Origin: Candidatus Formimonas warabiya
GTDB taxonomy: Bacteria; Bacillota; Dehalobacteriia; Dehalobacteriales; Dehalobacteriaceae
Length of the DNA stretch: 64,000 bases
Reading direction: 5' to 3'
Assembly: GCF_002777255.1 (NCBI RefSeq)
Contig: NZ_CP017634.1
Coordinates: 1,996,903 to 2,060,902, forward strand
The notes beneath the pieces are model-generated. The model saw only the letters and a program-made list of their open reading frames with translations. It was not told the DNA's origin and searched no databases. Of this stretch, positions 1 to 64,000 are shown in pieces. The stretch's first letter is position 1; the number at the start of each line of letters is the position of its first letter. A program made the translations under genes and the position numbers.

Positions 1-27
1 GGTAAGACATTTTTCCCGGTCCAGCAT
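1..27 (-). CDS. Start of a downstream gene, cut by the window edge
   Basis: An ATG at 27 opens a reading frame of nine codons (M-L-D-R-E-K-C-L-T) that runs off the window. It begins 11 bases after the yggT stop, so it would be the next gene of the same operon. In related Firmicutes the gene after yggT often encodes the S4-domain protein YlmH or DivIVA. Nine residues are too few to decide, and the upstream ribosome binding site is weak. Confidence 0.35.
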
Positions 28-38
28 GCTCTTTTTAC

Positions 39-296
39 CTAATAGAACAGATTCAAAATAACATGCTCAATAAACTGGAGAATCAGGATCGCCAAAAAAG
101 GGGAAAAATCAATAGGCATGCCCGGTCTCATCGGTATCAAGCGCCGGAAGGGAGCTAGCACAGGCTCGGTAATTTCATAAATAAACTTAATCACGGGGTG
201 ATAAGGGTCGTGTCTGATCCAGGAAAGCAAAACCCGGATGATAATCAACCAGTTTAATACCTCAAATGCCGTTCGGATGATAAAAACAACCGTCAT
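39..296 (-). CDS. yggT: YggT family membrane protein
   Basis: A protein of 85 residues with two hydrophobic segments, about residues 3-25 and 62-83, separated by a short loop carrying the family signature (W-I-R-H-D, then E-P-V-L-A-P-F-R-R). YggT proteins are small membrane proteins that lie in the sepF/divIVA neighbourhood of Gram-positive bacteria; their role is poorly defined and linked to cell division or envelope functions. The start overlaps the proC stop by four bases (ATGA), so translation is probably coupled. The identification is firm; the function is not. Confidence 0.88.
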   Translation of the reverse strand: MTVVFIIRTAFEVLNWLIIIRVLLSWIRHDPYHPVIKFIYEITEPVLAPFRRLIPMRPGMPIDFSPFLAILILQFIEHVILNLFY

Positions 297-1117
297 TTTT
301 TCCCTCCTTCTTCTGAACCAAGTTCTTGAGAGCGCTCCGCAGCAGCCATAATGGCATCCATAAAGGCCACCCGCACCCCGGCCCGTTCCAGGACATGAAG
401 TGCCGCGATGGTGGTCCCCGCGGGGGTGATTACCTTGTCCTTCAAAATGGCCGGATGGGTCTTGGTGCTGTTCACCATGGCCGCCGCTCCCATCACAGTC
501 TGCACCGCCAAATCCAGAGAAATTTCCCGGGGCAACCCGGCCCGCACCCCGGCGTCACATAAGGCTTCAATCACCAAAAAGATATAGGCCGGACCGCTGC
601 CGGACAACCCGGTCACCGCATTCATCAGTTTTTCCGGAAGAATATGTACCGCCCCTACTGAACCCATGATATTCAAAGCCAGGTTTTTTTGTTCTTCCGT
701 GATATTCGCAGAAAAGGCCAGTGCGCTGACCCCTTTCCGAATCAGACAAGGGGTATTGGGCATGGCTCTGATCACACTGACACTCTTGGGAATATACTGA
801 TATAAGGAATCAATGGAGAATCCGGCCACAATGGAGATCACCAGCTGCCCTTTGGTGAATTTATCTTTCAAGTGCAAAAGCACCTCGCGCACATTCTGCG
901 GCTTTACCGCCAGAATTACCACATCGCTGGTTTCCACCAGCTCCTCGTTGTCAGAAACAGTAATGATACCATATTTTTCTCTCAGATACGCCAGCCGCTC
1001 CTCTTTGGTGTCACTCGCCCGGAGAGACGCGGGCAAGTACTCGTCGGTCTTCAGCAAACCGCTTATAAAGGCTTCCGCCATGGCGCCGGCGCCCACAAAC
1101 CCGATATTCGAACCCAC
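293..1117 (-). CDS. proC: Pyrroline-5-carboxylate reductase
   Basis: A protein of 274 residues, the usual ProC length. It has an N-terminal NAD(P)-binding motif G-F-V-G-A-G-A-M-A at residues 6-14 and the C-terminal ProC signature around residues 225-245 (V-I-T-P-A-G-T-T-I-A-A-L). ProC reduces 1-pyrroline-5-carboxylate to proline in the cytoplasm. The GTG start at 1117 has GGAGG seven bases upstream. The gene lies between sepF and yggT, a common position in Firmicutes. Confidence 0.95.
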   Translation of the reverse strand: MGSNIGFVGAGAMAEAFISGLLKTDEYLPASLRASDTKEERLAYLREKYGIITVSDNEELVETSDVVILAVKPQNVREVLLHLKDKFTKGQLVISIVAGFSIDSLYQYIPKSVSVIRAMPNTPCLIRKGVSALAFSANITEEQKNLALNIMGSVGAVHILPEKLMNAVTGLSGSGPAYIFLVIEALCDAGVRAGLPREISLDLAVQTVMGAAAMVNSTKTHPAILKDKVITPAGTTIAALHVLERAGVRVAFMDAIMAAAERSQELGSEEGGKK

Positions 1118-1132
1118 AATATTGCCTCCGCC

Positions 1133-1576
1133 CTACTTTTTTGTCCAGGAAAAGCCTTTAAAAAACGCTTTTTCCCGATCCTCTTCGTTGATTTGCCCTA
1201 CCACATCCACATTGCAGGTGGCAAAAAGGAAGGTGCCGGCCGCTACTTTTTGCACGGAGCCGTCTAAAGCAAATACAGACCCGCTTAAAAAATCCACCAT
1301 CCGTTGTGCCGTGTCTTTATCCGCTTCATCAAAATTGACGATTACCGGTCGCCGTTCTTTAATATTCTGCGCCACAGATTCTACTTCGTCAAAAGATTTG
1401 GCTTTGATCAGCATCATTGTCACCGGCCTTTGCGTAGGAAGGCTTAATAAATTAGCCTTCTTTTGTCTTCTTATTCTGTCCGAGTCCTCCATCTGGGATT
1501 CCAACCGGTCCTCCGTTTCACCGTCTTCCACCTCAAAGCCGATCACACCCATGACTTTGTCAATTATTTTGCTCAC
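1133..1576 (-). CDS. sepF: Cell division protein SepF
   Basis: SepF tethers FtsZ to the membrane. This protein has 147 residues, with an amphipathic N-terminus (V-S-K-I-I-D-K-V-M-G-V-I-G), an acidic linker, and the globular SepF domain containing R-P-V-I-V-N-F-D-E-A-D and the G-S-V-F-A-L-D-G segment. I place the start at the GTG at 1576, which has AAAGGAGG ideally spaced upstream. A longer in-frame reading to 1630 would translate a repeat element and has no ribosome binding site. The gap to yggS carries that palindromic repeat. Confidence 0.93.
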   Translation of the reverse strand: MSKIIDKVMGVIGFEVEDGETEDRLESQMEDSDRIRRQKKANLLSLPTQRPVTMMLIKAKSFDEVESVAQNIKERRPVIVNFDEADKDTAQRMVDFLSGSVFALDGSVQKVAAGTFLFATCNVDVVGQINEEDREKAFFKGFSWTKK

Positions 1577-1605
1577 CTTAAGACCTCCTTTTAATAACAA
1601 TGTTT

Positions 1606-1654
1606 GGGGACACACCTCTCTATCAGGCATTTCTATCCGCCGAGGAATGTCCCC
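1606..1654. repeat. REP-like palindromic repeat, copy 1
   Basis: A 49-base element whose ends are inverted (GGGGACA and TGTCCCC). It lies between yggS and the sepF ribosome binding site. A 50-base, nearly identical copy lies at 7101-7150, also between two genes of an operon. Inside is a second short inverted pair (TTTCT/CCGAGGAA in this copy; ATTCCT/AGGAAT in the other). Size and structure resemble the REP elements mobilised by REP-associated tyrosine transposases, but no transposase is in the window. Confidence 0.75.
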
Positions 1655-1657
1655 AAT

Positions 1658-2347
1658 TTATATTCTTTTCCCAAATATGGCACTGCCAATACGCACAATA
1701 TTGGCTCCTTCCTCAACGGCTACATGATAATCGTTGGTCATGCCCATGGATAAATATTCCATTTCCACCCCGGGTAAGGCCAAGCGGTGAATCTCATCCC
1801 GCAGGGTCCTCAGTTCCCGAAAAACCGGTCTTACCTCTTCCGCATCTTCCACCAAAGGTCCAATGGTCATCAGTCCCTGAACCCGAAGATGGGGGTAGCG
1901 GGAAATTTCTCTGATAAAATCAATGGTTTCCCGGGGCGCCACGCCAAACTTTGTTTCTTCATCGGCCACATTCACCTGTACCAGAACGGGCATCTCCCGT
2001 CCTGCCTGTCCGGCCCGCTTGTCTATTTCCCCGGCCAAAGATAGGCTGTCCAAAGAATGAATCAAGGATACCTTGTCGATAATGTACTTCACCTTGTTGG
2101 TCTGGAGATGTCCGATCAAGTGCCAGTCCACTTTTCCCTTTACCTGATCATATTTATTCAGTATTTCCTGGACCCTGTTTTCCCCAATGGCAGAAATACC
2201 GTACCCCACCGCTTCATTCATCTTCTCCGCCTGGACATTCTTTGTCACAGCCAAGAGCAGCACCTCTTCAGCCGCCACAGCACTTTTTTGTTGGGCTTGC
2301 CGGATCACTGCCCGGATATGGTCGATGGCCCCCAAAATTTCCGACAC
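1658..2347 (-). CDS. yggS: YggS family pyridoxal phosphate homeostasis protein
   Basis: A protein of 229 residues with the alanine-racemase-like TIM-barrel fold of the YggS/PLPBP family. The PLP lysine lies in the motif L-L-A-V-T-K, followed by the family segments G-E-N-R-V-Q-E and H-L-I-G-H-L-Q-T-N-K. The family binds PLP and buffers it without a known catalytic activity. I choose the GTG start at 2347, with AAGGGAG upstream, because a longer reading would run into the upstream gene's end. It lies 20 bases after the HlyD-like gene. Confidence 0.93.
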   Translation of the reverse strand: MSEILGAIDHIRAVIRQAQQKSAVAAEEVLLLAVTKNVQAEKMNEAVGYGISAIGENRVQEILNKYDQVKGKVDWHLIGHLQTNKVKYIIDKVSLIHSLDSLSLAGEIDKRAGQAGREMPVLVQVNVADEETKFGVAPRETIDFIREISRYPHLRVQGLMTIGPLVEDAEEVRPVFRELRTLRDEIHRLALPGVEMEYLSMGMTNDYHVAVEEGANIVRIGSAIFGKRI

Positions 2348-2367
2348 CTGTATCACTCCCTTACACC

Positions 2368-3354
2368 CTAATCTAGCCGCTGGCCTTCCCGGACCCAAGA
2401 CGTGTTCAGGATGTACCGGCTGCCCACGTCAAGTCCGGAAACCACCACCTGGTCCTTGACCGATCCCTTCACCTCTACTTCCGTCCACCGGCATACGCCT
2501 TCCCGGTCCATAAAGACTCCGGGTCGGCCGTCTTTTTCCACTAAAGCTTCCTTGGCGATCGTCACCCCTTCATAGGAGCCCGCGATGATATTTAAGGTCA
2601 TAAATCTATTTTTCAAATCCAAATCAGGGGCATCCAGTATTTCGCCGATGGCAACAAGCTGATCATTACTCTTTTTTACCTCCCGGAAAACAATCTCTGT
2701 CTTGATGCCGTCGGAGAACTTCACCGTCATGCTTTTCCCTTTCACCGGAACAGGAGTAAGCCCCGCCGGGTAGGGAAGATACACATAAGGATTTGCCAAA
2801 TTATCTACTATTTTTAACAGGGGCTTGCCCCGCTCCGCTTTTGGGGGCGCGGAAACGCCTCCCTGCTTGTCCGCCAGCAATTGAGAAATTTTCTCAATAT
2901 CTAATTTATCCAGCATGTCCGGTTTTAAAACGCCCTCCAAATCATCGGGATGATAGGATACCAGCCCGGCCCGGGGCGCTTTCACCGCAATTTTCACCAG
3001 ATCACTTGAGGAGGTAGCCGCTTGGGTTTGCACATAGCCAATCACTCTCCCTACCGCCACCTTTTCCCCTTCGGGGACAGCCGGCTCAAAGGTGCCGTCC
3101 GCCGGAGCGGCGACCACCGTTTCATCCCTGATCAGGGCAGCTGCCACCGGCTCAGACTGCTCCAGAACCTTCCATTCCGCAGTGCCGTATTTAACCATTT
3201 TGGTCACAACCATATTTTTCACGGGATGATAGACCAGCCAGAGACCAAATACGAGAAGCACCAGCACGAGTACTTTATTTTTAACGGTACGCCCTTCCCT
3301 TTTAGGCATAGTGGCAGGTTTTCTGGTTTTGGCCTTCGGTCTCACACGTGCCAT
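2368..3354 (-). CDS. HlyD-like membrane-anchored protein
   Basis: A protein of 328 residues with a basic cytoplasmic N-terminus, one membrane segment at about residues 27-44, and a long extracellular part. It contains lipoyl/biotinyl-like beta segments (A-P-A-D-G-T-F near residue 83 and A-P-R-A-G-L-V-S-Y near 130) as in HlyD-type adaptors. Similar proteins occur between pgeF and yggS in several Peptococcaceae. No partner ABC or RND transporter is adjacent, so an export role is only suggested; a cell-envelope role tied to division is equally possible. Confidence 0.75.
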   Translation of the reverse strand: MARVRPKAKTRKPATMPKREGRTVKNKVLVLVLLVFGLWLVYHPVKNMVVTKMVKYGTAEWKVLEQSEPVAAALIRDETVVAAPADGTFEPAVPEGEKVAVGRVIGYVQTQAATSSSDLVKIAVKAPRAGLVSYHPDDLEGVLKPDMLDKLDIEKISQLLADKQGGVSAPPKAERGKPLLKIVDNLANPYVYLPYPAGLTPVPVKGKSMTVKFSDGIKTEIVFREVKKSNDQLVAIGEILDAPDLDLKNRFMTLNIIAGSYEGVTIAKEALVEKDGRPGVFMDREGVCRWTEVEVKGSVKDQVVVSGLDVGSRYILNTSWVREGQRLD

Positions 3355-3358
3355 GATC

Positions 3359-4186
3359 TTAATTACACCCTTCTTTGAGCATGATCAGTGCTGCCTGTCT
3401 GCCCGTCTGCCCCTGCTCTTGCCGATGGGAAAAAAAGATGTCGTGGTTACACGCCGTACACAGGTTGCTCTGTGTGATGTTTTCCCCAGGGATCCCTGCA
3501 CGGATCAACTGTTGTTGATTCAATTTGGGCAGGTCGATCTGCCATTTCCCTTGCCCGTCGGCCAAGCAAAAACTCTCTGGATTGGTAAATGTTTGGGCAA
3601 ATTGCTCAAAAACCGGCCGGTCCACCTGAAAACAGCAGGGCCCGATGGAAGGGCCGATGGCTGCCAAACAGCACCCGGGATCCGATCCAAATACCTCCCG
3701 CATGCGGTGCACAGTTTCCCGGGCAACTTGCTGAAGGGTTCCTTTCCAGCCCGCATGGGCCAAAGCAACCGCCTTTTTAACCGGATCCAATAAAAATATG
3801 GATACACAATCCGCATAGTACATACTTAACAGCATGCCCGGGACATTGGTGATCAAGGCGTCTGTCTGGAGAATGGCATCCTCCATGGAAGCGCTGCCTC
3901 TCCCCCCATCCCGGGATTCCACCACGTGCACGTTCCGGCCGTGGACCTGTTCCGCAGCCACCAGCCGGTCTAAAGATGATCCCAGTAAATTGACCACCTG
4001 GCGCCGGTTGTTCCGGACCGCCACAGGATCGTCTCCCACATGGAAAGCCAGATTCAGGGAAGCATAATCCCCTGCGCTGGCCCCGCCCAACCGGCAAGTA
4101 TAGCCGTGTGCTACCAAGTTGGTTGCCGTAAAAGAAGGAACGGTAAAAAAATATGTATTTTCTCTTTGTTCTTTCACAAAGCCCAT
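3359..4186 (-). CDS. pgeF: Peptidoglycan editing factor / multicopper-oxidase-like laccase-domain protein
   Basis: A protein of 275 residues of the YfiH/PgeF family. Conserved metal-site motifs are visible: Q-V-H-G near residue 81, D-A-L-I-T near 108, Y-A-D-C-V-S near 124, A-H-A-G-W-K-G near 142 and G-P-S-I-G-P-C-C-F near 181. Members have been reported to act as purine nucleoside phosphorylases or oxidases and, in E. coli, to remove wrongly incorporated serine-type precursors from peptidoglycan. It is the first gene of the division operon, with AGGAG upstream and a good promoter at 4222-4250. Confidence 0.9.
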   Translation of the reverse strand: MGFVKEQRENTYFFTVPSFTATNLVAHGYTCRLGGASAGDYASLNLAFHVGDDPVAVRNNRRQVVNLLGSSLDRLVAAEQVHGRNVHVVESRDGGRGSASMEDAILQTDALITNVPGMLLSMYYADCVSIFLLDPVKKAVALAHAGWKGTLQQVARETVHRMREVFGSDPGCCLAAIGPSIGPCCFQVDRPVFEQFAQTFTNPESFCLADGQGKWQIDLPKLNQQQLIRAGIPGENITQSNLCTACNHDIFFSHRQEQGQTGRQAALIMLKEGCN

Positions 4187-4221
4187 TTTTAATTCTCCTG
4201 CTACAAGACCTTACTCTGGAT

Positions 4222-4250
4222 ATTATACCATTTGTTTCCCTCCGGTACAA
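4222..4250 (-). promoter_or_regulatory. Sigma-A promoter of the pgeF-yggT operon
   Basis: On the minus strand a TTGTAC -35 box (4250-4245) and a perfect TATAAT -10 box (4227-4222) are separated by 17 bases. They lie about 40 bases before the pgeF start and directly after a bidirectional terminator. Confidence 0.8.
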
Positions 4251-4439
4251 CTAAAGAAAAAGCGCGTAGCTAGGGACGCGCTTTTTTCCTGTTTTTTCTA
4301 TCTTGAACGTTATTTCATTTTCTGTCCCACATTCCGCAGCCAGTTTATGGGCATACAACCCTTCCGGCTGGGCGAGGCGGGATGCCGCCGGACCAATCGA
4401 CTGAAAGCCATTCTTGGTAATACGCTGATGGGTAACCAT
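4251..4439 (-). CDS. Small ORF after glcF, doubtful
   Basis: A 62-codon frame that starts two bases after the glcF stop, so it could be translationally coupled. Its end falls inside the terminator at 4256-4288, so the last residues (K-R-V-P-S-Y-A-L-F-L) are encoded by the hairpin. The middle part (G-L-Y-A-H-K-L-A-A) faintly resembles the active-site region of HPr phosphocarrier proteins (G-L-H-A-R-P-A), with the catalytic histidine context lost. It may be a remnant or a chance frame. Confidence 0.25.
   Translation of the reverse strand: MVTHQRITKNGFQSIGPAASRLAQPEGLYAHKLAAECGTENEITFKIEKTGKKRVPSYALFL
4256..4288. terminator. Bidirectional rho-independent terminator
   Basis: A 7-bp GC-rich stem (AGCGCGT at 4261-4267 pairing with ACGCGCT at 4276-4282) is flanked by A and T runs on both sides, so it can work in both directions. 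It ends the long catabolic unit that runs from 18200 to glcF and isolates it from the pgeF promoter. Confidence 0.85.
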
Positions 4440-4441
4440 CT

Positions 4442-5680
4442 TTAAAAAAGTTCCACAGTATGCCTGACCTGAAGATTCAGGCCTTTTCGGACGATCGCAT
4501 CTTCCAGCTGCATGCGGCAGGCCAGACAACCTGTTGCCACAATGTCCGCCCCGGTCTCAGACAGATTATTTAGGCAATGGTCTGTAATTTTTGTGGCTAA
4601 GTCGTAATGCTTTAAGCAGAAAGAGCCTCCGGAACCGCAGCAATGTCCCTGTTTCGCTTCGATAAAGGTGAGCCCGGGGATTCTTTTGAGTATGTCCCGG
4701 GGCTGCTGCGTCACTTTCAGGCCATATTTTAAATGGCAGGGATCATGATAGGTGACTTTTCCTTCCCTCCTGCCCATTTCTGGGGCAAAGTTTCTTTCAG
4801 AAATGAACTCTGTGATGTCCTTTACTTTCTCTGCCACTTTCCGTGCCATTTGCCCCCAGGGATCCTTCTCTTCAAAGAGTTCCGGATAATGTTCCTTTAA
4901 AGCCAGGCCGCAGGAACCGCAGGAAACCACAACCGCATCCACGTCCAAGCCGGCCAGTACTCTTAAATTCTCTTTCGCCATGATCCGGGCAGTAGCCATA
5001 TCACCTGAGGAAAACACCGGCATGCCGCAACAGTGCTGCAGTGGAGGAATCATTACTTCGACCCGGTGCTGGTTTAGGACCCGGACCAGGGCTTCCCCTA
5101 CCTGGGGATAAATATAATTGGCCATACATCCGCTGAAATAGGCCACCTTCAGCACCGGAGAAGGAACTGCGTTTACTTCAGCCAGTTTTTTCTTCAAAGT
5201 CTGAGGAGCTAAAGGAGCAAGTACCCGTCTCCGGTCCAAACCCAAAGGGATCCGGGGCAGCATGCCTTGCCCGTGGGGGCCGGGACGGAAAAGGATTTTC
5301 TGGCCCCATTTGCCCATGCGCAAAGTTGCATTAAATATTCCTCGTCTCGGCAGCAAAAGCCTGGCAATCAGTTGATAAAGGAGGGAAACGCCCAGCTTCT
5401 TTTGCATTTCCGCCCGGCCCCAGCGAATGATGGTATCCCCTTCCGCTCCCCCCGGACAATTTGCCGTACACTGTTTACATTGGAGACACAGGTCCAGCCT
5501 TTTGGTCAGGCCTGGTGTGCTGTCCAATTCCCCCTGCCGGAGCGCCTTAACCAGGCTGATTTTACCCCGGGCTAACCCTGATTCCACACCGAGTTCTTGA
5601 TAAACCGGGCAGACGGACTGGCAAGCGCCGCACCGATTGCATTTCTGCACGAGATCTGCTATATGGTCCCGGTACGCCAT
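4442..5680 (-). CDS. glcF: Glycolate oxidase iron-sulfur subunit
   Basis: A protein of 412 residues in the GlcF family, which passes electrons from the FAD subunit GlcD to the membrane or another carrier. Two 4Fe-4S motifs lie at C14-C17-C20-C24 and C65-C68-C71-C75. Two cysteine-rich CCG domains follow (H-C-C-G-M-P and H-C-C-G-S-G-G-S). I choose the ATG at 5680, with AGGAG eight bases upstream and one base after the glcD stop; an ATG 21 bases earlier lies inside glcD. In this setting it may oxidise any 2-hydroxy acid made by the upstream enzymes, not only glycolate or lactate. Confidence 0.9.
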   Translation of the reverse strand: MAYRDHIADLVQKCNRCGACQSVCPVYQELGVESGLARGKISLVKALRQGELDSTPGLTKRLDLCLQCKQCTANCPGGAEGDTIIRWGRAEMQKKLGVSLLYQLIARLLLPRRGIFNATLRMGKWGQKILFRPGPHGQGMLPRIPLGLDRRRVLAPLAPQTLKKKLAEVNAVPSPVLKVAYFSGCMANYIYPQVGEALVRVLNQHRVEVMIPPLQHCCGMPVFSSGDMATARIMAKENLRVLAGLDVDAVVVSCGSCGLALKEHYPELFEEKDPWGQMARKVAEKVKDITEFISERNFAPEMGRREGKVTYHDPCHLKYGLKVTQQPRDILKRIPGLTFIEAKQGHCCGSGGSFCLKHYDLATKITDHCLNNLSETGADIVATGCLACRMQLEDAIVRKGLNLQVRHTVELF

Positions 5681-5681
5681 A

Positions 5682-7076
5682 TCACCATCTCCTGTTCCCA
5701 AACATTTTTCCGGGATTGAGGATATTTTGGGGATCTAGGGCGTCTTTCACGGCCTGCATCACATGCATTCCCTCTCTTCCTGCCTCCCAAGGAAGAAATG
5801 GCGCCTTCACTATTCCGACACCATGCTCTCCCGTAATGGTCCCCCCCAAATCAAGGGCAGCTTTAAAGAGTTCCGGAAGTGCCTGCCGGACCCGGTTCAT
5901 TTCTTCGCTATTTTTTTCGTCGGTGAGAATATCTGCGTGGAAGTTCCCATCACCGGCATGAGCCAGGATGGCGACGGTCAATTGATAGGCTTCCGCAATT
6001 TTACGCACCTGGCTGATTGCCTGGGGTATTTTATCACGGGGAACGGTAACATCTTCCGATAGGATCGTGGGATAATTTCTGGCAATGGCGCCAAAAGCCC
6101 CTCTTCTGGCCGCCCAAAGTCTTTCTCTTTCATCTTCGGAACTGGCGGCACGGATTTGCATTGCCCCCTGGTCCCGGCAAATTTTTTCGATCTCGCTGAT
6201 TTGATCATTTAATGCGTTTTTCGGGCCATCGACTTCTATTAAGAGTATACCTTCCGCGTCTAAAGGAAGACCTGACGGCATAAAAGCTTCGATATGATGG
6301 ATAAAGACCTGGTCCAGTAATTCTAAAGAGGAGGGGATCATCCCCCGGGAAAGAATTTCTACCACCGTTTCCGCCGTTTGATCAAGATTGGGGAAGGAGG
6401 CCAGTACGGTCTGCCTGGCCTGGGGCATGGGAAGCAATTTTACTGTGATTTGGGTGATGATTCCCAGGGTGCCTTCTGATCCGGTAAAAAGCCGGGTTAA
6501 ATCATAACCGGCGACACTTTTCATCGTCGAGGCCCCGGTTCTGGTGATACTCCCGTCCGCAAGGACAACTTCCAAACCGAGGATATAATCCCTGGTTACC
6601 CCATATTTTACCCCTCTTGGCCCGCCGGCGCACTCCGCCACATTCCCCCCCATGGTAGAAAAAGCCAGGCTGGCTGGGTCAGGCGGGTAAAACAAGCCCT
6701 GTTTGGCCAGCTCTTCTTGAAACACTCCCGTAACAACTCCCGGTTCCACAACAGCAATCATATTCCGACCGTCAATCCTGATAATCCGGTTCATCCTGGT
6801 CATTTGAATAATCATGCATTCCGCCAAAGGTACACTGCCCCCGCTTAAATTGCTCCCGGCCCCCCTGGGGATCACCGGAATTTGACAAGCAGCTGCCAAT
6901 TTGATGATCCGGGAAATTTCCCTACTATTTTCCGGCAATACAACAACGCCAGGCATGGATGGCTGTTCAAAAAGAAAGCTGCCGTCATAAGTGTAGCAAA
7001 ACAAATCTTCCTTTTCGGTAAAAACATATTCCTTCCCCACAATTTCCCTAAGCTGGGAAATGATTTCCGGTTTCAT
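5682..7076 (-). CDS. glcD: Glycolate/lactate oxidase FAD subunit
   Basis: A protein of 464 residues with an N-terminal FAD-binding PCMH domain (P-V-I-P-R-G-A-G-S-N-L-S-G-G near residue 69) and a C-terminal FAD-linked oxidase domain ending in G-T-I-T-G-E-H-G-V-G and D-P-Q-N-I-L-N-P-G-K-M. The family oxidises D-2-hydroxy acids to 2-keto acids. GGGAGG lies seven bases before the ATG. It is followed immediately by glcF. Just upstream, in the gap to the LarA-like gene, is REP-like repeat copy 2. Confidence 0.92.
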   Translation of the reverse strand: MKPEIISQLREIVGKEYVFTEKEDLFCYTYDGSFLFEQPSMPGVVVLPENSREISRIIKLAAACQIPVIPRGAGSNLSGGSVPLAECMIIQMTRMNRIIRIDGRNMIAVVEPGVVTGVFQEELAKQGLFYPPDPASLAFSTMGGNVAECAGGPRGVKYGVTRDYILGLEVVLADGSITRTGASTMKSVAGYDLTRLFTGSEGTLGIITQITVKLLPMPQARQTVLASFPNLDQTAETVVEILSRGMIPSSLELLDQVFIHHIEAFMPSGLPLDAEGILLIEVDGPKNALNDQISEIEKICRDQGAMQIRAASSEDERERLWAARRGAFGAIARNYPTILSEDVTVPRDKIPQAISQVRKIAEAYQLTVAILAHAGDGNFHADILTDEKNSEEMNRVRQALPELFKAALDLGGTITGEHGVGIVKAPFLPWEAGREGMHVMQAVKDALDPQNILNPGKMFGNRRW

Positions 7077-7100
7077 GTGATATCCTCCCTTAAAAGGTCA

Positions 7101-7150
7101 GGGGACACACCTCTATATCAGGCATTCCTATCCCGCCGAGGAATGTCCCC
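7101..7150. repeat. REP-like palindromic repeat, copy 2
   Basis: A 50-base copy of the element at 1606-1654, again with GGGGACA and TGTCCCC ends, followed by AATTTA in both copies. The inner ATTCCT and AGGAAT arms can form a second hairpin. It lies between the LarA-like gene and the glcD ribosome binding site, so it could affect expression inside the operon. Confidence 0.78.
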
Positions 7151-7165
7151 AATTTACCCAAAAGC

Positions 7166-8482
7166 TTAGTCCCGGCAAAAAGCATAAGAAATTCCCCCAT
7201 AAGGCATGGAATATACGACCTTTGCTTCAGGCATCAGCTCTATTGCTCTTTTAAGCAAATCATGAATATCTGAGAACAATTCAAATACACCCAATTTAGT
7301 CCCCGTTTCCGCCGGTATCGCCGGGGCATAAACCAAAACCTGATGTCTTTTTGCCATTTCCGTTAAAAATTGCAGCATATATTTTTCATCCAAATTCATT
7401 TCCTGGGAAAATTGCTCCCGGATATCCACCATCCGCTCCGTACCGCATTCCTTGGCAAAAGTACGCATGAAAGCTGCCGGCAAAAAATACTCCGGAATTT
7501 TCATGTCGCCAATCCCGTTGCTGCACCGCATCAAAGCAATTAATAAGCCATCCTCTTTAAGTGCTCCCGAAGCGTTTGCTAAACACTTTGTGGCCTGTCT
7601 TAAATCAATATCCATGGGGTGAGACCCGGTGATCATCACATCGGCCTTTTCAGGAACCAAACTCCCATATATTTTCTCGGCCAGCCGGCATCCTTCCCGG
7701 TGTGCTTTGACAGGTTCTCCGCAAAACACGCCCACAGGCTCTCCTTTGACATTAAGTACGGTATTAATCAGCAAAATCTCCCCGGGAACCTTTGCTGCCC
7801 CTTCTTCGATCATTAAGCGCGTGGGACACTCTTCACCCATTTTCCCCACTCCGCTGAATCTTTTGGAAGCAGGCCCCATTAAATGGGTAGCGCCGATCGT
7901 TTTTATCCCGGCACATCCCGGAATAATATTTTTTAAACCTCCGCCAAATCCAGCCAATAAATGAGGTTCGATTGTCCCAATAGAGATGATCAGATCAGCC
8001 TCACAAACATGCCGATTCACGATGATTTCTGCTCCGCCGCTTGTTTTCCCTAAATTGGCCAACATTTGGTCCTGATAGCAATTATGGTTTATCACGGGAA
8101 ATTGGCCCCATTCCTTTGTTCCCAAACGTGCGCAAATTTCCTTCTCACCCATGGAAGAATGGGTCCCCAAGGAAACCACCACGGTGATTTTAGCAATTTC
8201 AGCGCCTGCTGAAAGCAGCCTTTTCATCACCTCGGGAAAAATCAAGTGTACAGGGGTAGGCCGGGACACATCATCGACAATAACGGCAATTTTGCATCCG
8301 GGCAAACTCCTTGCAGATAAAGGAACCTGATCGATCGGGTTCTCCAATGATTGGTCCAGCATTTGCTTCATGTCTGTCAGTGGTCTGAAATCATCGGGTA
8401 AGATTTCCCTTTGGAAATTCCATGATTTCGGCAGGGCAATATTCATAAAATCCTGCTTTCCCCACGGCAACATCACATCCAT
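7166..8482 (-). CDS. Lactate racemase family (LarA-like) nickel-dependent racemase/epimerase
   Basis: A protein of 438 residues of the LarA (DUF2088) family, which uses a nickel-pincer cofactor to racemise or epimerise 2-hydroxy acids. The catalytic residues known from Lactiplantibacillus plantarum LarA are all present at the same numbers: H108 (G-T-H-S-S), H174 (E-P-H), K184 (G-G-L-K) and H200 (A-T-H). GAGGAG lies upstream of the ATG. LarA relatives act on lactate, longer 2-hydroxy acids or sugar acids. Its place before glcDF suggests that it converts one isomer of a hydroxy acid into the one GlcD oxidises. The cofactor genes larB, larC and larE are not in the window. Confidence 0.85.
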   Translation of the reverse strand: MDVMLPWGKQDFMNIALPKSWNFQREILPDDFRPLTDMKQMLDQSLENPIDQVPLSARSLPGCKIAVIVDDVSRPTPVHLIFPEVMKRLLSAGAEIAKITVVVSLGTHSSMGEKEICARLGTKEWGQFPVINHNCYQDQMLANLGKTSGGAEIIVNRHVCEADLIISIGTIEPHLLAGFGGGLKNIIPGCAGIKTIGATHLMGPASKRFSGVGKMGEECPTRLMIEEGAAKVPGEILLINTVLNVKGEPVGVFCGEPVKAHREGCRLAEKIYGSLVPEKADVMITGSHPMDIDLRQATKCLANASGALKEDGLLIALMRCSNGIGDMKIPEYFLPAAFMRTFAKECGTERMVDIREQFSQEMNLDEKYMLQFLTEMAKRHQVLVYAPAIPAETGTKLGVFELFSDIHDLLKRAIELMPEAKVVYSMPYGGISYAFCRD

Positions 8483-8500
8483 AAAGTTTTTCTCCTCTGC

Positions 8501-8563
8501 CTCAAAAAATATTGCATGCTATCTGGATTCAACCTGCATGCAGTTAAGGACAAATTTTTTGAG
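8501..8563. other. Nested inverted repeats between HisB-like and LarA-like genes
   Basis: An outer pair CTCAAAAAAT (8501-8510) and ATTTTTTGAG (8554-8563) encloses an inner pair TGCATGC (8513-8519) and GCATGCA (8536-8542). All arms match perfectly. The structure lies just before the LarA ribosome binding site. It could be an RNA hairpin that limits or protects transcript inside the operon, or an operator. It is not a normal terminator on the coding strand. Confidence 0.55.
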
Positions 8564-8568
8564 AAGAA

Positions 8569-9204
8569 TTATTCCATCTCGATTTCGTAACTGATACTTC
8601 CTGCAACACCGGATGTTCTTCCTTTTCTGATTTCGTTTAATGCTAATGCCCGGTTTAAGGCAACCCCAAAAGACCGGTAGATTGCTTCCCAAATATGATG
8701 TCCATTATGGCCTTTGACCAGCTCCACATGGAATGTACAATTTGCCCCCTGGGTAAAACCTTCCAGAAATGTTTCCAGATCATCGACAGACATTTCTTCT
8801 GTTACTGCAGGTATTTCTATATGGTTGTAGTCAATCGCAAAAAACGTCCGGTGTTCAAAACTTAGAGCAGAAATGGCCCTGGCTTCGTCAATCATTGCCA
8901 TGCCGTCTCCAAAGCCCATAACTCCGTTTGAGGCATTATCTCTGAAATATTCCGCCACAACTTTGCCGAAAGTGATCCCCACATCTTCACAGACTAAATG
9001 GGTCAAATTAAATTCATCAAGCTGCACTTCAACTTCGATATTCATATCTGACCTCCAGGCAATATGTTCGATCAGGTGATTTAAAAATGGCAATGGTGTG
9101 GCAATTCTCTTCCGGTAGTCTTCTTTAAATTCATTAAAATCTAATGTTACCCTGACCAAAGATTCACTTGTTTTTCTTCTTACCGTATAAATTGTATTTT
9201 TCAT
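8569..9204 (-). CDS. HisB-like dehydratase paralogue 1
   Basis: A protein of 211 residues with the imidazoleglycerol-phosphate dehydratase fold. Family landmarks are N-H-L-I-E-H (42-47), T-H-L-V-C-E-D (68-74), D-E-A (106-108) and G-H-H-I-W-E (168-173). The usual first metal motif H-H-x-x-E-D is changed to H-L-V-C-E-D, so one histidine ligand is lost, while the second H-H-x-x-E is kept. It lies two bases after a HisD paralogue and near a second HisB paralogue, with no other histidine-pathway gene nearby. I infer a catabolic dehydratase, possibly working as a hetero-oligomer with paralogue 2. Confidence 0.75.
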   Translation of the reverse strand: MKNTIYTVRRKTSESLVRVTLDFNEFKEDYRKRIATPLPFLNHLIEHIAWRSDMNIEVEVQLDEFNLTHLVCEDVGITFGKVVAEYFRDNASNGVMGFGDGMAMIDEARAISALSFEHRTFFAIDYNHIEIPAVTEEMSVDDLETFLEGFTQGANCTFHVELVKGHNGHHIWEAIYRSFGVALNRALALNEIRKGRTSGVAGSISYEIEME

Positions 9205-9206
9205 AC

Positions 9207-10502
9207 TTATGACCTCTCCTTCACAGCCAAGGCATGGGTATCGAATCCTTCAACAACGGCAATTTTATACGCATAGTCGCGCACCCTCTCAAAGCCTTCT
9301 TTGCTTGCATAGCCTACTGAGGAACGTTTAACAAAGTCCATCACCGAAACACTGGAATATGTTTTGGCAAATTGGCCTGTAGGCAGGATGGCATTTGGCC
9401 CCAAAAGGAAATTACATAAGGTGATCGGCGTGTATTCTCCCAGTAAGATTTCTCCGGCATTTTTAATTTGCGGAAGCACACCGAAGGGATCCTGGGTCAT
9501 CACTTCCATATGCTCCGGTGCATAGAGATTGACGAAATCAATAGATTTCTGCACAGAATCGGTCAGAATGACGCCGCCGTAAGTGTTGTAATTCGTATTA
9601 ACAAAATCTCTTCTCTTTTCGGAGAGCTTCGCCAGCTGCCTGTGCACAAAAGGCAGGACCTTTTTAACCAATTCTTCGCTGTGCGTAACCAACAAAGCCG
9701 CTGAATCCGGGCCATGTTCGGCTTCAATCATCCAATCCAGCGCTACCTTTTCAGGATCGGCAAATTCGTCGGCCAAAATGATCGATTCACTGGGACCGGC
9801 TGGCAGTCCGGCGTCAATATAGTTGCTCAGAACACGTTTGGCAGCGGTAGCATATGAATTGCCCGGACCTATCACCTTATGGCACTTGGGAATAGTTTCC
9901 GTACCGAAGGCCACGGCAGCGATGGCTTGAATACCACCCACCTTATATACTTCATCGATGCCGATTATTTTACAGCACGCTAATAAGGAATCATCAATGC
10001 TGCCCTCTTCATTAGGAGGTGTCACTACCACGATACGAGGAACTTTGGCCACTTTTGCCGGAATACCTAACATTAATAATACCGAGGGAAAACTGCCTTT
10101 ACCGCGCGGTACATATAAGCAAACGTCGACGATTGGGGTAGTCTTCTCTCCCGCCATCAATCCCTTGTCAACATTAGTAAACCACATCTCTTCAGGCATT
10201 TGGGCAGCGTGAAAATGGGTGAGATTTTTCGCGGCATACGCAAGAGCTTCCCTGGTTTCGGCATCCAGGCGCTGATATCCCTCTTCGATCTCTTCCGGTT
10301 TAACTTTCATGCTGCCGGCAGTCAGTTTTACCTGATCGAATTTTTCCGTATATGCCAAAACCGCGGCGTCGCCTTCTGTTTTGATCCTGTCCGACACTTC
10401 CTGGGCCAGTTTCATATGTGCGCTGATATCAAATTCCGCCCTTTTTAAAACAAATTCCTGTTTTTCTTTTGATAGTTCTTTCCATTTATAAATGTTCATC
10501 AT
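9207..10502 (-). CDS. HisD-like dehydrogenase paralogue 1
   Basis: A protein of 431 residues of the histidinol dehydrogenase family. The catalytic pair is kept in Y-A-P-E-H-M-E. The zinc site is changed: the usual Q-A-E-H-D reads E-A-E-H-G, and the segment that normally holds the zinc aspartate (G-D-Y-x-x-G-x-N-H) reads C-N-F-L-L-G-P-N-A; the C-terminal histidine (F-D-T-H-A) is present. Paralogues such as sulfopropanediol dehydrogenase HpsN show that the fold oxidises other alcohols. The neighbours are two HisB paralogues and a ribose-type transporter, so it is probably an NAD-dependent alcohol dehydrogenase on a sugar-like substrate. Confidence 0.78.
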   Translation of the reverse strand: MMNIYKWKELSKEKQEFVLKRAEFDISAHMKLAQEVSDRIKTEGDAAVLAYTEKFDQVKLTAGSMKVKPEEIEEGYQRLDAETREALAYAAKNLTHFHAAQMPEEMWFTNVDKGLMAGEKTTPIVDVCLYVPRGKGSFPSVLLMLGIPAKVAKVPRIVVVTPPNEEGSIDDSLLACCKIIGIDEVYKVGGIQAIAAVAFGTETIPKCHKVIGPGNSYATAAKRVLSNYIDAGLPAGPSESIILADEFADPEKVALDWMIEAEHGPDSAALLVTHSEELVKKVLPFVHRQLAKLSEKRRDFVNTNYNTYGGVILTDSVQKSIDFVNLYAPEHMEVMTQDPFGVLPQIKNAGEILLGEYTPITLCNFLLGPNAILPTGQFAKTYSSVSVMDFVKRSSVGYASKEGFERVRDYAYKIAVVEGFDTHALAVKERS

Positions 10503-10509
10503 ATCCTCC

Positions 10510-11181
10510 TTAAATCAAAGATGCATCTCCCATACCTTCCTCTGCGTAAAACGGATTATTCTTTGCTATTCTCCATGGATTGGTGGCATATGCTGCTCTT
10601 AGCGCATTACCCAACGCCATGAAAGCCGATTCCCATACATGGTGGGGGTCTCTGCCTTGCAATAGATCGATATGGATGGTCGCAGGGAATCCCTGGGCAA
10701 AACCTTCAAAAAATGCTACAAAATCAGCTGTTAAGATATCTTCACATATTTCATTACGGGAACCGGGGCAATCCTGTCCGTAAGTAATAAAACAATTTCT
10801 GCGGCCTTCCATATTCACCATTGCCCTTACCAATGCTTCGTCAAGGCCAAAGACCGAGAACCCGTCAATATTGATCCCCTCATCCTGCATTTTACGATAG
10901 AATAATTTCTTTAGACCTGCGCCAAAAGTAATTCCTAAATCTTCGGCGATGGTATGGGTTGACCGGTATTTGCCCACATCAACTTTACAACCTATGGACA
11001 TATTCATGGCCCAGCCCAGATTCCACATGAAATGGTCAAGGATATTGATCGTCGTTTCGGGTTTGAGATTATGATCGAAAACAGTAGAGATCTCAACCAT
11101 AATATCAACTTCTTGCTGATACTTTTGGATCTTGACATAGTTTTCACTCTCTTTATGGAGTGTAAAGAGTTTCGTCATCAT
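10510..11181 (-). CDS. HisB-like dehydratase paralogue 2
   Basis: A protein of about 223 residues of the HisB fold. From the second ATG as residue 1, landmarks are L-D-H-F-M-W (47-52), T-H-T-I-A-E-D (74-80), L-D-E-A-L (112-116), M-E-G-R-R (123-127) and P-H-H-V-W-E-S (178-184). As in paralogue 1, the second histidine of the first H-H-x-x-E-D motif is missing, here replaced by threonine. The start is one of two adjacent ATG codons (11181 or 11178) behind GGAGG; a TTG further upstream lies within the ribosome binding site. The two paralogues are quite diverged, which fits a division of labour. Confidence 0.75.
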   Translation of the reverse strand: MMTKLFTLHKESENYVKIQKYQQEVDIMVEISTVFDHNLKPETTINILDHFMWNLGWAMNMSIGCKVDVGKYRSTHTIAEDLGITFGAGLKKLFYRKMQDEGINIDGFSVFGLDEALVRAMVNMEGRRNCFITYGQDCPGSRNEICEDILTADFVAFFEGFAQGFPATIHIDLLQGRDPHHVWESAFMALGNALRAAYATNPWRIAKNNPFYAEEGMGDASLI

Positions 11182-11212
11182 TCTATCCTCCAATTATTAA
11201 TGAAGTATCATT

Positions 11213-11248
11213 GGGGCACATTGATCCGTGCTCAATTGATTGTGCCCC
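11213..11248. other. Intra-operon hairpin after the binding-protein gene
   Basis: Perfect 8-bp arms GGGGCACA (11213-11220) and TGTGCCCC (11241-11248) enclose a 20-base loop that can pair further. It lies just after the solute-binding protein gene. Such hairpins often protect the 3' end of binding-protein mRNA and raise its level over the rest of the operon. There is no T run, so it is not a strong terminator. Confidence 0.6.
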
Positions 11249-11272
11249 ATATGCCGTATTGTTCCTCAGGTT

Positions 11273-12385
11273 TTACCATTTTTTAAGCATATTTTCCCAC
11301 AACCGTTCATCATCGGCAGAAACTTCGGTAGGAATCAGCTTACCCTGGACAGCCAGGTATAAGCCATCCGCATTGGGACTTTGGGTTTTGATATCTTCAA
11401 CTACGGCAGGCGACCAGATGGCGCCTTCTTTGGTAATGGTATCGCCAATCTTCGGCAGAGGTATGCCCTGATTCATATCGTCTATGTATTTTACGGCCAG
11501 ATTCGCGCAGTCATAGCCGGGGAATTCAACCGTGGCCAAAACCTTACCTTCTTTGATATACTCCAGCCATTCCGGACCGATGTGGATGCCGCATACCCCA
11601 TAATCTTTGGGGTCAAGATTTGCCGTCTCGATCGCCCTGACAGCGCCGGCGCCCATGATATCCGGGGTTTGAACATAGACTCCGACTACTTTATCACCGT
11701 AACGGGTCAACAGTTCCGCAGTCCTCTCATAGGAATCCTCATTGTTCCATTTGCCTTCTCCCGGAGCGATGGTAAGCTGAGGATATTGAGCCATCACTTC
11801 CTGGAATCCTTTATCGATCAACCCGGTGATCATATCCTGCAGGGCACCGGTGATGTATATGACTACACCTTCGGGGACCTCACCGTTGTTTCTGGCCTTG
11901 ATACCCTCAATAAATACATTGGCTGCTCTCTTGGTTTCATTGATGTTGTCGAAGTTAACAAACATATCCACATGGCCCCCTTCAGGACAACTGTCCAAGG
12001 CCATGACAGGAATTCCGGCCCCATTCAGTTTTTTAATGCCGGGAACTACTCCTTTCAGGTCGATGGCGCCCGCCATAATATATCCGCTAACTCCCTTGCT
12101 GATGAAATTGTCGATATGTTCAAGGATCTGCAAATTATCGCCGCGTCCGTCCTGAACGTCAAGGGTATACCCCAGTTCATCGCATTTTGCCTGTGCGCCC
12201 TTAATCATCGCTATCACATAAGGGGTATTAATATCTCTGACTACCATACCAATGATCTTCTTTTCCGCGTCTGTAGAGGGTGCAGGTTCATCGTTAGCGG
12301 CCGGTTCCTGTGATGAGCAAGCTGTCAGCATCATAATCAAACAAAACATCATTACACTAATTAGCAATACTGAAAACTTTTTCAT
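11273..12385 (-). CDS. Sugar-type ABC transporter substrate-binding lipoprotein
   Basis: A protein of 370 residues. A lipoprotein signal peptide ends in L-M-M-L-T-A-C (cysteine at residue 23), followed by a low-complexity linker and a periplasmic-binding-protein type 1 domain of the RbsB family (I-G-M-V-V-R-D-I-N-T-P-Y). It would deliver the substrate to the adjacent RbsC- and RbsA-like proteins. The binding pocket cannot be assigned to a particular sugar; ribose, polyols and autoinducer-2 all use this family. GGGAGGGGA precedes the ATG. Confidence 0.88.
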   Translation of the reverse strand: MKKFSVLLISVMMFCLIMMLTACSSQEPAANDEPAPSTDAEKKIIGMVVRDINTPYVIAMIKGAQAKCDELGYTLDVQDGRGDNLQILEHIDNFISKGVSGYIMAGAIDLKGVVPGIKKLNGAGIPVMALDSCPEGGHVDMFVNFDNINETKRAANVFIEGIKARNNGEVPEGVVIYITGALQDMITGLIDKGFQEVMAQYPQLTIAPGEGKWNNEDSYERTAELLTRYGDKVVGVYVQTPDIMGAGAVRAIETANLDPKDYGVCGIHIGPEWLEYIKEGKVLATVEFPGYDCANLAVKYIDDMNQGIPLPKIGDTITKEGAIWSPAVVEDIKTQSPNADGLYLAVQGKLIPTEVSADDERLWENMLKKW

Positions 12386-12489
12386 AAAATCCCCTCCCTT
12401 ATCTTTTCATAATTCTTTTTTACTAACGTGGGATAAAGTCTCTAACCTCCTTTCGTATCTGTACTGCCTTGAGCATATTTTCTAATGTA

Positions 12490-13518
12490 TCAAGTTGCAT
12501 TCATCGACGTAGAATGATCAATATCATGCAGAACAGCTCTTTTTTGTTCTTGCTGCATAATATTGTTTCTCATTTTTGTTTTATATCTGTCCAACAGAAT
12601 TGCCACAAATATCAAACCGCCTTTTACGGCATAAACCAAGTTGATCGCTACACCCAGCATGGTCAGTGAATTGGAGATCATTTGCAGTAAAAGAGCCCCG
12701 CCCAGCATACCGATGGCAGTACCTTTCCCGCCTGACAAACTGGCCCCGCCCAGAATCGCACCGGCAAATGACATCATCACCATATTCTGGCCCATGGAAT
12801 TAGCGATGGAACCGGCGCGGCCGGTGGCCAAAAGACCTGCCATAGCAGCTAATAATCCGCTCAAAACAAACGCGATCATCAGCATTCTGCCGGTATTGAT
12901 TCCTGCGATATAACTGGCTTTGGGATTGCCGCCGGTAGCCATAAAGCAACGTCCGAAAGTTGTATATTTCAAGACATACTCGAAGACGGCGAAAATGATC
13001 AGTACGATAGGGATGGCAGCCTGCACGCCCAAAACATAACCGGAACCGGCAAAGATATATACCGGGTCTATACTGAACAAGGAAAAAGGCAACAGGAACA
13101 ATACGATACCCCTGAGCATAATATTGCTGGACAAAGTCTGCAGGAATGGGTTAACCCCAACCTTCGCGACAAGCACCCCATTAAAGAGACCTACGCCGGC
13201 GCCTGCCAGTAAAGTTACCAAAATACATAAATAAGGATTCATCCCGTTGGGCAGCCATTGAGTTGCCAGCAGCAAAGCGATGCCGGGAGCAAATGCCATG
13301 GTGGATTCGATGGAAAGGTCCATCTGACCGATAATCAAAATCAGACCTTGCGCGAGGACCAATAAGGCGAGTATAGTGGAGTGATATAAGATGTTGACTA
13401 CGTTGGTTGGCGTGGCAAAGTTCGGCGTAAAAATTGCGTTGATAGCAAAATAGAGTAAAACAAGTACCCAAATCAGATTATCCAATAAAAACAATTGCAG
13501 TTTCATTCTTTTATTCAT
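12490..13518 (-). CDS. Ribose-type ABC transporter permease
   Basis: A protein of 342 residues with about eight to ten hydrophobic segments and the BPD_transp_2 signature of RbsC/AraH permeases (I-G-Q-M-D-L-S-I-E-S near residue 63, G-R-x-x-M-A-T-G-G-N-P-K-A-S near 190). The gap of about 100 bases to the binding-protein gene has no recognisable element. Only one permease gene is present, so the channel would be a homodimer. Confidence 0.88.
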   Translation of the reverse strand: MNKRMKLQLFLLDNLIWVLVLLYFAINAIFTPNFATPTNVVNILYHSTILALLVLAQGLILIIGQMDLSIESTMAFAPGIALLLATQWLPNGMNPYLCILVTLLAGAGVGLFNGVLVAKVGVNPFLQTLSSNIMLRGIVLFLLPFSLFSIDPVYIFAGSGYVLGVQAAIPIVLIIFAVFEYVLKYTTFGRCFMATGGNPKASYIAGINTGRMLMIAFVLSGLLAAMAGLLATGRAGSIANSMGQNMVMMSFAGAILGGASLSGGKGTAIGMLGGALLLQMISNSLTMLGVAINLVYAVKGGLIFVAILLDRYKTKMRNNIMQQEQKRAVLHDIDHSTSMNAT

Positions 13519-13554
13519 CTTGACCTTCCCCCATCAGTTAAATTGCTTTTGATA

Positions 13555-15039
13555 TTAACCCTGAATCGCCATAAAAAGCTCTTTTTCGTCTACTTGGCCG
13601 CGATGATATTCTTTTACGATTTGCCCTTTATACAGAACCAAAATACGGTCGCAAATCAAAAGCAGATCTTCCAAACCGGGAGCTGTGATGATTACTCCAG
13701 CATCTTTATCAAGTTTCTCTTTGATAATATGCAAAATACTGTCTTTAGCCGATATATCCACGCCCCGCGTAGGTTCGTCAAGCAAAAATATTTTCGGCTC
13801 GGCAGCAGCGATTCTGCTCACGACAACTTTTTGTTTATTGCCCCCGCTCAATTGATTGACCTCTTGCTCGATCGTAGCTGTCTTTACCTCGAATTTCTTA
13901 ACCAAATCATAAGCAAATGCACGTTCGTCTTTATTGCTGACGTGAAAGACCTTGGCAAACTTCTTTAACGAATTCAAGACCAGATTTTCCTTCACACTTA
14001 AAATGCTGATCAGGCCCTCCGACTCCCTATCCTCAGGCAGGTAGGCGATTCCGGCTTTGGCTGACTGTGAAGGCCTGCGAAAACGGGTCTTCAGACCTTT
14101 TATTTCTATTTCGCCTATGTCCGGCGGTTCGATCCCGGCAATGCCTTTAAGTATTTCGGTTCTTCCGCTCCCGCGCAGACCTGCCAAACCCAATATTTCC
14201 CCCTGATAAAGATCAAAAGAAACATCTTTGTAAGCACCATAACGGGTGAAGTTTTCAACTTTCAGAAGAACGTCATGATCGCTATGTTCTTTTTCACGAT
14301 AGGACCGGAATTTGAAACCTTCACCCACAATCATCCCGGCAAGCTTTTCCATATCCAAGTCGGCACAATCTTTTGTTTCCATCGTCCTCCCGTCACGCAG
14401 CACTGTCACACGGTCGCATACATCGAGAAGTTCATCCGTACGATGTGAAATGAATAAGATGGTACCGCCTTTTTGTTTTTTATCTTCTATGATCCTGTAA
14501 AGTATCTTTTGATCTTGATGAGAAAGAGAAGCAGAGGCTTCGTCCAGAATAATAATTTTAGAATTCTCCACATAACAAGCTTTCAGTACTAAAAGCAATT
14601 GCTGTTCTGAAACAGTTAGATCACGTGCTTTTTTCCGAACATCAATGCTAATTTCCGCCGCCTTGATCATCTTTTCAGTCTGTTGGTTCATCTCTTTCCA
14701 GTCAACACGGCCATGCTTTTTGATATAATCAGGCATAAAAAGGTTTTCCGCAACCGTAGCTTCAAGTACCATCTGCGGTTCCTGAGGCACAATGGAAATT
14801 TTCTCCCGCCGGGAACTGATCCGAGACAATGTGGTAAATTTTTTCCCTTCCAGAAAAATTTCACCTTCAGTCGGTGTCACCATACCGGCAATAATGCCCA
14901 CCAAAGTAGATTTTCCTGCCCCGTTTTTCCCAATCAGCCCGTGAACTTCTCCTTTTTTGATCTCGATATTAACTTTTCTTAAAGCAATGGTGCCGGGATA
15001 TATTTTTGAAATATTCTTCAAGGTGAGAATAGTATCCAT
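13555..15039 (-). CDS. Ribose-type ABC transporter ATPase with two nucleotide-binding domains
   Basis: A protein of 494 residues with two tandem ABC domains, as in RbsA. The first has Walker A G-K-N-G-A-G-K-S-T at residues 38-46. The second has a degenerate P-loop (G-L-R-G-S-G-R-T-E) and a normal signature (L-S-G-G-N-K-Q-K). Asymmetric sites of this kind are usual for the family. It energises uptake through the adjacent permease and is the first of the three transporter genes transcribed. Confidence 0.9.
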   Translation of the reverse strand: MDTILTLKNISKIYPGTIALRKVNIEIKKGEVHGLIGKNGAGKSTLVGIIAGMVTPTEGEIFLEGKKFTTLSRISSRREKISIVPQEPQMVLEATVAENLFMPDYIKKHGRVDWKEMNQQTEKMIKAAEISIDVRKKARDLTVSEQQLLLVLKACYVENSKIIILDEASASLSHQDQKILYRIIEDKKQKGGTILFISHRTDELLDVCDRVTVLRDGRTMETKDCADLDMEKLAGMIVGEGFKFRSYREKEHSDHDVLLKVENFTRYGAYKDVSFDLYQGEILGLAGLRGSGRTEILKGIAGIEPPDIGEIEIKGLKTRFRRPSQSAKAGIAYLPEDRESEGLISILSVKENLVLNSLKKFAKVFHVSNKDERAFAYDLVKKFEVKTATIEQEVNQLSGGNKQKVVVSRIAAAEPKIFLLDEPTRGVDISAKDSILHIIKEKLDKDAGVIITAPGLEDLLLICDRILVLYKGQIVKEYHRGQVDEKELFMAIQG

Positions 15040-15109
15040 AGGCTTCCCTTCCTTTGAAGCAAATTCTCAATATATGGGGGACATTCCAGTCCAGGGAAAC
15101 ATTCTTGTA

Positions 15110-16375
15110 TTATTTTTTCATTCTTAATTGAGCGGAACGCTGATGGGCAAGGAGTCCTTCCACACCGGCCAGGTGAGCGCACGGACCGGCAAGCACCGCG
15201 GCTCCCTCCGCTGTTACAACTTGATAGGATGACATTTTTAAGAAGGTACCTACCCAGACCCCATTGCTGAAACGGGCTGTCTGCATGGTGGGCAGGGTAT
15301 GATTGGTGCCGGATACATAGTCTCCAAAAGCCACCGGGGCACTATGTCCGATAAATAAAGAACCGAAATTTCTTAATTTGAGGGCTAGTTCATCATGATG
15401 AGCAGTCATTAACTGCAGGTGTTCCGGAGCAAATTGGTCAGATTCCGCTACCGCCTCATCCAGGGAATCCACCAGGACAATCTTCCCGTTCTCTTCCCAG
15501 GTTTTCCTGGCCAATGCCGCGGTACCTAAGGTTTTCAATTCGTTTTCGATTTCTTCTTCCACTTGCTCCGCCAATTCCCGGCTGGTAGTCAACAAAATGG
15601 CAATGGATGCGGAGTCATGTTCGCATTTTGCCAGCAAATCCACCGCCACACTGACAGGAGATGCGGTCTCGTCTGCGATAATCAGCACCTCACTTGGCCC
15701 GGCCAGCATATCAATACCCACCATTCCATTGACTTGTCTTTTCGCTTCTGTGACAAACCTGTTGCCCGGCCCGACAATGACATCTACCTTAGGAACACTT
15801 GCCGTACCAAAAGCATAAGCAGCAATGGCCTGGGCGCCGCCCATACAATAAACATCGTCGACCCCGGCAATATCCAGGCCAACCAGAACCGCCGGGTGAA
15901 TACGGTCGTATCCTTTTGACGGGGGCGAACAAGCGGCAACCCTTTCCACACCGGCTACTTTAGCCGGAATCACCGACATTAATGCCGTGGAGGGAAGCGG
16001 ATACCGGCCGGCCGGTACGTAAGCCCCACAGGTTTGAATCGGCACCAGCCTGCTTCCCAGGGTGACACCGGCAATGTGGGAACATTCTACCGGCTGCAGA
16101 CAGGACATCTGTTTTTCCGCAAAAAATCTGATCTGTTCCGCAGCAAATTCCAAAGCCTTCACTGTTTCCGGGGATACCTGACTGTAGGCTTTTTTCAACT
16201 CCGTTTTGGGAACCTGAATCTCCTCTAAATCAACACCGTCATACCGTTTGGTTAATTCCAAGACTGCTTTGTCACCTTCATTTTTTACCTGATTGAGAAT
16301 ATTCAGCACGATTTCCTGTACATGATCCTGTTTCCAAGCCGTATCCAAAAGGTTATCCTTTAATACCAGCACCAT
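15110..16375 (-). CDS. HisD-like dehydrogenase paralogue 2
   Basis: A protein of 421 residues of the histidinol dehydrogenase family. The catalytic pair (F-A-P-E-H-L), the G-D-Y-V-S-G-T-N-H zinc segment and the C-terminal histidine (G-L-L-A-H) are conserved, but the usual Q-A-E-H-D reads K-C-E-H-D. It is thus closer to a working zinc dehydrogenase than paralogue 1, with one altered ligand. It lies between a zinc alcohol dehydrogenase and the transporter. HpsN-type enzymes of this family oxidise primary diols to acids, so a four-electron oxidation to a carboxylic acid is a fair hypothesis. Confidence 0.8.
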   Translation of the reverse strand: MVLVLKDNLLDTAWKQDHVQEIVLNILNQVKNEGDKAVLELTKRYDGVDLEEIQVPKTELKKAYSQVSPETVKALEFAAEQIRFFAEKQMSCLQPVECSHIAGVTLGSRLVPIQTCGAYVPAGRYPLPSTALMSVIPAKVAGVERVAACSPPSKGYDRIHPAVLVGLDIAGVDDVYCMGGAQAIAAYAFGTASVPKVDVIVGPGNRFVTEAKRQVNGMVGIDMLAGPSEVLIIADETASPVSVAVDLLAKCEHDSASIAILLTTSRELAEQVEEEIENELKTLGTAALARKTWEENGKIVLVDSLDEAVAESDQFAPEHLQLMTAHHDELALKLRNFGSLFIGHSAPVAFGDYVSGTNHTLPTMQTARFSNGVWVGTFLKMSSYQVVTAEGAAVLAGPCAHLAGVEGLLAHQRSAQLRMKK

Positions 16376-16415
16376 AATACCTCCCCTTTACTCTATTTCT
16401 TCTTTGGTTTATATG

Positions 16416-17414
16416 TTAGGGTTTGAATACCACTTTTGCCGCACTCTTATCAGATGAATTCAACAGTGCAAAGACCTTTTGACCTGCATCAAGAGGGAAC
16501 TCATGGGTGATCAAGAAATTTGCCTCAATATCCCTGCCTGTGATCAGGTCAGCCGCTTTTTCCAAGTCCTCCCTGGTATATCCGTTGCAGCCGGTTACTT
16601 TAATTTCCTTGCAGACGATGACATTGGGATCGAATGAGACTGTGTTTTCAAATAAACCAACCACTAATAAGGTTCCCCCCGCCGCCACAAGATTAAGGGA
16701 GCCGTTTAAAGTAGCCTCATTCCCTGCCGCTTCCACAACTTTATCGTATTCTAAGCCCATCCTGTGATCAAAACCGGTCATGATGGAGTTTGCCCCGGCC
16801 CGGGAGGCCATCTCCAGACGTTTTTCCGAAACATCTATCGCCGTAATATCTTTGACCTTACATATTTCCCTCGCCAGCAGGACCGTGAGCAGCCCAATGG
16901 GACCGGCTCCCACAACCGCAATATGATCTTCTGCTGAGAACCGGCCTTTTTCGCAAATATGCCAAGCGACCGCCAACGGCTCTGTGAGAACGGCCTGTCT
17001 GACATCCTCCGAACTCTTTAGCTTGATCAGCTTTTCTTTTTTTACCGCCAAGTACTCAGCAAAGCCCCCCGGAGAAACTTCTCCAATAAAACCCAAGGCG
17101 GCACAAGTATGATATGATCCCTTCAGGCAGCTGCTGCACTGACCGCAGGGGACCCGGGGATCTGCCACCACATAATCTCCCACCCTAAACTCCTGCGCAT
17201 CGGATCCGACCTGTTCAATCACCCCAACCAATTCATGTCCCATGGTTTCCGGAATATTTACCATAAACATTCCCCTCCGGTAAATATGCATGTCGGACCC
17301 GCACACTCCGGCATATAAAACCTTAACCAGCACTTCGTCCCCTTGGAGTCGGGGCTTTTCGATCTCTTCAACCCTGATATCTTGGATTCCATAGTACCGA
17401 ACCGCTTTCATCAT
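16416..17414 (-). CDS. Zinc-dependent medium-chain alcohol dehydrogenase
   Basis: A protein of 332 residues of the MDR family, near sorbitol and threonine dehydrogenases. It has the catalytic zinc motif G-V-C-G-S-D and G-H-E, the structural-zinc cysteines in C-G-Q-C-S-S-C-L-K-G-S-Y-H-T-C, and the nucleotide motif G-A-G-P-I-G near residue 172. AAGGAGGTGG precedes two adjacent ATG codons. It probably oxidises a secondary alcohol of the substrate imported by the ABC transporter. Confidence 0.9.
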   Translation of the reverse strand: MMKAVRYYGIQDIRVEEIEKPRLQGDEVLVKVLYAGVCGSDMHIYRRGMFMVNIPETMGHELVGVIEQVGSDAQEFRVGDYVVADPRVPCGQCSSCLKGSYHTCAALGFIGEVSPGGFAEYLAVKKEKLIKLKSSEDVRQAVLTEPLAVAWHICEKGRFSAEDHIAVVGAGPIGLLTVLLAREICKVKDITAIDVSEKRLEMASRAGANSIMTGFDHRMGLEYDKVVEAAGNEATLNGSLNLVAAGGTLLVVGLFENTVSFDPNVIVCKEIKVTGCNGYTREDLEKAADLITGRDIEANFLITHEFPLDAGQKVFALLNSSDKSAAKVVFKP

Positions 17415-17435
17415 TTGCCACCTCCTTTCGCCTTA

Positions 17436-18200
17436 CTAACTGGCCAACCACCCTCCATCAACAACAATGGTCTGTCCCGTAATATAATCCGAAGCAGGAC
17501 TGGATAAAAATATCACCGTACCCGCTAAGTCCTCAGCAGTGCCTACTCTTCCTGCCGGAATCCTTTCTTCGATCCATTTTCTATGGGCGGGGTCCTGAAA
17601 AAAGGGCTCGGTCATCCCGGTGCGAAAATATCCCGGGGCAATGGCATTTACCTGAATATGATGTTTTGCCAGTTCAATGGAAAGGGCTTTGGTAAATTGG
17701 AGCACAGCCCCCTTTGAAGCGCAGTACACCGTGGAGCCGGCCAAGCCGATAAAGCTGCCCAAAGAAGCCAGATTAATGATTTTACCGCTCTTTTGCTTGA
17801 TCATATACTTTGCCCCTTCCTGGGCCAAAAAGAAGGACCCTTTCAAGTTTACAGACATGATGGCATCGAAATGCTCCGGCCTGACATCGGGAATATCTTC
17901 CGCAATTTCCGTCCCGGCATTGTTTACCAGGATATCGATCCTCTGATATTTTTGGACAATCTTTTCCATTACTTTTCGGATCGTTTCCAAATCTGTCACG
18001 TCACCTGAGACAGCTTCCGCATAGCCGTTTCCTTTTTCAATTAAGTCAACGGTTTGGCGCAGGGTATCCAAATTTCGCCCCAGACAAAAAACGACTGCTC
18101 CAGCCCCGGCAAGTGCGGACGCAAAGCCTCTTCCCAAGCCTTGGCCGGCACCGGTAACTAAAGCAACCTTGCCTTTTAAGCTAAAAAGGTTATTTATCAT
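17436..18200 (-). CDS. SDR family oxidoreductase
   Basis: A protein of 254 residues, a classical short-chain dehydrogenase: [10 protein letters not shown] cofactor motif near residue 15, N-N-A-G near 90, and catalytic Y-C-A-S-K near 155. The family often oxidises sugar alcohols or sugar acids with NAD(P). I place the start at the ATG at 18200, eight bases after GGGAGGT. A longer frame to 18278 has no such site. It is the first gene of the 14 kb unit and follows a likely repressor operator. Confidence 0.9.
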
Positions 18201-18390
18201 AATAAAGTACCTCCCGACTTTTAATGAATCATTTTGATGTAACTTTATTATTTTTGTTTTTTTACGGGATGTTCCCACGATAACGGGCGGTCAGCCCACC
18301 AATTCTATTTTGGCAGGACCAGTGACTAGTGTGCAGTGAGGATTTTTTGCGTAGTATTAATGAGAAGAAAATATTGGGTTTGCATGCCAG

Positions 18391-18400
18391 CTGTATACAG
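18391..18400. promoter_or_regulatory. Predicted GntR operator upstream of the catabolic unit
   Basis: The palindrome CTGTATACAG, followed by GTT, lies between the GntR gene and the SDR gene. The identical 13 bases occur at 19185-19197 before the GntR gene. A shared palindrome flanking the regulator on both sides is typical for a GntR/FCD repressor that controls itself and its target operon. Confidence 0.65.
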
Positions 18401-18443
18401 GTTTCGACAAAATTTTTTTCCCTACGACCCAATTTTAAAAATG

Positions 18444-19115
18444 TTAAGCATTTCTCGCCACATTGTCAGCACCTTTTCTGATATGGTCATCAAGGACAGG
18501 CAAGATTTTTTCCATATTCCTTTCTTTCAATAAACTTAAGATCTCCAGGTGCTGATTAATCGATTCTTTTTCGTTTCCTAGGGCCTGGGCGGAAAGACGT
18601 TGGTACCTGAAAATGCTTTGCCTGATCCCGTTAATAATACTTTTTAGGTACTCATTATTACATTTATTTACGATCAGCATATGCAATTTTCGGTCAAGCT
18701 CAGCAATAAGATCAAAATCAATTCTTTGTCCCTGATCTGCTTTGTCCCTCAAGGAAAGCCATTCTTGTTCAATTTGTTCGATTTCATGGTCCGTAATATT
18801 TTTTAATGACGTATGGAGTGCTGCACATTCTAAAGCAGCTCTGACCTCAAAAAATTCATAAATCTCTTTTGCCGTCATATGTTTGACAAAAATTCCCACA
18901 CCATTATGGATTTCCACCAACCCTTCATTTGCCAAAACTTTAAGGGCTTCACGAATTGGCGTCCTGCTCATCCCCAAAGACGCCGCAATCATATGTTCAC
19001 TCAAATGGTCGCCGGGCTTTAAGTCATTATTAACAATGGAATTTTTTATCGTTTCATAAGCGACATTCGTTAAATTTTTAATTTTTGGATCTTTACCAGC
19101 CAATATTTTGGTCAA
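18444..19115 (-). CDS. GntR family regulator, FCD subfamily
   Basis: A protein of 223 residues. An N-terminal winged helix (L-G-M-S-R-T-P-I-R-E-A-L near residue 48) is followed by an all-helical FCD ligand domain (F-E-V-R-A-A-L-E, then two histidines in the later helices). FCD regulators usually bind an organic or sugar acid and release DNA. The start is a TTG at 19115 with GAGGAG upstream. It lies directly upstream of, and reads in the same direction as, the unit starting at 18200. Confidence 0.88.
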   Translation of the reverse strand: MTKILAGKDPKIKNLTNVAYETIKNSIVNNDLKPGDHLSEHMIAASLGMSRTPIREALKVLANEGLVEIHNGVGIFVKHMTAKEIYEFFEVRAALECAALHTSLKNITDHEIEQIEQEWLSLRDKADQGQRIDFDLIAELDRKLHMLIVNKCNNEYLKSIINGIRQSIFRYQRLSAQALGNEKESINQHLEILSLLKERNMEKILPVLDDHIRKGADNVARNA

Positions 19116-19184
19116 AGTTAATAATGCTCCTCTATTCTAAATTTTTTACCATCATTTATGATCTTAACACCACATATATACCTC

Positions 19185-19194
19185 CTGTATACAG
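19185..19194. promoter_or_regulatory. Predicted GntR operator before its own gene
   Basis: CTGTATACAG, identical to the site at 18391-18400. It overlaps the proposed -10 region of the GntR promoter, so binding would block transcription (autoregulation). Confidence 0.65.
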
Positions 19195-19221
19195 GTTACA
19201 TCACATGATACCCTTTGTCAA
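19193..19221 (-). promoter_or_regulatory. Possible promoter of the GntR gene
   Basis: On the minus strand a perfect TTGACA (19221-19216) is followed after 17 bases by TAACCT (19198-19193), a weak -10 box. The operator CTGTATACAG overlaps the -10 end. Confidence 0.45.
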
Positions 19222-19290
19222 TACTATTGTTTTCCTGATCATAAATTGATGGTTGTCAATTATCTTTGGTAAAAGAAGGTGTTTATAGCA

Positions 19291-19359
19291 GACCAAGGGG
19301 GCGGTTCTACCGGCTCAAACAAGCTTGAGCCAGTAGAACCGTCTACCGTCTCCTTGGTC
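19291..19359. repeat. Long REP-like hairpin between sucD and the GntR gene
   Basis: An inner stem of 17 bp (19302-19318 with 19325-19341, one G-T pair, six-base loop) is enclosed by outer arms GACCAAGG (19291-19298) and CCTTGGTC (19352-19359). The CGGTTCTAC core resembles the REP-type palindromes common in clostridial genomes. It lies six bases after the sucD stop. It has no T run, but could still stop transcription or stabilise the sucCD mRNA. Confidence 0.6.
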
Positions 19360-19364
19360 ACACC

Positions 19365-20237
19365 TTAGCGATTTAAAGCCTTCTGCACCAGCTCCGGCAC
19401 CTCAAAGGAGAGGGAGGCCACTTCCACGCCGGCTGCGTTCAAAGCCCGCACCTTGCCTTCAAAAGTCCCCATGCCCCGTTCAATAATCGCCCCCGCGTGT
19501 CCCATTCTTTTTCCGGGGGGTGCGCTCTTTCCGGCCAAGTAGGCCACAACCGGCTTGGTGATATGAGCTTTGATGTAAGCTGCTGCTTCTTCTTCCGCGG
19601 TGCCGCCGATTTCACCTACCAGTACGATCGCCTTGGTTTCTGCATCCTTTTCAAACTCCGCCAGCACATCGATAAAGTTTAATCCCACCACCCGGTCTCC
19701 TCCCAAGCCTACCACGGTGGTGGTGCCGATGCCGGCGGCCGCCATAGCGCCCACGATTTCATAGCTTAAGGTTCCCGAGCGGGCCACCACCCCTACCGGT
19801 CCCGGTACGAAATACCGGTTGGGCGGAATGCCGATTTTGCATTTTCCGGACGAAGCCAAACCAAATGTATTGGGCCCGATCACGGTGGTCCCTTTGGATT
19901 TTGCATAGCTGACAATGGCCATGGCGTCGTGCACCGGGATATGCTCCGGCAGCAGCACCAGTACCTTGACCCCGGCGGCGATGGCTTCAAAGGCGCCATC
20001 CTTGGCAAAAGCGGCCGGTACAAAAAGAATGGAGGCATCAATGGCATGGTGTTCTATTGCTTCCGCCACCGAATTGTACACCGGAATGTAATCTATTTTC
20101 TGGCCCCCTTTCCCCGGAGATACTCCCGCGGCCACCTTCGTCCCGTACTGCACCATCTGCCGGGCATGAAAGGTGCCCTGGTTTCCCGTGATTCCCTGAA
20201 TCAAGACCTGGGTATGGTCATCAATATAGATCGCCAT
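19365..20237 (-). CDS. sucD: Succinate-CoA ligase subunit alpha
   Basis: A protein of 290 residues, normal for SucD. The CoA-binding motif [10 protein letters not shown] lies at residues 15-24 and the phosphohistidine in G-H-A-G-A-I near residue 250. With SucC it interconverts succinyl-CoA and succinate with formation of a nucleoside triphosphate. It starts four bases after sucC. Malate-CoA ligases share this family, so the acid specificity is inferred. Confidence 0.92.
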
Positions 20238-20240
20238 TTC

Positions 20241-21362
20241 TCATTCCTCCTCTCCCGCGTTTTTTGCCAGCGCAACGGCCTTTTGGGCCGCTTCGTGCAT
20301 GGTATCAAAGGCTTCAATGCCAACTTCCCGTAAAATCTCCCGGCCTTTTTCCTGGTTCGTGCCGACCAGCCGGATCACCACCGGCACGGGAATGCCTCTC
20401 TTCTTTTTTACGGAAGCAAAAGCACTGGCCACGTCGTCGCAGCGGGTAATGCCGCCAAAAATATTGATCAGGATCGCTTTGGGGTCATTTGCCATAATTA
20501 ATTCCAGTGCCTTGGCGGTGGCTTCTTCACTCGCACCGCCCCCGGCATCCAGGAAGTTGGCCGCGGCGCCGCCATAGTACTGAATGGTGTCTAAGGTGGC
20601 CATGGTAATGCCCGCCCCGTTGGCCATCACGCCGATATTCCCGTCCAGGTCCACATAGGCCAGTCCCAGCTCATGGGCCTTCTTTTCCGACTCCGACCGC
20701 TCCTCCACCTGGGGCAGGTCTGGATGCCGGAATAAAGCATCATCATCGATGGTGACCTTGGCATCGGCGGCAATCACCCGGTCTCCGCTCACCACCAGGG
20801 GATTGATTTCCACCAGTTCCCCGTCCAGGGCGACAAACATGTGGTATAGTTTTAGCAGGATATCCTGCACCTGCTTGGCCTCATGGGCAGGAAGGCCCAG
20901 GCGGCGGGTGATTTCCCGGGCACAGAAGGGCATCATGCCAATGGCGTAGTCAATATAGTACTTGATCACGTACTCTTCCGGGACTTCTTCAATGTCCATG
21001 CCTCCCTGGACGGAGGCAAGCACCACGGGACACCTTCTGCCCCGGTCCACCGTAATGGCAAGGTAATATTCCTTATCGATTTTTAACTTTTCTTCCACCA
21101 AAAGGGCCTCAATGGTGAGCCCCCGCAGTTGGCTCCCCAAAAGGGCCGCCGCGAATTCTTCCCCTTCCCTGGGATCGGCGGTAAACTTAATGCCCCCCGC
21201 TTTGCCTCGTTTTCCGGAGAGAATTTGTGATTTGATTACAGAGTCACCGATCTCAGCTGTAATGTCCGCCGCGTCTTGAGGAGTCCTGGCTACCCTTCCT
21301 TTCGGGACCGGAATACCGAACTTGAAAAACAGCTCTTTCCCCATGTACTCAAACATTTTCAC
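20241..21362 (-). CDS. sucC: Succinate-CoA ligase subunit beta
   Basis: A protein of 373 residues with an ATP-grasp domain and the C-terminal ligase domain (N-I-F-G-G-I-T-R-C-D-D-V-A near residue 305). The start is chosen at the GTG at 21362, which has GGAGGGGTGAT, a near-perfect match to the 16S rRNA tail; an ATG six bases later is the alternative. A TATAAT on the minus strand near 21460 could belong to its promoter, but no good -35 box goes with it. The pair may supply ATP by substrate-level phosphorylation. Confidence 0.92.
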   Translation of the reverse strand: MKMFEYMGKELFFKFGIPVPKGRVARTPQDAADITAEIGDSVIKSQILSGKRGKAGGIKFTADPREGEEFAAALLGSQLRGLTIEALLVEEKLKIDKEYYLAITVDRGRRCPVVLASVQGGMDIEEVPEEYVIKYYIDYAIGMMPFCAREITRRLGLPAHEAKQVQDILLKLYHMFVALDGELVEINPLVVSGDRVIAADAKVTIDDDALFRHPDLPQVEERSESEKKAHELGLAYVDLDGNIGVMANGAGITMATLDTIQYYGGAAANFLDAGGGASEEATAKALELIMANDPKAILINIFGGITRCDDVASAFASVKKKRGIPVPVVIRLVGTNQEKGREILREVGIEAFDTMHEAAQKAVALAKNAGEEE

Positions 21363-21560
21363 AGTGTCATCACCCCTCCCGCTTATTCTGGCTTTTCCCA
21401 AAGATTACGTTAAATAAAATTGCTGCCAGTTAATTATCATTATATGGAATCTGTCCACCTAAAACTAGGCAATTTTTTGTCATCTTTTTCAGATGTTCTT
21501 AAAGAAAATTTTCTTCCCCTGGGGATGATGTCACAAAGCGGTCCCTCATTGGCCGGCCCA

Positions 21561-22025
21561 TTATTTTCGGGCCTTCCCCGTCATATGATGAATATCGATC
21601 TTGATCACCGTTGTTTCTTCTTTTGCATTTTCAATATATTTCTTTCCCTTTTCTAAAAAATCGTGCGCATACTTATGGATCAGTTGAAACAAGACCTCTT
21701 CTTTTAAATCACCTGTTATTTCACGGGCCGAGCCAAAAGCCACCACGCTTTTATATTTTGTGCTGAACTTCTCCGGCAATACCTCCGTATCCGTAACGAC
21801 ACAAAAGGACACACGGGGATTTTGATGCATGTTTTCCAGCTTATGGCCTTCCCCCGCACAATGGAAAAAAATACCCTGATCATGATAGACATAGTTTACA
21901 GGTACCGTATAAGGATATCCATTGTCACTGATCGTGGAGAAAAATCCATATTCCCCTTTTGTTAAAACTTCTTCAATTTCTTCCGGAACCATTTCCCGGT
22001 CTTTTCTTCTCATTTCTTTGAACAC
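21561..22025 (-). CDS. Pyridoxamine 5'-phosphate oxidase family protein (NimA-like)
   Basis: A protein of 154 residues with the split-barrel flavin-binding fold: R-R-K-D-R-E-M near residue 6, then G-F-F-S-T-I-S-D-N-G-Y-P-Y-T-V-P-V-N-Y-V-Y, matching the NimA/nitroimidazole-resistance branch. Members reduce nitroaromatics or bind FMN or heme; the native substrate is usually unknown. It stands alone behind its own promoter (22091-22119) and after the mttB terminator. Confidence 0.82.
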   Translation of the reverse strand: MFKEMRRKDREMVPEEIEEVLTKGEYGFFSTISDNGYPYTVPVNYVYHDQGIFFHCAGEGHKLENMHQNPRVSFCVVTDTEVLPEKFSTKYKSVVAFGSAREITGDLKEEVLFQLIHKYAHDFLEKGKKYIENAKEETTVIKIDIHHMTGKARK

Positions 22026-22090
22026 AAGCCATCCTCCTTATGGGCTTTGCCCTGTTGCCTAAAATCCGCTGGTCCTGCCCTTTTCCTTAA

Positions 22091-22119
22091 ATTCTAACTT
22101 ACTTCCAAAGGATCCACAA
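22091..22119 (-). promoter_or_regulatory. Possible promoter of the NimA-like gene
   Basis: On the minus strand TTGTGG (22119-22114) and TAGAAT (22096-22091) are separated by 17 bases, about 65 bases before the gene start and after a terminator. Confidence 0.5.
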
Positions 22120-22143
22120 CTGCAAAAATGCTTCTATCGGCAG

Positions 22144-22183
22144 CAAAAAAAATGTTCTCCTGATTGAAGCAAATCAAGAGAAC
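22144..22183 (-). terminator. Terminator of the hyuA-hyuB-mttB operon
   Basis: A 12-bp stem with one G-T pair (22154-22165 with 22172-22183) is followed on the minus strand by a run of eight T residues. It lies 40 bases after the MttB-like gene. Confidence 0.85.
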
Positions 22184-22223
22184 GTCGCCTTCCCAAAGAC
22201 CTGAATGGAATAATTATCTCCGG

Positions 22224-23675
22224 TTACAGCAAGTCTTCTCCCTTAATCCCCGGGAACATGCGGCGGATTTCCCCCTGAACCTTGGGATCAATGGGAGTGG
22301 CCCTGTGGTCCTTTAATATTTTGGCGGCAATTTTATGGGCCCGGGCATGGGCATCCAGGCTCCCTCTTTCATTCCAGGTGATCCGGTTCCATCGGTCTGA
22401 TACTTTGGGAATCAAAAATTCCCGGCGGAAGTAGGCCGCTGTATGATTATGGGCCAAAAAATTCCCGGCAGGTCCTACTTCTTTAATTACGTCAATAGCC
22501 AGAGAATCTTCATCCACTTCCACACCCCGCAGCACCCGCAACACATTGGCCAGGATTTCATTATCGATCACTGTTTTTTCATAGGAAACGGTGGTGCAGC
22601 ATTCCAGAAGGCCCGCCGCGTCATGGATCCAGTTGGCTCCGGAAAGCCCCAATACCATAGCTTGGCAGGCGCTTTCATATCCCGCCTGGGCGTCGTTCAG
22701 TTTGGCATCAGACTGGCCTCCGGTGGCATAGAGGGGCAAATTATAGTATTGAGCCATCTGGGCGATGCCCACGTTGATCAGGGAGGATTCAATGGCTCCC
22801 GCCACGTAGGTCCCCGTATTCATATCCATGATGCTGGAGGTGGTACCGATCAGTGCAGGAGTCCCGGGATTGACCAGCTGGGTTAGGGTCAATCCGGCTA
22901 AGGATTCCGCCAGGTTGATGGTGATGGTGGAGGCCAGGGTCACCGGTGCGGTGGCGCCAGCCAAGGGTTCCGAGGGAACGGCCAAAGGCAGCCCTTTACT
23001 TGCCACTTCAATGAGAAAATCAGTATAGGTCCAGTCCATAACCAGTGGGCTGACCATCAGGGTAATGAAGGAAACAAAGGGACGTTCCCGCAGTTTGTCA
23101 ACCCCGCCGGCCACCATTTCCGATATTTTGATTGCTTCCCTCAGGCCCTGCATGGTATACATACCGCCCATAACCGGTTTGGTGGTATTGGTGATGGCCC
23201 AGTAAAACCGGTTCACATCCACATCGGCTTCCGGCACATCCGCCGGATAGGTGTGAATCACATAAAAGGAGATATGCTCCATCACATCCACCAGCCGGGC
23301 CAAATCCCGGACATCATGGGTAATGGTGGGTCTTCTTTCCCCGGTCTCAAAATCCAGGGCATAACAGACCGTACCCCCGGTGCCGAAGTGCACCCGGTCC
23401 TTTTTCAACACGGCATCATGTTTTTCATCCCGCCCATGAATCGTTACTTGGGACGGGGCCGTCTGGATCGCCTTTTCCAGTATGGCCCGGGGTATTTTCA
23501 CAATTTCTGTTACAGGATCCACGCAGGCCCCGCCCTTTTCAAAGATCTCCAGCGCCTGTTTGCTTTTAACCTTCATGCCTACTTCTTCCAACAGCCTGAC
23601 CACACCCTCATGAATGGCACTCACCTGGATCTCATTGAATAAACGAAGCTGACGGCCGCTAAATGCCGGATACAT
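22224..23675 (-). CDS. MttB-family (trimethylamine methyltransferase-like) protein without pyrrolysine
   Basis: A protein of 483 residues of the MttB superfamily, which transfers methyl groups from methylamines or betaines to a corrinoid protein. The frame has no internal amber codon, so it belongs to the non-pyrrolysine branch that includes glycine-betaine and proline-betaine methyltransferases. The start is the ATG at 23675 behind AAAGGAG. No corrinoid protein or reductive activator is in the window. Its cotranscription with hyuA and hyuB suggests an N-methylated substrate. Confidence 0.85.
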   Translation of the reverse strand: MYPAFSGRQLRLFNEIQVSAIHEGVVRLLEEVGMKVKSKQALEIFEKGGACVDPVTEIVKIPRAILEKAIQTAPSQVTIHGRDEKHDAVLKKDRVHFGTGGTVCYALDFETGERRPTITHDVRDLARLVDVMEHISFYVIHTYPADVPEADVDVNRFYWAITNTTKPVMGGMYTMQGLREAIKISEMVAGGVDKLRERPFVSFITLMVSPLVMDWTYTDFLIEVASKGLPLAVPSEPLAGATAPVTLASTITINLAESLAGLTLTQLVNPGTPALIGTTSSIMDMNTGTYVAGAIESSLINVGIAQMAQYYNLPLYATGGQSDAKLNDAQAGYESACQAMVLGLSGANWIHDAAGLLECCTTVSYEKTVIDNEILANVLRVLRGVEVDEDSLAIDVIKEVGPAGNFLAHNHTAAYFRREFLIPKVSDRWNRITWNERGSLDAHARAHKIAAKILKDHRATPIDPKVQGEIRRMFPGIKGEDLL

Positions 23676-23720
23676 ATCTTCAGTCTCCTTTCCTCGAAGC
23701 AAGTTAAGGTTAATCCTCTG

Positions 23721-25454
23721 TTAAGCGGAAAGCTTTTCTTGCCTCAACTTGCGGGTTTCGTTTTCCTCAATCTCTAATGTGGCTGCATTGATGGCCACAC
23801 CGTAAGCGGTTTTGGCCCGTTCCACGGAGATGAACCCCTCCATCACATCCCTGAGCACGTCTTGGGGATCCCTTTCCCAGGGTGCCCCCATCCCCCCGGC
23901 CCCAGGCGTTTGATAGATAATTTTGCTGTTTGCCGGTATCACTGTGGTAATCCGGGCCGGCAACACCTGAACCGCGCCGTCCTGTTCCAGCAAGCAATGG
24001 GAGTTCCTCCCGGGTTTGCCCCCGAACAACCCCCAGGGTTCCGTAAATGACCTTTCCGTACTGATGGTGACATGGGCCTCATGGTCCAGGATCACGATTT
24101 CCCGGGTCAGACCTAAACCGCCGCGATATTTTCCCGGACCATCCGACTCCGGAATTAAACTGTATTTATTGACAAACAGGGGAAAGGCCATCTCCATCAC
24201 TTCCGTAGGCGTGTTTCTCGTGTTGGTCATATTGGTATGCACCCCGTCCATGCCGTCTAAGTTGTGCACCGCGCCCATTCCTCCTCCATAGGTTTCCACA
24301 TAGGAATAATAGGTGCCGGTCCTGGGATCAATCCCTCCAATGGTGAGCAGACTCATGGTTCCGGCGCAGGCCGCCATGGCCCGGTCCGGCCGCACCTGGG
24401 CCATGGCCCCCAGCATACAGTCGGTAATTCTCTGGGAGGTATTGATGTTGGCATTGGAAACGGCGGCGGGAAATTGGGGATTGACTACGGTTCCGGCCGG
24501 TGTAATCACTTCCACCGGCCGGAAAGCGCCCCCATTGGACGGTATTTCCGGATCCGTCATGGCTTTCACGGCATAGTAGACACAGGCCAGGGTTACGCCC
24601 CTGGTACAGTTGAGAGAACCTTTAACCTGCCCTCCCGTCCCGGTAAAATCCACCGTCATATGATCGTCCTCGATGGCAATGGCGACCTTGATGGGAATTA
24701 AATCGGCCTCTCCCATCTCCAGAAAGTCTTCAAAAGCATACACGCCCGGTTTCATTTCTTTGATCCGGGCCCGCATTCTGCGCTCCGAGTAATTAAGCAT
24801 TTCTTCCATATAGATTTTAATAAAAGGCGCGCCACATTTTTGGGCCAGTTCCTTGATGCGTTTTTCCCCCACATTATTGGCCGCTAATTGGGCCTCCATG
24901 TCACCCCGGAATTCAAAGGCGGTCCGCACGTTGTTGGTGATAAATCCCACCAGCTCTTCATCCAGCTTTCCCTCTTTGCGCACTTTTACCGGGGCGATTC
25001 TGATCCCCTCCTGGAAGATTTCCGTGGCATTTACCGGCATGCCGCCGGGAGCCATGCCGCCAATATCGCAGTGGTGGGCCAGATTCGCCACGATGGCCAC
25101 CAGTTCACGGTCAAAGAAAACCGGCGAGAACACGCAGACATCGGGCAGATGGGATCCGCTGATGTATGGGTCATTAATCATGATAGCATCCCCGGGTTTC
25201 AGCATGTTCGGAGGGTATGCTTTAAGGACTGCCTTCATGATCGTCGGCATCAAGCCCAGGTGGAGGGGAATATGTTCTGCCTGAGCCACCAAATCCCCCT
25301 GGGGTGTGTAAATGGCGGTGGAGCAATCCCGCCGGTCTTTGATGTTGATGGACAGGGCGGTGCGGATCAAGGTTACGCCCATTTCTTCCGCAATGGACTG
25401 CAATGCGTTTCGCATCACTTCTAAAGTCACGCCGTCAATGGCGATATTAGGCAT
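23721..25454 (-). CDS. hyuB: Hydantoinase B/oxoprolinase family protein
   Basis: A protein of 577 residues of the HyuB family, one half of ATP-dependent hydantoinases, oxoprolinases and acetone or acetophenone carboxylases. Family segments include D-R-R-D-C-S-T-A near residue 37, D-P-Y-I-S-G-S-H-L-P-D near 95 and the G-G-G-M-G motif near 395. It acts with HyuA, whose gene overlaps by eight bases. Whether it opens a cyclic amide or carboxylates cannot be told from sequence. Confidence 0.9.
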   Translation of the reverse strand: MPNIAIDGVTLEVMRNALQSIAEEMGVTLIRTALSINIKDRRDCSTAIYTPQGDLVAQAEHIPLHLGLMPTIMKAVLKAYPPNMLKPGDAIMINDPYISGSHLPDVCVFSPVFFDRELVAIVANLAHHCDIGGMAPGGMPVNATEIFQEGIRIAPVKVRKEGKLDEELVGFITNNVRTAFEFRGDMEAQLAANNVGEKRIKELAQKCGAPFIKIYMEEMLNYSERRMRARIKEMKPGVYAFEDFLEMGEADLIPIKVAIAIEDDHMTVDFTGTGGQVKGSLNCTRGVTLACVYYAVKAMTDPEIPSNGGAFRPVEVITPAGTVVNPQFPAAVSNANINTSQRITDCMLGAMAQVRPDRAMAACAGTMSLLTIGGIDPRTGTYYSYVETYGGGMGAVHNLDGMDGVHTNMTNTRNTPTEVMEMAFPLFVNKYSLIPESDGPGKYRGGLGLTREIVILDHEAHVTISTERSFTEPWGLFGGKPGRNSHCLLEQDGAVQVLPARITTVIPANSKIIYQTPGAGGMGAPWERDPQDVLRDVMEGFISVERAKTAYGVAINAATLEIEENETRKLRQEKLSA

Positions 25455-27510
25455 TTTTCTTCCCTCCTTTAAGTTTAATGATCATATTGCCAAAGGCATC
25501 CACCGTGGCGTCCTGATCCGGGAAGATGACGGTCGTAGAGTCCAACTGCTCCACAATGGCCGGTCCCCTAAGCATGACACCATAACGAAACTTTTTGCGG
25601 TTGTATACAGCGGTAGGCAAAAATCCGTGCGAAAAATAGACTTCCCGGCAAGCAACCGGTTCCGGTATCGCCTGATTGCTTTCCTGTTCTTTGACTAATT
25701 CCATCCTGGGGAGCTTGCCTAAAGCCACCAGGCGCAGATTCACCATCTCCACAGTTTCCTTTTCCCGCCGGTAACCATAAGCCTTTTCATGCTCCAGATG
25801 GAAATGTTCTTTTGATCGCTGAATCTCATCAAGGGTTAATGTTCCTCCCCATACCGGGATGGAAATTTCATAGGCCTGTCCCCGGTACCGCACATCGGCG
25901 GACCGTAAGAAAACCATATCGGAGGGAGAGAAACCTTCCTGGGCTAATTGTTCGCTTCCTTGCTTCTCCATCTCGCCAAATAAATCGGTCAGTTCGGCGC
26001 CGGTGATTTCCGCCATGCTTTTCACATGGGTGCGTACATAATCGTGGCGTACATCGGCCACCAGCATGCCCAAAGCCGAATTAATCCCCGGATTTTTCGG
26101 TACGATCACTTCCGGCATCCCCAATTCTTCCGCCATCTCTACGCCGTGTACCGGTCCGGCCCCCCCAAAAGCCACTAAAGAAAACTCCCGGGGGTCATAG
26201 CCTTTTTCTACGGATACCACCCGGATGCCACGTACCATGTTGGCATTGACCACCTTAATGATCCCTGCCGCCGCCTCGATCACCGTGAGGCCCAGAGGTT
26301 GGGCGATCTTTTTCTCAATGGCCTGGTATGCCTTTTCCACATCCAGCTGAAAATCTCCGTCCAGTAAATAGCGGGGGTTTAACCGGCCTAAAACCACATT
26401 GGCATCCGTCACCGTAGGCTCTTGGCCTCCTTTGCAGTAACACACAGGCCCGGGAACGGCTCCCGCACTTTCCGGCCCTACTCTTAAAGCCCCGCCGGAA
26501 TCAATCCAGGCGATGCTTCCGCCGCCGGCGCCAATGGTATGGATATCAATCATGGGTAATTTAATGGGATAACCCCCAATGTGACTTTCCGTGGTATATT
26601 TGGGCTGCTGATCGGCAATTAAGCAAATATCCAGGCTCGTTCCGCCCATATCCACCGTGATCAGATTGTCCCGGCCTGTTTGGGCGCAGACAAAAGTACC
26701 GGCCAGGGCCCCGCCGGCCGGACCGGATAAAACCGTGCGGGCGCTTGACTCCCGGGCTGTCTCCGCCGTAATCACGCCGCCATTTGATTGCATAATGTAT
26801 AAACCGGACTTCACCTCCAACTTGTGCAGCTGTTCCGCCAGATCCGCCACGTATTTATTCACTTTGGGCATCACATAGGCGTTAATACAGACGGTGCTGG
26901 TCCTTTCATATTCCCGGAACTCAGGCAAGATTTCACTGGATACCGTAATAAACAATCCGGGTAATTCTTCGATCAGGATTTCTTTGATTCTTTGTTCGTG
27001 CCGGGGATTGGCGTAAGCATGAAGAAGGCAAACGGCCACAGCGTGCACATCTTTTCTTTTCATGTCTCGCGCTATTTCCCGTACCCTGTCCTGATCCAGT
27101 TCCCGCCATACTTTTCCCGTATGAAGAATTCTTTCCGGGACTTCATAGCGCAAATGCCGCGGGATGATCGGTTTTGGTCTGTGGGCATAAAAATTATACA
27201 AGGATGGCCGGGTCTGTCTGCCAATGTGAAGGACATCCTGAAAACCCTCCGTAGTGATCAAGGCTGTTCTCGCCCCTTTTAATTCCAGCAGCGCATTGGT
27301 CGCTACGGTGGTGCCATGAATGAAAAAATCAATGTCCCGGGGCGCGATTCCTTCCTTGCCCAAAATATCGATCACCCCGTTTACCACCGCTCTGGCCGGA
27401 TTGTCCGGCGTAGAAGGAACCTTGGTTACGGCAACGGCACCAGTTTCTTCATGAATTAACCCGATATCGGTAAAAGTTCCCCCTGTATCCACTCCTAACC
27501 TGAAGCCCAT
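25447..27510 (-). CDS. hyuA: Hydantoinase/oxoprolinase subunit A family protein
   Basis: A protein of 687 residues with the actin-like ATPase fold. D-T-G-G-T-F-T-D lies at residues 8-15 and V-D-M-G-G-T-S-L-D near 290. It couples ATP hydrolysis to ring opening (N-methylhydantoin or 5-oxoproline type) or to carboxylation, together with HyuB. GGAGGAGG precedes the ATG. It is the first gene of the operon behind the sigma-54 promoter at 27572-27587. Confidence 0.9.
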   Translation of the reverse strand: MGFRLGVDTGGTFTDIGLIHEETGAVAVTKVPSTPDNPARAVVNGVIDILGKEGIAPRDIDFFIHGTTVATNALLELKGARTALITTEGFQDVLHIGRQTRPSLYNFYAHRPKPIIPRHLRYEVPERILHTGKVWRELDQDRVREIARDMKRKDVHAVAVCLLHAYANPRHEQRIKEILIEELPGLFITVSSEILPEFREYERTSTVCINAYVMPKVNKYVADLAEQLHKLEVKSGLYIMQSNGGVITAETARESSARTVLSGPAGGALAGTFVCAQTGRDNLITVDMGGTSLDICLIADQQPKYTTESHIGGYPIKLPMIDIHTIGAGGGSIAWIDSGGALRVGPESAGAVPGPVCYCKGGQEPTVTDANVVLGRLNPRYLLDGDFQLDVEKAYQAIEKKIAQPLGLTVIEAAAGIIKVVNANMVRGIRVVSVEKGYDPREFSLVAFGGAGPVHGVEMAEELGMPEVIVPKNPGINSALGMLVADVRHDYVRTHVKSMAEITGAELTDLFGEMEKQGSEQLAQEGFSPSDMVFLRSADVRYRGQAYEISIPVWGGTLTLDEIQRSKEHFHLEHEKAYGYRREKETVEMVNLRLVALGKLPRMELVKEQESNQAIPEPVACREVYFSHGFLPTAVYNRKKFRYGVMLRGPAIVEQLDSTTVIFPDQDATVDAFGNMIIKLKGGKKNA

Positions 27511-27571
27511 GATTCATCAACCTCCTCCTGCCCTAGTATTCTTAGACTTCGCCCACGTGACTTTCTCCTAT

Positions 27572-27587
27572 TGCAAAAAAGATGCCA
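27572..27587 (-). promoter_or_regulatory. Sigma-54 promoter of the hyuA-hyuB-mttB operon
   Basis: The minus strand reads TGGCATCTTTTTTGCA, an exact match to the -24/-12 consensus TGGCAYR-N4-TTGCA. The transcript would begin about 50 bases before hyuA. The activator gene lies immediately upstream. Confidence 0.85.
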
Positions 27588-27651
27588 GTTAGCCTTTGCT
27601 GTTGCCCGCCTTGCTTAAAGCGGCAGAGCTAAGGTCTCCCAGGATTTTTTT

Positions 27652-27679
27652 ACCTTTGGCCGGGAGGGATGCCAAAGGT
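27652..27679. promoter_or_regulatory. Inverted repeat upstream of the sigma-54 promoter
   Basis: Perfect 9-bp arms ACCTTTGGC (27652-27660) and GCCAAAGGT (27671-27679) lie about 65-90 bases upstream of the -24 element. It is a candidate activator or secondary regulator site. It could instead be an RNA hairpin after the activator gene, but no T run follows. Confidence 0.5.
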
Positions 27680-27693
27680 TTGCGCAAACAGAC

Positions 27694-27713
27694 TGTTGCA
27701 ATTTCGCATACAA
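27694..27713. promoter_or_regulatory. Candidate upstream activator site, copy 1
   Basis: TGTTGCAATTTCGCATACAA matches TGTTGCATTTTTGCATACAA at 31142-31161 at 18 of 20 positions. Both lie a little over 100 bases upstream of a sigma-54 promoter. The motif is an imperfect dyad (TGT-TGCA facing TGC-ATACA), as expected for an activator dimer. Confidence 0.7.
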
Positions 27714-27730
27714 AAAAAAGGCTGTTGCCC

Positions 27731-29140
27731 TTAAGCATCAGCCTTGATCCGGTATTTTTGGATTTTGCGCACCAAAGTGGAGGGATTTACGCCCAGGGCC
27801 GCCGCAGCCTTTCGAATGGACCCGTGATTTCTCAGGGAAGAGCTGATCACCTGCTTCTCCACATAATCCACAATTAATTGAAGCTGCCCCGGAGCATTGA
27901 CTTCATCTAAATTCAACCCGGCCGTAACCAGTCGGGGGGGCAGGTGTTCCAGGCCAATCTCATCACCGGTGCTAATGATGAACAAATATTCGATCAGGTT
28001 TTCCAACTCCCGGACATTTCCCGGCCAGGCATAATTGCTAAAGATATCAACGACTTCCAGCGGAATGGTCTTTTGCTTTTTATAGCGCTTATTATGCTTT
28101 TCCAAAAAATAATAGACAAAACCGGGGATATCCTCTTTGCGCTCTTTCAGGGGAGGGATGGTGATGGGAATCACATTTAAGCGGTAGAATAAATCCTCCC
28201 GGAATTTACCCTTCTGCACTTGATCACTGAGATTCCTGTTTGTGGATGCTAAAATCCGCACATCCAACTTGACCGGTTCTTTGGCCCCGATGGGAAATAC
28301 TTCTTTTTCCTGGAGCACCCGGAGCAATTTTGCCTGGACCTCCAGGGGGACTTCCCCGATTTCATCCAGCAAAATCGTTCCCCCCTGGGCCAATTCAAAC
28401 ATGCCGGGTTTTCCCTGATGATTTGCCCCGGTAAAAGAACCTTTGGCATAGCCGAATAGCTCGGATTCCACTAAAGTAGCCGGAATCGCGGCGCAATTTA
28501 CTTTGATAAAGGGTGCTTCCCGGCGAAAGCTTTGCTGGTGGATAAACTTGGCCATCACCTCTTTACCCGTACCGGAATCACCTTGGATCAGAACAGTATT
28601 ATCAAAGGGGGCCGTCTTTAAGGCTAATTCAATCACCCGTTTCATCGCTTTGCTTGTGCTTACCACTCCTGAATTGTCCATTTGCTGCTGGCGCAGTTGA
28701 AATAATTCATGAGAATACTTATTGGAAAGATTTTTTGTCGTCTCTACTTCGTTGCGCAATTTTATCAGTTCCGAAATGTCCCTGACATTACAGACCACCA
28801 TAATAATATCTCCCGTTTCATTAAAAACCGGATTACCTGTGGCCAAGGCAATTCTCCCTGTGACATATTTATGAATGATGGACGCGGGAATCTTTTTTTC
28901 CAGCACCACCAATACGGTAGAATGTTCAAAAAGCTTTTCCGCCAGCAAATCCCTCATGTTTCTTCCTACCAGCTGTTCCCGGCGCAACCCGGTAATTCTT
29001 TCATAAGCAGTATTTACGTACAGGGTATCCCCCTTATGATCTGCAATCCAGATGCCATCAAAGGAGGATTCCAAAATGGACATAAATAACCGGTTGTGCA
29101 CAATATCCTCCGGGGCTTCCATTAGAGCAGAAGCTGCCAC
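27731..29140 (-). CDS. PAS-containing sigma-54-dependent transcriptional activator
   Basis: A protein of 469 residues: a PAS domain (about 20-128), a short coiled linker, an AAA+ sigma-54 interaction domain with Walker A G-D-S-G-T-G-K-E (187-194), the loop G-S-F-T-G-A (234-239; usually GAFTGA) and Walker B I-L-L-D-E (256-260), and a Fis-type helix-turn-helix near residues 445-465. The PAS domain should sense the inducer directly. The start is a GTG with GAGGGTGA upstream. The two flanking sigma-54 promoters and shared upstream motif make it the likely activator of both the hyu operon and the symporter genes. Confidence 0.92.
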   Translation of the reverse strand: MAASALMEAPEDIVHNRLFMSILESSFDGIWIADHKGDTLYVNTAYERITGLRREQLVGRNMRDLLAEKLFEHSTVLVVLEKKIPASIIHKYVTGRIALATGNPVFNETGDIIMVVCNVRDISELIKLRNEVETTKNLSNKYSHELFQLRQQQMDNSGVVSTSKAMKRVIELALKTAPFDNTVLIQGDSGTGKEVMAKFIHQQSFRREAPFIKVNCAAIPATLVESELFGYAKGSFTGANHQGKPGMFELAQGGTILLDEIGEVPLEVQAKLLRVLQEKEVFPIGAKEPVKLDVRILASTNRNLSDQVQKGKFREDLFYRLNVIPITIPPLKERKEDIPGFVYYFLEKHNKRYKKQKTIPLEVVDIFSNYAWPGNVRELENLIEYLFIISTGDEIGLEHLPPRLVTAGLNLDEVNAPGQLQLIVDYVEKQVISSSLRNHGSIRKAAAALGVNPSTLVRKIQKYRIKADA

Positions 29141-29264
29141 GCTTTCACCCTCTTTCAGACAAAAAGTACTTGCTCTTTATTTTCGCTAAACCAGGATTTT
29201 TTCCTCCCCATTTTCATACTTTTCAATCAACTTCTTTTATCTAAATAATTTTTGTGCTGGGAAC

Positions 29265-29313
29265 GGAAAAAGCCAGGGGCAGCCTGGAAAGGAAGCTCCC
29301 GGCTGCCACTGGC
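29265..29313 (-). terminator. Terminator of the symporter transcript
   Basis: A 13-bp stem with one mismatch (29272-29284 with 29301-29313) is followed on the minus strand by TTTTT. It lies about 20 bases after the symporter stop codon. Confidence 0.85.
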
Positions 29314-29330
29314 AAAGCGCTAAGGGTGGG

Positions 29331-30779
29331 TTATCCTTGGATCATACCATTCGTTGATACAGTTTTTTTGGTGTGAACCTCCAGAATTACGCCCACGATC
29401 AAAATCAGGAAAGTTACAGGCAGCCCCAGGACCACCGGGTCCCAGGTCCAGATAAATGCCGTGCTCCCTTGGGCCGCAGCATTTGCCGCCGCCTGCTTTT
29501 GCACCAATTGGGCGATCAGAGTGGTGGAGGCGCCCAATATCATGGCTAGCAGGGTGGATATCCTTGCCCTTCTGGCCGCCGGCCAAAATATGATGGCCAT
29601 GAAAACCGGAGCCAGCCCGGCGGCCATGATCCTGCCCCCCACCCACAATAGTTCCAGGATATAGGGCAAAGATTTTCCAATAATCACCGCAATGATCGTA
29701 ATAATGACCGTACTAATTCTTTGAATTTTTACCAGGGCTTTTTCTTCAATGTTTTGCTGAATGATCCGTTTGTAAATATCCAGGGTAATGTTAGAGGTTA
29801 CAGTTAAGATACAGGCACTGACCGTTGACATGCAAGCTGCTAAAAGAACAATGACAAAGAGTACGCCGATATGTGGGCCAAACATCATCGCCAGTTTAAT
29901 AAAAGCGTCTTCTCCTTTAATGCCGGGGAACAGCACAAAGGCACAAATCCCTAGGACATAAGGGACCATGTACCAGAGGAGAGAGAGTAACCCGCCATAA
30001 ATAAATGACTTCTGGGCCGTTTTCGTATCCTGGGCGGACAATCCCCGCTGGAGCAATGTCTGGTAAGCAAAGGTAATAAATAATCCATTCAAAATCCACC
30101 CCACCGTTTGTTTAAAACCAACATTCAACACGGCTGTGTGGGTGGCCGGTATCGCTGCGCTAAACTCGCTCCAGCCCCCGATATGAAAAACCGCCATCGG
30201 GATGAGCAAGGTGGAGCCGATAATGATAATGGCTGCCTGAATGCTGTCGGTCACCAAAACTGCCCAAGCGCCGCCGGTGATGGTATATACAATGACTACT
30301 CCTACGGTAATCAATAAGGCTACGTTCGTAGAAACCTGAAATAAATACTGGAAAATCACGGCCATGCCGTAGGCCACGCCTGCCGTTACACCCAGGTCCC
30401 GGGCCAGTACTAAAACCACGGCGATCATACGGTGGGGCAAGCCAAAATATCGTTCAAACAATTCAGGAATCGTGGTGATCTTGGAAGCACGCAATTTGGG
30501 AATCGCCCAAAAACCGAGCCAGGTGCACGCGACCATAAAGGCTCCCCCGGACCAGTAACCGGCAATCCCGCTGGAATAACCGACGCCGGTATAACCAATC
30601 AGCGTGGCGGAGCTTACCCAGGTGGCAAAAATACTCCCGATCACAATCCAGAGAGGAGCTTGCCTCCCGGCTAAAATAAAGGCATCCGAGCTTTTACTGG
30701 CCTTCCGTTGAAAATAGATACCTACAAAAATCATCGCGGCAAAATACAAGCAGATCATAAACAGGTTATATGCCAACAT
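29331..30779 (-). CDS. Sodium:solute symporter family transporter
   Basis: A protein of 482 residues with about thirteen hydrophobic segments and the SSS-family pattern (S-S-D-A-F-I-L-A-G-R near residue 30, G-G-A-W-A-V near 170, T-V-S-A-C-I-L-T near 310). The family imports proline, pantothenate, betaines and other organic solutes with sodium. A 40-residue membrane protein is encoded just upstream in the same transcript. The shared regulatory motif suggests that it imports the substrate of HyuAB and the MttB-like enzyme. Confidence 0.9.
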   Translation of the reverse strand: MLAYNLFMICLYFAAMIFVGIYFQRKASKSSDAFILAGRQAPLWIVIGSIFATWVSSATLIGYTGVGYSSGIAGYWSGGAFMVACTWLGFWAIPKLRASKITTIPELFERYFGLPHRMIAVVLVLARDLGVTAGVAYGMAVIFQYLFQVSTNVALLITVGVVIVYTITGGAWAVLVTDSIQAAIIIIGSTLLIPMAVFHIGGWSEFSAAIPATHTAVLNVGFKQTVGWILNGLFITFAYQTLLQRGLSAQDTKTAQKSFIYGGLLSLLWYMVPYVLGICAFVLFPGIKGEDAFIKLAMMFGPHIGVLFVIVLLAACMSTVSACILTVTSNITLDIYKRIIQQNIEEKALVKIQRISTVIITIIAVIIGKSLPYILELLWVGGRIMAAGLAPVFMAIIFWPAARRARISTLLAMILGASTTLIAQLVQKQAAANAAAQGSTAFIWTWDPVVLGLPVTFLILIVGVILEVHTKKTVSTNGMIQG

Positions 30780-30814
30780 TTTTCTCCCCCCTTATTAACA
30801 ATTGATTAGGGTTA

Positions 30815-30937
30815 TTAGGTTAATAGAAAACGCCAAAAAAACATATACAATAAAAAGATTAAAAAGACGCCCAAAAAAGACAGCACCAGCCAGAGAGGTT
30901 TTGCTTCAATCTCATCCATGGGATCCCTTTGTTCCAC
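30815..30937 (-). CDS. Small single-span membrane protein, probable symporter partner
   Basis: A 40-codon gene read directly from the sequence. The GTG start at 30937 lies eight bases after GGGGGTGA, and the stop is at 30815. The product has an acidic N-terminus (M-E-Q-R-D-P-M-D-E-I-E), one hydrophobic span from about residue 15 to 35, and a basic aromatic end (F-F-W-R-F). It lies 35 bases before the symporter gene and after the sigma-54 promoter. Small accessory proteins are encoded beside several SSS-family symporters; I infer such a role, without recognising the sequence. Confidence 0.65.
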   Translation of the reverse strand: MEQRDPMDEIEAKPLWLVLSFLGVFLIFLLYMFFWRFLLT

Positions 30938-31007
30938 CAATCCTTTCACCCCCTTTTACTGTTTTCAGGACCTTTCTCCCCAAAGCTCTTCTGTTAACTT
31001 GTGATAT

Positions 31008-31023
31008 TGCAATTGTAATACCA
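31008..31023 (-). promoter_or_regulatory. Sigma-54 promoter of the symporter genes
   Basis: The minus strand reads TGGTATTACAATTGCA, one mismatch (T for C) from the -24/-12 consensus, with the invariant GG and GC kept. It lies about 70 bases before the small membrane protein gene. Confidence 0.72.
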
Positions 31024-31141
31024 ATTGTTTAATTTTTAGGAGTGAGAATATATTTTTCCGGCCGGACTTTGCGTATCACACATTGTCACCCATATCAACC
31101 CTCCTTGGGAAATGTGACTCCCCGGAAAAGTTGAAAACCAT

Positions 31142-31190
31142 TGTTGCATTTTTGCATACAATCACAGACGAATTGCATTTTTCAAACAGG
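31142..31190. promoter_or_regulatory. Candidate upstream activator sites, copy 2 and a half site
   Basis: TGTTGCATTTTTGCATACAA (31142-31161) matches copy 1 at 18 of 20 positions. A second partial copy, AATTGCATTTTTCAAACA, follows at 31171-31188. They lie 120 to 165 bases upstream of the -24 element. The stretch 31024-31141 holds nothing else I recognise. Confidence 0.65.
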
Positions 31191-31255
31191 CCAACAAACC
31201 ATATAAATAAAAAAACGAAAATACTTTCATTCATCAAAGAACAACTCAAAAAGTA

Positions 31256-31290
31256 TAAAAAAAGAGAGTATTGGGCCTTTGCCAATGCTC
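31256..31290 (-). terminator. Terminator of the citD-to-flavoprotein unit
   Basis: A 9-bp stem with one mismatch (31266-31274 with 31282-31290) is followed on the minus strand by TCTTTTTTT. It lies 33 bases after the last gene of the unit. Confidence 0.8.
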
Positions 31291-31322
31291 TACTTAGAAC
31301 CCCTGCTTATTTTTGAACTCAA

Positions 31323-32984
31323 TCAACGATAAAACCCGTGGGACGGTCTAAAATCTACCCTAAAATTGTGCTCCTCCATCATCGCAACCTCCACGGATCC
31401 TATCCACCGGGTATTCTCCCGGGGAAAATCCTCCCTGAAGTGGCTTCCCCGGCTTTCTTCCCGGCATAAGGCCGCCCGCACCACGGCTTCCGCCACCTGA
31501 CACATCCCTTTCAGCTCCAAGTATTTCGCCCAATCACGGAAACCGGCACAACCCCTGCGGCTCAATCTTTCTCTACAATGCCGGATATTTTCCCACGCTC
31601 TGGACAAAGATTCTTTCGACCGGATAATGGAGGCATTTTCCCACATCGTTTTACAGAGAAAATTTCTGATTTCGGCACAGGTTTCTTTGCCCGTACCACC
31701 ATCGGGCCAAACAATCCGGGGCGGCGGTACTTTAAGATTACCTGCTTTTGCTGCAAAGCTTGCCGCCCTCTCTCCGGCAATGCTGCCGAAAACAACCGCT
31801 TCCGTGAGGGCATTGGTGGCCAGCCGGTTCGCCCCATGAACCCCTCCTGCGCATTCCCCGGCCGCGTAAAGCCCCTCCAGGCTCGTTTCGCAACAGGCAT
31901 TGATCCGGATGCCGCCCATGGAAAAATGGGCTGCCGGGCTCACCGGCAGCCAGTCTTTTTGCATATCTACGCCGTGCTGCTCTAAATATTGTTTTAACCG
32001 GCGGTGGCTCCGCTCCAAGGCTGGGGCGGGAATTCCCGTGCAGTCGAGATAGACCTGGTCGGCAACAGCTCTTTTTGCCCCTATTTCCCCAAAAATCGCC
32101 TGGCACATTTGGTCTCTTGTAGCCATATCGGCATCCTGAGGCGCATACTTTACCATAAATTTTTCCCCCAGGGCGTTTCGCAATACAGCGCCATCCCCAA
32201 AAAGAGTATTGGAAAGAGTTAGCTTGACCGGATCATGCAGCATAGTGGGATAAAACTGGACGAATTCCATATCCCGCAGCGGGACTCCCGCGTTCAGGGC
32301 CAGACTAAAGGCGTCTCCCGTGATTTCGGCGCTATTGTTGTTCCGGGAAAAAAGCCTTCCCGCCCCGCCTGCTGCTAAAATGACCGCTTGTGCGGAAAAA
32401 TAAATCAATTCTTCCTGGGCCAGGTCAATACCCAGTGCGCCAATGACCCGGTCATCCTTTTTCACAAGCTGAATGACTGCCACGTGATCCATCAACCGGG
32501 CTCCCGCTTGGGAAACCCGGTCCCGCAAGGGCCTCAAAACCGCTAATCCCCGGATGGTCTGTTCCCGGGGACCAAATTCACAATAGAGGGATCGGGGACA
32601 GCTGTGTCCCGGGGCATGCTTAGACATGAATTCCCCATTCAGGCGCATGAATTTTACGCCCCATCCTTCCAGCCGTTCGATGGCCGGTGCCGACTGACGG
32701 GCTAAAATTTCTACCAGGGTCCGGTCATTCATTCCTTTCCCGCTTTCCATGGTATCCTGAACATACCGTTCACAAGAATCATCCCCGCCGGGTAGAAACG
32801 CGGCAAAACCCCCACCGGAAACCAGGGTATTTCCACTCATGCCTGACTTCCTTTTGCAGAGTACGGTTACCCGGGGTACCGTCCGGACTGCTTCCAAGGC
32901 TGCCGCCAGTCCGGCCAGTCCGCCCCCAATAATGAGCACATCGCTCTCCACCGATCTGATTGGTCCGGGCAGCATCGCATTCAA
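31323..32984 (-). CDS. Fumarate-reductase/aspartate-oxidase-like flavoprotein
   Basis: A protein of about 553 residues. An FAD-binding motif G-G-G-L-A-G-L-A-A lies near residue 20, with the family segments S-G-G-G-F-A-A-F, H-A-P-G-H-S, and G-L-Y-A-A-G-E-C-A-G-G-V-H-G-A-N-R-L near 380. The C-terminal helical domain is that of SdhA/FrdA and NadB proteins. The start is uncertain (TTG 32984 or ATG 32975). It follows a ferredoxin-cytochrome b fusion gene, so the two may form a membrane-linked reductase for fumarate or a related enoate such as mesaconate. It is the last gene of the unit. Confidence 0.82.
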   Translation of the reverse strand: MNAMLPGPIRSVESDVLIIGGGLAGLAAALEAVRTVPRVTVLCKRKSGMSGNTLVSGGGFAAFLPGGDDSCERYVQDTMESGKGMNDRTLVEILARQSAPAIERLEGWGVKFMRLNGEFMSKHAPGHSCPRSLYCEFGPREQTIRGLAVLRPLRDRVSQAGARLMDHVAVIQLVKKDDRVIGALGIDLAQEELIYFSAQAVILAAGGAGRLFSRNNNSAEITGDAFSLALNAGVPLRDMEFVQFYPTMLHDPVKLTLSNTLFGDGAVLRNALGEKFMVKYAPQDADMATRDQMCQAIFGEIGAKRAVADQVYLDCTGIPAPALERSHRRLKQYLEQHGVDMQKDWLPVSPAAHFSMGGIRINACCETSLEGLYAAGECAGGVHGANRLATNALTEAVVFGSIAGERAASFAAKAGNLKVPPPRIVWPDGGTGKETCAEIRNFLCKTMWENASIIRSKESLSRAWENIRHCRERLSRRGCAGFRDWAKYLELKGMCQVAEAVVRAALCREESRGSHFREDFPRENTRWIGSVEVAMMEEHNFRVDFRPSHGFYR

Positions 32985-33028
32985 ACACCTCTTTCCTTCG
33001 GTTTATCGTTACCAGCACTTTCGTCTCC

Positions 33029-34018
33029 TTATGCTTTCGCCGAGCCCCCCTGATCAATCAGGGGGGAAACAGTCTGGACCGCATAGGCCGGTTCCGACTT
33101 TCTCTCTTCTTCAGGGAAAGTTAAAGCAAATTTATGATTCGTGTACAGGCGAAAACGGATTAAATTTCTGCTCACCAGTTTCCGGTACAGATGAGTCACG
33201 AAAGTCACATCCATGATCACGGCCCAGACAATGTGAATCACGGTAATACTTTTCAGGCCGGGAGTAACCCCAAAGGTGGTAAATTTGGCCGCACCCGTGA
33301 GTCCTAAGACAAAAAAACTGCCGATCACAATCAGGTACCAGCATTTCTGCCCCGAATTAAAGTCCCCCTGAAATAAGGAATGCCGATCCTTTCCTGTGAG
33401 ATACCGGTAAGCATCTTTCAGCCACAAAAGATCTTTTGGGCCGAAAGAAAAAACATTTCTCAGGATTCGTTTCAGGTGATGCCGGTCAAATAGATAAAAA
33501 ATAAAGGGGGTGCTCAAAAAACCCAGGGCAAAAATCCGATGCAGCAGCGCCATAATCAAGACAAAGGAGCCGGACCAGTCACTCCGAAAATGGTTCAGCC
33601 CGATTCCGGTAGCCGCCAAGCCGAAATAGCACAGGACGAGAAACCAGTGGACCATTTTTTCTGCTAAGCGGAACCGCACGGCAAAATTCTTCAGCTGTTT
33701 ATCCACCTGAGGACAGGAGCCGATGCAGGAGTAACACCTGATACAGCTTTCTCCCACTGCCTGCTCCAAGAACATGGAGGTTCTATTGTTGGAAGCATCT
33801 AAAGCCTGATATTTTCTCAATACCTGGGGACAGGCATCCACACAATTGCCGCAGGCCATGCAGGCCCGGTCTCCTATGGCATGCTCACATTCCGGCAGGC
33901 AATGGGCGGAGGAAAGGCCTTGGGAAAGCAGCCGAAACCGGCCTACCGGGGGTAAGTTTTCATCCAATATGGTTTGGAGAATCCGATAATTCTGCTTTAA
34001 TGCCCAGTACGTACCCAT
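33029..34018 (-). CDS. Ferredoxin-cytochrome b fusion membrane protein
   Basis: A protein of 329 residues. The N-terminal 120 residues carry two 4Fe-4S motifs (C-M-A-C-G-N-C-V-D-A-C-P and C-I-R-C-Y-S-C-I-G-S-C-P). Four or five membrane segments follow, with candidate heme histidines in M-V-H-W, L-L-H-R, V-I-H-I and T-H-L-Y, as in NarI and formate dehydrogenase gamma subunits. It would link quinol or membrane electrons to the adjacent flavoproteins. A perfect palindrome (33045-33066) lies in its last codons. Confidence 0.78.
   Translation of the reverse strand: MGTYWALKQNYRILQTILDENLPPVGRFRLLSQGLSSAHCLPECEHAIGDRACMACGNCVDACPQVLRKYQALDASNNRTSMFLEQAVGESCIRCYSCIGSCPQVDKQLKNFAVRFRLAEKMVHWFLVLCYFGLAATGIGLNHFRSDWSGSFVLIMALLHRIFALGFLSTPFIFYLFDRHHLKRILRNVFSFGPKDLLWLKDAYRYLTGKDRHSLFQGDFNSGQKCWYLIVIGSFFVLGLTGAAKFTTFGVTPGLKSITVIHIVWAVIMDVTFVTHLYRKLVSRNLIRFRLYTNHKFALTFPEEERKSEPAYAVQTVSPLIDQGGSAKA
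33045..33066. other. Perfect 22-base palindrome at a gene end
   Basis: Arms CCCCCCTGAT and ATCAGGGGGG are separated by two bases. They encode part of the last dozen residues of the ferredoxin-cytochrome b protein. There is no T run, so it may be an mRNA processing or stability hairpin rather than a terminator. Confidence 0.5.
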
Positions 34019-34034
34019 GATTTATCCTCCTCAA

Positions 34035-34892
34035 CTACGCTAAGACTACGGTAGCTTTTCTGGGGTCGAAACAGCAGCCTAAGCGGAGGGAAACGATGCG
34101 CACCCCGCTGGCCCGGGCCGGTCCGATTTTCACAAAAGCGGCCAGCGCTGTGATATCGCCCCCTAATCCCAGGCTTCCGCATGCCGTCTCATTTACGATG
34201 CCGGTGACCATGCTTTCTGCTTCGCTCTGTTTGGTGAAATCTGCTTCCGCCATCGCCTGAAGCATCAGATGGGACGCCTCATAATGGGTTCTTCCCGTGC
34301 CGATGCAGGGAATGGCCGGGGTGCAACCCAGCTGAATCACCTCCTGGGCCGCCCACTTGGCCGCCTCTTCCAGCACAGATTTCCCTTGATGGCGGTGGAA
34401 AACCCGGTAAGTTTTCCCTCGGATTTCCGGACCGCCCCCCAGCATCAGCACCGTAATGGCCAGCTCCTTACCCTTTTGCGGAAGAACAGAAAAAGGCGCC
34501 GGGGCCAGCATGCCGGGGTCGTCATACATGCCTTGACTCTGTCCCAATAAGTCCCAGCCCTCTCCTTTCACGGCCATAGGCCGGGCCGGAAGGTCACGCA
34601 AGCCTGCCGCCACCCCCTCACTGAGGGCGGAAAAAAGGCTGCCCTTTACCTCCGCATCCTCCCCGATGCGCACAAAAACATGGGGGATGCCGGTATCGTC
34701 ACAAAGAGCCAGCTTCTTGGCTGCTCCTACTTCCGCATCCCGGATGATTTGTTCCAATACCCATTTGCTCTTGGCACTGGTTTCCCGTGCCAAGGCGGCT
34801 TGATAAGCGGCCATCTGATCAGGCCGGAAGGTGGTACTTGCCTGCACCAAAGCATCCCGGGTAGCATCAATAATCTCCCGAACCGGTATCAT
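34035..34892 (-). CDS. Class I fumarase/mesaconase alpha subunit
   Basis: A protein of 285 residues, the N-terminal-domain subunit of two-subunit iron-sulfur hydratases (fumarase, L-tartrate dehydratase TtdA, mesaconase). The cluster cysteines lie in L-C-D-D-T-G, Q-L-G-C-T-P and G-C-C-F-D-P-R. It adds water to fumarate or a methylated relative together with the beta subunit encoded 18 bases upstream. The citrate/citramalate lyase genes in the same unit make mesaconate a realistic alternative substrate. Confidence 0.88.
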   Translation of the reverse strand: MIPVREIIDATRDALVQASTTFRPDQMAAYQAALARETSAKSKWVLEQIIRDAEVGAAKKLALCDDTGIPHVFVRIGEDAEVKGSLFSALSEGVAAGLRDLPARPMAVKGEGWDLLGQSQGMYDDPGMLAPAPFSVLPQKGKELAITVLMLGGGPEIRGKTYRVFHRHQGKSVLEEAAKWAAQEVIQLGCTPAIPCIGTGRTHYEASHLMLQAMAEADFTKQSEAESMVTGIVNETACGSLGLGGDITALAAFVKIGPARASGVRIVSLRLGCCFDPRKATVVLA

Positions 34893-34910
34893 TTCTTTTT
34901 CCTCCTTCCC

Positions 34911-35411
34911 CTAAAAAATGGACTGCCCGTGGGCAATGGCGACAATTCCGGGCAGGTTCTTCACCGTCACTTCATAAAAGGCCTCCATGCCCAGTTCCGG
35001 AAATGCCACGACTTTTTGATCAAGGGTATTGTCCGAAAAAAGGGCGGTCACCGGCGGCGTAACGACAAATATGGCATGATATTCCTGCAAGGACCGGACC
35101 ATCTCCGGGCCAAGGGCCCCTTTCCCCAGGTGAATCTTGATGCCTGCCTGGGAAAGGACCGGGATGCTTCCGGCAATTTCCAATTTATTGCTCGTGGTCG
35201 GGCCGATGCCGGCCGGGCTGACGGCAGTATGAAAAACGACCCCTCCCTGCAGCACGATACCATAGTCCTCTAACCGTTCTTCTTGAACCAGGGAAACAAT
35301 TTTCGGCAAAACCGCATCCCGGCCGCAAAAGATTTTCCCCGAAATATAAATGGTATCGCCGACACCCAATTGATCAAGAATCCCGTCGCTAATCGGCGTG
35401 ACTACTTCCAT
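34911..35411 (-). CDS. Class I fumarase/mesaconase beta subunit
   Basis: A protein of 166 residues, the C-terminal-domain subunit (TtdB-like). Family segments are G-D-T-I-Y-I-S-G-K-I-F-C-G-R-D near residue 18, G-P-T-T-S-N-K near 73 and G-K-G-A-L near 95. The ATG at 35411 is preferred over a TTG six bases earlier, because GGGGAGG is then correctly spaced. It is transcribed before the alpha subunit, which reverses the order seen in many genomes. Confidence 0.87.
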   Translation of the reverse strand: MEVVTPISDGILDQLGVGDTIYISGKIFCGRDAVLPKIVSLVQEERLEDYGIVLQGGVVFHTAVSPAGIGPTTSNKLEIAGSIPVLSQAGIKIHLGKGALGPEMVRSLQEYHAIFVVTPPVTALFSDNTLDQKVVAFPELGMEAFYEVTVKNLPGIVAIAHGQSIF

Positions 35412-35429
35412 GAACAAAACCTCCCCTTT

Positions 35430-37061
35430 CTAATAGTACTTTCTTTCCTTCCTTTCCGGGTTGATATAATCCGGCAAAAGAATGGGCGAGCGCAGTTTGG
35501 GCACATCCATCCGGTCGGAAAACTCCTTTTTGAATTTTCTTAAATGTTCCAGGGTTCCCGGACCATATGGAGTTATCTTTTCCGCATATTGGGCTGCCCC
35601 CACCCCGGCCCTGCGCCCAAAAACGAACACATCCACCAGGGAATTTGCCCCCAGCCGGTTTCTCCCGTGCACACCCCCGGCCACTTCTCCGGCCAAATAG
35701 AGGCCGGGAATTTCACTTTCCCCGCTGCCGCTGATCATTTTCACGCCGCCATTTTGGTAATGCTGGGTGGGATACATGAGAATCGGCTCTTTGTCGATTT
35801 CAATGTTGTACTCTTTGAAACGGCGGTAAATTCCGGCAAATTGCCTGGCCGCCTTCCCTTTCCCCCCAATCAGATCCAGCATGGGCGTATCCAGCCACAC
35901 CCCATCCATTTCCGTCGGTGTGCGCACCCCTTTTTTCCGGTCGGTGCATTCCCGGATCATCGCGGAAGATACGGTGTCCCGGGTTTCCAACTCGTTGATA
36001 AACATTTCCCCCTGGGCATTGACCAGGTGGGCGCCGTTGGCCCGGATGGCTTCCGTAATCAATTGCCCCAGCATTTGTTCCGGCCAGGCCACCCCGGTAG
36101 GATGATACTGGACCGCGTCCGCATAAATCAGGCGCGCGCCGGCCCGGTAAGCAAGAACCAGGCCGTCCGCCGTGGCGCCATAATGGTTGGACGTGGGGAA
36201 CTGATTCATATGCAGCCGCCCCATCCCCCCGGTGGCTAAAATCACGGCCTTGGCCTGCACCACCAGATACTCCTGGGTATCGAAATTATAGAGCAGAGCG
36301 CCGCAGCATTTTCCCTCGGCATCGGTTAATAATTCAATGGCCGGGCTAAATTCCAGAACAAAAATATTCTCCCGGTTGCGCACCTCATCCCGGAGCACGC
36401 GCATAATCTCCAGGCCCGTCAAATCCTTGCAGGAATGGGAGCGCCTGCGGCAGTGGCCCCCGGGGGCATGGGTGAGGATGGAGCCGCTGGGAAGGCGGTC
36501 AAACATCACGCCCAGATCTTCCAGCCATTTTACCGTCAAGGGAGCTTCCAGGACCAACGCCTCCACCAGCTCCGGCACATTTTTATAACCGCCCCCGCCC
36601 ATGGTGTCCAGGTAGTGCAAAACCGGGGAATCGTCCGGCTCCGTAGCGGCGGCAATGCCCCCTTCCGCCATGATGGTATTGGAATCACCAAAGCGCAGCT
36701 TGGTCGCCAGGATCACTTTCGCCTTTTGGGACTCGGCCATGAGGGCGGCGGAAGCCCCTGCGCCGCCGCCCCCGATAATCAGGACGTCGGTGCGATAATC
36801 AATGCGGTCCAGATTGACCTTATCGGGATCCACAAAGGGCTCTCCTTCCAAAACCTCGGCCAGTTCCTGGGGGACCGGCTCCCCTTTATTCGGACCGATT
36901 CTGAGCTCCCTTTTCCCTTCCGGTTTATAGTCAGGATGGTACATCTCCAGCAATTTTGCTTTTTCTTCCGCCGTTAACCGGGGAAAGGGATGGTCCATCC
37001 GGTATTTTCTTGTTGCCTCCACCTGCTTGATGGAATTCTGCATACTGTTCGGATAAGGCAT
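35430..37061 (-). CDS. Fumarate reductase/succinate dehydrogenase-like flavoprotein subunit
   Basis: A protein of 543 residues with the FAD motif G-G-G-G-A-G-A-S-A near residue 97 and the active-site region H-A-P-G-G-H-C-R-R-R-S-H near 200. The C-terminal FAD segment reads L-Y-L-A-G-E-V-A-G-G-V-H-G-R-N-R-L. With the iron-sulfur protein encoded next to it, it should form a soluble or membrane-attached fumarate-reductase-type complex. It differs clearly from the second flavoprotein at 31323. Confidence 0.87.
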   Translation of the reverse strand: MPYPNSMQNSIKQVEATRKYRMDHPFPRLTAEEKAKLLEMYHPDYKPEGKRELRIGPNKGEPVPQELAEVLEGEPFVDPDKVNLDRIDYRTDVLIIGGGGAGASAALMAESQKAKVILATKLRFGDSNTIMAEGGIAAATEPDDSPVLHYLDTMGGGGYKNVPELVEALVLEAPLTVKWLEDLGVMFDRLPSGSILTHAPGGHCRRRSHSCKDLTGLEIMRVLRDEVRNRENIFVLEFSPAIELLTDAEGKCCGALLYNFDTQEYLVVQAKAVILATGGMGRLHMNQFPTSNHYGATADGLVLAYRAGARLIYADAVQYHPTGVAWPEQMLGQLITEAIRANGAHLVNAQGEMFINELETRDTVSSAMIRECTDRKKGVRTPTEMDGVWLDTPMLDLIGGKGKAARQFAGIYRRFKEYNIEIDKEPILMYPTQHYQNGGVKMISGSGESEIPGLYLAGEVAGGVHGRNRLGANSLVDVFVFGRRAGVGAAQYAEKITPYGPGTLEHLRKFKKEFSDRMDVPKLRSPILLPDYINPERKERKYY

Positions 37062-37073
37062 GATCTCACCTCC

Positions 37074-37754
37074 CTAGAATTTTTTCTGCACAATATCTCT
37101 TTGGGCATACAACTGTTTTAACTCCTCCGGAGTCATTTTCTTTAGCCGGTTGATTTCCTCCGTATAGATGCCGGCATTAATTTCCCCGGTTCTTTTTTCC
37201 AGCTGGTCGGATTTTTTGCCCAAGAACTTTCCGCAGATTCTGCGCACATACATGGCAATATTGTACTGGGTTAACTCCGCCGGACACCTGGACACACAGA
37301 TGCCGCACATGAGACAGTCGAAAGAAAGCTCGGCGGCTGTCTCAAAATCACCCCTGAGACTGGCCCCGATATAATCCAGCACCTGAATCTTTTGGGGACA
37401 GCTTTTGGTACAGGCGTTGCACCCCATGCACCGGGTCACCTCGGGATATAATTTGATCAATTCCCCGTAAAAATCGGTCAGCCGGTCCAGGTCATAGGTC
37501 TTCTTCTGGGGAGGATAAAAGGGAATCTGACTCAAGATCATGCCTGCTTCAATGGAGGTCTGGCAGGCCAGGGCTACCCGCAAATGATGATCCCCATCCA
37601 GCCGGTACACAGTGGCGCAAGCACCGCAGGCCCCGGCCCGGCAGCCGCAGCCCCGGATCATTTTAAAGCCTGCGTATTCAAAGGCTTTTAAGATGGTATA
37701 CCCCTCCGGAATATCATAGCGTTTTCCCATAATATAAATAGGCAATCGTGCCAT
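37074..37754 (-). CDS. Fumarate reductase-like iron-sulfur subunit
   Basis: A protein of 226 residues. The N-terminal 2Fe-2S domain has G-C-G-C-R-A-G-A-C-G-A-C near residue 36, and the C-terminal domain has C-M-G-C-N-A-C-T-K-S-C-P and C-L-M-C-G-I-C-V-S-R-C-P. All 4Fe-4S cysteines are present. This is the electron-transfer subunit for the adjacent flavoprotein. The ATG at 37754 follows GGGGGTGA; a GTG at 37763 overlapping the PrpD stop is an alternative start. Confidence 0.85.
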   Translation of the reverse strand: MARLPIYIMGKRYDIPEGYTILKAFEYAGFKMIRGCGCRAGACGACATVYRLDGDHHLRVALACQTSIEAGMILSQIPFYPPQKKTYDLDRLTDFYGELIKLYPEVTRCMGCNACTKSCPQKIQVLDYIGASLRGDFETAAELSFDCLMCGICVSRCPAELTQYNIAMYVRRICGKFLGKKSDQLEKRTGEINAGIYTEEINRLKKMTPEELKQLYAQRDIVQKKF

Positions 37755-37759
37755 TGTCT

Positions 37760-39097
37760 TCACCCCCTATGCAATTGGATCATTGATAAATCGGCCAGAT
37801 CCTCGACATGATCTAAAATATTTTTTTGGGCCTCCCATTGATTGGGGTCCAGAACGGAAGAAGCCAAATTGGTAAACTTCGTCCATAATTCTGTAAGCGT
37901 GAGAGGGTTTTCCGGATCTCCCTTCCGGCAGGACACACGTTTGATGTACCGGTTGTTTTTGGTTTTCACTTCCACCACGGCCCCTCTTTTCCCGGGGAAA
38001 GACTTCTCGCATTCCTCGTCTCCGGCCAGGTGAACCATGTTCATCAACCGGACCAGGCTCTGGGGAGGCGGCCAATGCAGGAAGTGATCAAGGACGACTT
38101 TCCCGTCCTGAAGGGCGCAGGCAACACAATAAGGAATACTGAATTTGGCCTCGGTGGTGCTCCGGGGACTGCCCTTTCCCGCTACCTGGAGGGCAGCCCC
38201 GTAAGTACCGACTTTGATTTCCTCAATCAGTTCCGGTCCCGCCGGGCAGTCATCCTTCAGGGCCAGCACGGCGTCAATGGCGGGATGGGTATGCCCGCAG
38301 GAGGGATAGGCTTTAAAAGTGGTATCTAAAATGGTGTACCCTTTCCCCAGGGAGGCGAAAATGGCTTTTTCCGCGCCGGCAAAGGCGGACATGGCTTTCA
38401 GGAAACCACGGGGACCGTCTAAAATCGCCGGGGGCCCCGTAAATCCTCCCAGCGCCAATAGGGCCGCCAATACGCCGTTCATGGCCGCTTTTCCGGCATG
38501 AAGAGGCTTTGCCATGGTACCCGTGCATTCCCAGAGGCCGGCGGCCTGGGTTCCGGCATTTCCCAGGGCCCAAATGATTTGTTCCTCATTCGCTTTCAGC
38601 AGCTTACAGGCCGCCGCAGCCGCCCCGAAAGTCCCTACGGTTCCTGTGGTATGCCAAAATCGATAGTGGCTGGGATTTACGGCGGCGGCCAGGCGGTTGG
38701 ACACCTCATAGCCCAGGACCAAGGCGGTTAAAAAATCTGCTCCGTTACTTTCACTGGCTTCCGCCACAGCGAAAGCCCCGCTGATCACCGGCGCCGCCGG
38801 ATGGTAGAGGCCGAACTTGTAAATGTCGTCAAATTCAATGGCATGAGACATGGTACCGTTGATCAGGGCTGCCGTCAAACAATCCCCGCTTTGGGTATGC
38901 CCGATGAAGCGGCACTTTCCCCTGTTATTTTCCGGCACTAGCACGTCTAGCATCACCCGGACCGGCTCCAGACGGGATCCGGCGCAGGCACAGGCAAGCC
39001 AATCCATCAAACACGCCTTCGCCTTTTCTCTCACCGCCTGGGGCAAATCCTCGTACCCCGTATCTAAAATATAGCGGGCAATTTCCTCGGATAACAT
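37760..39097 (-). CDS. MmgE/PrpD family protein
   Basis: A protein of 445 residues of the MmgE/PrpD family, whose members dehydrate 2-methylcitrate, decarboxylate cis-aconitate or epimerise iminodisuccinate. Family segments are N-G-T-M-S-H-A-I-E-F-D-D near residue 75, Y-R-F-W-H-T-T-G-T-V-G-T-F near 147 and Y-P-S-C-G-H-T-H near 283. In this unit, with a lyase and a fumarase, it could interconvert tricarboxylic or methylated dicarboxylic acids. The substrate is open. Confidence 0.85.
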   Translation of the reverse strand: MLSEEIARYILDTGYEDLPQAVREKAKACLMDWLACACAGSRLEPVRVMLDVLVPENNRGKCRFIGHTQSGDCLTAALINGTMSHAIEFDDIYKFGLYHPAAPVISGAFAVAEASESNGADFLTALVLGYEVSNRLAAAVNPSHYRFWHTTGTVGTFGAAAAACKLLKANEEQIIWALGNAGTQAAGLWECTGTMAKPLHAGKAAMNGVLAALLALGGFTGPPAILDGPRGFLKAMSAFAGAEKAIFASLGKGYTILDTTFKAYPSCGHTHPAIDAVLALKDDCPAGPELIEEIKVGTYGAALQVAGKGSPRSTTEAKFSIPYCVACALQDGKVVLDHFLHWPPPQSLVRLMNMVHLAGDEECEKSFPGKRGAVVEVKTKNNRYIKRVSCRKGDPENPLTLTELWTKFTNLASSVLDPNQWEAQKNILDHVEDLADLSMIQLHRG

Positions 39098-39143
39098 GCG
39101 GTCACGCTCCTACCTTTCCAAATTGAAGCAAGTTCTTAATAGG

Positions 39144-41027
39144 TTAAACAACCGTTTCCCTCGGCCTTTCTTTTAAAAAGAGAAAGCCTTTCGGCACCAA
39201 ATAAACAGCCACGATCAGCGCCAGCCCGATCATGCTGCTGATCAAACCCTGTTTGACCATCAATACGGCCCCCACAAAACAGATGGCCCGGCTCAGGATA
39301 GTCAGGTTGTGGCGCAGCCAGCCTACGGCAAAAGCGGCAAAACCCAACGTGCCGATGGCGGCACTGAAAAAGCTGATCAGAATTTCCCATACCGTCCCTT
39401 GCATGTTCAGGGCCGGCGAATAGATAAACATAAAGGGACAAATAAATCCGGCGATGGCAAAACGCATGGCCGCCCAGCCTGTTTTCAAGGGGTGGCTCTC
39501 GGCAATACCCGCCGCGGCATAGGCGGCCAAAGCCACAGGGGGCGTAATGGGAGCAAAAGCCGTGTAGTAGAAGATAAACAGGTTCGCCACCAAAGGAGAT
39601 AAGCCCACCTTAACTAAAGCCGGGGCGGCCATCGCAGCAATCACAATATACGCGGCCGCAGGGGGCAAAGCCATGCCCATGATGATAGTGGCCACCATGG
39701 TCATGAGGAGGGCCCCCACCAGCCATTGGCCGGCCAACTCCATCAGTACATTGGTAAATGCCAAACCTAACCCGGTCAGGGTAATCACGCCGACCACAAT
39801 CCCTACGGCGGTACAGGCAATACTGACCATCAGGGTCCCTTTCGCGCCGGATTCCAGAGCCTCCAGCAAGCTTTTCAAAGTCATGCGGTCTTTTCCCCCG
39901 AAAATCAGGTTGAACACAACGGTGGCCACAATCCCCCAGAAAGCGGCTTTAATGGGGGATGATTTCGCCACCAGGAGCAAATAGAGGAGAATGGCTAGAG
40001 GGATGAAAAGAGGCAGCCCCCTTTTCAGGACAGGTCCCACCCTGGGCAGGTCCTCTCTGGGCAACCCTTTGATATTGCTCTTCACGGCTTCGAAATCAAT
40101 AGAAAAAAACAGGCCCAGGTAATAAAGAATGGCCGGAATCGCTGCCGCCACAATAATCTGGCTGTAAGGGATCCCTGTCAATTCCGACATAATAAAGGCG
40201 CCGGCACCCATAATCGGGGGCATAATCGCTCCTCCGGAACCGGCCACCGACTCAATGGCGCCGGCAATTTCCGGCCGGTAGCCCAGCCTTTTCATTAAGG
40301 GAATGGTGAAGGCCCCGCAAGTGACCACATTGGCCACCGGACTGCCGTTAATCATGCCCATCAAACCGCTGGAAACACAGGCTACTTTGGCCGGGCCGCC
40401 CCGGGCCCAACCGGCAACCGCGAAAGCCAGGTCAAAGAACACGGAGGCGCCGCCGGACTTGGTGAGAAAAGCGCCAAACAGGATAAATATCACTAAGTAA
40501 GTGGCGGCAACACCCAGGGTGACCCCAAAAATACCTTCTGTGGTCAGATACAGGTGGTTCACCACCCGCACCAGGGAATAGGCCCGGTGGCCGAAATCCC
40601 CTGGAATCAGGTGACCCCAGAAGACATAGGCCAAAGAAACCAGAGCCACAATGGTCAGGGCCCACCCGGTGGTGCGGCGGGTCGCCTCCAGAATGAGCAG
40701 AATCAAAAGGCTGCCCAGAATAATATCCAGGGTGTTGGGATTCCCTACCCGCATCACCAGGTCTTTAAAAGTAAATAGAATATAGAGCCCGCTGGTCAGA
40801 CTGGCCCCCACCAGGAGATAATCCAGCCAGCGCCAGCTCTTATTTTTCACCGGGTAGCATAAATAGATTAAAACGAGGACAAAACTTAAGTGTACGGTCC
40901 GCTGGATCATCGCCGTCAGAAGGACAACCCCGGCCGTATAGAGCTGAAACAGGGAAAAAATGATCGAGATGTAAAAAATAATTTTAACCAGGTATTTTCC
41001 GGATATTTTGTTTTGCCCTTCCTCCAT
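39144..41027 (-). CDS. TRAP transporter fused 4TM/12TM permease
   Basis: A protein of about 627 residues with a DctQ-like N-terminal part (roughly four spans) fused to a DctM-like part (about twelve spans), typical for TAXI-type TRAP systems. Motifs include G-L-M-G-M-I-N-G-S-P-V-A-N-V near residue 230 and P-P-I-M-G-A-G-A-F near 275. It works with the TAXI receptor encoded upstream to import organic acids with sodium. The in-frame ATG at 41027 has GGAGG upstream. Confidence 0.92.
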   Translation of the reverse strand: MEEGQNKISGKYLVKIIFYISIIFSLFQLYTAGVVLLTAMIQRTVHLSFVLVLIYLCYPVKNKSWRWLDYLLVGASLTSGLYILFTFKDLVMRVGNPNTLDIILGSLLILLILEATRRTTGWALTIVALVSLAYVFWGHLIPGDFGHRAYSLVRVVNHLYLTTEGIFGVTLGVAATYLVIFILFGAFLTKSGGASVFFDLAFAVAGWARGGPAKVACVSSGLMGMINGSPVANVVTCGAFTIPLMKRLGYRPEIAGAIESVAGSGGAIMPPIMGAGAFIMSELTGIPYSQIIVAAAIPAILYYLGLFFSIDFEAVKSNIKGLPREDLPRVGPVLKRGLPLFIPLAILLYLLLVAKSSPIKAAFWGIVATVVFNLIFGGKDRMTLKSLLEALESGAKGTLMVSIACTAVGIVVGVITLTGLGLAFTNVLMELAGQWLVGALLMTMVATIIMGMALPPAAAYIVIAAMAAPALVKVGLSPLVANLFIFYYTAFAPITPPVALAAYAAAGIAESHPLKTGWAAMRFAIAGFICPFMFIYSPALNMQGTVWEILISFFSAAIGTLGFAAFAVGWLRHNLTILSRAICFVGAVLMVKQGLISSMIGLALIVAVYLVPKGFLFLKERPRETVV

Positions 41028-41076
41028 TTCATTCAGACCTCCTTTTCCTTTCAGATATCCCAGATTCACGAGAAAA

Positions 41077-41113
41077 GGGGGCCAGAAAAATCCTTGCTTC
41101 TGTCCTGACCCCC
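41077..41113 (-). other. Hairpin between receptor and permease genes
   Basis: A 9-bp stem with one G-T pair (GGGGGCCAG 41077-41085 with CTGACCCCC 41105-41113), followed on the minus strand by TTTTC. A weak terminator or mRNA-protecting hairpin here would give more receptor than permease. Confidence 0.55.
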
Positions 41114-41119
41114 AGAACC

Positions 41120-42121
41120 TTAATCGGTGATATTGTTGTCCTGATAGTACTTTTCCGCCCCCGGGTGTAAGGGAATCACCGTGGGCAGGGCGTTATCCAC
41201 ATTGATTTCCGCTCCCAGGGCGTGGGCAGCTTTGATTTCATCGGTGTATTTCAGCATCGCTTCCGTCAAAGCATACGCAGTGGCCTCGTCCATATCCGCC
41301 CGGACACAAATCAGAATCGCCGCCCCGATGGTACTGACGTCATAATCTATTTCTTCATAGGTCCCTTTCTGCATCACTGCTTTTTGGAAGTAGGGATATT
41401 TCGCAATCACGGTATTAATTTCGTCATCCGTCATATTGATCAGGTCAAAGTCCAGCGAGGACCCTAAATCCATTACGGCGGCCGCCGGAGCGCCAACGCC
41501 CATGATGGCGGCATCGATTTGCTTATCCTGGAATGCGGTCACCGCTTCGTTAAAAGATAAAAACTTTTCATCAATATCCTCATAAGACATGCCCAGCGCT
41601 TCCAGTATTAATTTGGTCTTATGCTCGGTGCCGCTTCCCGGCGAACCCACGGCCACCCTTTTTCCTTTCAAGTCTTCAATGGATGTGATGCCGCTTCCTT
41701 TCAGGGAAATAATGTGGGTGGGCTGGTTATAGGTAGTCATCAGCGCCAGAATATTTGCGGGTTTTGTGAAGTCAGCGCCAATCCCCTTGTAGGCCTCAAA
41801 GGCGGTATCGGCGGAAATAAAAGCAATGTCGGCCGACCGGCTGTCAAAGAGCCTGACATTCTCCACGGATCCTCCCGTGGCTTCCGCGGAAACATTGAAT
41901 TGAGGATAGTGGTCATTAATCACCTTTGCCATTCCCCCGCCCAACGGGTAAAATGTTCCCCCGGTTCCGGCAGTGGCAAAGGAAAGTTGCATCACTTTTT
42001 CAGTTGCCTCAGGCTGTTCGCCGGCACTTTGCTGATCACTGTCTGTGTCTTGGCCGCAGCCCAGAGCAAACAAAATCATTATCAGCATTAAAATACCCAG
42101 CATGAATTTCTTTGTTTTCAA
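41120..42121 (-). CDS. TAXI family TRAP transporter solute receptor
   Basis: A protein of 333 residues with a lipoprotein signal ending in F-A-L-G-C and the TAXI signature (F-A-T-A-G-T-G-G-T-F-Y-P-L-G-G). It binds the substrate outside the membrane and passes it to the fused permease. The start is a TTG at 42121 with AAGGAGG upstream; the TTG seven codons earlier lies inside that ribosome binding site. TAXI receptors are known for glutamate and 2-oxoglutarate-type acids, but most are uncharacterised. Confidence 0.9.
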   Translation of the reverse strand: MKTKKFMLGILMLIMILFALGCGQDTDSDQQSAGEQPEATEKVMQLSFATAGTGGTFYPLGGGMAKVINDHYPQFNVSAEATGGSVENVRLFDSRSADIAFISADTAFEAYKGIGADFTKPANILALMTTYNQPTHIISLKGSGITSIEDLKGKRVAVGSPGSGTEHKTKLILEALGMSYEDIDEKFLSFNEAVTAFQDKQIDAAIMGVGAPAAAVMDLGSSLDFDLINMTDDEINTVIAKYPYFQKAVMQKGTYEEIDYDVSTIGAAILICVRADMDEATAYALTEAMLKYTDEIKAAHALGAEINVDNALPTVIPLHPGAEKYYQDNNITD

Positions 42122-42253
42122 AATACTGACCTCCTTTTTCAATCAAAACCCCAGCGTCCTGACACATGAAATTTTCCAACCACCTCCAGCACATTTTTTA
42201 CATCCCGGCCCTTTTTCTTCTCTCGCTAAATTTCACCCTGTATCGCTTTATCT

Positions 42254-43798
42254 CTATTTACATTTACGAATCACATCAATAATACTGCCGTCACGGTACT
42301 CCACCACGGCCACGACTTCGTCGGCAGTTGGCGGCGGCGGCGCCGGTATCCCTGTCATTTTGTATGCTATACGCTGTAATTCTTCTATCTCCATGATGGG
42401 AAGACTGCTGTCCCGGAGATGATCAAGCAGGTCTTTTCTTCTCGGATTCACAGCTACCCCATAATCTGTGACGATTACATCGACTGTCTCACCTGGAGTA
42501 ACCACGGTATTGACCCGGTCCTGAATCATGGGCCGCCTGCCCCGAATTAAGGGCAATACGATGATCGCCACCTTTGATCCGGCAGCCGTATCCGGGTGTC
42601 CCCCGGGAGCTCCCATCAGTTTGCCGTTGGAACCCGTCAGCACATTGACGTTAAAATCCAGATCAACCTCAGTAGCACTGAGAATAACAAAATCCACATT
42701 ATTGACGATCGGTCCCCGGGTATGGGGATTGGCATAAAATGAAGCCGAAATTTCCACATGAAGCGGATGCTCTTTGAGGGATTTAATCGACGGGGTATCG
42801 AAAGTCTGGACATCAATCAGCTTTTTAATGAGACCTTGCTCATGCATCTCAACCATGACCCCGGTGATACCGCCCACCCCAAAGGATGCCGCTATCCCCT
42901 GCTGGTGCATTTTTTCTTTGATAAATTTGGCTGCGCTCAGGGATGCTCCGCCGCTGCCCAGCTGCAGGGAAAAGTTGTCTTGAAAGTACCCGGAATATTC
43001 CATCACCTGGGCAGCATACTTTGAAATCACCAGTTCTTTGGGATTATTGCTGATGCGCAGGGATCCGGTGGCGATGCCATTGGGATCCCCAATCTTATCC
43101 ACCACGACAATAAAATCCACCAGGGTCTGAGGAATACTGATCGGGTACAAGGGATGGGGAACCAGGTGATCGGTAATGGCCACCACCTGATCGGCATAAG
43201 CCGCATCAACCATAGGGTACCCTAAGGACCCGCAAGCGGAGGGTCCGTCCACGCCGTTGATATTACCGTAAGTATCACAGGTGGGCGCGCCGATAAAGGC
43301 CACATCAATATGGGTTTCGCCGCTTTCGATGGCCCGGGCCCGCCCCCCGTGGGTGCGAATGATCGCCGGTTTGGCAAGCCTGCCGGAGCTGACCAGGTTA
43401 CCCAGCTGTTCTCTGATCCCGGTAGTTTCTATGGCTGTAATCACACCCTGCTCCAGATAAGGAATAATACAATCCTGGACCGCACTCAGCGAGCTGGGTG
43501 TAATGGTTAAATCTTTTATTCCTTTCCGGGCGATGGCATCCATCACCATTTTCATCACATAATCACCGTTGCGAAAATGGTGATGGAAAGAGATGGTCAT
43601 GCCGTCCCTTAGTCCGGTGGCATCAATGGCCTGATCCAGTGATTTGAGCAGCTTCTCTTTTCCGGGAACATGAACCGGAGTTTTCGGACCGGCTAATCTT
43701 CCCGTCGGCTGATACGCAAAGGCGCCTTGAAAGGGTCTGATTTTATTTAAACCCGGGATACTTTGGGGGATTTCTCTACCTACCGCATTCTTCATCAC
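42254..43798 (-). CDS. citF: Citrate/citramalate lyase alpha subunit, set 1
   Basis: A protein of 514 residues of the CitF family, the acyl-carrier transferase subunit. Landmarks are S-F-H-H-H-F-R-N-G-D near residue 69, R-T-H-G-G-R-A near 147 and L-G-S-G-G-A-S near 276. It exchanges acetyl for citryl or citramalyl on the carrier. A second, very similar CitF lies at 48387. The start overlaps citE by 23 bases. CitC, CitX and CitG, needed to build and charge the usual prosthetic group, are absent from the window. Confidence 0.9.
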   Translation of the reverse strand: MMKNAVGREIPQSIPGLNKIRPFQGAFAYQPTGRLAGPKTPVHVPGKEKLLKSLDQAIDATGLRDGMTISFHHHFRNGDYVMKMVMDAIARKGIKDLTITPSSLSAVQDCIIPYLEQGVITAIETTGIREQLGNLVSSGRLAKPAIIRTHGGRARAIESGETHIDVAFIGAPTCDTYGNINGVDGPSACGSLGYPMVDAAYADQVVAITDHLVPHPLYPISIPQTLVDFIVVVDKIGDPNGIATGSLRISNNPKELVISKYAAQVMEYSGYFQDNFSLQLGSGGASLSAAKFIKEKMHQQGIAASFGVGGITGVMVEMHEQGLIKKLIDVQTFDTPSIKSLKEHPLHVEISASFYANPHTRGPIVNNVDFVILSATEVDLDFNVNVLTGSNGKLMGAPGGHPDTAAGSKVAIIVLPLIRGRRPMIQDRVNTVVTPGETVDVIVTDYGVAVNPRRKDLLDHLRDSSLPIMEIEELQRIAYKMTGIPAPPPPTADEVVAVVEYRDGSIIDVIRKCK

Positions 43799-44681
43799 TT
43801 TGTTCCTCCCTTATGACGCCAAGTGCCGCAGCATACTGCATCACCCGCTCCGCTCTTGCCACAACCGGACGGTCAATCATCTTTCCATTTAAGGCGACGA
43901 CACCGGATTTTTTCTCCAAAGCCTGCTGGTAGGCCGCTAAGACTTTTCGCGCCTGATGAATTTCTTCCTCACTTGGCGTGTAGATTTCGTGAACCATGGG
44001 TACCTGATTGGGGTGGATCACCGACTTGCCGTCGTAACCCAGCATCTTGCCGAACTGGGTATCCTTTCGAAAGCCCTCTTCATCCCGCGTATCGGCAAAG
44101 ACCTGATCAATCGCTTGTACCCCGGCGGCACGGGCCGCATATAAAACCTGACTTTTGGCAAACCATAATTCCTGACCGTCCCGGGTCCGGCTTCCTTTCA
44201 AATCTGCCATTAAATCTTCCGCACCCATGCCGATGGCGATAATCCGGGGACTTGCGGCAGCTAAATGATACGCCTGCAAAATACCTTTGGCCGTCTCAAT
44301 TGTCAGCATGATTTTGATGGCCCCTGATTCAAATCCGTATTTTTTCTCGGCAGCACCAATTATTTGGTCTAAAGCCTGAATGTCTTCCACCTGTTCCGAT
44401 TTGGGCAGCCGGATAAATCCTGGTTGAGCAGGCAGTACAGCTGCTAAATCATCCTGACCATAGGGTGTGTCCAGACCGTTGATTCTTACGCCGATTTCAC
44501 TGGGATACGGGATATGCAGGATGGCATTACGCACCAGGATGCGGGCGGCATCCTTTTCATTTACGGCCACGGCATCTTCCAAATCAAAAACTAAACAATC
44601 GGGCCGGTAGATTCCGGCGCTTTGCAGCTTGCCGGGATCGTTTCCGGGAATAAATAACATCGTTCTGCGCAGTGTGCTCAT
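43776..44681 (-). CDS. citE: Citrate/citramalate lyase beta subunit, set 1
   Basis: A protein of 301 residues of the CitE family (HpcH/HpaI TIM barrel), which cleaves citryl or citramalyl thioesters. Motifs are R-R-T-M-L-F-I-P-G-N-D-P, F-D-L-E-D-A-V, V-R-I-N-G and L-T-I-E-T-A-K-G. The ATG at 44681 follows GGGAGG and gives the same length as the paralogue at 49909. Citrate and citramalate lyases cannot be separated by eye. Confidence 0.9.
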   Translation of the reverse strand: MSTLRRTMLFIPGNDPGKLQSAGIYRPDCLVFDLEDAVAVNEKDAARILVRNAILHIPYPSEIGVRINGLDTPYGQDDLAAVLPAQPGFIRLPKSEQVEDIQALDQIIGAAEKKYGFESGAIKIMLTIETAKGILQAYHLAAASPRIIAIGMGAEDLMADLKGSRTRDGQELWFAKSQVLYAARAAGVQAIDQVFADTRDEEGFRKDTQFGKMLGYDGKSVIHPNQVPMVHEIYTPSEEEIHQARKVLAAYQQALEKKSGVVALNGKMIDRPVVARAERVMQYAAALGVIREEQSDEECGR

Positions 44682-44696
44682 TTTTTGTCCTCCCAC

Positions 44697-44969
44697 TCAC
44701 GCCATTGCTCGCAGAATGGCTGTCTCCACCCTGGCGCGAATCGCAAAATCCAAGGCTCCTTGATCCTTTAAGACAACTCTTGCGTCTTGGATCTCATACT
44801 TTTTAAGCATTTCCTCAACCAGGGACCGGATCTGGGTGCCAAACTCGTATGCGACCGGGCTGGACAATTCCATACGAATTCCGGCCCCAGGTGCTGCCGG
44901 TTCCAAAGTGACGAGAATATCACTCTTCTCATTTGTTCCAGCCTGACCCATTCTTTGTAACAATGCCAT
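44697..44969 (-). CDS. citD: Citrate lyase acyl carrier protein, set 1
   Basis: A protein of 90 residues of the CitD family. The prosthetic-group region reads A-G-T-N-E-K-S-D, with a serine at residue 16, one place after the position of serine 14 in E. coli CitD (A-G-T-L-E-S-G-D). The family end D-F-A-I-R-A-R-V-E-T-A is conserved. It is the first gene of the 13.6 kb unit that ends at 31323. Confidence 0.88.
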   Translation of the reverse strand: MALLQRMGQAGTNEKSDILVTLEPAAPGAGIRMELSSPVAYEFGTQIRSLVEEMLKKYEIQDARVVLKDQGALDFAIRARVETAILRAMA

Positions 44970-45120
44970 ACCAACTCTCTCCTTCTCTCAGCATTCACCT
45001 GTAAAAAAATATCCCATTGATCCGGCTCATTCACCTTCCCTTCCCGATCATAGCTTTGCCGCCCCTCTCACACTGGTTTGTTCTCTCGGGTATCACCCCG
45101 GAGAATTGGATTGATGGATC

Positions 45121-45138
45121 ATTGGTCGATCCATTTTC
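45121..45138. promoter_or_regulatory. Possible FCD-regulator operator before citD
   Basis: ATTGGTCGATCCATTTTC resembles ATTGGCCATCCAATTTTC at 45936-45953, allowing one base of length difference. The first lies before the citD unit, the second before the regulator gene. The surrounding bases (TGGATC, seven bases, GATCCA at 45115-45133) form a dyad. The rest of 44970-45204 holds no feature I recognise. Confidence 0.45.
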
Positions 45139-45204
45139 CGGCAAGAAACGCACGGAAGCACCATCCAAGAAGGTTTTTCATGATCCCGGCAGAGACACCT
45201 CTCC

Positions 45205-45918
45205 TTATCCTTTAATCAAAAGATTTTCCGCTTCTTTGATACGCTGTTTAATATTGCGCAGATGAATCCGCTGCGCCAGTTTGGCCGATTCCTTGTCCCT
45301 GGATTCGATCGCTTCCCGAATGGCCTGATGTTCCCGCATCAGCTGGGCAACCTGATCCGGGGAATGCAAAGTCTTGGCCCGGATCCGGGCTAATAATTCC
45401 AGGTTGATTCTGATATAACTGGTAAAAACCACATTCTGCGCTGCTTCCGCCACCGCCAGATGAAAAACATCATCCGCATCCACTGGAGGTACGGCGCCGG
45501 ATCTTCCCTGATTTGCCAAAAGAGCCTCTGCCTCCCGGATGTTGATGAGATCCTGTTCCGTTGCTCTTTCACAGGCCAATTCAACAATTCTGCTTTCCAA
45601 GGTCTCCCTCGCCTCTAATAAATCCCAAATGGCGGCTTTTTCCAGATCGTCCAAGAAGATTTGCTTGTCGTATTGTTTCGGCAATCCCACAATATAACGG
45701 CCGTCTCCCGGTTTCGTGACCAGGATCCCCTGTTGTTCCAAGACGCGGAAAGCTTCCCGGAGCGTACTGCGGCTCACCCCGACTTGCTCCGCCAGCTCTC
45801 TCTCTGGAGGCAATCGATCACCCATAAGCAATTTTTTTTCTTCAATGTGATTCAAAATCTGCTGAATAATGTCTTCGTAAAGACGTCGATATCCCATCCG
45901 CTCAAAGATCAACAACAA
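45205..45918 (-). CDS. FadR-type GntR regulator (FCD subfamily)
   Basis: A protein of 237 residues: an N-terminal winged helix (L-P-P-E-R-E-L-A-E-Q-V-G-V-S-R-S-T-L-R-E-A near residue 38) and an FCD ligand domain (L-L-E-A-R-E-T-L-E, then two conserved histidines). The start is a TTG at 45918 with AAAGGAG upstream, or the ATG seven codons later. It lies just before the citD unit in the same direction and is its likely regulator, with an organic acid as effector. Confidence 0.87.
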   Translation of the reverse strand: MLLIFERMGYRRLYEDIIQQILNHIEEKKLLMGDRLPPERELAEQVGVSRSTLREAFRVLEQQGILVTKPGDGRYIVGLPKQYDKQIFLDDLEKAAIWDLLEARETLESRIVELACERATEQDLINIREAEALLANQGRSGAVPPVDADDVFHLAVAEAAQNVVFTSYIRINLELLARIRAKTLHSPDQVAQLMREHQAIREAIESRDKESAKLAQRIHLRNIKQRIKEAENLLIKG

Positions 45919-45935
45919 TCAACTCCTTTGGTCTG

Positions 45936-45953
45936 ATTGGCCATCCAATTTTC
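45936..45953. promoter_or_regulatory. Possible operator before the FCD regulator gene
   Basis: ATTGGCCATCCAAT is an imperfect palindrome followed by TTTC, and it resembles the site at 45121-45138. It lies about 20 bases before the regulator start, where it would allow autoregulation. Confidence 0.45.
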
Positions 45954-46326
45954 AATTTATCTATATTAATCAATTGGAAGTTTATAACTATTTTTTTGCT
46001 TTTGAGGGGATATTTTTTTCCATACACTTTAGTGCCGCTTCTTTGCTCTTGTATAAAACCCACAAAACATTAGTGAGAGGACTTATGGCATATTATCCCT
46101 TTTGTCTTTTTCACCTAACTAAAGGGTACAACAAAGCCTCACCGACATAAAAAACGTTCCCATGATAGGTAACATCATGAGAACGTTTCTCCCTAAAAAT
46201 TTTATACAGTTTCCTTGACAGACACTTTATACTCTTTTTCCTGACCTCAGATCGCTTACTTGGAAAAATACAGCAAATAATTATCCTCTGTTCTTACTAT
46301 TATATAAATAGGCCGCCTGTGCCAGG
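45954..46326. other. Gene-free stretch before the FCD regulator
   Basis: An AT-rich stretch with several T runs. It contains the terminator at 46149-46188 and presumably the regulator's promoter, for which a GATAAT near 46095 on the minus strand is one weak candidate. I see no coding frame or RNA structure that I can name in the remainder. Confidence 0.5.
46149..46188 (-). terminator. Terminator after the chemoreceptor-like gene
   Basis: A 14-bp stem with one mismatch (AACGTTC-C-CATGAT with ATCATG-A-GAACGTT, seven-base loop) is followed on the minus strand by TTTTTT. It lies about 140 bases after the stop of the gene at 46327. Confidence 0.85.
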
Positions 46327-47133
46327 TTACAGGATCTGCGCTATTTTTTCCACATCAACGGCGGAAGCTGCCAATTGCTGCATAGAAGAGGCTATTGCTT
46401 CCGTGGATGCAGCTTGGCCTTGTCCCAGTATTGCTATTTCATCGATGATACTTAAAATATTTTTTGCTTGACCTTGAATATCGTTCAAAACTCTCTTAAT
46501 GTCCTTGACCGAATTTCCACTGTGCGTTGCCATTTTACGAATTTCTTCTGCCACTACAGCAAATCCTCTGCCAACTTCACCGGCTCTTGCGGCTTCTATA
46601 GCTGCGTTTAGGCCTAGTAGATTGGAGTTTGCTGCTACATCACTAACAAAACGTAAGATGCTTTCAGTCTTTTCAATTTCGTTAACAACATCCTGAGAAG
46701 CAGTTCTTAATTTATTTAATTTACTGGACAAGGTAGATGCGGAAGATGCCACTTCTTCAGATGAGGCAGTTATTTCTTCTGAAGTAGCCGCAATGGTTTC
46801 TGCAGCTTGCTGTAAAGTGTGCTGAGTGGCTAAGCTGGTAGAAGCAGCTATGACGCCACAAATTCTGCCATCTTCATATACGGGAACACTAATGGTTTTG
46901 ACCGGAAATCCATACCTTTCCTTGGGTACTAACCTTTGCACTTCCTTGCCTGTATCCAGGCATTGGGTTACAGATCCTCCGGAAATAACCTTTGAGCCTT
47001 CCGTAATGTCCAATTTGAACTCTTTGGCATTGATAAATCTCAATACTGTGCCCTCAGAGTCTGCAATTAATACTGTAGTATCCAGGGAGGAAAGTTTGGA
47101 AAATAAATCCGCATTTTTCACCAATTCTTCCAA
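46327..47133 (-). CDS. Soluble methyl-accepting chemotaxis-like protein
   Basis: A protein of about 268 residues without a membrane segment. A sensor domain of about 100 residues ([14 protein letters not shown] near residue 19) is followed by a shortened chemoreceptor signalling domain with the tip-like region [16 protein letters not shown]-x-G-R-G-F-A-V-V. The signalling part is shorter than in full receptors. Start codons are poor: TTG at 47133, or an ATA after AAAGGAG at 47145. It could act in chemotaxis or another CheA-type pathway. Confidence 0.8.
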
Positions 47134-47171
47134 TAAGGTAGCTATTTTTCATTCTCCTTTCATCACTCGAA

Positions 47172-48137
47172 TTATTTACAGTACATGATAAGAATTGTGC
47201 CTGCCAAAATTAAAATAGTACTGCTAACAACTGCTACATTCACTCTTCCCTCTTTTCCAAGCAGAATAGGACCAAGGAATAAGGGAACCAATACTCTTAT
47301 GTTAAATAATGTATTAACTACTATTATCGAGGAAAGGCTTAGGGCTGAATTCAAAAACAAAATCGCCAGCCCCCCGACTGTGCCGCCCAGCACTAATGAG
47401 AGCATAGAACGACGACTTAAACAGCTAATTTCCCCCCAACGCTTTTGTATACAAAAAGTGGAACTATAAACAACTAAAGCGCAAAAGCCTCCAATAGCAG
47501 AACATAAAACAGCAGAGGGCAAAACACGTAAACTAAGCTTACGCAATAAATCTGACAGGCTATAGGCGAACCCGGCTAGCAAGGCCAGGATTACACCCAT
47601 GAAACGTGGTCCAGACAAGTATGTTTTTTTTGCTACACTTTGATGATCCCCGAACTGAACGGCCTGTTCATTAATATTAACAGCCAGTTCATTCATATTA
47701 CTGGAATCCAGTTTAATCTGTTCCCGAGATAACCATAGCACGCCTCCCACAATTAGCACAATCCCGACCATAGACCAACGGTTGGGCGCTTCGCTAAGCA
47801 AAAAAGCACTATACAAAAAAGCAAACAAAGTCTGAGTAAGAGCAAGAGAGACAGCACGCGCAGAGCCAATACGCTTTAATGCTGAGTAATTAAAGGTGCG
47901 TCCCAAAACGTTTCCGGCTAATCCGCCCCCTAATGCGAATAATACCCCGGCAATTCCAATAGATGGTAACCCGTGAAACAAAAACTGCCAAACCAGTAAC
48001 AACCCGAATGTAATGTTGTTACAGATTAACGCGACTATAACCCCAGCAGGAGCACTGGCTTCTCTCATACCCCGTTGGGCTAATATTTCACTTAGACCAA
48101 AACAAAGAGCTGATGTAACTGCCAATATCTCACCCAT
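47172..48137 (-). CDS. EamA/DMT family transporter
   Basis: A protein of 321 residues with about ten hydrophobic segments in two EamA repeats (residues about 5-135 and 175-318), separated by a polar stretch near 140-165. Members export or import metabolites such as amino acids and nucleobases; the substrate cannot be told. It lies just upstream of the chemoreceptor-like gene and is probably cotranscribed with it. Confidence 0.85.
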   Translation of the reverse strand: MGEILAVTSALCFGLSEILAQRGMREASAPAGVIVALICNNITFGLLLVWQFLFHGLPSIGIAGVLFALGGGLAGNVLGRTFNYSALKRIGSARAVSLALTQTLFAFLYSAFLLSEAPNRWSMVGIVLIVGGVLWLSREQIKLDSSNMNELAVNINEQAVQFGDHQSVAKKTYLSGPRFMGVILALLAGFAYSLSDLLRKLSLRVLPSAVLCSAIGGFCALVVYSSTFCIQKRWGEISCLSRRSMLSLVLGGTVGGLAILFLNSALSLSSIIVVNTLFNIRVLVPLFLGPILLGKEGRVNVAVVSSTILILAGTILIMYCK

Positions 48138-48386
48138 TACGCGGCCTTTCTCTACCTTCTTTTCCCTGCGCCGGACTTGCCTTCAATAGAATTGCGCATA
48201 CTTTCATCACTCCGTTGACGCCGGCGATGTTCCTCCCGTCTTTAGGGGACGGTTTCCCTGTAAACCGATAAATAGCTGAAGATAGGGATTCTCTATGATC
48301 TGCTCCTCATAGCACATATCAAATTCTATCATTGTAATTAGAATTTTTAAACATGAATTATACAATTTCCCAGTAAGCTTATTATT
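48138..48386. other. Intergenic region with REP-like hairpin and AT-rich inverted repeat
   Basis: A GGGGACGGTTT-containing hairpin (CGGTTT with AAACCG near 48250-48267) recalls the REP-like palindromes elsewhere in the window. A perfect 8-bp inverted repeat, AAATTCTA (48321-48328) and TAGAATTT (48339-48346), lies further up; it could be a weak terminator for citF set 2 or an operator for the EamA gene. No gene is supported here. Confidence 0.45.
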
Positions 48387-49928
48387 TTATTTAGACTTAC
48401 GGATTACATCAATAATACTCCCGTCACGGTACTCAACTACTGCCACAACTTCATCGGATGGGGGCAGAGGCGGTGTTGGGATACCGGTCATTTGGTATGC
48501 TTTGCGTTGAAGTTCTTCTATCTTCATCACTGGAAGGCTGCTGTTCCGGAGATTATCGATCAGATCTTTTCTTTTCGGATTAACAGATACCCCATAGTCC
48601 GTGACGATCACATCGACTGTCTCACCAGGAGTTACCACGGTATAGACTCTATCCTGTATCATGGGCCGCCTACCGCGAATTAAAGGTAAGACAATAATCG
48701 AGACACTTGATCCGGCAGATGTGTCCGGATGCCCGCCCGGCGCCCCCATTAACCTTCCGGTGGAACCTGTAAGTACATTCACGTTGAAATCCACGTCAAC
48801 TTCCGTAGCACTTAGAATAACAAAGTCAACATTATTGACAATAGGCCCTCGGGAGTGGGGATTTGCATAAAGGGAAGCAGAAACCTCCACATGGCAAGGA
48901 TTTTCTTTTAGCGATCTGATGGACGGAGTATCAAAAGTCTGTGTATCAAACAACCTTTTAATTAATCCTTGCTCATGCATTTCAACCATCACACCTGTGA
49001 TACCACCCACTCCAAATGACGCGGCAATTTTTTGTTTAAGCATCTTTTCTTTGATAAATTTCGCTGCGGTAAGAGAAGCACCCCCGCTGCCGAGTTGAAG
49101 GGAAAAGCTATCCTTAAAATATCCGGAATATTCGATGACTTCAGCGGCATAGCGGGAAATCACCTGTTCCTTGGGGTTATTGCTGATACGTAGCGACCCT
49201 GTGGCTATCCCATTGGGATCTCCGATTTTATCCACGACAACAATAAAATCGACTAGGGATTGGGGAATACTAATCGGGTATAGGGGATGGGGAACGAGAT
49301 TATCGGTAATAGCTACGACCCGATCCGCATAGGCCGCATCTACCATGGGATACCCTAACGAGCCACATGCCGACGGACCATCCACGCCATTAATATTGCC
49401 ATAAGTGTCACATGCCGGAGCCCCAATAAATGCTACATCTATGTGGGTTTCTCCGCTTTCTATGGCCCGGGCGCGCCCCCCGTGGGTCCGGATAATCACT
49501 GGTTTTGAAAGCTTGCCGCTGCATACCAGGTCACCTAGCTTTTCCCGAATGCCGCTGGTTTCTATTGCGGTAATAACACCACGGTCAATATATGGGATCA
49601 GACAATCTTGTACAGCACTTAGGGAACTTGGTGCGATGGTTAAATCTTTGATTCCTTTACGGGCAACTGCTTCTATTACCATCAGCATGACATAATCGCC
49701 ATTACGAAAATGATGATGAAATGATATAGTCATCCCGTCCCTAAGACCGGTTGCTTCGATAGCCTGGTCAATTGATTTGAGTGTCTTTTCCGTGCGGGGA
49801 ACATTTACCGGGATTTTGGGACCTACTAATCTTCCCGTAGGTTGATAAGCGAAGGCTCCCTCAAACGGTCTTATTTTATTCAGACCCGGAATATTTTCAG
49901 GGATTTCTCTACCCACAGCATTTTTCAT
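48387..49928 (-). CDS. citF: Citrate/citramalate lyase alpha subunit, set 2
   Basis: A protein of 513 residues, highly similar over its whole length to the CitF at 42254; most differences are conservative. In this unit it is cotranscribed with methylaspartate ammonia-lyase, so citramalate is the more likely substrate, as in the methylaspartate pathway of glutamate-fermenting clostridia. It is the last gene of the unit that begins at 63437. It overlaps citE by 20 bases. Confidence 0.88.
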   Translation of the reverse strand: MKNAVGREIPENIPGLNKIRPFEGAFAYQPTGRLVGPKIPVNVPRTEKTLKSIDQAIEATGLRDGMTISFHHHFRNGDYVMLMVIEAVARKGIKDLTIAPSSLSAVQDCLIPYIDRGVITAIETSGIREKLGDLVCSGKLSKPVIIRTHGGRARAIESGETHIDVAFIGAPACDTYGNINGVDGPSACGSLGYPMVDAAYADRVVAITDNLVPHPLYPISIPQSLVDFIVVVDKIGDPNGIATGSLRISNNPKEQVISRYAAEVIEYSGYFKDSFSLQLGSGGASLTAAKFIKEKMLKQKIAASFGVGGITGVMVEMHEQGLIKRLFDTQTFDTPSIRSLKENPCHVEVSASLYANPHSRGPIVNNVDFVILSATEVDVDFNVNVLTGSTGRLMGAPGGHPDTSAGSSVSIIVLPLIRGRRPMIQDRVYTVVTPGETVDVIVTDYGVSVNPKRKDLIDNLRNSSLPVMKIEELQRKAYQMTGIPTPPLPPSDEVVAVVEYRDGSIIDVIRKSK

Positions 49929-50814
49929 AACTGTATTCCTCCCTTATCATGCCAAGCGCTCTAGCATATTGCATTACCCGTTCGGCTCTTGTCACAACCG
50001 GACCGTCAATCATCTTTCCATTTAACGCAATAACACCCGATTTATTCTGCACTGCTTCCTGATATGCTGCTAAAACATTTTTCGCAAGGTCTATTTCTTT
50101 TTCACTCGGGGCATAAATCTCGTGTACAATGGGAATATGATTGGGGTGGATCACAGACTTGCCGTCATAACCAAGAATTCTTCCCCAATTTGTATCTTCT
50201 CTAAAGCCTTCTTCATCATTTACATCAGAAAAAACATTGTCAATGGCCTGAACCCCGGCAGCACGCGCAGCATACAATATTTGGCTTTTAGCAAATAACA
50301 GCTCGTTACCTTCCCGGGTGCGGCTTCCTTTCAAATCAGCCACTAAATCTTCAGCACCCATGCCGATACCAATAACCCGTGGACTCGCTACCGCTAAATG
50401 ATAAGCACTCAAAATCCCTTTTGCTGTCTCAATCGTTAACACGATCTTGATCGTACCGGACTGAAACTGGTATTTTCTCTCAGCAGCACTAATAATTCGA
50501 TCCAATTCTTGAATATCATCCACTTTCTCGGCTTTCGGCAATCGAATGAATGCCGGTTTAGCGGGCAGAATAGTTGCTAAATCATCGCGGCCATACGACG
50601 TATCAAGCCCATTGATTCTAACCCCTATTTCACTAGGATACTCGATGTACATGATGGCATTACGTACCAGGATGCGGGCCGCATCCTTTTCATTTACTGA
50701 TACTGAATCTTCCAAGTCAAAGACTAAGCAGTCTGAGCGATAGATCCCGGCACTTTGTAATTTCCCAGGATCGTTGCCGGGAATAAATAACATAGTTCTG
50801 CGCAGTTTACTCAT
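49909..50814 (-). CDS. citE: Citrate/citramalate lyase beta subunit, set 2
   Basis: A protein of 301 residues, strongly similar to the CitE at 43776, with R-R-T-M-L-F-I-P-G-N-D-P, F-D-L-E-D-S-V and L-T-I-E-T-A-K-G. It should cleave the citramalyl or citryl thioester to acetyl thioester plus pyruvate or oxaloacetate. GGGGGGATAATAA precedes the ATG. Confidence 0.88.
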   Translation of the reverse strand: MSKLRRTMLFIPGNDPGKLQSAGIYRSDCLVFDLEDSVSVNEKDAARILVRNAIMYIEYPSEIGVRINGLDTSYGRDDLATILPAKPAFIRLPKAEKVDDIQELDRIISAAERKYQFQSGTIKIVLTIETAKGILSAYHLAVASPRVIGIGMGAEDLVADLKGSRTREGNELLFAKSQILYAARAAGVQAIDNVFSDVNDEEGFREDTNWGRILGYDGKSVIHPNHIPIVHEIYAPSEKEIDLAKNVLAAYQEAVQNKSGVIALNGKMIDGPVVTRAERVMQYARALGMIREEYSYEKCCG

Positions 50815-50829
50815 TTATTATCCCCCCAT

Positions 50830-51102
50830 TTAGGCCATTGCTCTTAGTATTGCTGTCTCCACCCTTGCCCGAATTGTAAAATCCCAAGCCCCTTTATCGT
50901 TTAAGACAACCTTAGCATCCATGATATGATAGATTTTAAGCATTTCGCCCACCAATGATTCGATACAATTGCCAAATTCGTATTTTACCGGGCTGGTTAG
51001 CTCCAAACTAAGCTTGGCTCCAGGCTCCGCAGGCTCTATAGTAACTAAAATATCATTTTTCCCTTCTGTTCCAGCCACACCGGTTCTGTGCAACAAGGTC
51101 AT
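50830..51102 (-). CDS. citD: Citrate lyase acyl carrier protein-like, set 2, attachment serine missing
   Basis: A protein of 90 residues of the CitD family. The prosthetic-group region reads A-G-T-E-G-K-N-D, so there is no serine at either place where CitD proteins carry it; the paralogue in set 1 has A-G-T-N-E-K-S-D. The rest, including the end R-A-R-V-E-T-A-I-L-R-A-M-A, is well conserved. Either another residue carries the cofactor, or the lyase works with a free CoA thioester and CitD has become structural. The ATG at 51102 follows GGAGGGG; a longer frame upstream is unsupported. Confidence 0.82.
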   Translation of the reverse strand: MTLLHRTGVAGTEGKNDILVTIEPAEPGAKLSLELTSPVKYEFGNCIESLVGEMLKIYHIMDAKVVLNDKGAWDFTIRARVETAILRAMA

Positions 51103-51223
51103 CACAACCCCTCCTTCATCAAAATCGTAGCAAAAAATAAAGATGGTTATGCCATAAGTCAGTCCAATAGACCTACAGATACATAACATTGATTGAGCCG
51201 TTTTTTATTCCCTCGTCAATTGC

Positions 51224-52030
51224 TCATTTATCAGCCATACTACATAACCCTTTAAGGTACCCATTAAGAAAATCACAGCAATAGGGATCATGGCCCAGCA
51301 GCATTCGGGAAATCAATAGGTCTGCCTGCACGCCTTTATCAAGCGGGTTTAGAAAAAAAGTCTGTACACCTACAGTCATCAGCTGTATCATAAAGATTCG
51401 ATTAATCCGGTTTCTGTTAGGCAGCCCAAAAGAAATATCTGACATGTTACAGGCAAAATTGACCTCGGGGAAATCTTTCTTGATCATCAAGATCGTTCGT
51501 AATACTTCCTGGCCTGCGTTCGCGTTGAGACAGATTGGTTTAAGCAGCAAGTCAAGATAAATATCTTGCGGGGCTACTCCATTCTCTTTTAGTCTGTTGA
51601 TCAGCTGACCCGCTAAGGTATACCGTTGTTCCGCGGTATCGGCGGTACAGACGTCATCCATCAGCAGCCCTAAAACCATTGCCTTGTATTTTAGAACCAG
51701 CGGCAATACCTCATTAAATCGTTTCTCTTCACATGAAATAGCATTGACTATCGGTTTTCCGTAATGGCATAAGGATAATCCCGTATCCAGGACTTCCGGA
51801 TGCACACTACCAATGCATAGCGGCACATCAACAGTATCCTGAATAAGACCGACAAACCACTTCATGATTTCCCTTTCCCGGTCCCCAAAGCTGGAAGAAT
51901 TTACTTCCAAATAATGAGCTCCCGCCTCTACCTGCTGTTTGGCCAGCTGCCTAATTAAATCTCCATCCCCATTTTTGGCTGCTTCAAAGACCTGTGGACG
52001 TCTAGTGGATATCAATTCACCAATTATCAT
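51224..52030 (-). CDS. Methyltetrahydrofolate methyltransferase-like protein
   Basis: A protein of 268 residues with the pterin-binding TIM barrel of AcsE and related corrinoid methyltransferases: I-I-G-E-L-I-S at the start, G-A-H-Y-L-E-V-N near residue 37, C-N-M-S-D-I-S-F-G-L-P-N-R near 190 and N-R-I-F near 206. These enzymes move a methyl group between tetrahydrofolate and a corrinoid protein. No corrinoid protein is encoded nearby. Its role in the unit may be to collect a one-carbon unit released from the substrate, but this is inference. Confidence 0.78.
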   Translation of the reverse strand: MIIGELISTRRPQVFEAAKNGDGDLIRQLAKQQVEAGAHYLEVNSSSFGDREREIMKWFVGLIQDTVDVPLCIGSVHPEVLDTGLSLCHYGKPIVNAISCEEKRFNEVLPLVLKYKAMVLGLLMDDVCTADTAEQRYTLAGQLINRLKENGVAPQDIYLDLLLKPICLNANAGQEVLRTILMIKKDFPEVNFACNMSDISFGLPNRNRINRIFMIQLMTVGVQTFFLNPLDKGVQADLLISRMLLGHDPYCCDFLNGYLKGLCSMADK

Positions 52031-52050
52031 TGGGCGTAACTCCCCTTAGA

Positions 52051-54525
52051 TTAAATGACAATTTCCCTGAGGACATCACAACGCAAACAACGCCTGCATT
52101 CCACCAAGGCAGACTTTTCCGTCAATCCTTCCTCTACTTCAGCAAAATCACCCTTCCTGCTCTCTGGTGGAATCAAGGCCGCCTCCGGTCTCCCTATTTC
52201 ATCCTCGTTTACAGGACCTGACAGTTGCCTGACAAAGAGCTTTTTCGATATAATCTGCCCATCACCGCCCAAATATCTGTCGAGGGAAAGTGCCGCCTCT
52301 TTGCCATATTTAACGGCTTCCACAACGGAGCTAGGCCCGCTGACACAATCACCACCGGCAAAAACCCCCTCAACACTGGTTGCACAGGAGGCGGATATTT
52401 CAAGCAGAGAATTCTTTCCTATCTTGATTTTGCTGGCAGAAGGGTCAAATGAGTCATCAACCACCTGACCAATAGCAACGACAATCCGGTCTATCTCTAA
52501 ATCTAAGGTTCGATTTTCATCATATGCCGGGTTAAACAGACATTCACGATCAAAAATCGATGTACAGGATTTCAAGGTTATTCCTGTAACCTTTCCATCT
52601 TTTCCAGTAATGGTCCTTGGGCCCCAACCATTATTAATCATAACTCCTTCTTTTACGGCTTCGGCTACTTCATCCGCATAGGCCGGCATCTCCTCCCTGC
52701 TTTCCAGGCAAAAAATCTGCACCTCTTTAATACCCATCCGGGTAAGACTCCTTGCCACATCAATAGCTACGTTTCCGCCGCCAATAACCGCTACCCTTTT
52801 ACCGTAAAATTCCATCTTTTTCCCTAAGTTCAGGTCGCGCAAAAAATTAACTCCCGCATAAACGCCCTGATAGTCTTCCCCTTCTACCTGCAGCGGCCGA
52901 TTTTTGTGGGTACCTAAGGCCAAGTAGATCGCCTGATACCCCTGCTCTTTTAACCCTTCCAGACGAATGTCCTGCCCCAGGGTGACGTTCGTCTGAATTT
53001 TCACGCCCATTTCCCGCAAAACCTTCACTTCTTCGGCAAGCAAACTTTTCGGCAAACGGTACCCCGGTATTCCCACCGCTAACATTCCCCCTACCACAGG
53101 AAGCTTTTCAAACACAGTAACCTGATAACCCTTTTTTCTTAAATAGAAAGCACAGGTCAATCCGGACGGTCCTGATCCAATGATCGCAACCCTGGTATCC
53201 TTTTCTGGAGCAACGGGAGGCACAGGCAATTTTTTTTCCTGGGCCAAAATCCGGTCCGCCGCAAAACGCTTAAGTAACCTGATGGCAATGGGTGCGTCAA
53301 TTTTCACCCGGTTACATAGACTTTCACAAGGGTGGTTACATACGCGTCCGCAGATCAGCCCCAGCGGGTTTTCCCATTGAATGACCTGATACGCTTCCCG
53401 GTATTTCTTTTGGCCCACCAAGTCCACGTAAACCGGAACATCTACATTAGCCGGGCAGGCGTTCTGGCAGGTATATCTCATACAATGGATCGGAGCTTCC
53501 AGATCATGTCTTTCATACAGGCACTCACTACAATACAAGCACTCTTTCATGAGGTCATCACGCTTTTGCCGGACATGTTCTACCCACATGGTATCAGCAA
53601 TCAACGGTCGGGCCAAAGCCACCAAGTCGGCCCTACCCTCCCGGATCACACTCTCGGCAAATTGGGGGTTACCCAGTTTTCCTACTGTCATCACCGGTAT
53701 CTTAACCAATTTTTTTATTGCTTCCGCAAAATACACGTTGGGACCGTCAGGAAACTCAATGGTAGGTTTACCCCTGACATCGCTGTAACCTTTTAAGCCT
53801 GCATCATCAAACCGCACGCCGACACTGACATCAAGACAGTCTATACCAGCCTTTTCCAATTCCCCGGCAAAAATACCGGTATGCTGAAGGGTGTTTCCCC
53901 CCACAACAAATTCTTCAGCGTCAAATCTTGCCAAAAGAGGATAATCCGGCCCCACCACTTCCCGGATTTGTTTAATAATTTCCAAATGAATCCTCATGCG
54001 TCCGAAAATATCGCCCCCGAATTCATCGGTACGTTTGTTGGTGCGGCGGGATAAGAAGTCCGCTAAGGTGTAAGTGTGGGCAAAATGTAGTTCACTCCCA
54101 TCAAAACCGGCCTCCACTGCCCTTCTGGCCCCGTTGACCATATCGGCTACGATCTCAAAGACTGTTTCACGGGAAAGATCAGCCGGTTTTAGTCCCACGC
54201 CATGAATAGAATGGGCAAGCTGAATGGCAATTTTGCTCCCCTCACGATGTACTGCATCAACCAGCTTCCTTAACCCATCAATATGTTCATCTTTGCTGAT
54301 TTGTAGACGTTTGCCGGGATGAATGTAATAAGAATTGACGCTGGTATGCTCAATGATAATTAACCCTACTCCTGAATGAGCCCTAGCCACATAGTGCTTG
54401 ATATTGCCGTCGGTAACACCGCCGTCGGTGCCGGCTGTATTCGTAAACGCCGGGGACATGACGATCCGGTTGGGTAATTCCATAGCATTGATTCTAATCG
54501 GGGTAAATAATCCAATTTCCGTCAA
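52051..54525 (-). CDS. Old-Yellow-Enzyme/GltD-like fusion flavoprotein
   Basis: A protein of 824 residues. Residues about 1-345 form an Old-Yellow-Enzyme FMN barrel (P-N-R-I-V-M-S-P near 19). A cysteine-rich segment follows (C-L-Y-C-S-E-C, then C-Q-N-A-C-P and C-G-R-V-C-N-H-P-C-E-S-L-C), then a GltD-type FAD/NAD(P) domain (I-I-G-S-G-P-S-G-L and V-I-G-G-G-N-V-A). It ends in another C-R-R-C-L-R-C motif. It probably reduces an enoate or ring double bond with NAD(P)H. The start is the TTG at 54525 with GGGAGG upstream, because earlier starts would overlap the previous gene. Confidence 0.85.
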   Translation of the reverse strand: MTEIGLFTPIRINAMELPNRIVMSPAFTNTAGTDGGVTDGNIKHYVARAHSGVGLIIIEHTSVNSYYIHPGKRLQISKDEHIDGLRKLVDAVHREGSKIAIQLAHSIHGVGLKPADLSRETVFEIVADMVNGARRAVEAGFDGSELHFAHTYTLADFLSRRTNKRTDEFGGDIFGRMRIHLEIIKQIREVVGPDYPLLARFDAEEFVVGGNTLQHTGIFAGELEKAGIDCLDVSVGVRFDDAGLKGYSDVRGKPTIEFPDGPNVYFAEAIKKLVKIPVMTVGKLGNPQFAESVIREGRADLVALARPLIADTMWVEHVRQKRDDLMKECLYCSECLYERHDLEAPIHCMRYTCQNACPANVDVPVYVDLVGQKKYREAYQVIQWENPLGLICGRVCNHPCESLCNRVKIDAPIAIRLLKRFAADRILAQEKKLPVPPVAPEKDTRVAIIGSGPSGLTCAFYLRKKGYQVTVFEKLPVVGGMLAVGIPGYRLPKSLLAEEVKVLREMGVKIQTNVTLGQDIRLEGLKEQGYQAIYLALGTHKNRPLQVEGEDYQGVYAGVNFLRDLNLGKKMEFYGKRVAVIGGGNVAIDVARSLTRMGIKEVQIFCLESREEMPAYADEVAEAVKEGVMINNGWGPRTITGKDGKVTGITLKSCTSIFDRECLFNPAYDENRTLDLEIDRIVVAIGQVVDDSFDPSASKIKIGKNSLLEISASCATSVEGVFAGGDCVSGPSSVVEAVKYGKEAALSLDRYLGGDGQIISKKLFVRQLSGPVNEDEIGRPEAALIPPESRKGDFAEVEEGLTEKSALVECRRCLRCDVLREIVI

Positions 54526-54559
54526 TGTCTTCCCTCCCTGAGAAATAATTAGGTCTCGC

Positions 54560-55039
54560 CTAAAATTTATGGAGCTTCTTTGCCGCAATTTTCACAGCAT
54601 CGACAAATTGGCCATATCCAGTACAGCGGCACAGATGACCGGATAATTCGGTTTTAATCTCCTCTTCCGTAGGCATCCCATCCTTATCCAGTAAAGCTTT
54701 GGCAGAAAGAACCACCCCCGGGGTGCAATAACCGCATTGGATCGCTCCTGCCTCGATGAAAGCTTCCTGGATTGGATGCAATTCCCCATTATTACTGATT
54801 CCTTCAATCGTGACCACTCTTTTGCCTTGTACCTTCATGGCAGGTACAAGACAGGAATTAACAGGTTTTCCCTCCAAGAGGACGGTACAGGCACCGCATT
54901 CCCCCTCGCCACAGCCTTTTTTAGTGCCGGTGAGCAGCATTTTTCTCCTCAAGACATCTACGAGCGGCTCATCCGGCAAAACACCAACCTGTACTTCCTC
55001 GCCATTCAAGTTAAATATTAAAGGTTGTGCTTTAGTCAT
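54560..55039 (-). CDS. Molybdenum hydroxylase 2Fe-2S subunit
   Basis: A protein of 159 residues with the two clusters typical of xanthine dehydrogenase small subunits: G-C-G-E-G-E-C-G-A-C near residue 43 and C-G-Y-C-T-P-G, then C-R-C-T-G-Y near 100-140. It carries electrons from the molybdenum site to the FAD subunit. Its ATG overlaps the stop of the FAD subunit gene (TAATG). Confidence 0.92.
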   Translation of the reverse strand: MTKAQPLIFNLNGEEVQVGVLPDEPLVDVLRRKMLLTGTKKGCGEGECGACTVLLEGKPVNSCLVPAMKVQGKRVVTIEGISNNGELHPIQEAFIEAGAIQCGYCTPGVVLSAKALLDKDGMPTEEEIKTELSGHLCRCTGYGQFVDAVKIAAKKLHKF

Positions 55040-55920
55040 TAAATCTGACCCCCTATTAAGTTTGTGGCGGCTGCGTTTAGGGCCCGATGCACCAAATCCT
55101 TTACCAGCGCCCGTCTATACGCCGCGGAACCACGTAGAAGACTGTCGCGCGGGTTCGCTTCCTGACCGGCCATGAAAGCTGCCTCCTCCCATGCGGCCCC
55201 ATCATCAAGTTTTTTACCGATCAAGGAAGCTTCTGCTTTAGCGGGGCAAAAAGGCTGCGTTGATACAGGGCCCATGCTGATTCTGGCCTGGGTAATCCGG
55301 CCATCCCCGGAGCCAACACATACCGCACAGTTCAGAATTGGCAAGGCCAAAGCTTCCCGGGGCGCAATCCGTAGGAAACTCGTGCTGCTTCCCTTTTCCA
55401 ACAAGGGAAGCATAATTTTAGTAATGACTTCTCTCCGACTATCCACCTTGCTTTTTCCTATGCCTGCATAGAGGTTTTTCACCAGTTCCACACGGCTTCC
55501 CTCCGGAGAAGCAATCTCCAAACTGGCGCCCAGAGCGATTAAGGCAATAGCTGAATCCGCGGCAGGCTGGGCACTGACTACGTTTCCGGAAAGGGTCCCC
55601 ATATTCCGCACTTGAGGAGACCCTACGCTCACACAAGCATCAGCCAGAGCAGGAAACAGCTCATTCATCCTGGGATCGGCAGCTACCTGAGCATGTGTCA
55701 CGGCTGCTCCTAAAACTAAGGTATCATCTTTAATTTCCCATATCTTCAGCTCCGGTATTTCAGTTACGTCAACCAGAGCCTTAACCTCCAGCTTTTTCTC
55801 TTGTAAGGACAGCATCACATCGGTGCCGCCGGCAATAATACAGGCTTCTCCTTGATAGCTCGCCAGCATTTTTAGGCACTCTTCCACAGTCTTAGGGGTC
55901 AGATATGCTTCCATACTCAT
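55039..55920 (-). CDS. Molybdenum hydroxylase FAD subunit
   Basis: A protein of 293 residues with the FAD-binding domain of the xanthine dehydrogenase/CoxM family (I-I-A-G-G-T-D near residue 28, and the G-N-V-V-S-A-Q-P-A-A-D-S segment near 110). It passes electrons to NAD or ferredoxin. The ATG at 55920 follows GGAGGGGGAG and overlaps the catalytic subunit stop by four bases. Confidence 0.9.
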   Translation of the reverse strand: MSMEAYLTPKTVEECLKMLASYQGEACIIAGGTDVMLSLQEKKLEVKALVDVTEIPELKIWEIKDDTLVLGAAVTHAQVAADPRMNELFPALADACVSVGSPQVRNMGTLSGNVVSAQPAADSAIALIALGASLEIASPEGSRVELVKNLYAGIGKSKVDSRREVITKIMLPLLEKGSSTSFLRIAPREALALPILNCAVCVGSGDGRITQARISMGPVSTQPFCPAKAEASLIGKKLDDGAAWEEAAFMAGQEANPRDSLLRGSAAYRRALVKDLVHRALNAAATNLIGGQI

Positions 55921-58205
55921 TTCTCCCCCTCCTTTACATGGTTCTGCAAAGCCCAAAACATTTTCTCCGCTGTAATGGGCAGATCATGAATACGAATCCC
56001 CACTGCGTCCTGAATAGCATTGGCAATGGCCGGGGCAGTCGGTATTAAAGTCGGCTCACCAATTCCTTTGGCACCAAACGGGCCCACAGGGTCATTTGTT
56101 TCCACCAAAATCGGTTCAATTTTCGGCATGTCTTTGATGGTCATTAAAATATAATTTCTCAAACTGGCATTTTGAGGTATGCCGTTCTTTTGAATTTGGT
56201 TCTCATATAAAGTCCACCCAATTCCCTGGGCTACACCACCGGAAATCTGTCCGAAAACCCCCTGGGGATTGATTACTGCCCCTACATCATGGGCCGTAAC
56301 AATTCTCAGCACTCTTACCTGACCTGTTACAGTATCAACCTCGACCTCAACACCATGGGCACCATAGGTATAAGCGCTGGAATAATCCCCGTAACCGGTA
56401 CTGTCATTTCCTTGCGTCGGCGGGTCGTAAGTAATATAGGCAGTCAATTCCGCAGCTTCCCTGGTTCTAATTCCGTATTTGCATATCTCGGCAAGAGAAT
56501 ACTTATGGCCCGGATCCATCCTGTTATAAACAACATCATCATTAATTTCCAGCCGGCCACTATCCACTCCCATCTTTTTTGCGGCCAGTTGCAGCAATTG
56601 ATCCTTCACTTTTTGCACAGCCAGTTGAACCGCTCTGCCTCCCACCGTGGTAACCCGGCTGGAATAGGTCCCGTAACAAAAAGGGCTGATATCGGTATCC
56701 AAGGGCATGACAAAGATATGATCTACCGGCATTCCCATCGTTTCGGCGGCGATTTGCGCAAATACCGTCTTGCAGCCCTGTCCCAGATCGGCCTCTCCGG
56801 AATATACCATTAATTTTCCGTCCTCGTGAAAACGTACCATTGCTGAGGAACCATCAAAATTATCTCCGCCCCGGTTCCCAGAAACATGATTCATACAGGC
56901 CAGACCAATTCCCCTCTTTATCCTGCCGTTCTGTGCTTCCGCAGGCAACCGGTTTACCTTGATCGCCTGGGCAGCCTTTTCAATACATTCCGCCAAACCG
57001 CAGCTGCGCAGCTTCCAGCCATGAAGGGTGGTGTCTCCTTGCCTTGAGGCATTCTTTAACCGGACTTGGACCGGATCCAAGCCAATTTTGCGGCAGCAGA
57101 TATCAATCATGGACTCCAGGGCAAAATGCATTTGGCTATTTCCATAGCCGCGGAACCCGCTGGTAGGAATTAAATTTGTATAGACCAGTTTGGCATCGGT
57201 TCTTGTGGATTTGAATCTGTACAGGCAGTCGGTTCGCATCGACATGTTCAAAAGAATCTTCGATGCCGCCCAGGTATAGGCCCCGTTGTCCGCCAGGATC
57301 TCAGCCTGTTTGGCCACCATTGTGCCATCCTGCATCATCCCCAGCTTCAGCCTCATTTTGGGTGCCACCCGGGGCCGGGTGGTCAGCATTTCTTCTTCCC
57401 GGGTTAAAACAATTTTCACCGGACAGCCGGTTTTCTTCGCCAGCACCGCAACAATCGGGTGAAAATTCCGGATCCATATTTTACCTCCAAATCCGCCTCC
57501 GATAAACGGCTCTTTTATATTTATCAGGGCTGGACTAATGCCTAAAGCCTTGGCAATCTCGTTTCTGCCGTGAAACACAGCCTGCAAGCCAGTCCAGATC
57601 GTGAGCCGGCCGTCATGCTCCCACCTGGCGATAGCGCCAAAAGGCTCCATATAACAGGCCGAGACCCTGCTGGTACTGAATTTCTCCTCAAAAACATAGT
57701 CGCAACGCACAAAATCTTCATCCACATTACCCCGTTCGAAATGATAGGTCTTGGCTACATTGCCTATCTTATCCTCATGAACCAAGAGCGCCCCCAGAGC
57801 CACGGATTCCTCCACATTTGTAACAGGCCTAAGTACCTCGTAGTCCACCTTGATCAGGGAGAGGGCAGCCTGGGCAATTTCCTCACTGGTGGCAGCGACT
57901 GCCGCCACCTCATCACCCACATATCGTACTTTATCTTTTGCCAACATGGTCACATCCGCGATTTCCAGGCCAAAATAGTTGGACGGACAATCATCTGCCG
58001 TAATCACCCCTTTGACACCCGGGAGTTTTAATGCCTGCGATATATTAATGGCCTTAATTTGCGCGTGGGGATGAGGAGAACGTAATATTTTACCATATAA
58101 CATACCGGGAAAACTCAGATCGTCAAGATAGTTTGCCTGACCGGTTACCTTTTCTTTAGCATCAATAAATTCTTGCTTTAGTCCCACATATTTACGTTTT
58201 CCCAT
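55917..58205 (-). CDS. Molybdenum hydroxylase catalytic subunit
   Basis: A protein of 762 residues of the xanthine dehydrogenase large-subunit family. Cofactor regions include E-P-F-I-G-G-G-F-G-G-K near residue 226 and G-Y-G-N-S-Q-M near 352. The catalytic glutamate lies in G-P-F-G-A-K-G-I-G-E-P near 715. It hydroxylates an N-heterocycle or aldehyde using water. In nicotinate-fermenting Eubacterium barkeri the matching subunit is split in two; here it is one polypeptide. The ring substrate is unknown. Confidence 0.9.
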   Translation of the reverse strand: MGKRKYVGLKQEFIDAKEKVTGQANYLDDLSFPGMLYGKILRSPHPHAQIKAINISQALKLPGVKGVITADDCPSNYFGLEIADVTMLAKDKVRYVGDEVAAVAATSEEIAQAALSLIKVDYEVLRPVTNVEESVALGALLVHEDKIGNVAKTYHFERGNVDEDFVRCDYVFEEKFSTSRVSACYMEPFGAIARWEHDGRLTIWTGLQAVFHGRNEIAKALGISPALINIKEPFIGGGFGGKIWIRNFHPIVAVLAKKTGCPVKIVLTREEEMLTTRPRVAPKMRLKLGMMQDGTMVAKQAEILADNGAYTWAASKILLNMSMRTDCLYRFKSTRTDAKLVYTNLIPTSGFRGYGNSQMHFALESMIDICCRKIGLDPVQVRLKNASRQGDTTLHGWKLRSCGLAECIEKAAQAIKVNRLPAEAQNGRIKRGIGLACMNHVSGNRGGDNFDGSSAMVRFHEDGKLMVYSGEADLGQGCKTVFAQIAAETMGMPVDHIFVMPLDTDISPFCYGTYSSRVTTVGGRAVQLAVQKVKDQLLQLAAKKMGVDSGRLEINDDVVYNRMDPGHKYSLAEICKYGIRTREAAELTAYITYDPPTQGNDSTGYGDYSSAYTYGAHGVEVEVDTVTGQVRVLRIVTAHDVGAVINPQGVFGQISGGVAQGIGWTLYENQIQKNGIPQNASLRNYILMTIKDMPKIEPILVETNDPVGPFGAKGIGEPTLIPTAPAIANAIQDAVGIRIHDLPITAEKMFWALQNHVKEGEK

Positions 58206-58234
58206 GCTTTCACCTCCAGAAAATTTCCCATCTA

Positions 58235-59113
58235 CTAATTGCTCTTTTTAAGCGTAATCAGGGACTCCTCCAAATCAGGCGGCCAGACACCGATTGCTCC
58301 TTGCACAAAAATCAGGGCTCCTTTGATCATTTCCTGTGCATATAATTGTTGAGCATATTTGAGGCCGTTGGTCACGGCAGCTTGGATACTAGGCCGGCTT
58401 AACTTTCTCACTTCTTTCGTCACAATGTGCCCGAAGATATCCGTATGGTAATCCAAGTCTTGGGCAAAACATCTGATTACTGCCGGATCACTGCAGTCAG
58501 TGGCATTGGCTACAGCAGTAGCCGCCGCATCGGCCAGGCCGCTGTTTTCGGCTAATATGGTTACCGCAGAGGCTACCCCTTTAGTCAGACTCCGCCCGCC
58601 GAATCCGCTGGTAGCTACACCGCTGATGCCGTCTCCGGGACCGATGCTCACCACTTGGGTGACGATACCTTCTGCCAGATCCCTTAAGATACCGACACGG
58701 ATCGGTTGATCCTCATTGCCCAGAAATAAGGCGATATCTCCCCCGTTGTTAACGAAAATCCGGTCTGCTCCGGCATCGACGGTCCGTCTCACCACCAGGT
58801 CTGAAAAGCAACCGGCCACAGCCGCCATGGGAGTGAAATCAGGCTGTTCCAGCAACCGAACAGAAGATATCATCTTTTGTAATATTTCCGGGTAACATCC
58901 GTCCCTTTCCGGCCTTAATCGGCCGACCGGCATACGGGCAATCTCTAAAAATTTCACTAAATCCTCAAAATAATCAATAGCTGACTCTGCGCCGGCAACT
59001 GCTGCCGTGTGATATGGACAGCCTTCCTTATTTGCACTTATTACCATGGTAATCGGCCCATAGTCGACGAGCACCTGGCCCGGTCTGAGCATCCTGTACT
59101 TCATCTGGTCCAT
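58235..59113 (-). CDS. UPF0280 family protein (ApbE-like fold)
   Basis: A protein of about 292 residues of the UPF0280 family, distantly related to the FAD:protein FMN transferase ApbE. Landmarks are A-V-A-G-A-E-S-A-I-D, F-V-N-N-G-G-D-I-A-L-F-L-G and G-I-S-G-V-A-T-S-G-F-G-G-R-S. I place the start at the ATG at 59113 behind GGGAGG; a longer frame to 59215 starts with TTG and has no ribosome binding site. Its function is unknown; next to an iron-sulfur flavin-type reductase it may help cofactor attachment. Confidence 0.8.
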   Translation of the reverse strand: MDQMKYRMLRPGQVLVDYGPITMVISANKEGCPYHTAAVAGAESAIDYFEDLVKFLEIARMPVGRLRPERDGCYPEILQKMISSVRLLEQPDFTPMAAVAGCFSDLVVRRTVDAGADRIFVNNGGDIALFLGNEDQPIRVGILRDLAEGIVTQVVSIGPGDGISGVATSGFGGRSLTKGVASAVTILAENSGLADAAATAVANATDCSDPAVIRCFAQDLDYHTDIFGHIVTKEVRKLSRPSIQAAVTNGLKYAQQLYAQEMIKGALIFVQGAIGVWPPDLEESLITLKKSN

Positions 59114-59164
59114 AAAACAGCGCAACCTCCCGTTTAAGCACGCACACCGCATCATCAGGGTAGG

Positions 59165-59196
59165 GGAGAACCCGCTGGCAACAAGCCGGGTTCTCC
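59165..59196. other. Hairpin before the UPF0280 gene
   Basis: Perfect 10-bp arms GGAGAACCCG (59165-59174) and CGGGTTCTCC (59187-59196) with a 12-base loop lie in the 105-base gap between the 4Fe-4S reductase-like gene and the UPF0280 start. No T run follows on either strand. Confidence 0.5.
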
Positions 59197-59218
59197 ACGT
59201 AAAATTTGTCAACAAAAA

Positions 59219-60742
59219 TTATTTACTTTGCCTGAACCAAGCATATCGTCCTTCTTTAATTACATCACTCAACGGCCTGATGCTTGTGATGTGGCCCCCA
59301 ATCCGGGCATACTTATCACGGATGATGGTATATTCGATCGGGGCCACCACCGCCGGTGAGGTCGTATAAGTAAAAGGATGAGGAATCATCTGCTCTAAAT
59401 CCGCCAAGAAGGTAATCCCTCCCCCCGGCATCACAAAGGTGGGCGCACCTGCTATGGTCAATACCGCGTCACCTTGATGCACGGCTTTGGTCAGCATAAT
59501 CGGGTTTACAGTTACTCCCGCCCGGGCACTGCCACCTACACCGGCATAATACATACCCGTTACCCGGCTATCTTCGCAGTTGCCTGCGGCCATCTGTCTA
59601 AACGCTTCCAGTTCAGGGGTTAAAGGGATGGGAATGGGTTCTCCCTGGGTATTGATTTCAAACAGAGCCACTTGCCGCCATGTGGTTTCTGCCACCAGGA
59701 CCTTCATTCCTGCTCTGGCCCGGGTCATATCAACGGACTTGATCGCATCGCGGGGATTATTAATATTGGTGCCGCCCCATCCATTGCCGTGTTCAAAGAA
59801 GTAACGCCCGGTTGTCGCCAACCTGCCTACCGGCTGGATTCCACTGGGGGGTAATTGTTCCGCCCCGGCAGGGTGGGCCGTAAAGAGCCCGGTAATATGG
59901 TGGTCAATGATAATAGCTTCATCCACCAACTGGCCCAGGTGCTTGGCAAATAAGCCGCAGCACGCCCCTCCGCACCCTACCCGCATTTTAGTATCTTCCA
60001 CCCCATCAATAATCGGATGCTTTCCCACCTGCAGGTCAAGAGTATGACCGTTTTCGATTTTTAACTGCACAGTTTCCCGATTGCCCAATTCCGTCATGGT
60101 CTTGACCACGGCCAAGCCATCGGGCCCCTTCACCCTGTTTATACCCCCTAAAATCATCACATGAGATCCATACTGTTCCGCAGTCATCATGCCAACGACT
60201 TTTCCGTCCCGTTTGACGCAAGCGCCCTCATCGCCAATATGAATATTGCTATCAATTTTTATCATCATGGAGCTGTAGGAAATAGGCGCTTCAGTTACTA
60301 CGGTGACTACATCGTAATCTTCCACCTGCTCTTGGACGATATAGGGCGCCGGGTGATAATCGGGATATGCGGCACCTGCTCCAACCGCACTGATCAAGGG
60401 CCGGCTGATGGCAATCTTTTCCCGGTCGACGGGGTTCTCTTGCCGGATATGCAAGGGCCTGTTGCGGACTAATTCTCCTTTTTCGTTGGTAAACCGTTTG
60501 CATGCGCCCACCAACCCCTCCGGTATCTCACAACGGACACCGCATTTCATACACACTACACTGGCCGGTACCGCTTCCCCAACAGAAATAGCCTGGGACT
60601 TACATACATTTAAACAGGCCCGGCACATAGCACATGTTGGGCTTACCACAGCCTTCTTCTCTACTACTTTTACAGCCCCCAAAGGGCAAGCTTTTTCACA
60701 AAGCTTGCACCCGATACATTTCTCCCTATCAATAGCTATCAT
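59219..60742 (-). CDS. 6-hydroxynicotinate reductase-like 4Fe-4S protein
   Basis: A protein of 507 residues. An N-terminal ferredoxin domain has C-I-G-C-K-L-C-E-K-A-C-P and C-A-M-C-R-A-C-L-N-V-C-K, then C-M-K-C-G-V-R-C. The long C-terminal part matches what I know of Hnr from nicotinate-fermenting clostridia, which reduces 6-hydroxynicotinate with ferredoxin (G-C-G-G-A-C-C-G-L-F near residue 255; M-P-G-G-G-I near 440). Together with the hydroxylase and the enamidase-like gene it forms a ring-hydroxylation, reduction and opening set. The actual ring may differ from nicotinate. Confidence 0.78.
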   Translation of the reverse strand: MIAIDREKCIGCKLCEKACPLGAVKVVEKKAVVSPTCAMCRACLNVCKSQAISVGEAVPASVVCMKCGVRCEIPEGLVGACKRFTNEKGELVRNRPLHIRQENPVDREKIAISRPLISAVGAGAAYPDYHPAPYIVQEQVEDYDVVTVVTEAPISYSSMMIKIDSNIHIGDEGACVKRDGKVVGMMTAEQYGSHVMILGGINRVKGPDGLAVVKTMTELGNRETVQLKIENGHTLDLQVGKHPIIDGVEDTKMRVGCGGACCGLFAKHLGQLVDEAIIIDHHITGLFTAHPAGAEQLPPSGIQPVGRLATTGRYFFEHGNGWGGTNINNPRDAIKSVDMTRARAGMKVLVAETTWRQVALFEINTQGEPIPIPLTPELEAFRQMAAGNCEDSRVTGMYYAGVGGSARAGVTVNPIMLTKAVHQGDAVLTIAGAPTFVMPGGGITFLADLEQMIPHPFTYTTSPAVVAPIEYTIIRDKYARIGGHITSIRPLSDVIKEGRYAWFRQSK

Positions 60743-60767
60743 CAGGGATACCTCCGAGCTATGATTT

Positions 60768-62018
60768 TTAAAGTTTACCTGCTTTTTTGGCGCGCAGGAT
60801 AGTCAAAAGTCGTTCCTGTTCGTTATTGACGATCATGACTCCTTCATCCACGCCCATTCCCGGCTTCCCTGCCATGGCAAAGGGTTGCGTGGCCAGGGCC
60901 AAGTTAACACAGACAACAGCCGATTTATCAGTTTCATTGCAGGTACCGCCCTGGTAGGCTAAAACACCATGTGCCTTGCAATACAACACGGCTTCTACGA
61001 TGTTGTTGATACCGCCCAAGTCGATCGTTTTAACCTGAACCATATCAGCAGCCTTTTCATCCACCCAGACTTTGATTTCTTCATAGGTATTCGCATATTC
61101 ATCAATAATCAGCTTAAGGGCGGATCCGGCTGCATCCAGTTTTTTGCGCATATATTTAAAAGCCTGCAATTGCCCTTCGTTAGATTTCATGTCCACCGGC
61201 ATTTCAACGAATACTTCAAAAGGCTTACAAGCCTTCTCAACCTGGAGGAGATATTCCGTCACCCGGTCCAGATCATTATTAAAAGCCTTCCCCATGCACC
61301 CATAGACGTCAAAACGGAGCACCGGACGATAACCCTCAGGTCCGATGTCCAGAATGCGATTCACTACCCACTTAACCCAGTTTAAAAATATTTCTCCGTC
61401 TTTCCCAAGCTTCTCTTCCACGTTATTGATCAGTCCATGAGGCATCATGCCGACCTGTTTGAGAATCATTTTATCCACGTTGGTATAGCGTTCGTCTCCT
61501 GACTGGGCATTAATCCGGACCGGCTTAAGTTCGAGGGTGAGTCCGTATTCCTCGGCAATTACTTCCGCCATGGTCAGGTGCCTGGCCTTCGCCACGGTTT
61601 CCAAAATGGCCTGAGTTACACCGTAGCGAATAGAGGCAGGAAGCTGCTCTCCATCTATTTTCATACGGTCAAACTCTTCCGCGGCCTGACGGAAACTGGT
61701 TATATCCTTTCCTTCAAACAAAGGAACAACCTTCTCTTCCAGCACCCGGATGATATCCTTAGACCGCATGGGAACTTCCCGCCCACCGCTGGCGGCATAC
61801 TGGGCAACGGCGCAGTCGCCATACACGATATCATTATTTTCCAGAATGAACATCACGGATACCGCCTCACCGGTTTGCCTGATAGTATCAAAGCCGGGGG
61901 TTCTTGGTTCCCCGCGATAAATAAAGCCGTCGGATTTGGCACCTTCCTTGATCGCTTCCTTGTCATCCATATAAAAGCCTGTAAATCCGGGCGCACATAG
62001 TACTTTTTTGATCTTCAT
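60768..62018 (-). CDS. Methylaspartate ammonia-lyase
   Basis: A protein of 416 residues that follows the Clostridium tetanomorphum enzyme along its whole length (M-K-I-K-K-V-L-C-A-P-G-F-T-G-F-Y). The catalytic residues are kept: H194 (M-P-H-G-L-I-N-N-V-E-E-K) and K330 (V-Q-V-K-T), with magnesium ligands D237, E272 and D306 and the G-G-T-C-N-E-T segment. It removes ammonia from 3-methylaspartate to give mesaconate. No glutamate mutase is in the window, so the origin of the methylaspartate is open. Confidence 0.93.
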   Translation of the reverse strand: MKIKKVLCAPGFTGFYMDDKEAIKEGAKSDGFIYRGEPRTPGFDTIRQTGEAVSVMFILENNDIVYGDCAVAQYAASGGREVPMRSKDIIRVLEEKVVPLFEGKDITSFRQAAEEFDRMKIDGEQLPASIRYGVTQAILETVAKARHLTMAEVIAEEYGLTLELKPVRINAQSGDERYTNVDKMILKQVGMMPHGLINNVEEKLGKDGEIFLNWVKWVVNRILDIGPEGYRPVLRFDVYGCMGKAFNNDLDRVTEYLLQVEKACKPFEVFVEMPVDMKSNEGQLQAFKYMRKKLDAAGSALKLIIDEYANTYEEIKVWVDEKAADMVQVKTIDLGGINNIVEAVLYCKAHGVLAYQGGTCNETDKSAVVCVNLALATQPFAMAGKPGMGVDEGVMIVNNEQERLLTILRAKKAGKL

Positions 62019-62090
62019 TTTGCAATTCCTCCGTTCGAAATTAATGTAAAAGAAATCCTATTACCGTGCTCTAAATTATTTTAATCCTTC

Positions 62091-63437
62091 TTAAGCGCAG
62101 CGTTTCCCGTCTTTCGCGACTCTTCTTCCGCCGATAAAGATTTGTTCCACCTTTGAAATTTCAGGATAGGAAGTAATTAAAACATCTGCCGTATAGCCCT
62201 TCTGGAGTAATCCCAAGTTGGGCGCAATGCCGGGAATCGCTTCCAGAACATTCTTAGTGCCCAAAGCAATTGCCTTTGGCAGTGAAATAACATGATGTTC
62301 GATGCCGTGCTGCATGGCTTCTAACATGGAATCAAAGCTCCCTGCGGCAAAGTCGGTAGAAATGATATCCACCACATCTTCTTTGAAGAAAGCAAACAGA
62401 TTATCGGGAACAGCTACCAGTCTTTTTGCGCCAAAAGGATCGTGAACAGCGGCATCAATGATGATGCCCGGATACTGGCGCAGTTTCTTCGTATTCTCCA
62501 AGCACTCTTCCAATGTAAAAAGATAATTTGAATGGGCCGCGATTAAGCGCTTCACCCCCACCCGGGCAATTTCATGCACCATCTTCATAGAAGTCGGGGC
62601 GTTATGGACTAAAAGAGGTACATCCAATTTTTGGGCCATCAGGGCGGCTTCCATGTAACCGTCCAAGGCTAACTTAACTGATGCTAAAGTTGTGGCGAAA
62701 ACAATATCTTTGGTTTGCTCCGGAGTTAGGAAGCCGTCCAGATGATGCTCTTTCAAAGCCTGGGCTACACGATCCCGGTCATAGTACGACCCCTCGATGT
62801 ATCTCCCCAAGACGGATAACTTCATGGCCCGAGCCTGTAAATAGTCCATATCCCTTCCGGTGGCGTTCTTGACTGCTTTAGGAATATAAAGATAATCTTG
62901 GCCGCCGCCACCCAACGTGTGACCGCCGCCAACTTCACCGATACAAATTGCCCCATCTTCAAACATTTTTTCCACAGTCATGAGGGCATGCTTCTGTTCC
63001 AATCCGCTCCCATCACACTTTAATCCGGCTTCATAATTAATCGGCATATGCGTGGTGGCAGTTTTTATCCGAATCGGATGGTTTTTTTGTGTTTCCTTTA
63101 CCTCATCCATAGTCACGAATCCATCCACATTCATTACCGTGGTATGTCCCTGCAGCAAGTTTCTGTCCAAAAGCTCCAGTATTCTCTCCCGCCCGTAATT
63201 TTGAGCGCCGCTGGCAAAAATCGGTCCAAAGGTGACACCGTGCTGATGGTGATTAATCATGCCGGGTAATATTGCTTTTCCTTCACAATTAATAACTTCT
63301 TCTGCATAATTTTCAATGCCAGGATCATACCCCTGCACTACATCGGATATCTTTTCCCCCTCAATGATTAATGAGCCTTTCTCCATTAATGTTTGCCCAT
63401 CCCCTGTTACTATTGTCCCATTCTTTAATACAAGCAT
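62091..63437 (-). CDS. Enamidase-like amidohydrolase
   Basis: A protein of 448 residues of the metal-dependent amidohydrolase superfamily. Metal ligands are in N-H-H-Q-H-G near residue 61, H-T-L-G-G-G near 173, L-L-V-H-N-A-P near 275, A-A-H-S-N near 297 and D-F-A-A-G near 362. The sequence resembles enamidase, which opens the reduced nicotinate ring, more than dihydroorotase or hydantoinase. It is the first gene after the sigma-54 promoter at 63491. Confidence 0.8.
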   Translation of the reverse strand: MLVLKNGTIVTGDGQTLMEKGSLIIEGEKISDVVQGYDPGIENYAEEVINCEGKAILPGMINHHQHGVTFGPIFASGAQNYGRERILELLDRNLLQGHTTVMNVDGFVTMDEVKETQKNHPIRIKTATTHMPINYEAGLKCDGSGLEQKHALMTVEKMFEDGAICIGEVGGGHTLGGGGQDYLYIPKAVKNATGRDMDYLQARAMKLSVLGRYIEGSYYDRDRVAQALKEHHLDGFLTPEQTKDIVFATTLASVKLALDGYMEAALMAQKLDVPLLVHNAPTSMKMVHEIARVGVKRLIAAHSNYLFTLEECLENTKKLRQYPGIIIDAAVHDPFGAKRLVAVPDNLFAFFKEDVVDIISTDFAAGSFDSMLEAMQHGIEHHVISLPKAIALGTKNVLEAIPGIAPNLGLLQKGYTADVLITSYPEISKVEQIFIGGRRVAKDGKRCA

Positions 63438-63490
63438 TGTCTATCCCTCCTTATAGCTATCACAAATGTAATTGTTTTGCATTGATATAC

Positions 63491-63506
63491 TGCAAACTTT
63501 ATGCCA
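63491..63506 (-). promoter_or_regulatory. Sigma-54 promoter of the amidohydrolase-to-citF unit
   Basis: The minus strand reads TGGCATAAAGTTTGCA, an exact match to TGGCAYR-N4-TTGCA, about 55 bases before the amidohydrolase start. The -24 part lies in one arm of an inverted repeat (63497-63510 with 63519-63532, 13 of 14 paired), so a regulator may compete with polymerase there. Confidence 0.8.
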
Positions 63507-63628
63507 AAACATTCCCCAGTTTTAGCATAAAGTGTGTAATATATATCTCTCACGGAAAACTGATATCAGATTAGTCGCCTAACGCCGGCTTTACGAATGC
63601 CCTCGTGTTAAAATATTGAACGTAACGT

Positions 63629-64000
63629 TTATTTATTTAACGTAAGCGTAGCCCGCCTAGGGTCAAAACAACAACCTACCCGCATCGATACGATCCTGAC
63701 TCCGCTGGCCCGCTGAGGTCCCACCTTCAGGAAAGTAGCTAATACGGTGTTTTTTCCTCCTAAGCCAAGGGGTCCGATGCCCGACTCATTAACAGCATCA
63801 GTAATCCTTTTTTCTAAATCACTCTGTACGGAAAAATCCCCCTCTTTTGCTGCTTCCAACGCGAGTGAAGCAGCTTCCACATTAGATCGGCCAATGCCGA
63901 ATATGAGAACGCACGGCAGGCAACCCAGTTTGTCGGCACCCTCCGTGGCCCATTGGACCATTTCTTTCAATACAACATCAAGGGAGTGCTGATGAAAGAT
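63629..64000 (-). CDS. Class I fumarase/mesaconase alpha subunit, partial
   Basis: The C-terminal 124 residues of a fumarase alpha-type protein; the start lies beyond the window. The frame is open to position 64000 (F-H-Q-H-S-L-D-V-V-L-K-E before the first methionine at 63970). Cluster cysteines appear in K-L-G-C-L-P-C and G-C-C-F-D-P-R-R. It is a distinct paralogue of the subunit at 34035. Upstream of the methylaspartate ammonia-lyase unit, it fits mesaconase, which hydrates mesaconate to citramalate. Confidence 0.85.
   Translation of the reverse strand: MFHQHSLDVVLKEMVQWATEGADKLGCLPCVLIFGIGRSNVEAASLALEAAKEGDFSVQSDLEKRITDAVNESGIGPLGLGGKNTVLATFLKVGPQRASGVRIVSMRVGCCFDPRRATLTLNK

Follow-up and report, generated by a model that had tools for sequence, protein, structure and literature searches.

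Which ring compound does a gene cluster consume, and by what route, when it sets N-heterocycle-attacking enzymes beside a methylaspartate ammonia-lyase (MAL) and a citrate-lyase-type set? The cluster in question lies at the end of a 64,000-nucleotide stretch of DNA (the window) from Candidatus Formimonas warabiya. An earlier note on this DNA had joined N-heterocycle degradation to the methylaspartate–citramalate route, leading through mesaconate to acetate and pyruvate. Judging from sequence, we instead propose that a pyridine-2,3-dicarboxylate, in all likelihood quinolinate, is broken down anaerobically by a redox-neutral route, and give this reading a probability of about 0.6.

Gene cluster and conservation

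The cluster is a tightly packed run of predicted enzymes, all on the minus strand, that covers window positions 48387-64000 and continues into the flanking sequence. The genes that the earlier note had named (Mo hydroxylase, Hnr-like protein, amidohydrolase, MAL, Cit set, and hydratase subunit) are all there, in the following 5' to 3' order:

63629..64000, minus strand: FumA-like alpha subunit of a class I fumarase-type hydratase, truncated where the window stops (the full gene runs from window 63629 to L002:592); kept beside MAL in the MAL clade
62091..63437, minus strand: amidohydrolase, proposed lactamase for 6-oxopiperidine-2,3-dicarboxylate; Amidohydro_1, HxH kept
60768..62018, minus strand: MAL-family ammonia-lyase with a predicted enlarged polar 3-substituent pocket (N170, A384, G385; 1kcz numbering, by alignment to 1kcz); TIGR01502, 513 bits
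59219..60742, minus strand: 6-hydroxynicotinate-reductase-like (Hnr-like) ring reductase; its N-terminus is a 2x[4Fe-4S] ferredoxin domain
58235..59215, minus strand: UPF0280/ApbE-like protein; adjoins Hnr in nearly all Hnr loci
55917..58205, minus strand: large subunit of the Mo hydroxylase, a single 762-aa chain; XdhA/4-hydroxybenzoyl-CoA-reductase-like, MoCoBD_1/2
55039..55956, minus strand: Mo hydroxylase FAD subunit
54560..55039, minus strand: Mo hydroxylase [2Fe-2S] subunit
52051..54588, minus strand: fusion of an OYE/2-enoate-reductase domain with a GltD-like NAD(P)H module; Oxidored_FMN, Fer4_20, and Pyr_redox_2, BaiCD-like
51224..52030, minus strand: methyltetrahydrofolate:corrinoid methyltransferase-like (MeTr-like) protein; NF005719, 258.9 bits
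50830..51102, minus strand: CitD-like lyase acyl carrier protein; start picked by ribosome-binding site
49909..50814, minus strand: CitE-like lyase beta subunit; TIGR01588, 344 bits, cut-off 443
48387..49928, minus strand: CitF-like lyase alpha subunit; TIGR01584, 709 bits, cut-off 501

The hydratase beta subunit, FumB, for which the earlier note had proposed to look (as mesaconase beta) by extending the window, is encoded directly upstream of FumA, past the window end (L002 606-1112). Intergenic gaps from the amidohydrolase gene to that for CitF run from -40 to +72 bp, with 191 bp between FumA and the amidohydrolase and 13 bp between FumB and FumA, a spacing that fits a single predicted transcript. 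No sigma-54 -24/-12 promoter site was found with up to two mismatches allowed. The window organism is an anaerobic soil/aquifer bacterium, and the block of genes also occurs in relatives from sediment and animal guts.

The core order FumB-FumA-amidohydrolase-MAL-Hnr-UPF0280-MoHydLFS-OYE is found in Bacillota and Synergistota. An Hnr-like gene adjoins MAL in all 11 relatives of the window MAL, and where contigs reach, the loci of the MAL clade also carry the unsplit Mo hydroxylase, enoate reductase, amidohydrolase, and FumAB. Because the cluster is kept in 11 other genomes from two phyla, clustering by chance is, on gene order, excluded. The coupling of N-heterocycle degradation to an ammonia-lyase, hydratase, and lyase route is supported.

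An ammonia-lyase clade with an altered pocket

The window MAL exceeds the TIGR01502 equivalog cut-off of 286 bits, and belongs to a distinct clade (support 100) whose 12 sequences, found in Bacillota and Synergistota, share 72-79% identity with it, the next best sequence being 52% identical. The clade keeps the catalytic residues K331, H194, Q172, Q329, D238, E273, and D307. Three pocket changes, F170N, L384A, and A385G, occur in 12 of its 12 members and in none of 70 canonical MALs. Residues F170, Y356, and L384 make up the methyl pocket of MAL (PMC7241714); all 12 clade members keep Y356 but alongside N170 and A384, so that the hydrophobic methyl pocket is not found. Laboratory mutants L384A and L384G of MAL take large C2 substituents or bulky 3-substituents (PMC4517298). 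From its residues, the clade MAL appears to act on a 3-substituted substrate bulkier than 3-methylaspartate, with N170 and an H236R/R271F exchange as candidates for holding the extra carboxylate.

Glutamate mutase E (PF06368), searched for as the earlier note had advised, is missing in the window genome, as it is in six of eight relatives, and on that basis glutamate mutase was rejected as the supplier of MAL.

Candidate substrates and proposed route

We checked 23 pyridine and pyrrole mono- to tricarboxylates against the MAL rule, by which ring opening has to give an aspartate-type amino acid. Only 2,3-dicarboxylated compounds satisfy it, and none of the 23 opens to 3-methylaspartate. On this ground nicotinate and picolinate were rejected as substrates, as were further mono- and dicarboxylates of pyridine, since their ring opening gives no such amino acid.

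These results bear on the route favored by the earlier note, from a ring through 3-methylaspartate, mesaconate, and citramalate to acetate and pyruvate. That the MAL passes its equivalog cut-off and that canonical MALs are likewise accompanied by FumAB and CitDEF speak for it, but we consider it very unlikely, given that the methyl pocket is replaced throughout the clade, the mutase is missing, the rings enumerated do not lead to 3-methylaspartate, and CitDEF gives way to citryl-CoA-type lyases in two lineages. A tricarboxylate series, through homoaconitate and homocitrate to acetate and 2-oxoglutarate, fits better. The earlier suggestion of a different ring, or a different route after ring opening, was nonetheless right.

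A five-membered ring also satisfies the MAL rule: pyrrole-2,3-dicarboxylate would yield 3-(carboxymethyl)aspartate, then aconitate and citrate, and finally acetate and oxaloacetate, in keeping with a CitF that clears the citrate lyase cut-off and with the citryl-CoA-like lyase of two genomes. Yet this ring has one double bond to reduce, whereas the core has two reductases, and the Hnr family reduces pyridones; pyrrole-2,3-dicarboxylate, moreover, is an uncommon metabolite. We rate it as quite unlikely, and favor a pyridine because of the two reductases.

For quinolinate, the balance quinolinate + 4 H2O = acetate + succinate + CO2 + NH3 closes and is redox-neutral. From the gene families, synteny, pocket replacement, and absence of alternative feeders that we observe, we infer the substrate, each intermediate, and the step order. 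The Mo hydroxylase would turn quinolinate into 6-hydroxyquinolinate, whose C4=C5 bond would be reduced by the Hnr-like protein and whose C2=C3 bond would be reduced by the OYE/enoate reductase, giving 6-oxopiperidine-2,3-dicarboxylate. The amidohydrolase would open this lactam to 3-(2-carboxyethyl)aspartate, with nitrogen staying as the amine, and the enlarged-pocket MAL would remove ammonia to leave but-1-ene-1,2,4-tricarboxylate, a homoaconitate isomer. Water addition by FumAB would give homocitrate, which CitDEF (in some relatives, a citryl-CoA synthetase/lyase-like set) would split into acetate (acetyl-CoA) and 2-oxoglutarate. A KorABG-type ferredoxin oxidoreductase encoded nearby would convert 2-oxoglutarate to succinyl-CoA and CO2, balancing the electrons. 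We lean, by somewhat more than even odds, toward a previously undescribed, B12-independent and redox-neutral fermentation by which Clostridia and Synergistota, gut lineages among them, would degrade quinolinate via homoaconitate and homocitrate.

Ring-attacking enzymes and amidohydrolase

The Hnr-like protein, the single Hnr of the window genome, is 47-52% identical to Hnr proteins of other loci, which places it in the family; beyond the N-terminal ferredoxin domain its body has no Pfam or PDB match. UPF0280 probably acts as partner of the Hnr-like protein or helps it mature. Its annotated start may be placed too far upstream. The Mo hydroxylase large subunit is in one piece, not split as expected of nicotinate dehydrogenase; many other Hnr loci have it in two pieces, and the other Hnr loci examined carry neither MAL nor OYE. 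The OYE fusion is kept across the MAL clade loci, while the MeTr-like protein falls outside the conserved core and is absent from related clusters.

The amidohydrolase is 65-79% identical in 10 relatives, with HxH and other His/Asp/Glu residues invariant. The identification as an enamidase was rejected: a search of the window genome with the enamidase-type protein of L033 gave matches that were all short and weak, and sequence comparison with the PDB gave only a 64-residue dihydroorotase match, leaving a distant amidohydrolase. The predicted model is poor (mean pLDDT 58.9), and its fold matches (AtzC, dihydroorotase, and hydantoinase; TM <=0.3) are informative at superfamily level only. Lactamase is the better reading, because an enamidase would free the nitrogen ahead of the MAL step.

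A plain nicotinate fermentation beside a MAL/lyase set that is unrelated to it and adjacent by accident would account for the Hnr homology. Against it stand the unsplit Mo hydroxylase, the lack of enamidase in the genome, the adjacency of Hnr to this MAL type in 11 of 11 relatives, and the other Hnr loci without MAL and OYE; we regard it as highly improbable, in agreement with the earlier view that this is not the classical pathway. Hydroxymethylglutarate dehydrogenase, methyleneglutarate mutase, and dimethylmaleate hydratase were not seen in the window or in the flanks read.

Hydratase and lyase modules

CitD, CitE, CitF, and the activating ligase are all encoded in the window genome, so the lyase set described earlier as citramalate-lyase-like is present, but its scores are closer to citrate lyase than those of canonical citramalate-lyase sets: CitF reaches 709 bits against 609 for CitF of canonical MAL clusters, and CitE, though below its cut-off, exceeds their 280-284. 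Two genomes replace CitDEF with a citryl-CoA lyase-like gene, which scores 285.7 bits (cut-off 212), together with SucCD-like genes that include a citrate-binding-like domain. Citrate-synthase-fold lyases usually yield oxaloacetate, not 2-oxoglutarate. CitDEF adjoins the cluster in some but not all Synergistota genomes, following OYE in a row in one Synergistales genome; Lutispora has neither CitF nor citryl-CoA lyase. These gaps, like the usual oxaloacetate product, the general likeness of TctC and the possible housekeeping role of KorABG, count against the quinolinate scheme.

Upstream neighbors

Farther upstream of FumB, the flanking sequence encodes UbiX, an FrdA-like flavoprotein, UbiD, TctABC, a sigma-54 regulator, and KorABG. 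KorABG adjoins the cluster in two lineages, the window organism and Desulfovirgula, and can instead serve central metabolism. UbiD, UbiX, and the FrdA-like flavoprotein are common only to the window organism and PH28_bin88, both of which also have TctABC near the cluster. Together with the MeTr-like protein, these three have no place in the quinolinate scheme, which counts against it. They would suit entry of another pyridine into the lower pathway via UbiD/UbiX, for example a pyridine-2,3,x-tricarboxylate or a 6-hydroxynicotinate carboxylated at C2, the more so as 2,3,4- and 2,3,5-tricarboxylates satisfy the MAL rule too. However, UbiD/UbiX are not core, being missing from the other loci within up to 10 kb per side, and no UbiD enzyme with known pyridine specificity was identified, and we hold this variant to be unlikely. 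The closest solved relative of UbiD, 7pda, was considered as a clue to substrate, and no tie to any substrate was found. Some TTT binding proteins bind quinolinate with submicromolar affinity (PMC11452294), but TctC resembles a range of proteins that bind aromatic compounds or amino acids, with no particular likeness to the quinolinate binders, and was set aside as evidence of quinolinate uptake, its likeness being to the TTT family in general.

Comparison with known systems

Quinolinate arises in tryptophan breakdown, serves as a precursor of NAD, and is neurotoxic. Gut-microbiome studies among the papers found mention bacterial ‘quinolinic acid degradation’. The literature searched, in which subscription journals were mostly not covered and older physiology papers may be missing, held no dissimilatory anaerobic quinolinate pathway and nothing relevant on anaerobic quinolinate degradation or on MAL with Hnr or homocitrate. 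If the proposal is true, the cluster supplies marker genes with which such a pathway could be traced in sediments and in the guts of animals (Synergistaceae), testable functions for the MAL clade, the amidohydrolase clade, and alternative citrate-lyase-type modules, and a fermentation that includes a natural 3-(2-carboxyethyl)aspartate ammonia-lyase and catabolic homocitrate or homocitryl-CoA lyases.

Nicotinate fermentation of the Eubacterium barkeri type (Ndh, Hnr, enamidase, Hgd, methyleneglutarate mutase, and Dmd) shares the Mo hydroxylase followed by Hnr reduction with UPF0280, and its balance, nicotinate + 4 H2O -> acetate + propionate + CO2 + NH3, has the same overall logic as that proposed for quinolinate. 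The window cluster differs in its unsplit Mo hydroxylase, an added enoate reductase, and a putative lactamase replacing enamidase; ammonia would be lost via an enolase-superfamily lyase, and a B12 mutase would be unneeded. Glutamate fermentation via 3-methylaspartate in Clostridium tetanomorphum (PMC8473912) shares the series from MAL through a hydratase and a CitDEF-type lyase to acetate and a 2-oxoacid, whereas the window cluster lacks glutamate mutase, has an enlarged MAL pocket, and would substitute carboxyethyl for methyl and 2-oxoglutarate for pyruvate. The engineered MAL variants share alanine at 384 and admission of bulky 3-substituents; in the window clade this alanine is natural, fixed clade-wide, and paired with N170 and G385, and nature, if our reading is true, reached the same L384A change that engineers designed. 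Like citryl-CoA synthetase and citryl-CoA lyase, the set in two relatives uses a SucCD-like ligase and a citrate-synthase-fold lyase in place of CitDEF, with homocitrate rather than citrate as the proposed substrate.

Organization of the cluster

The Candidatus Formimonas warabiya genome is a single contig of 6,441,270 bases, and the window corresponds to its positions 1,996,903–2,060,902. The genes named in the earlier note are real: all were recovered at their coordinates, on the minus strand, and in the families assigned to them. From the amidohydrolase to the lyase subunit CitF, adjacent genes overlap or lie ≤72 bp apart, and the hydratase pair FumA and FumB is found 191 bp farther upstream. 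The flank past the window end contains the hydratase beta subunit that the earlier note had proposed seeking there, together with UbiX, an FrdA-like flavoprotein, UbiD, the transporter TctABC, a sigma-54-dependent regulator, and the 2-oxoacid ferredoxin oxidoreductase KorABG. Only the window cluster has a MeTr-like gene, and citrate lyase ligase is encoded in the genome.

As the earlier note had correctly held, the cluster fits neither nicotinate fermentation of the classical kind nor glutamate fermentation. The genome has one 6-hydroxynicotinate reductase (Hnr) and no enamidase of the type accompanying Hnr in other Firmicutes; moreover, the Mo hydroxylase large subunit is one polypeptide in the window cluster, whereas it is split in many other Hnr loci. 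Glutamate mutase E (PF06368), suggested by the same note as a possible further gene, is absent from the genome and from six of eight relatives with the same cluster; the methylaspartate ammonia-lyase family protein (MAL) is therefore not fed from glutamate.

A distinct MAL clade

When the MAL was used to search ∼85,000 prokaryote genomes, 11 loci came out at 72–79% identity, and the next best match stood at 52%. Among the carriers are Lutispora saccharofermentans, a Desulfovirgula MAG, Clostridiales PH28_bin88, and several Synergistota, and in a tree of 82 MAL sequences the 12 clade members form one group (support 100) on a long stem. An Hnr-like gene adjoins MAL, or lies a few genes off in the same run, in all 11 loci. 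Where contigs reach, the common order is FumB–FumA–amidohydrolase–MAL–Hnr–UPF0280–Mo hydroxylase–OYE, the last being an enoate-reductase-type gene; both MAL and OYE are missing from the other Hnr loci examined.

The catalytic and metal-binding residues checked against Clostridium tetanomorphum MAL (1kcz) are all kept (Q73, Q172, H194, D238, E273, D307, Q329, K331, Y356, T360, and C361), and the same chemistry as in the rest of the family, ammonia elimination beside a carboxylate, is expected. The methyl-group pocket of MAL consists of F170, Y356, and L384 (PMC7241714), and all 12 clade members carry F170N, L384A, and A385G; residue 384 is Leu wherever aligned in 70 canonical MALs. With L384A or L384G, MAL becomes an enzyme acting on fumarates that carry large C2 substituents (PMC4517298). 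The clade thus lacks the pocket that defines the substrate of the family. The ending in mesaconate and pyruvate that the earlier note had proposed is unlikely.

Proposed substrate and route

The core set combines a single Mo hydroxylase with two reductases; an amidohydrolase, an ammonia-lyase, and a hydratase (one of each) and a citrate-lyase-type step make up the rest. We screened a list of 23 pyridine and pyrrole carboxylates, from mono- to tricarboxylates, against four rules: hydroxylation alpha to nitrogen, reduction of the ring, opening of a lactam, and a MAL-type elimination, which requires an aspartate-like unit. Only compounds carboxylated at both C2 and C3 passed. Reduction would have to act on two C=C bonds in a pyridone and on one in a hydroxypyrrole, so that the two conserved reductases favor pyridine-2,3-dicarboxylate (quinolinate). 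Judging from enzyme classes, lactam opening would yield 3-(2-carboxyethyl)aspartate, which would pass through a homoaconitate isomer to homocitrate; cleavage would then give acetate and 2-oxoglutarate, the latter presumably oxidized to succinate. With that oxidation the balance closes exactly: C7H5NO4 + 4 H2O = acetate + succinate + CO2 + NH3. Our best reading, at a probability of about 0.6, is that the cluster brings known enzyme families together in a new way to catabolize quinolinate. We hold with greater confidence the broader claim that an N-heteroaromatic dicarboxylate gives rise to the MAL substrate, an aspartate bearing a bulky group at position 3.

Lyase variants

In PH28_bin88 and Desulfovirgula, CitDEF is replaced by a citryl-CoA lyase-like protein, which scores over the curated cut-off, and by two SucCD-like proteins; the beta subunit of this pair weakly matches the ATP-citrate-lyase citrate-binding domain. 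The window CitE and CitF outscore those of canonical methylaspartate clusters on citrate-lyase models, CitE still being below cut-off. These replacements and scores lend independent support to a citrate-like intermediate. Both the window organism and Desulfovirgula have KorABG next to the cluster, as expected if 2-oxoglutarate is made. YqeC, MocA, YqeB, and CitDEF come after OYE in a Synergistales genome, an order that connects both the lyase and the maturation of Mo hydroxylase with the OYE unit.

Lutispora has neither CitF nor citryl-CoA lyase; there an AtuA-family gene (PF07287; L153:13777–15129) adjoins OYE. AtuA is also the immediate 3′ neighbor of MAL in 11 canonical loci without CitDEF:

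L061, L062, L064, L066, L067, L073, L074, L076, L089, L095, L124

Taken together, these placements suggest that AtuA may belong to an alternative citramalate- or homocitrate-cleaving system, a third lyase type.

Reductase partners and neighboring genes

The Hnr-like protein (window 59219–60742) has a confident predicted fold (AlphaFold, pLDDT 85). Beyond the ferredoxin domain, its body of ∼440 residues contains no Pfam domain and matches no fold in the PDB; the ring-reducing domain could represent a new fold. UPF0280 (ApbE-like; window 58235–59215) adjoins Hnr in nearly all Hnr loci examined (L030–L045; L048–L057), which suggests that it is a partner dedicated to the reductase or a factor that loads its flavin. 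In PH28_bin88 and Desulfovirgula, a ferredoxin plus FlpD/MvhD tail replaces GltD in OYE (L028:12599–15835), and MetV- and MetF-like genes come after it, hinting at a different electron supply.

Only the window organism and PH28_bin88 have UbiD, UbiX, the FrdA-like flavoprotein, and TctABC close to the cluster (L002:1339–8775; L046:3196–10859). The closest solved relative of this UbiD is 7pda. These genes may supply the route with a pyridine bearing more carboxyl groups, or may be independent of it.

A paralogous set at window 34035–45034 includes FumAB (53/61% identical) and CitDEF (86/79/70% for F/E/D), along with MmgE/PrpD, FrdA-like proteins, and a TAXI-TRAP transporter; it may process a free di- or tricarboxylate by a route ending in the same lyase.
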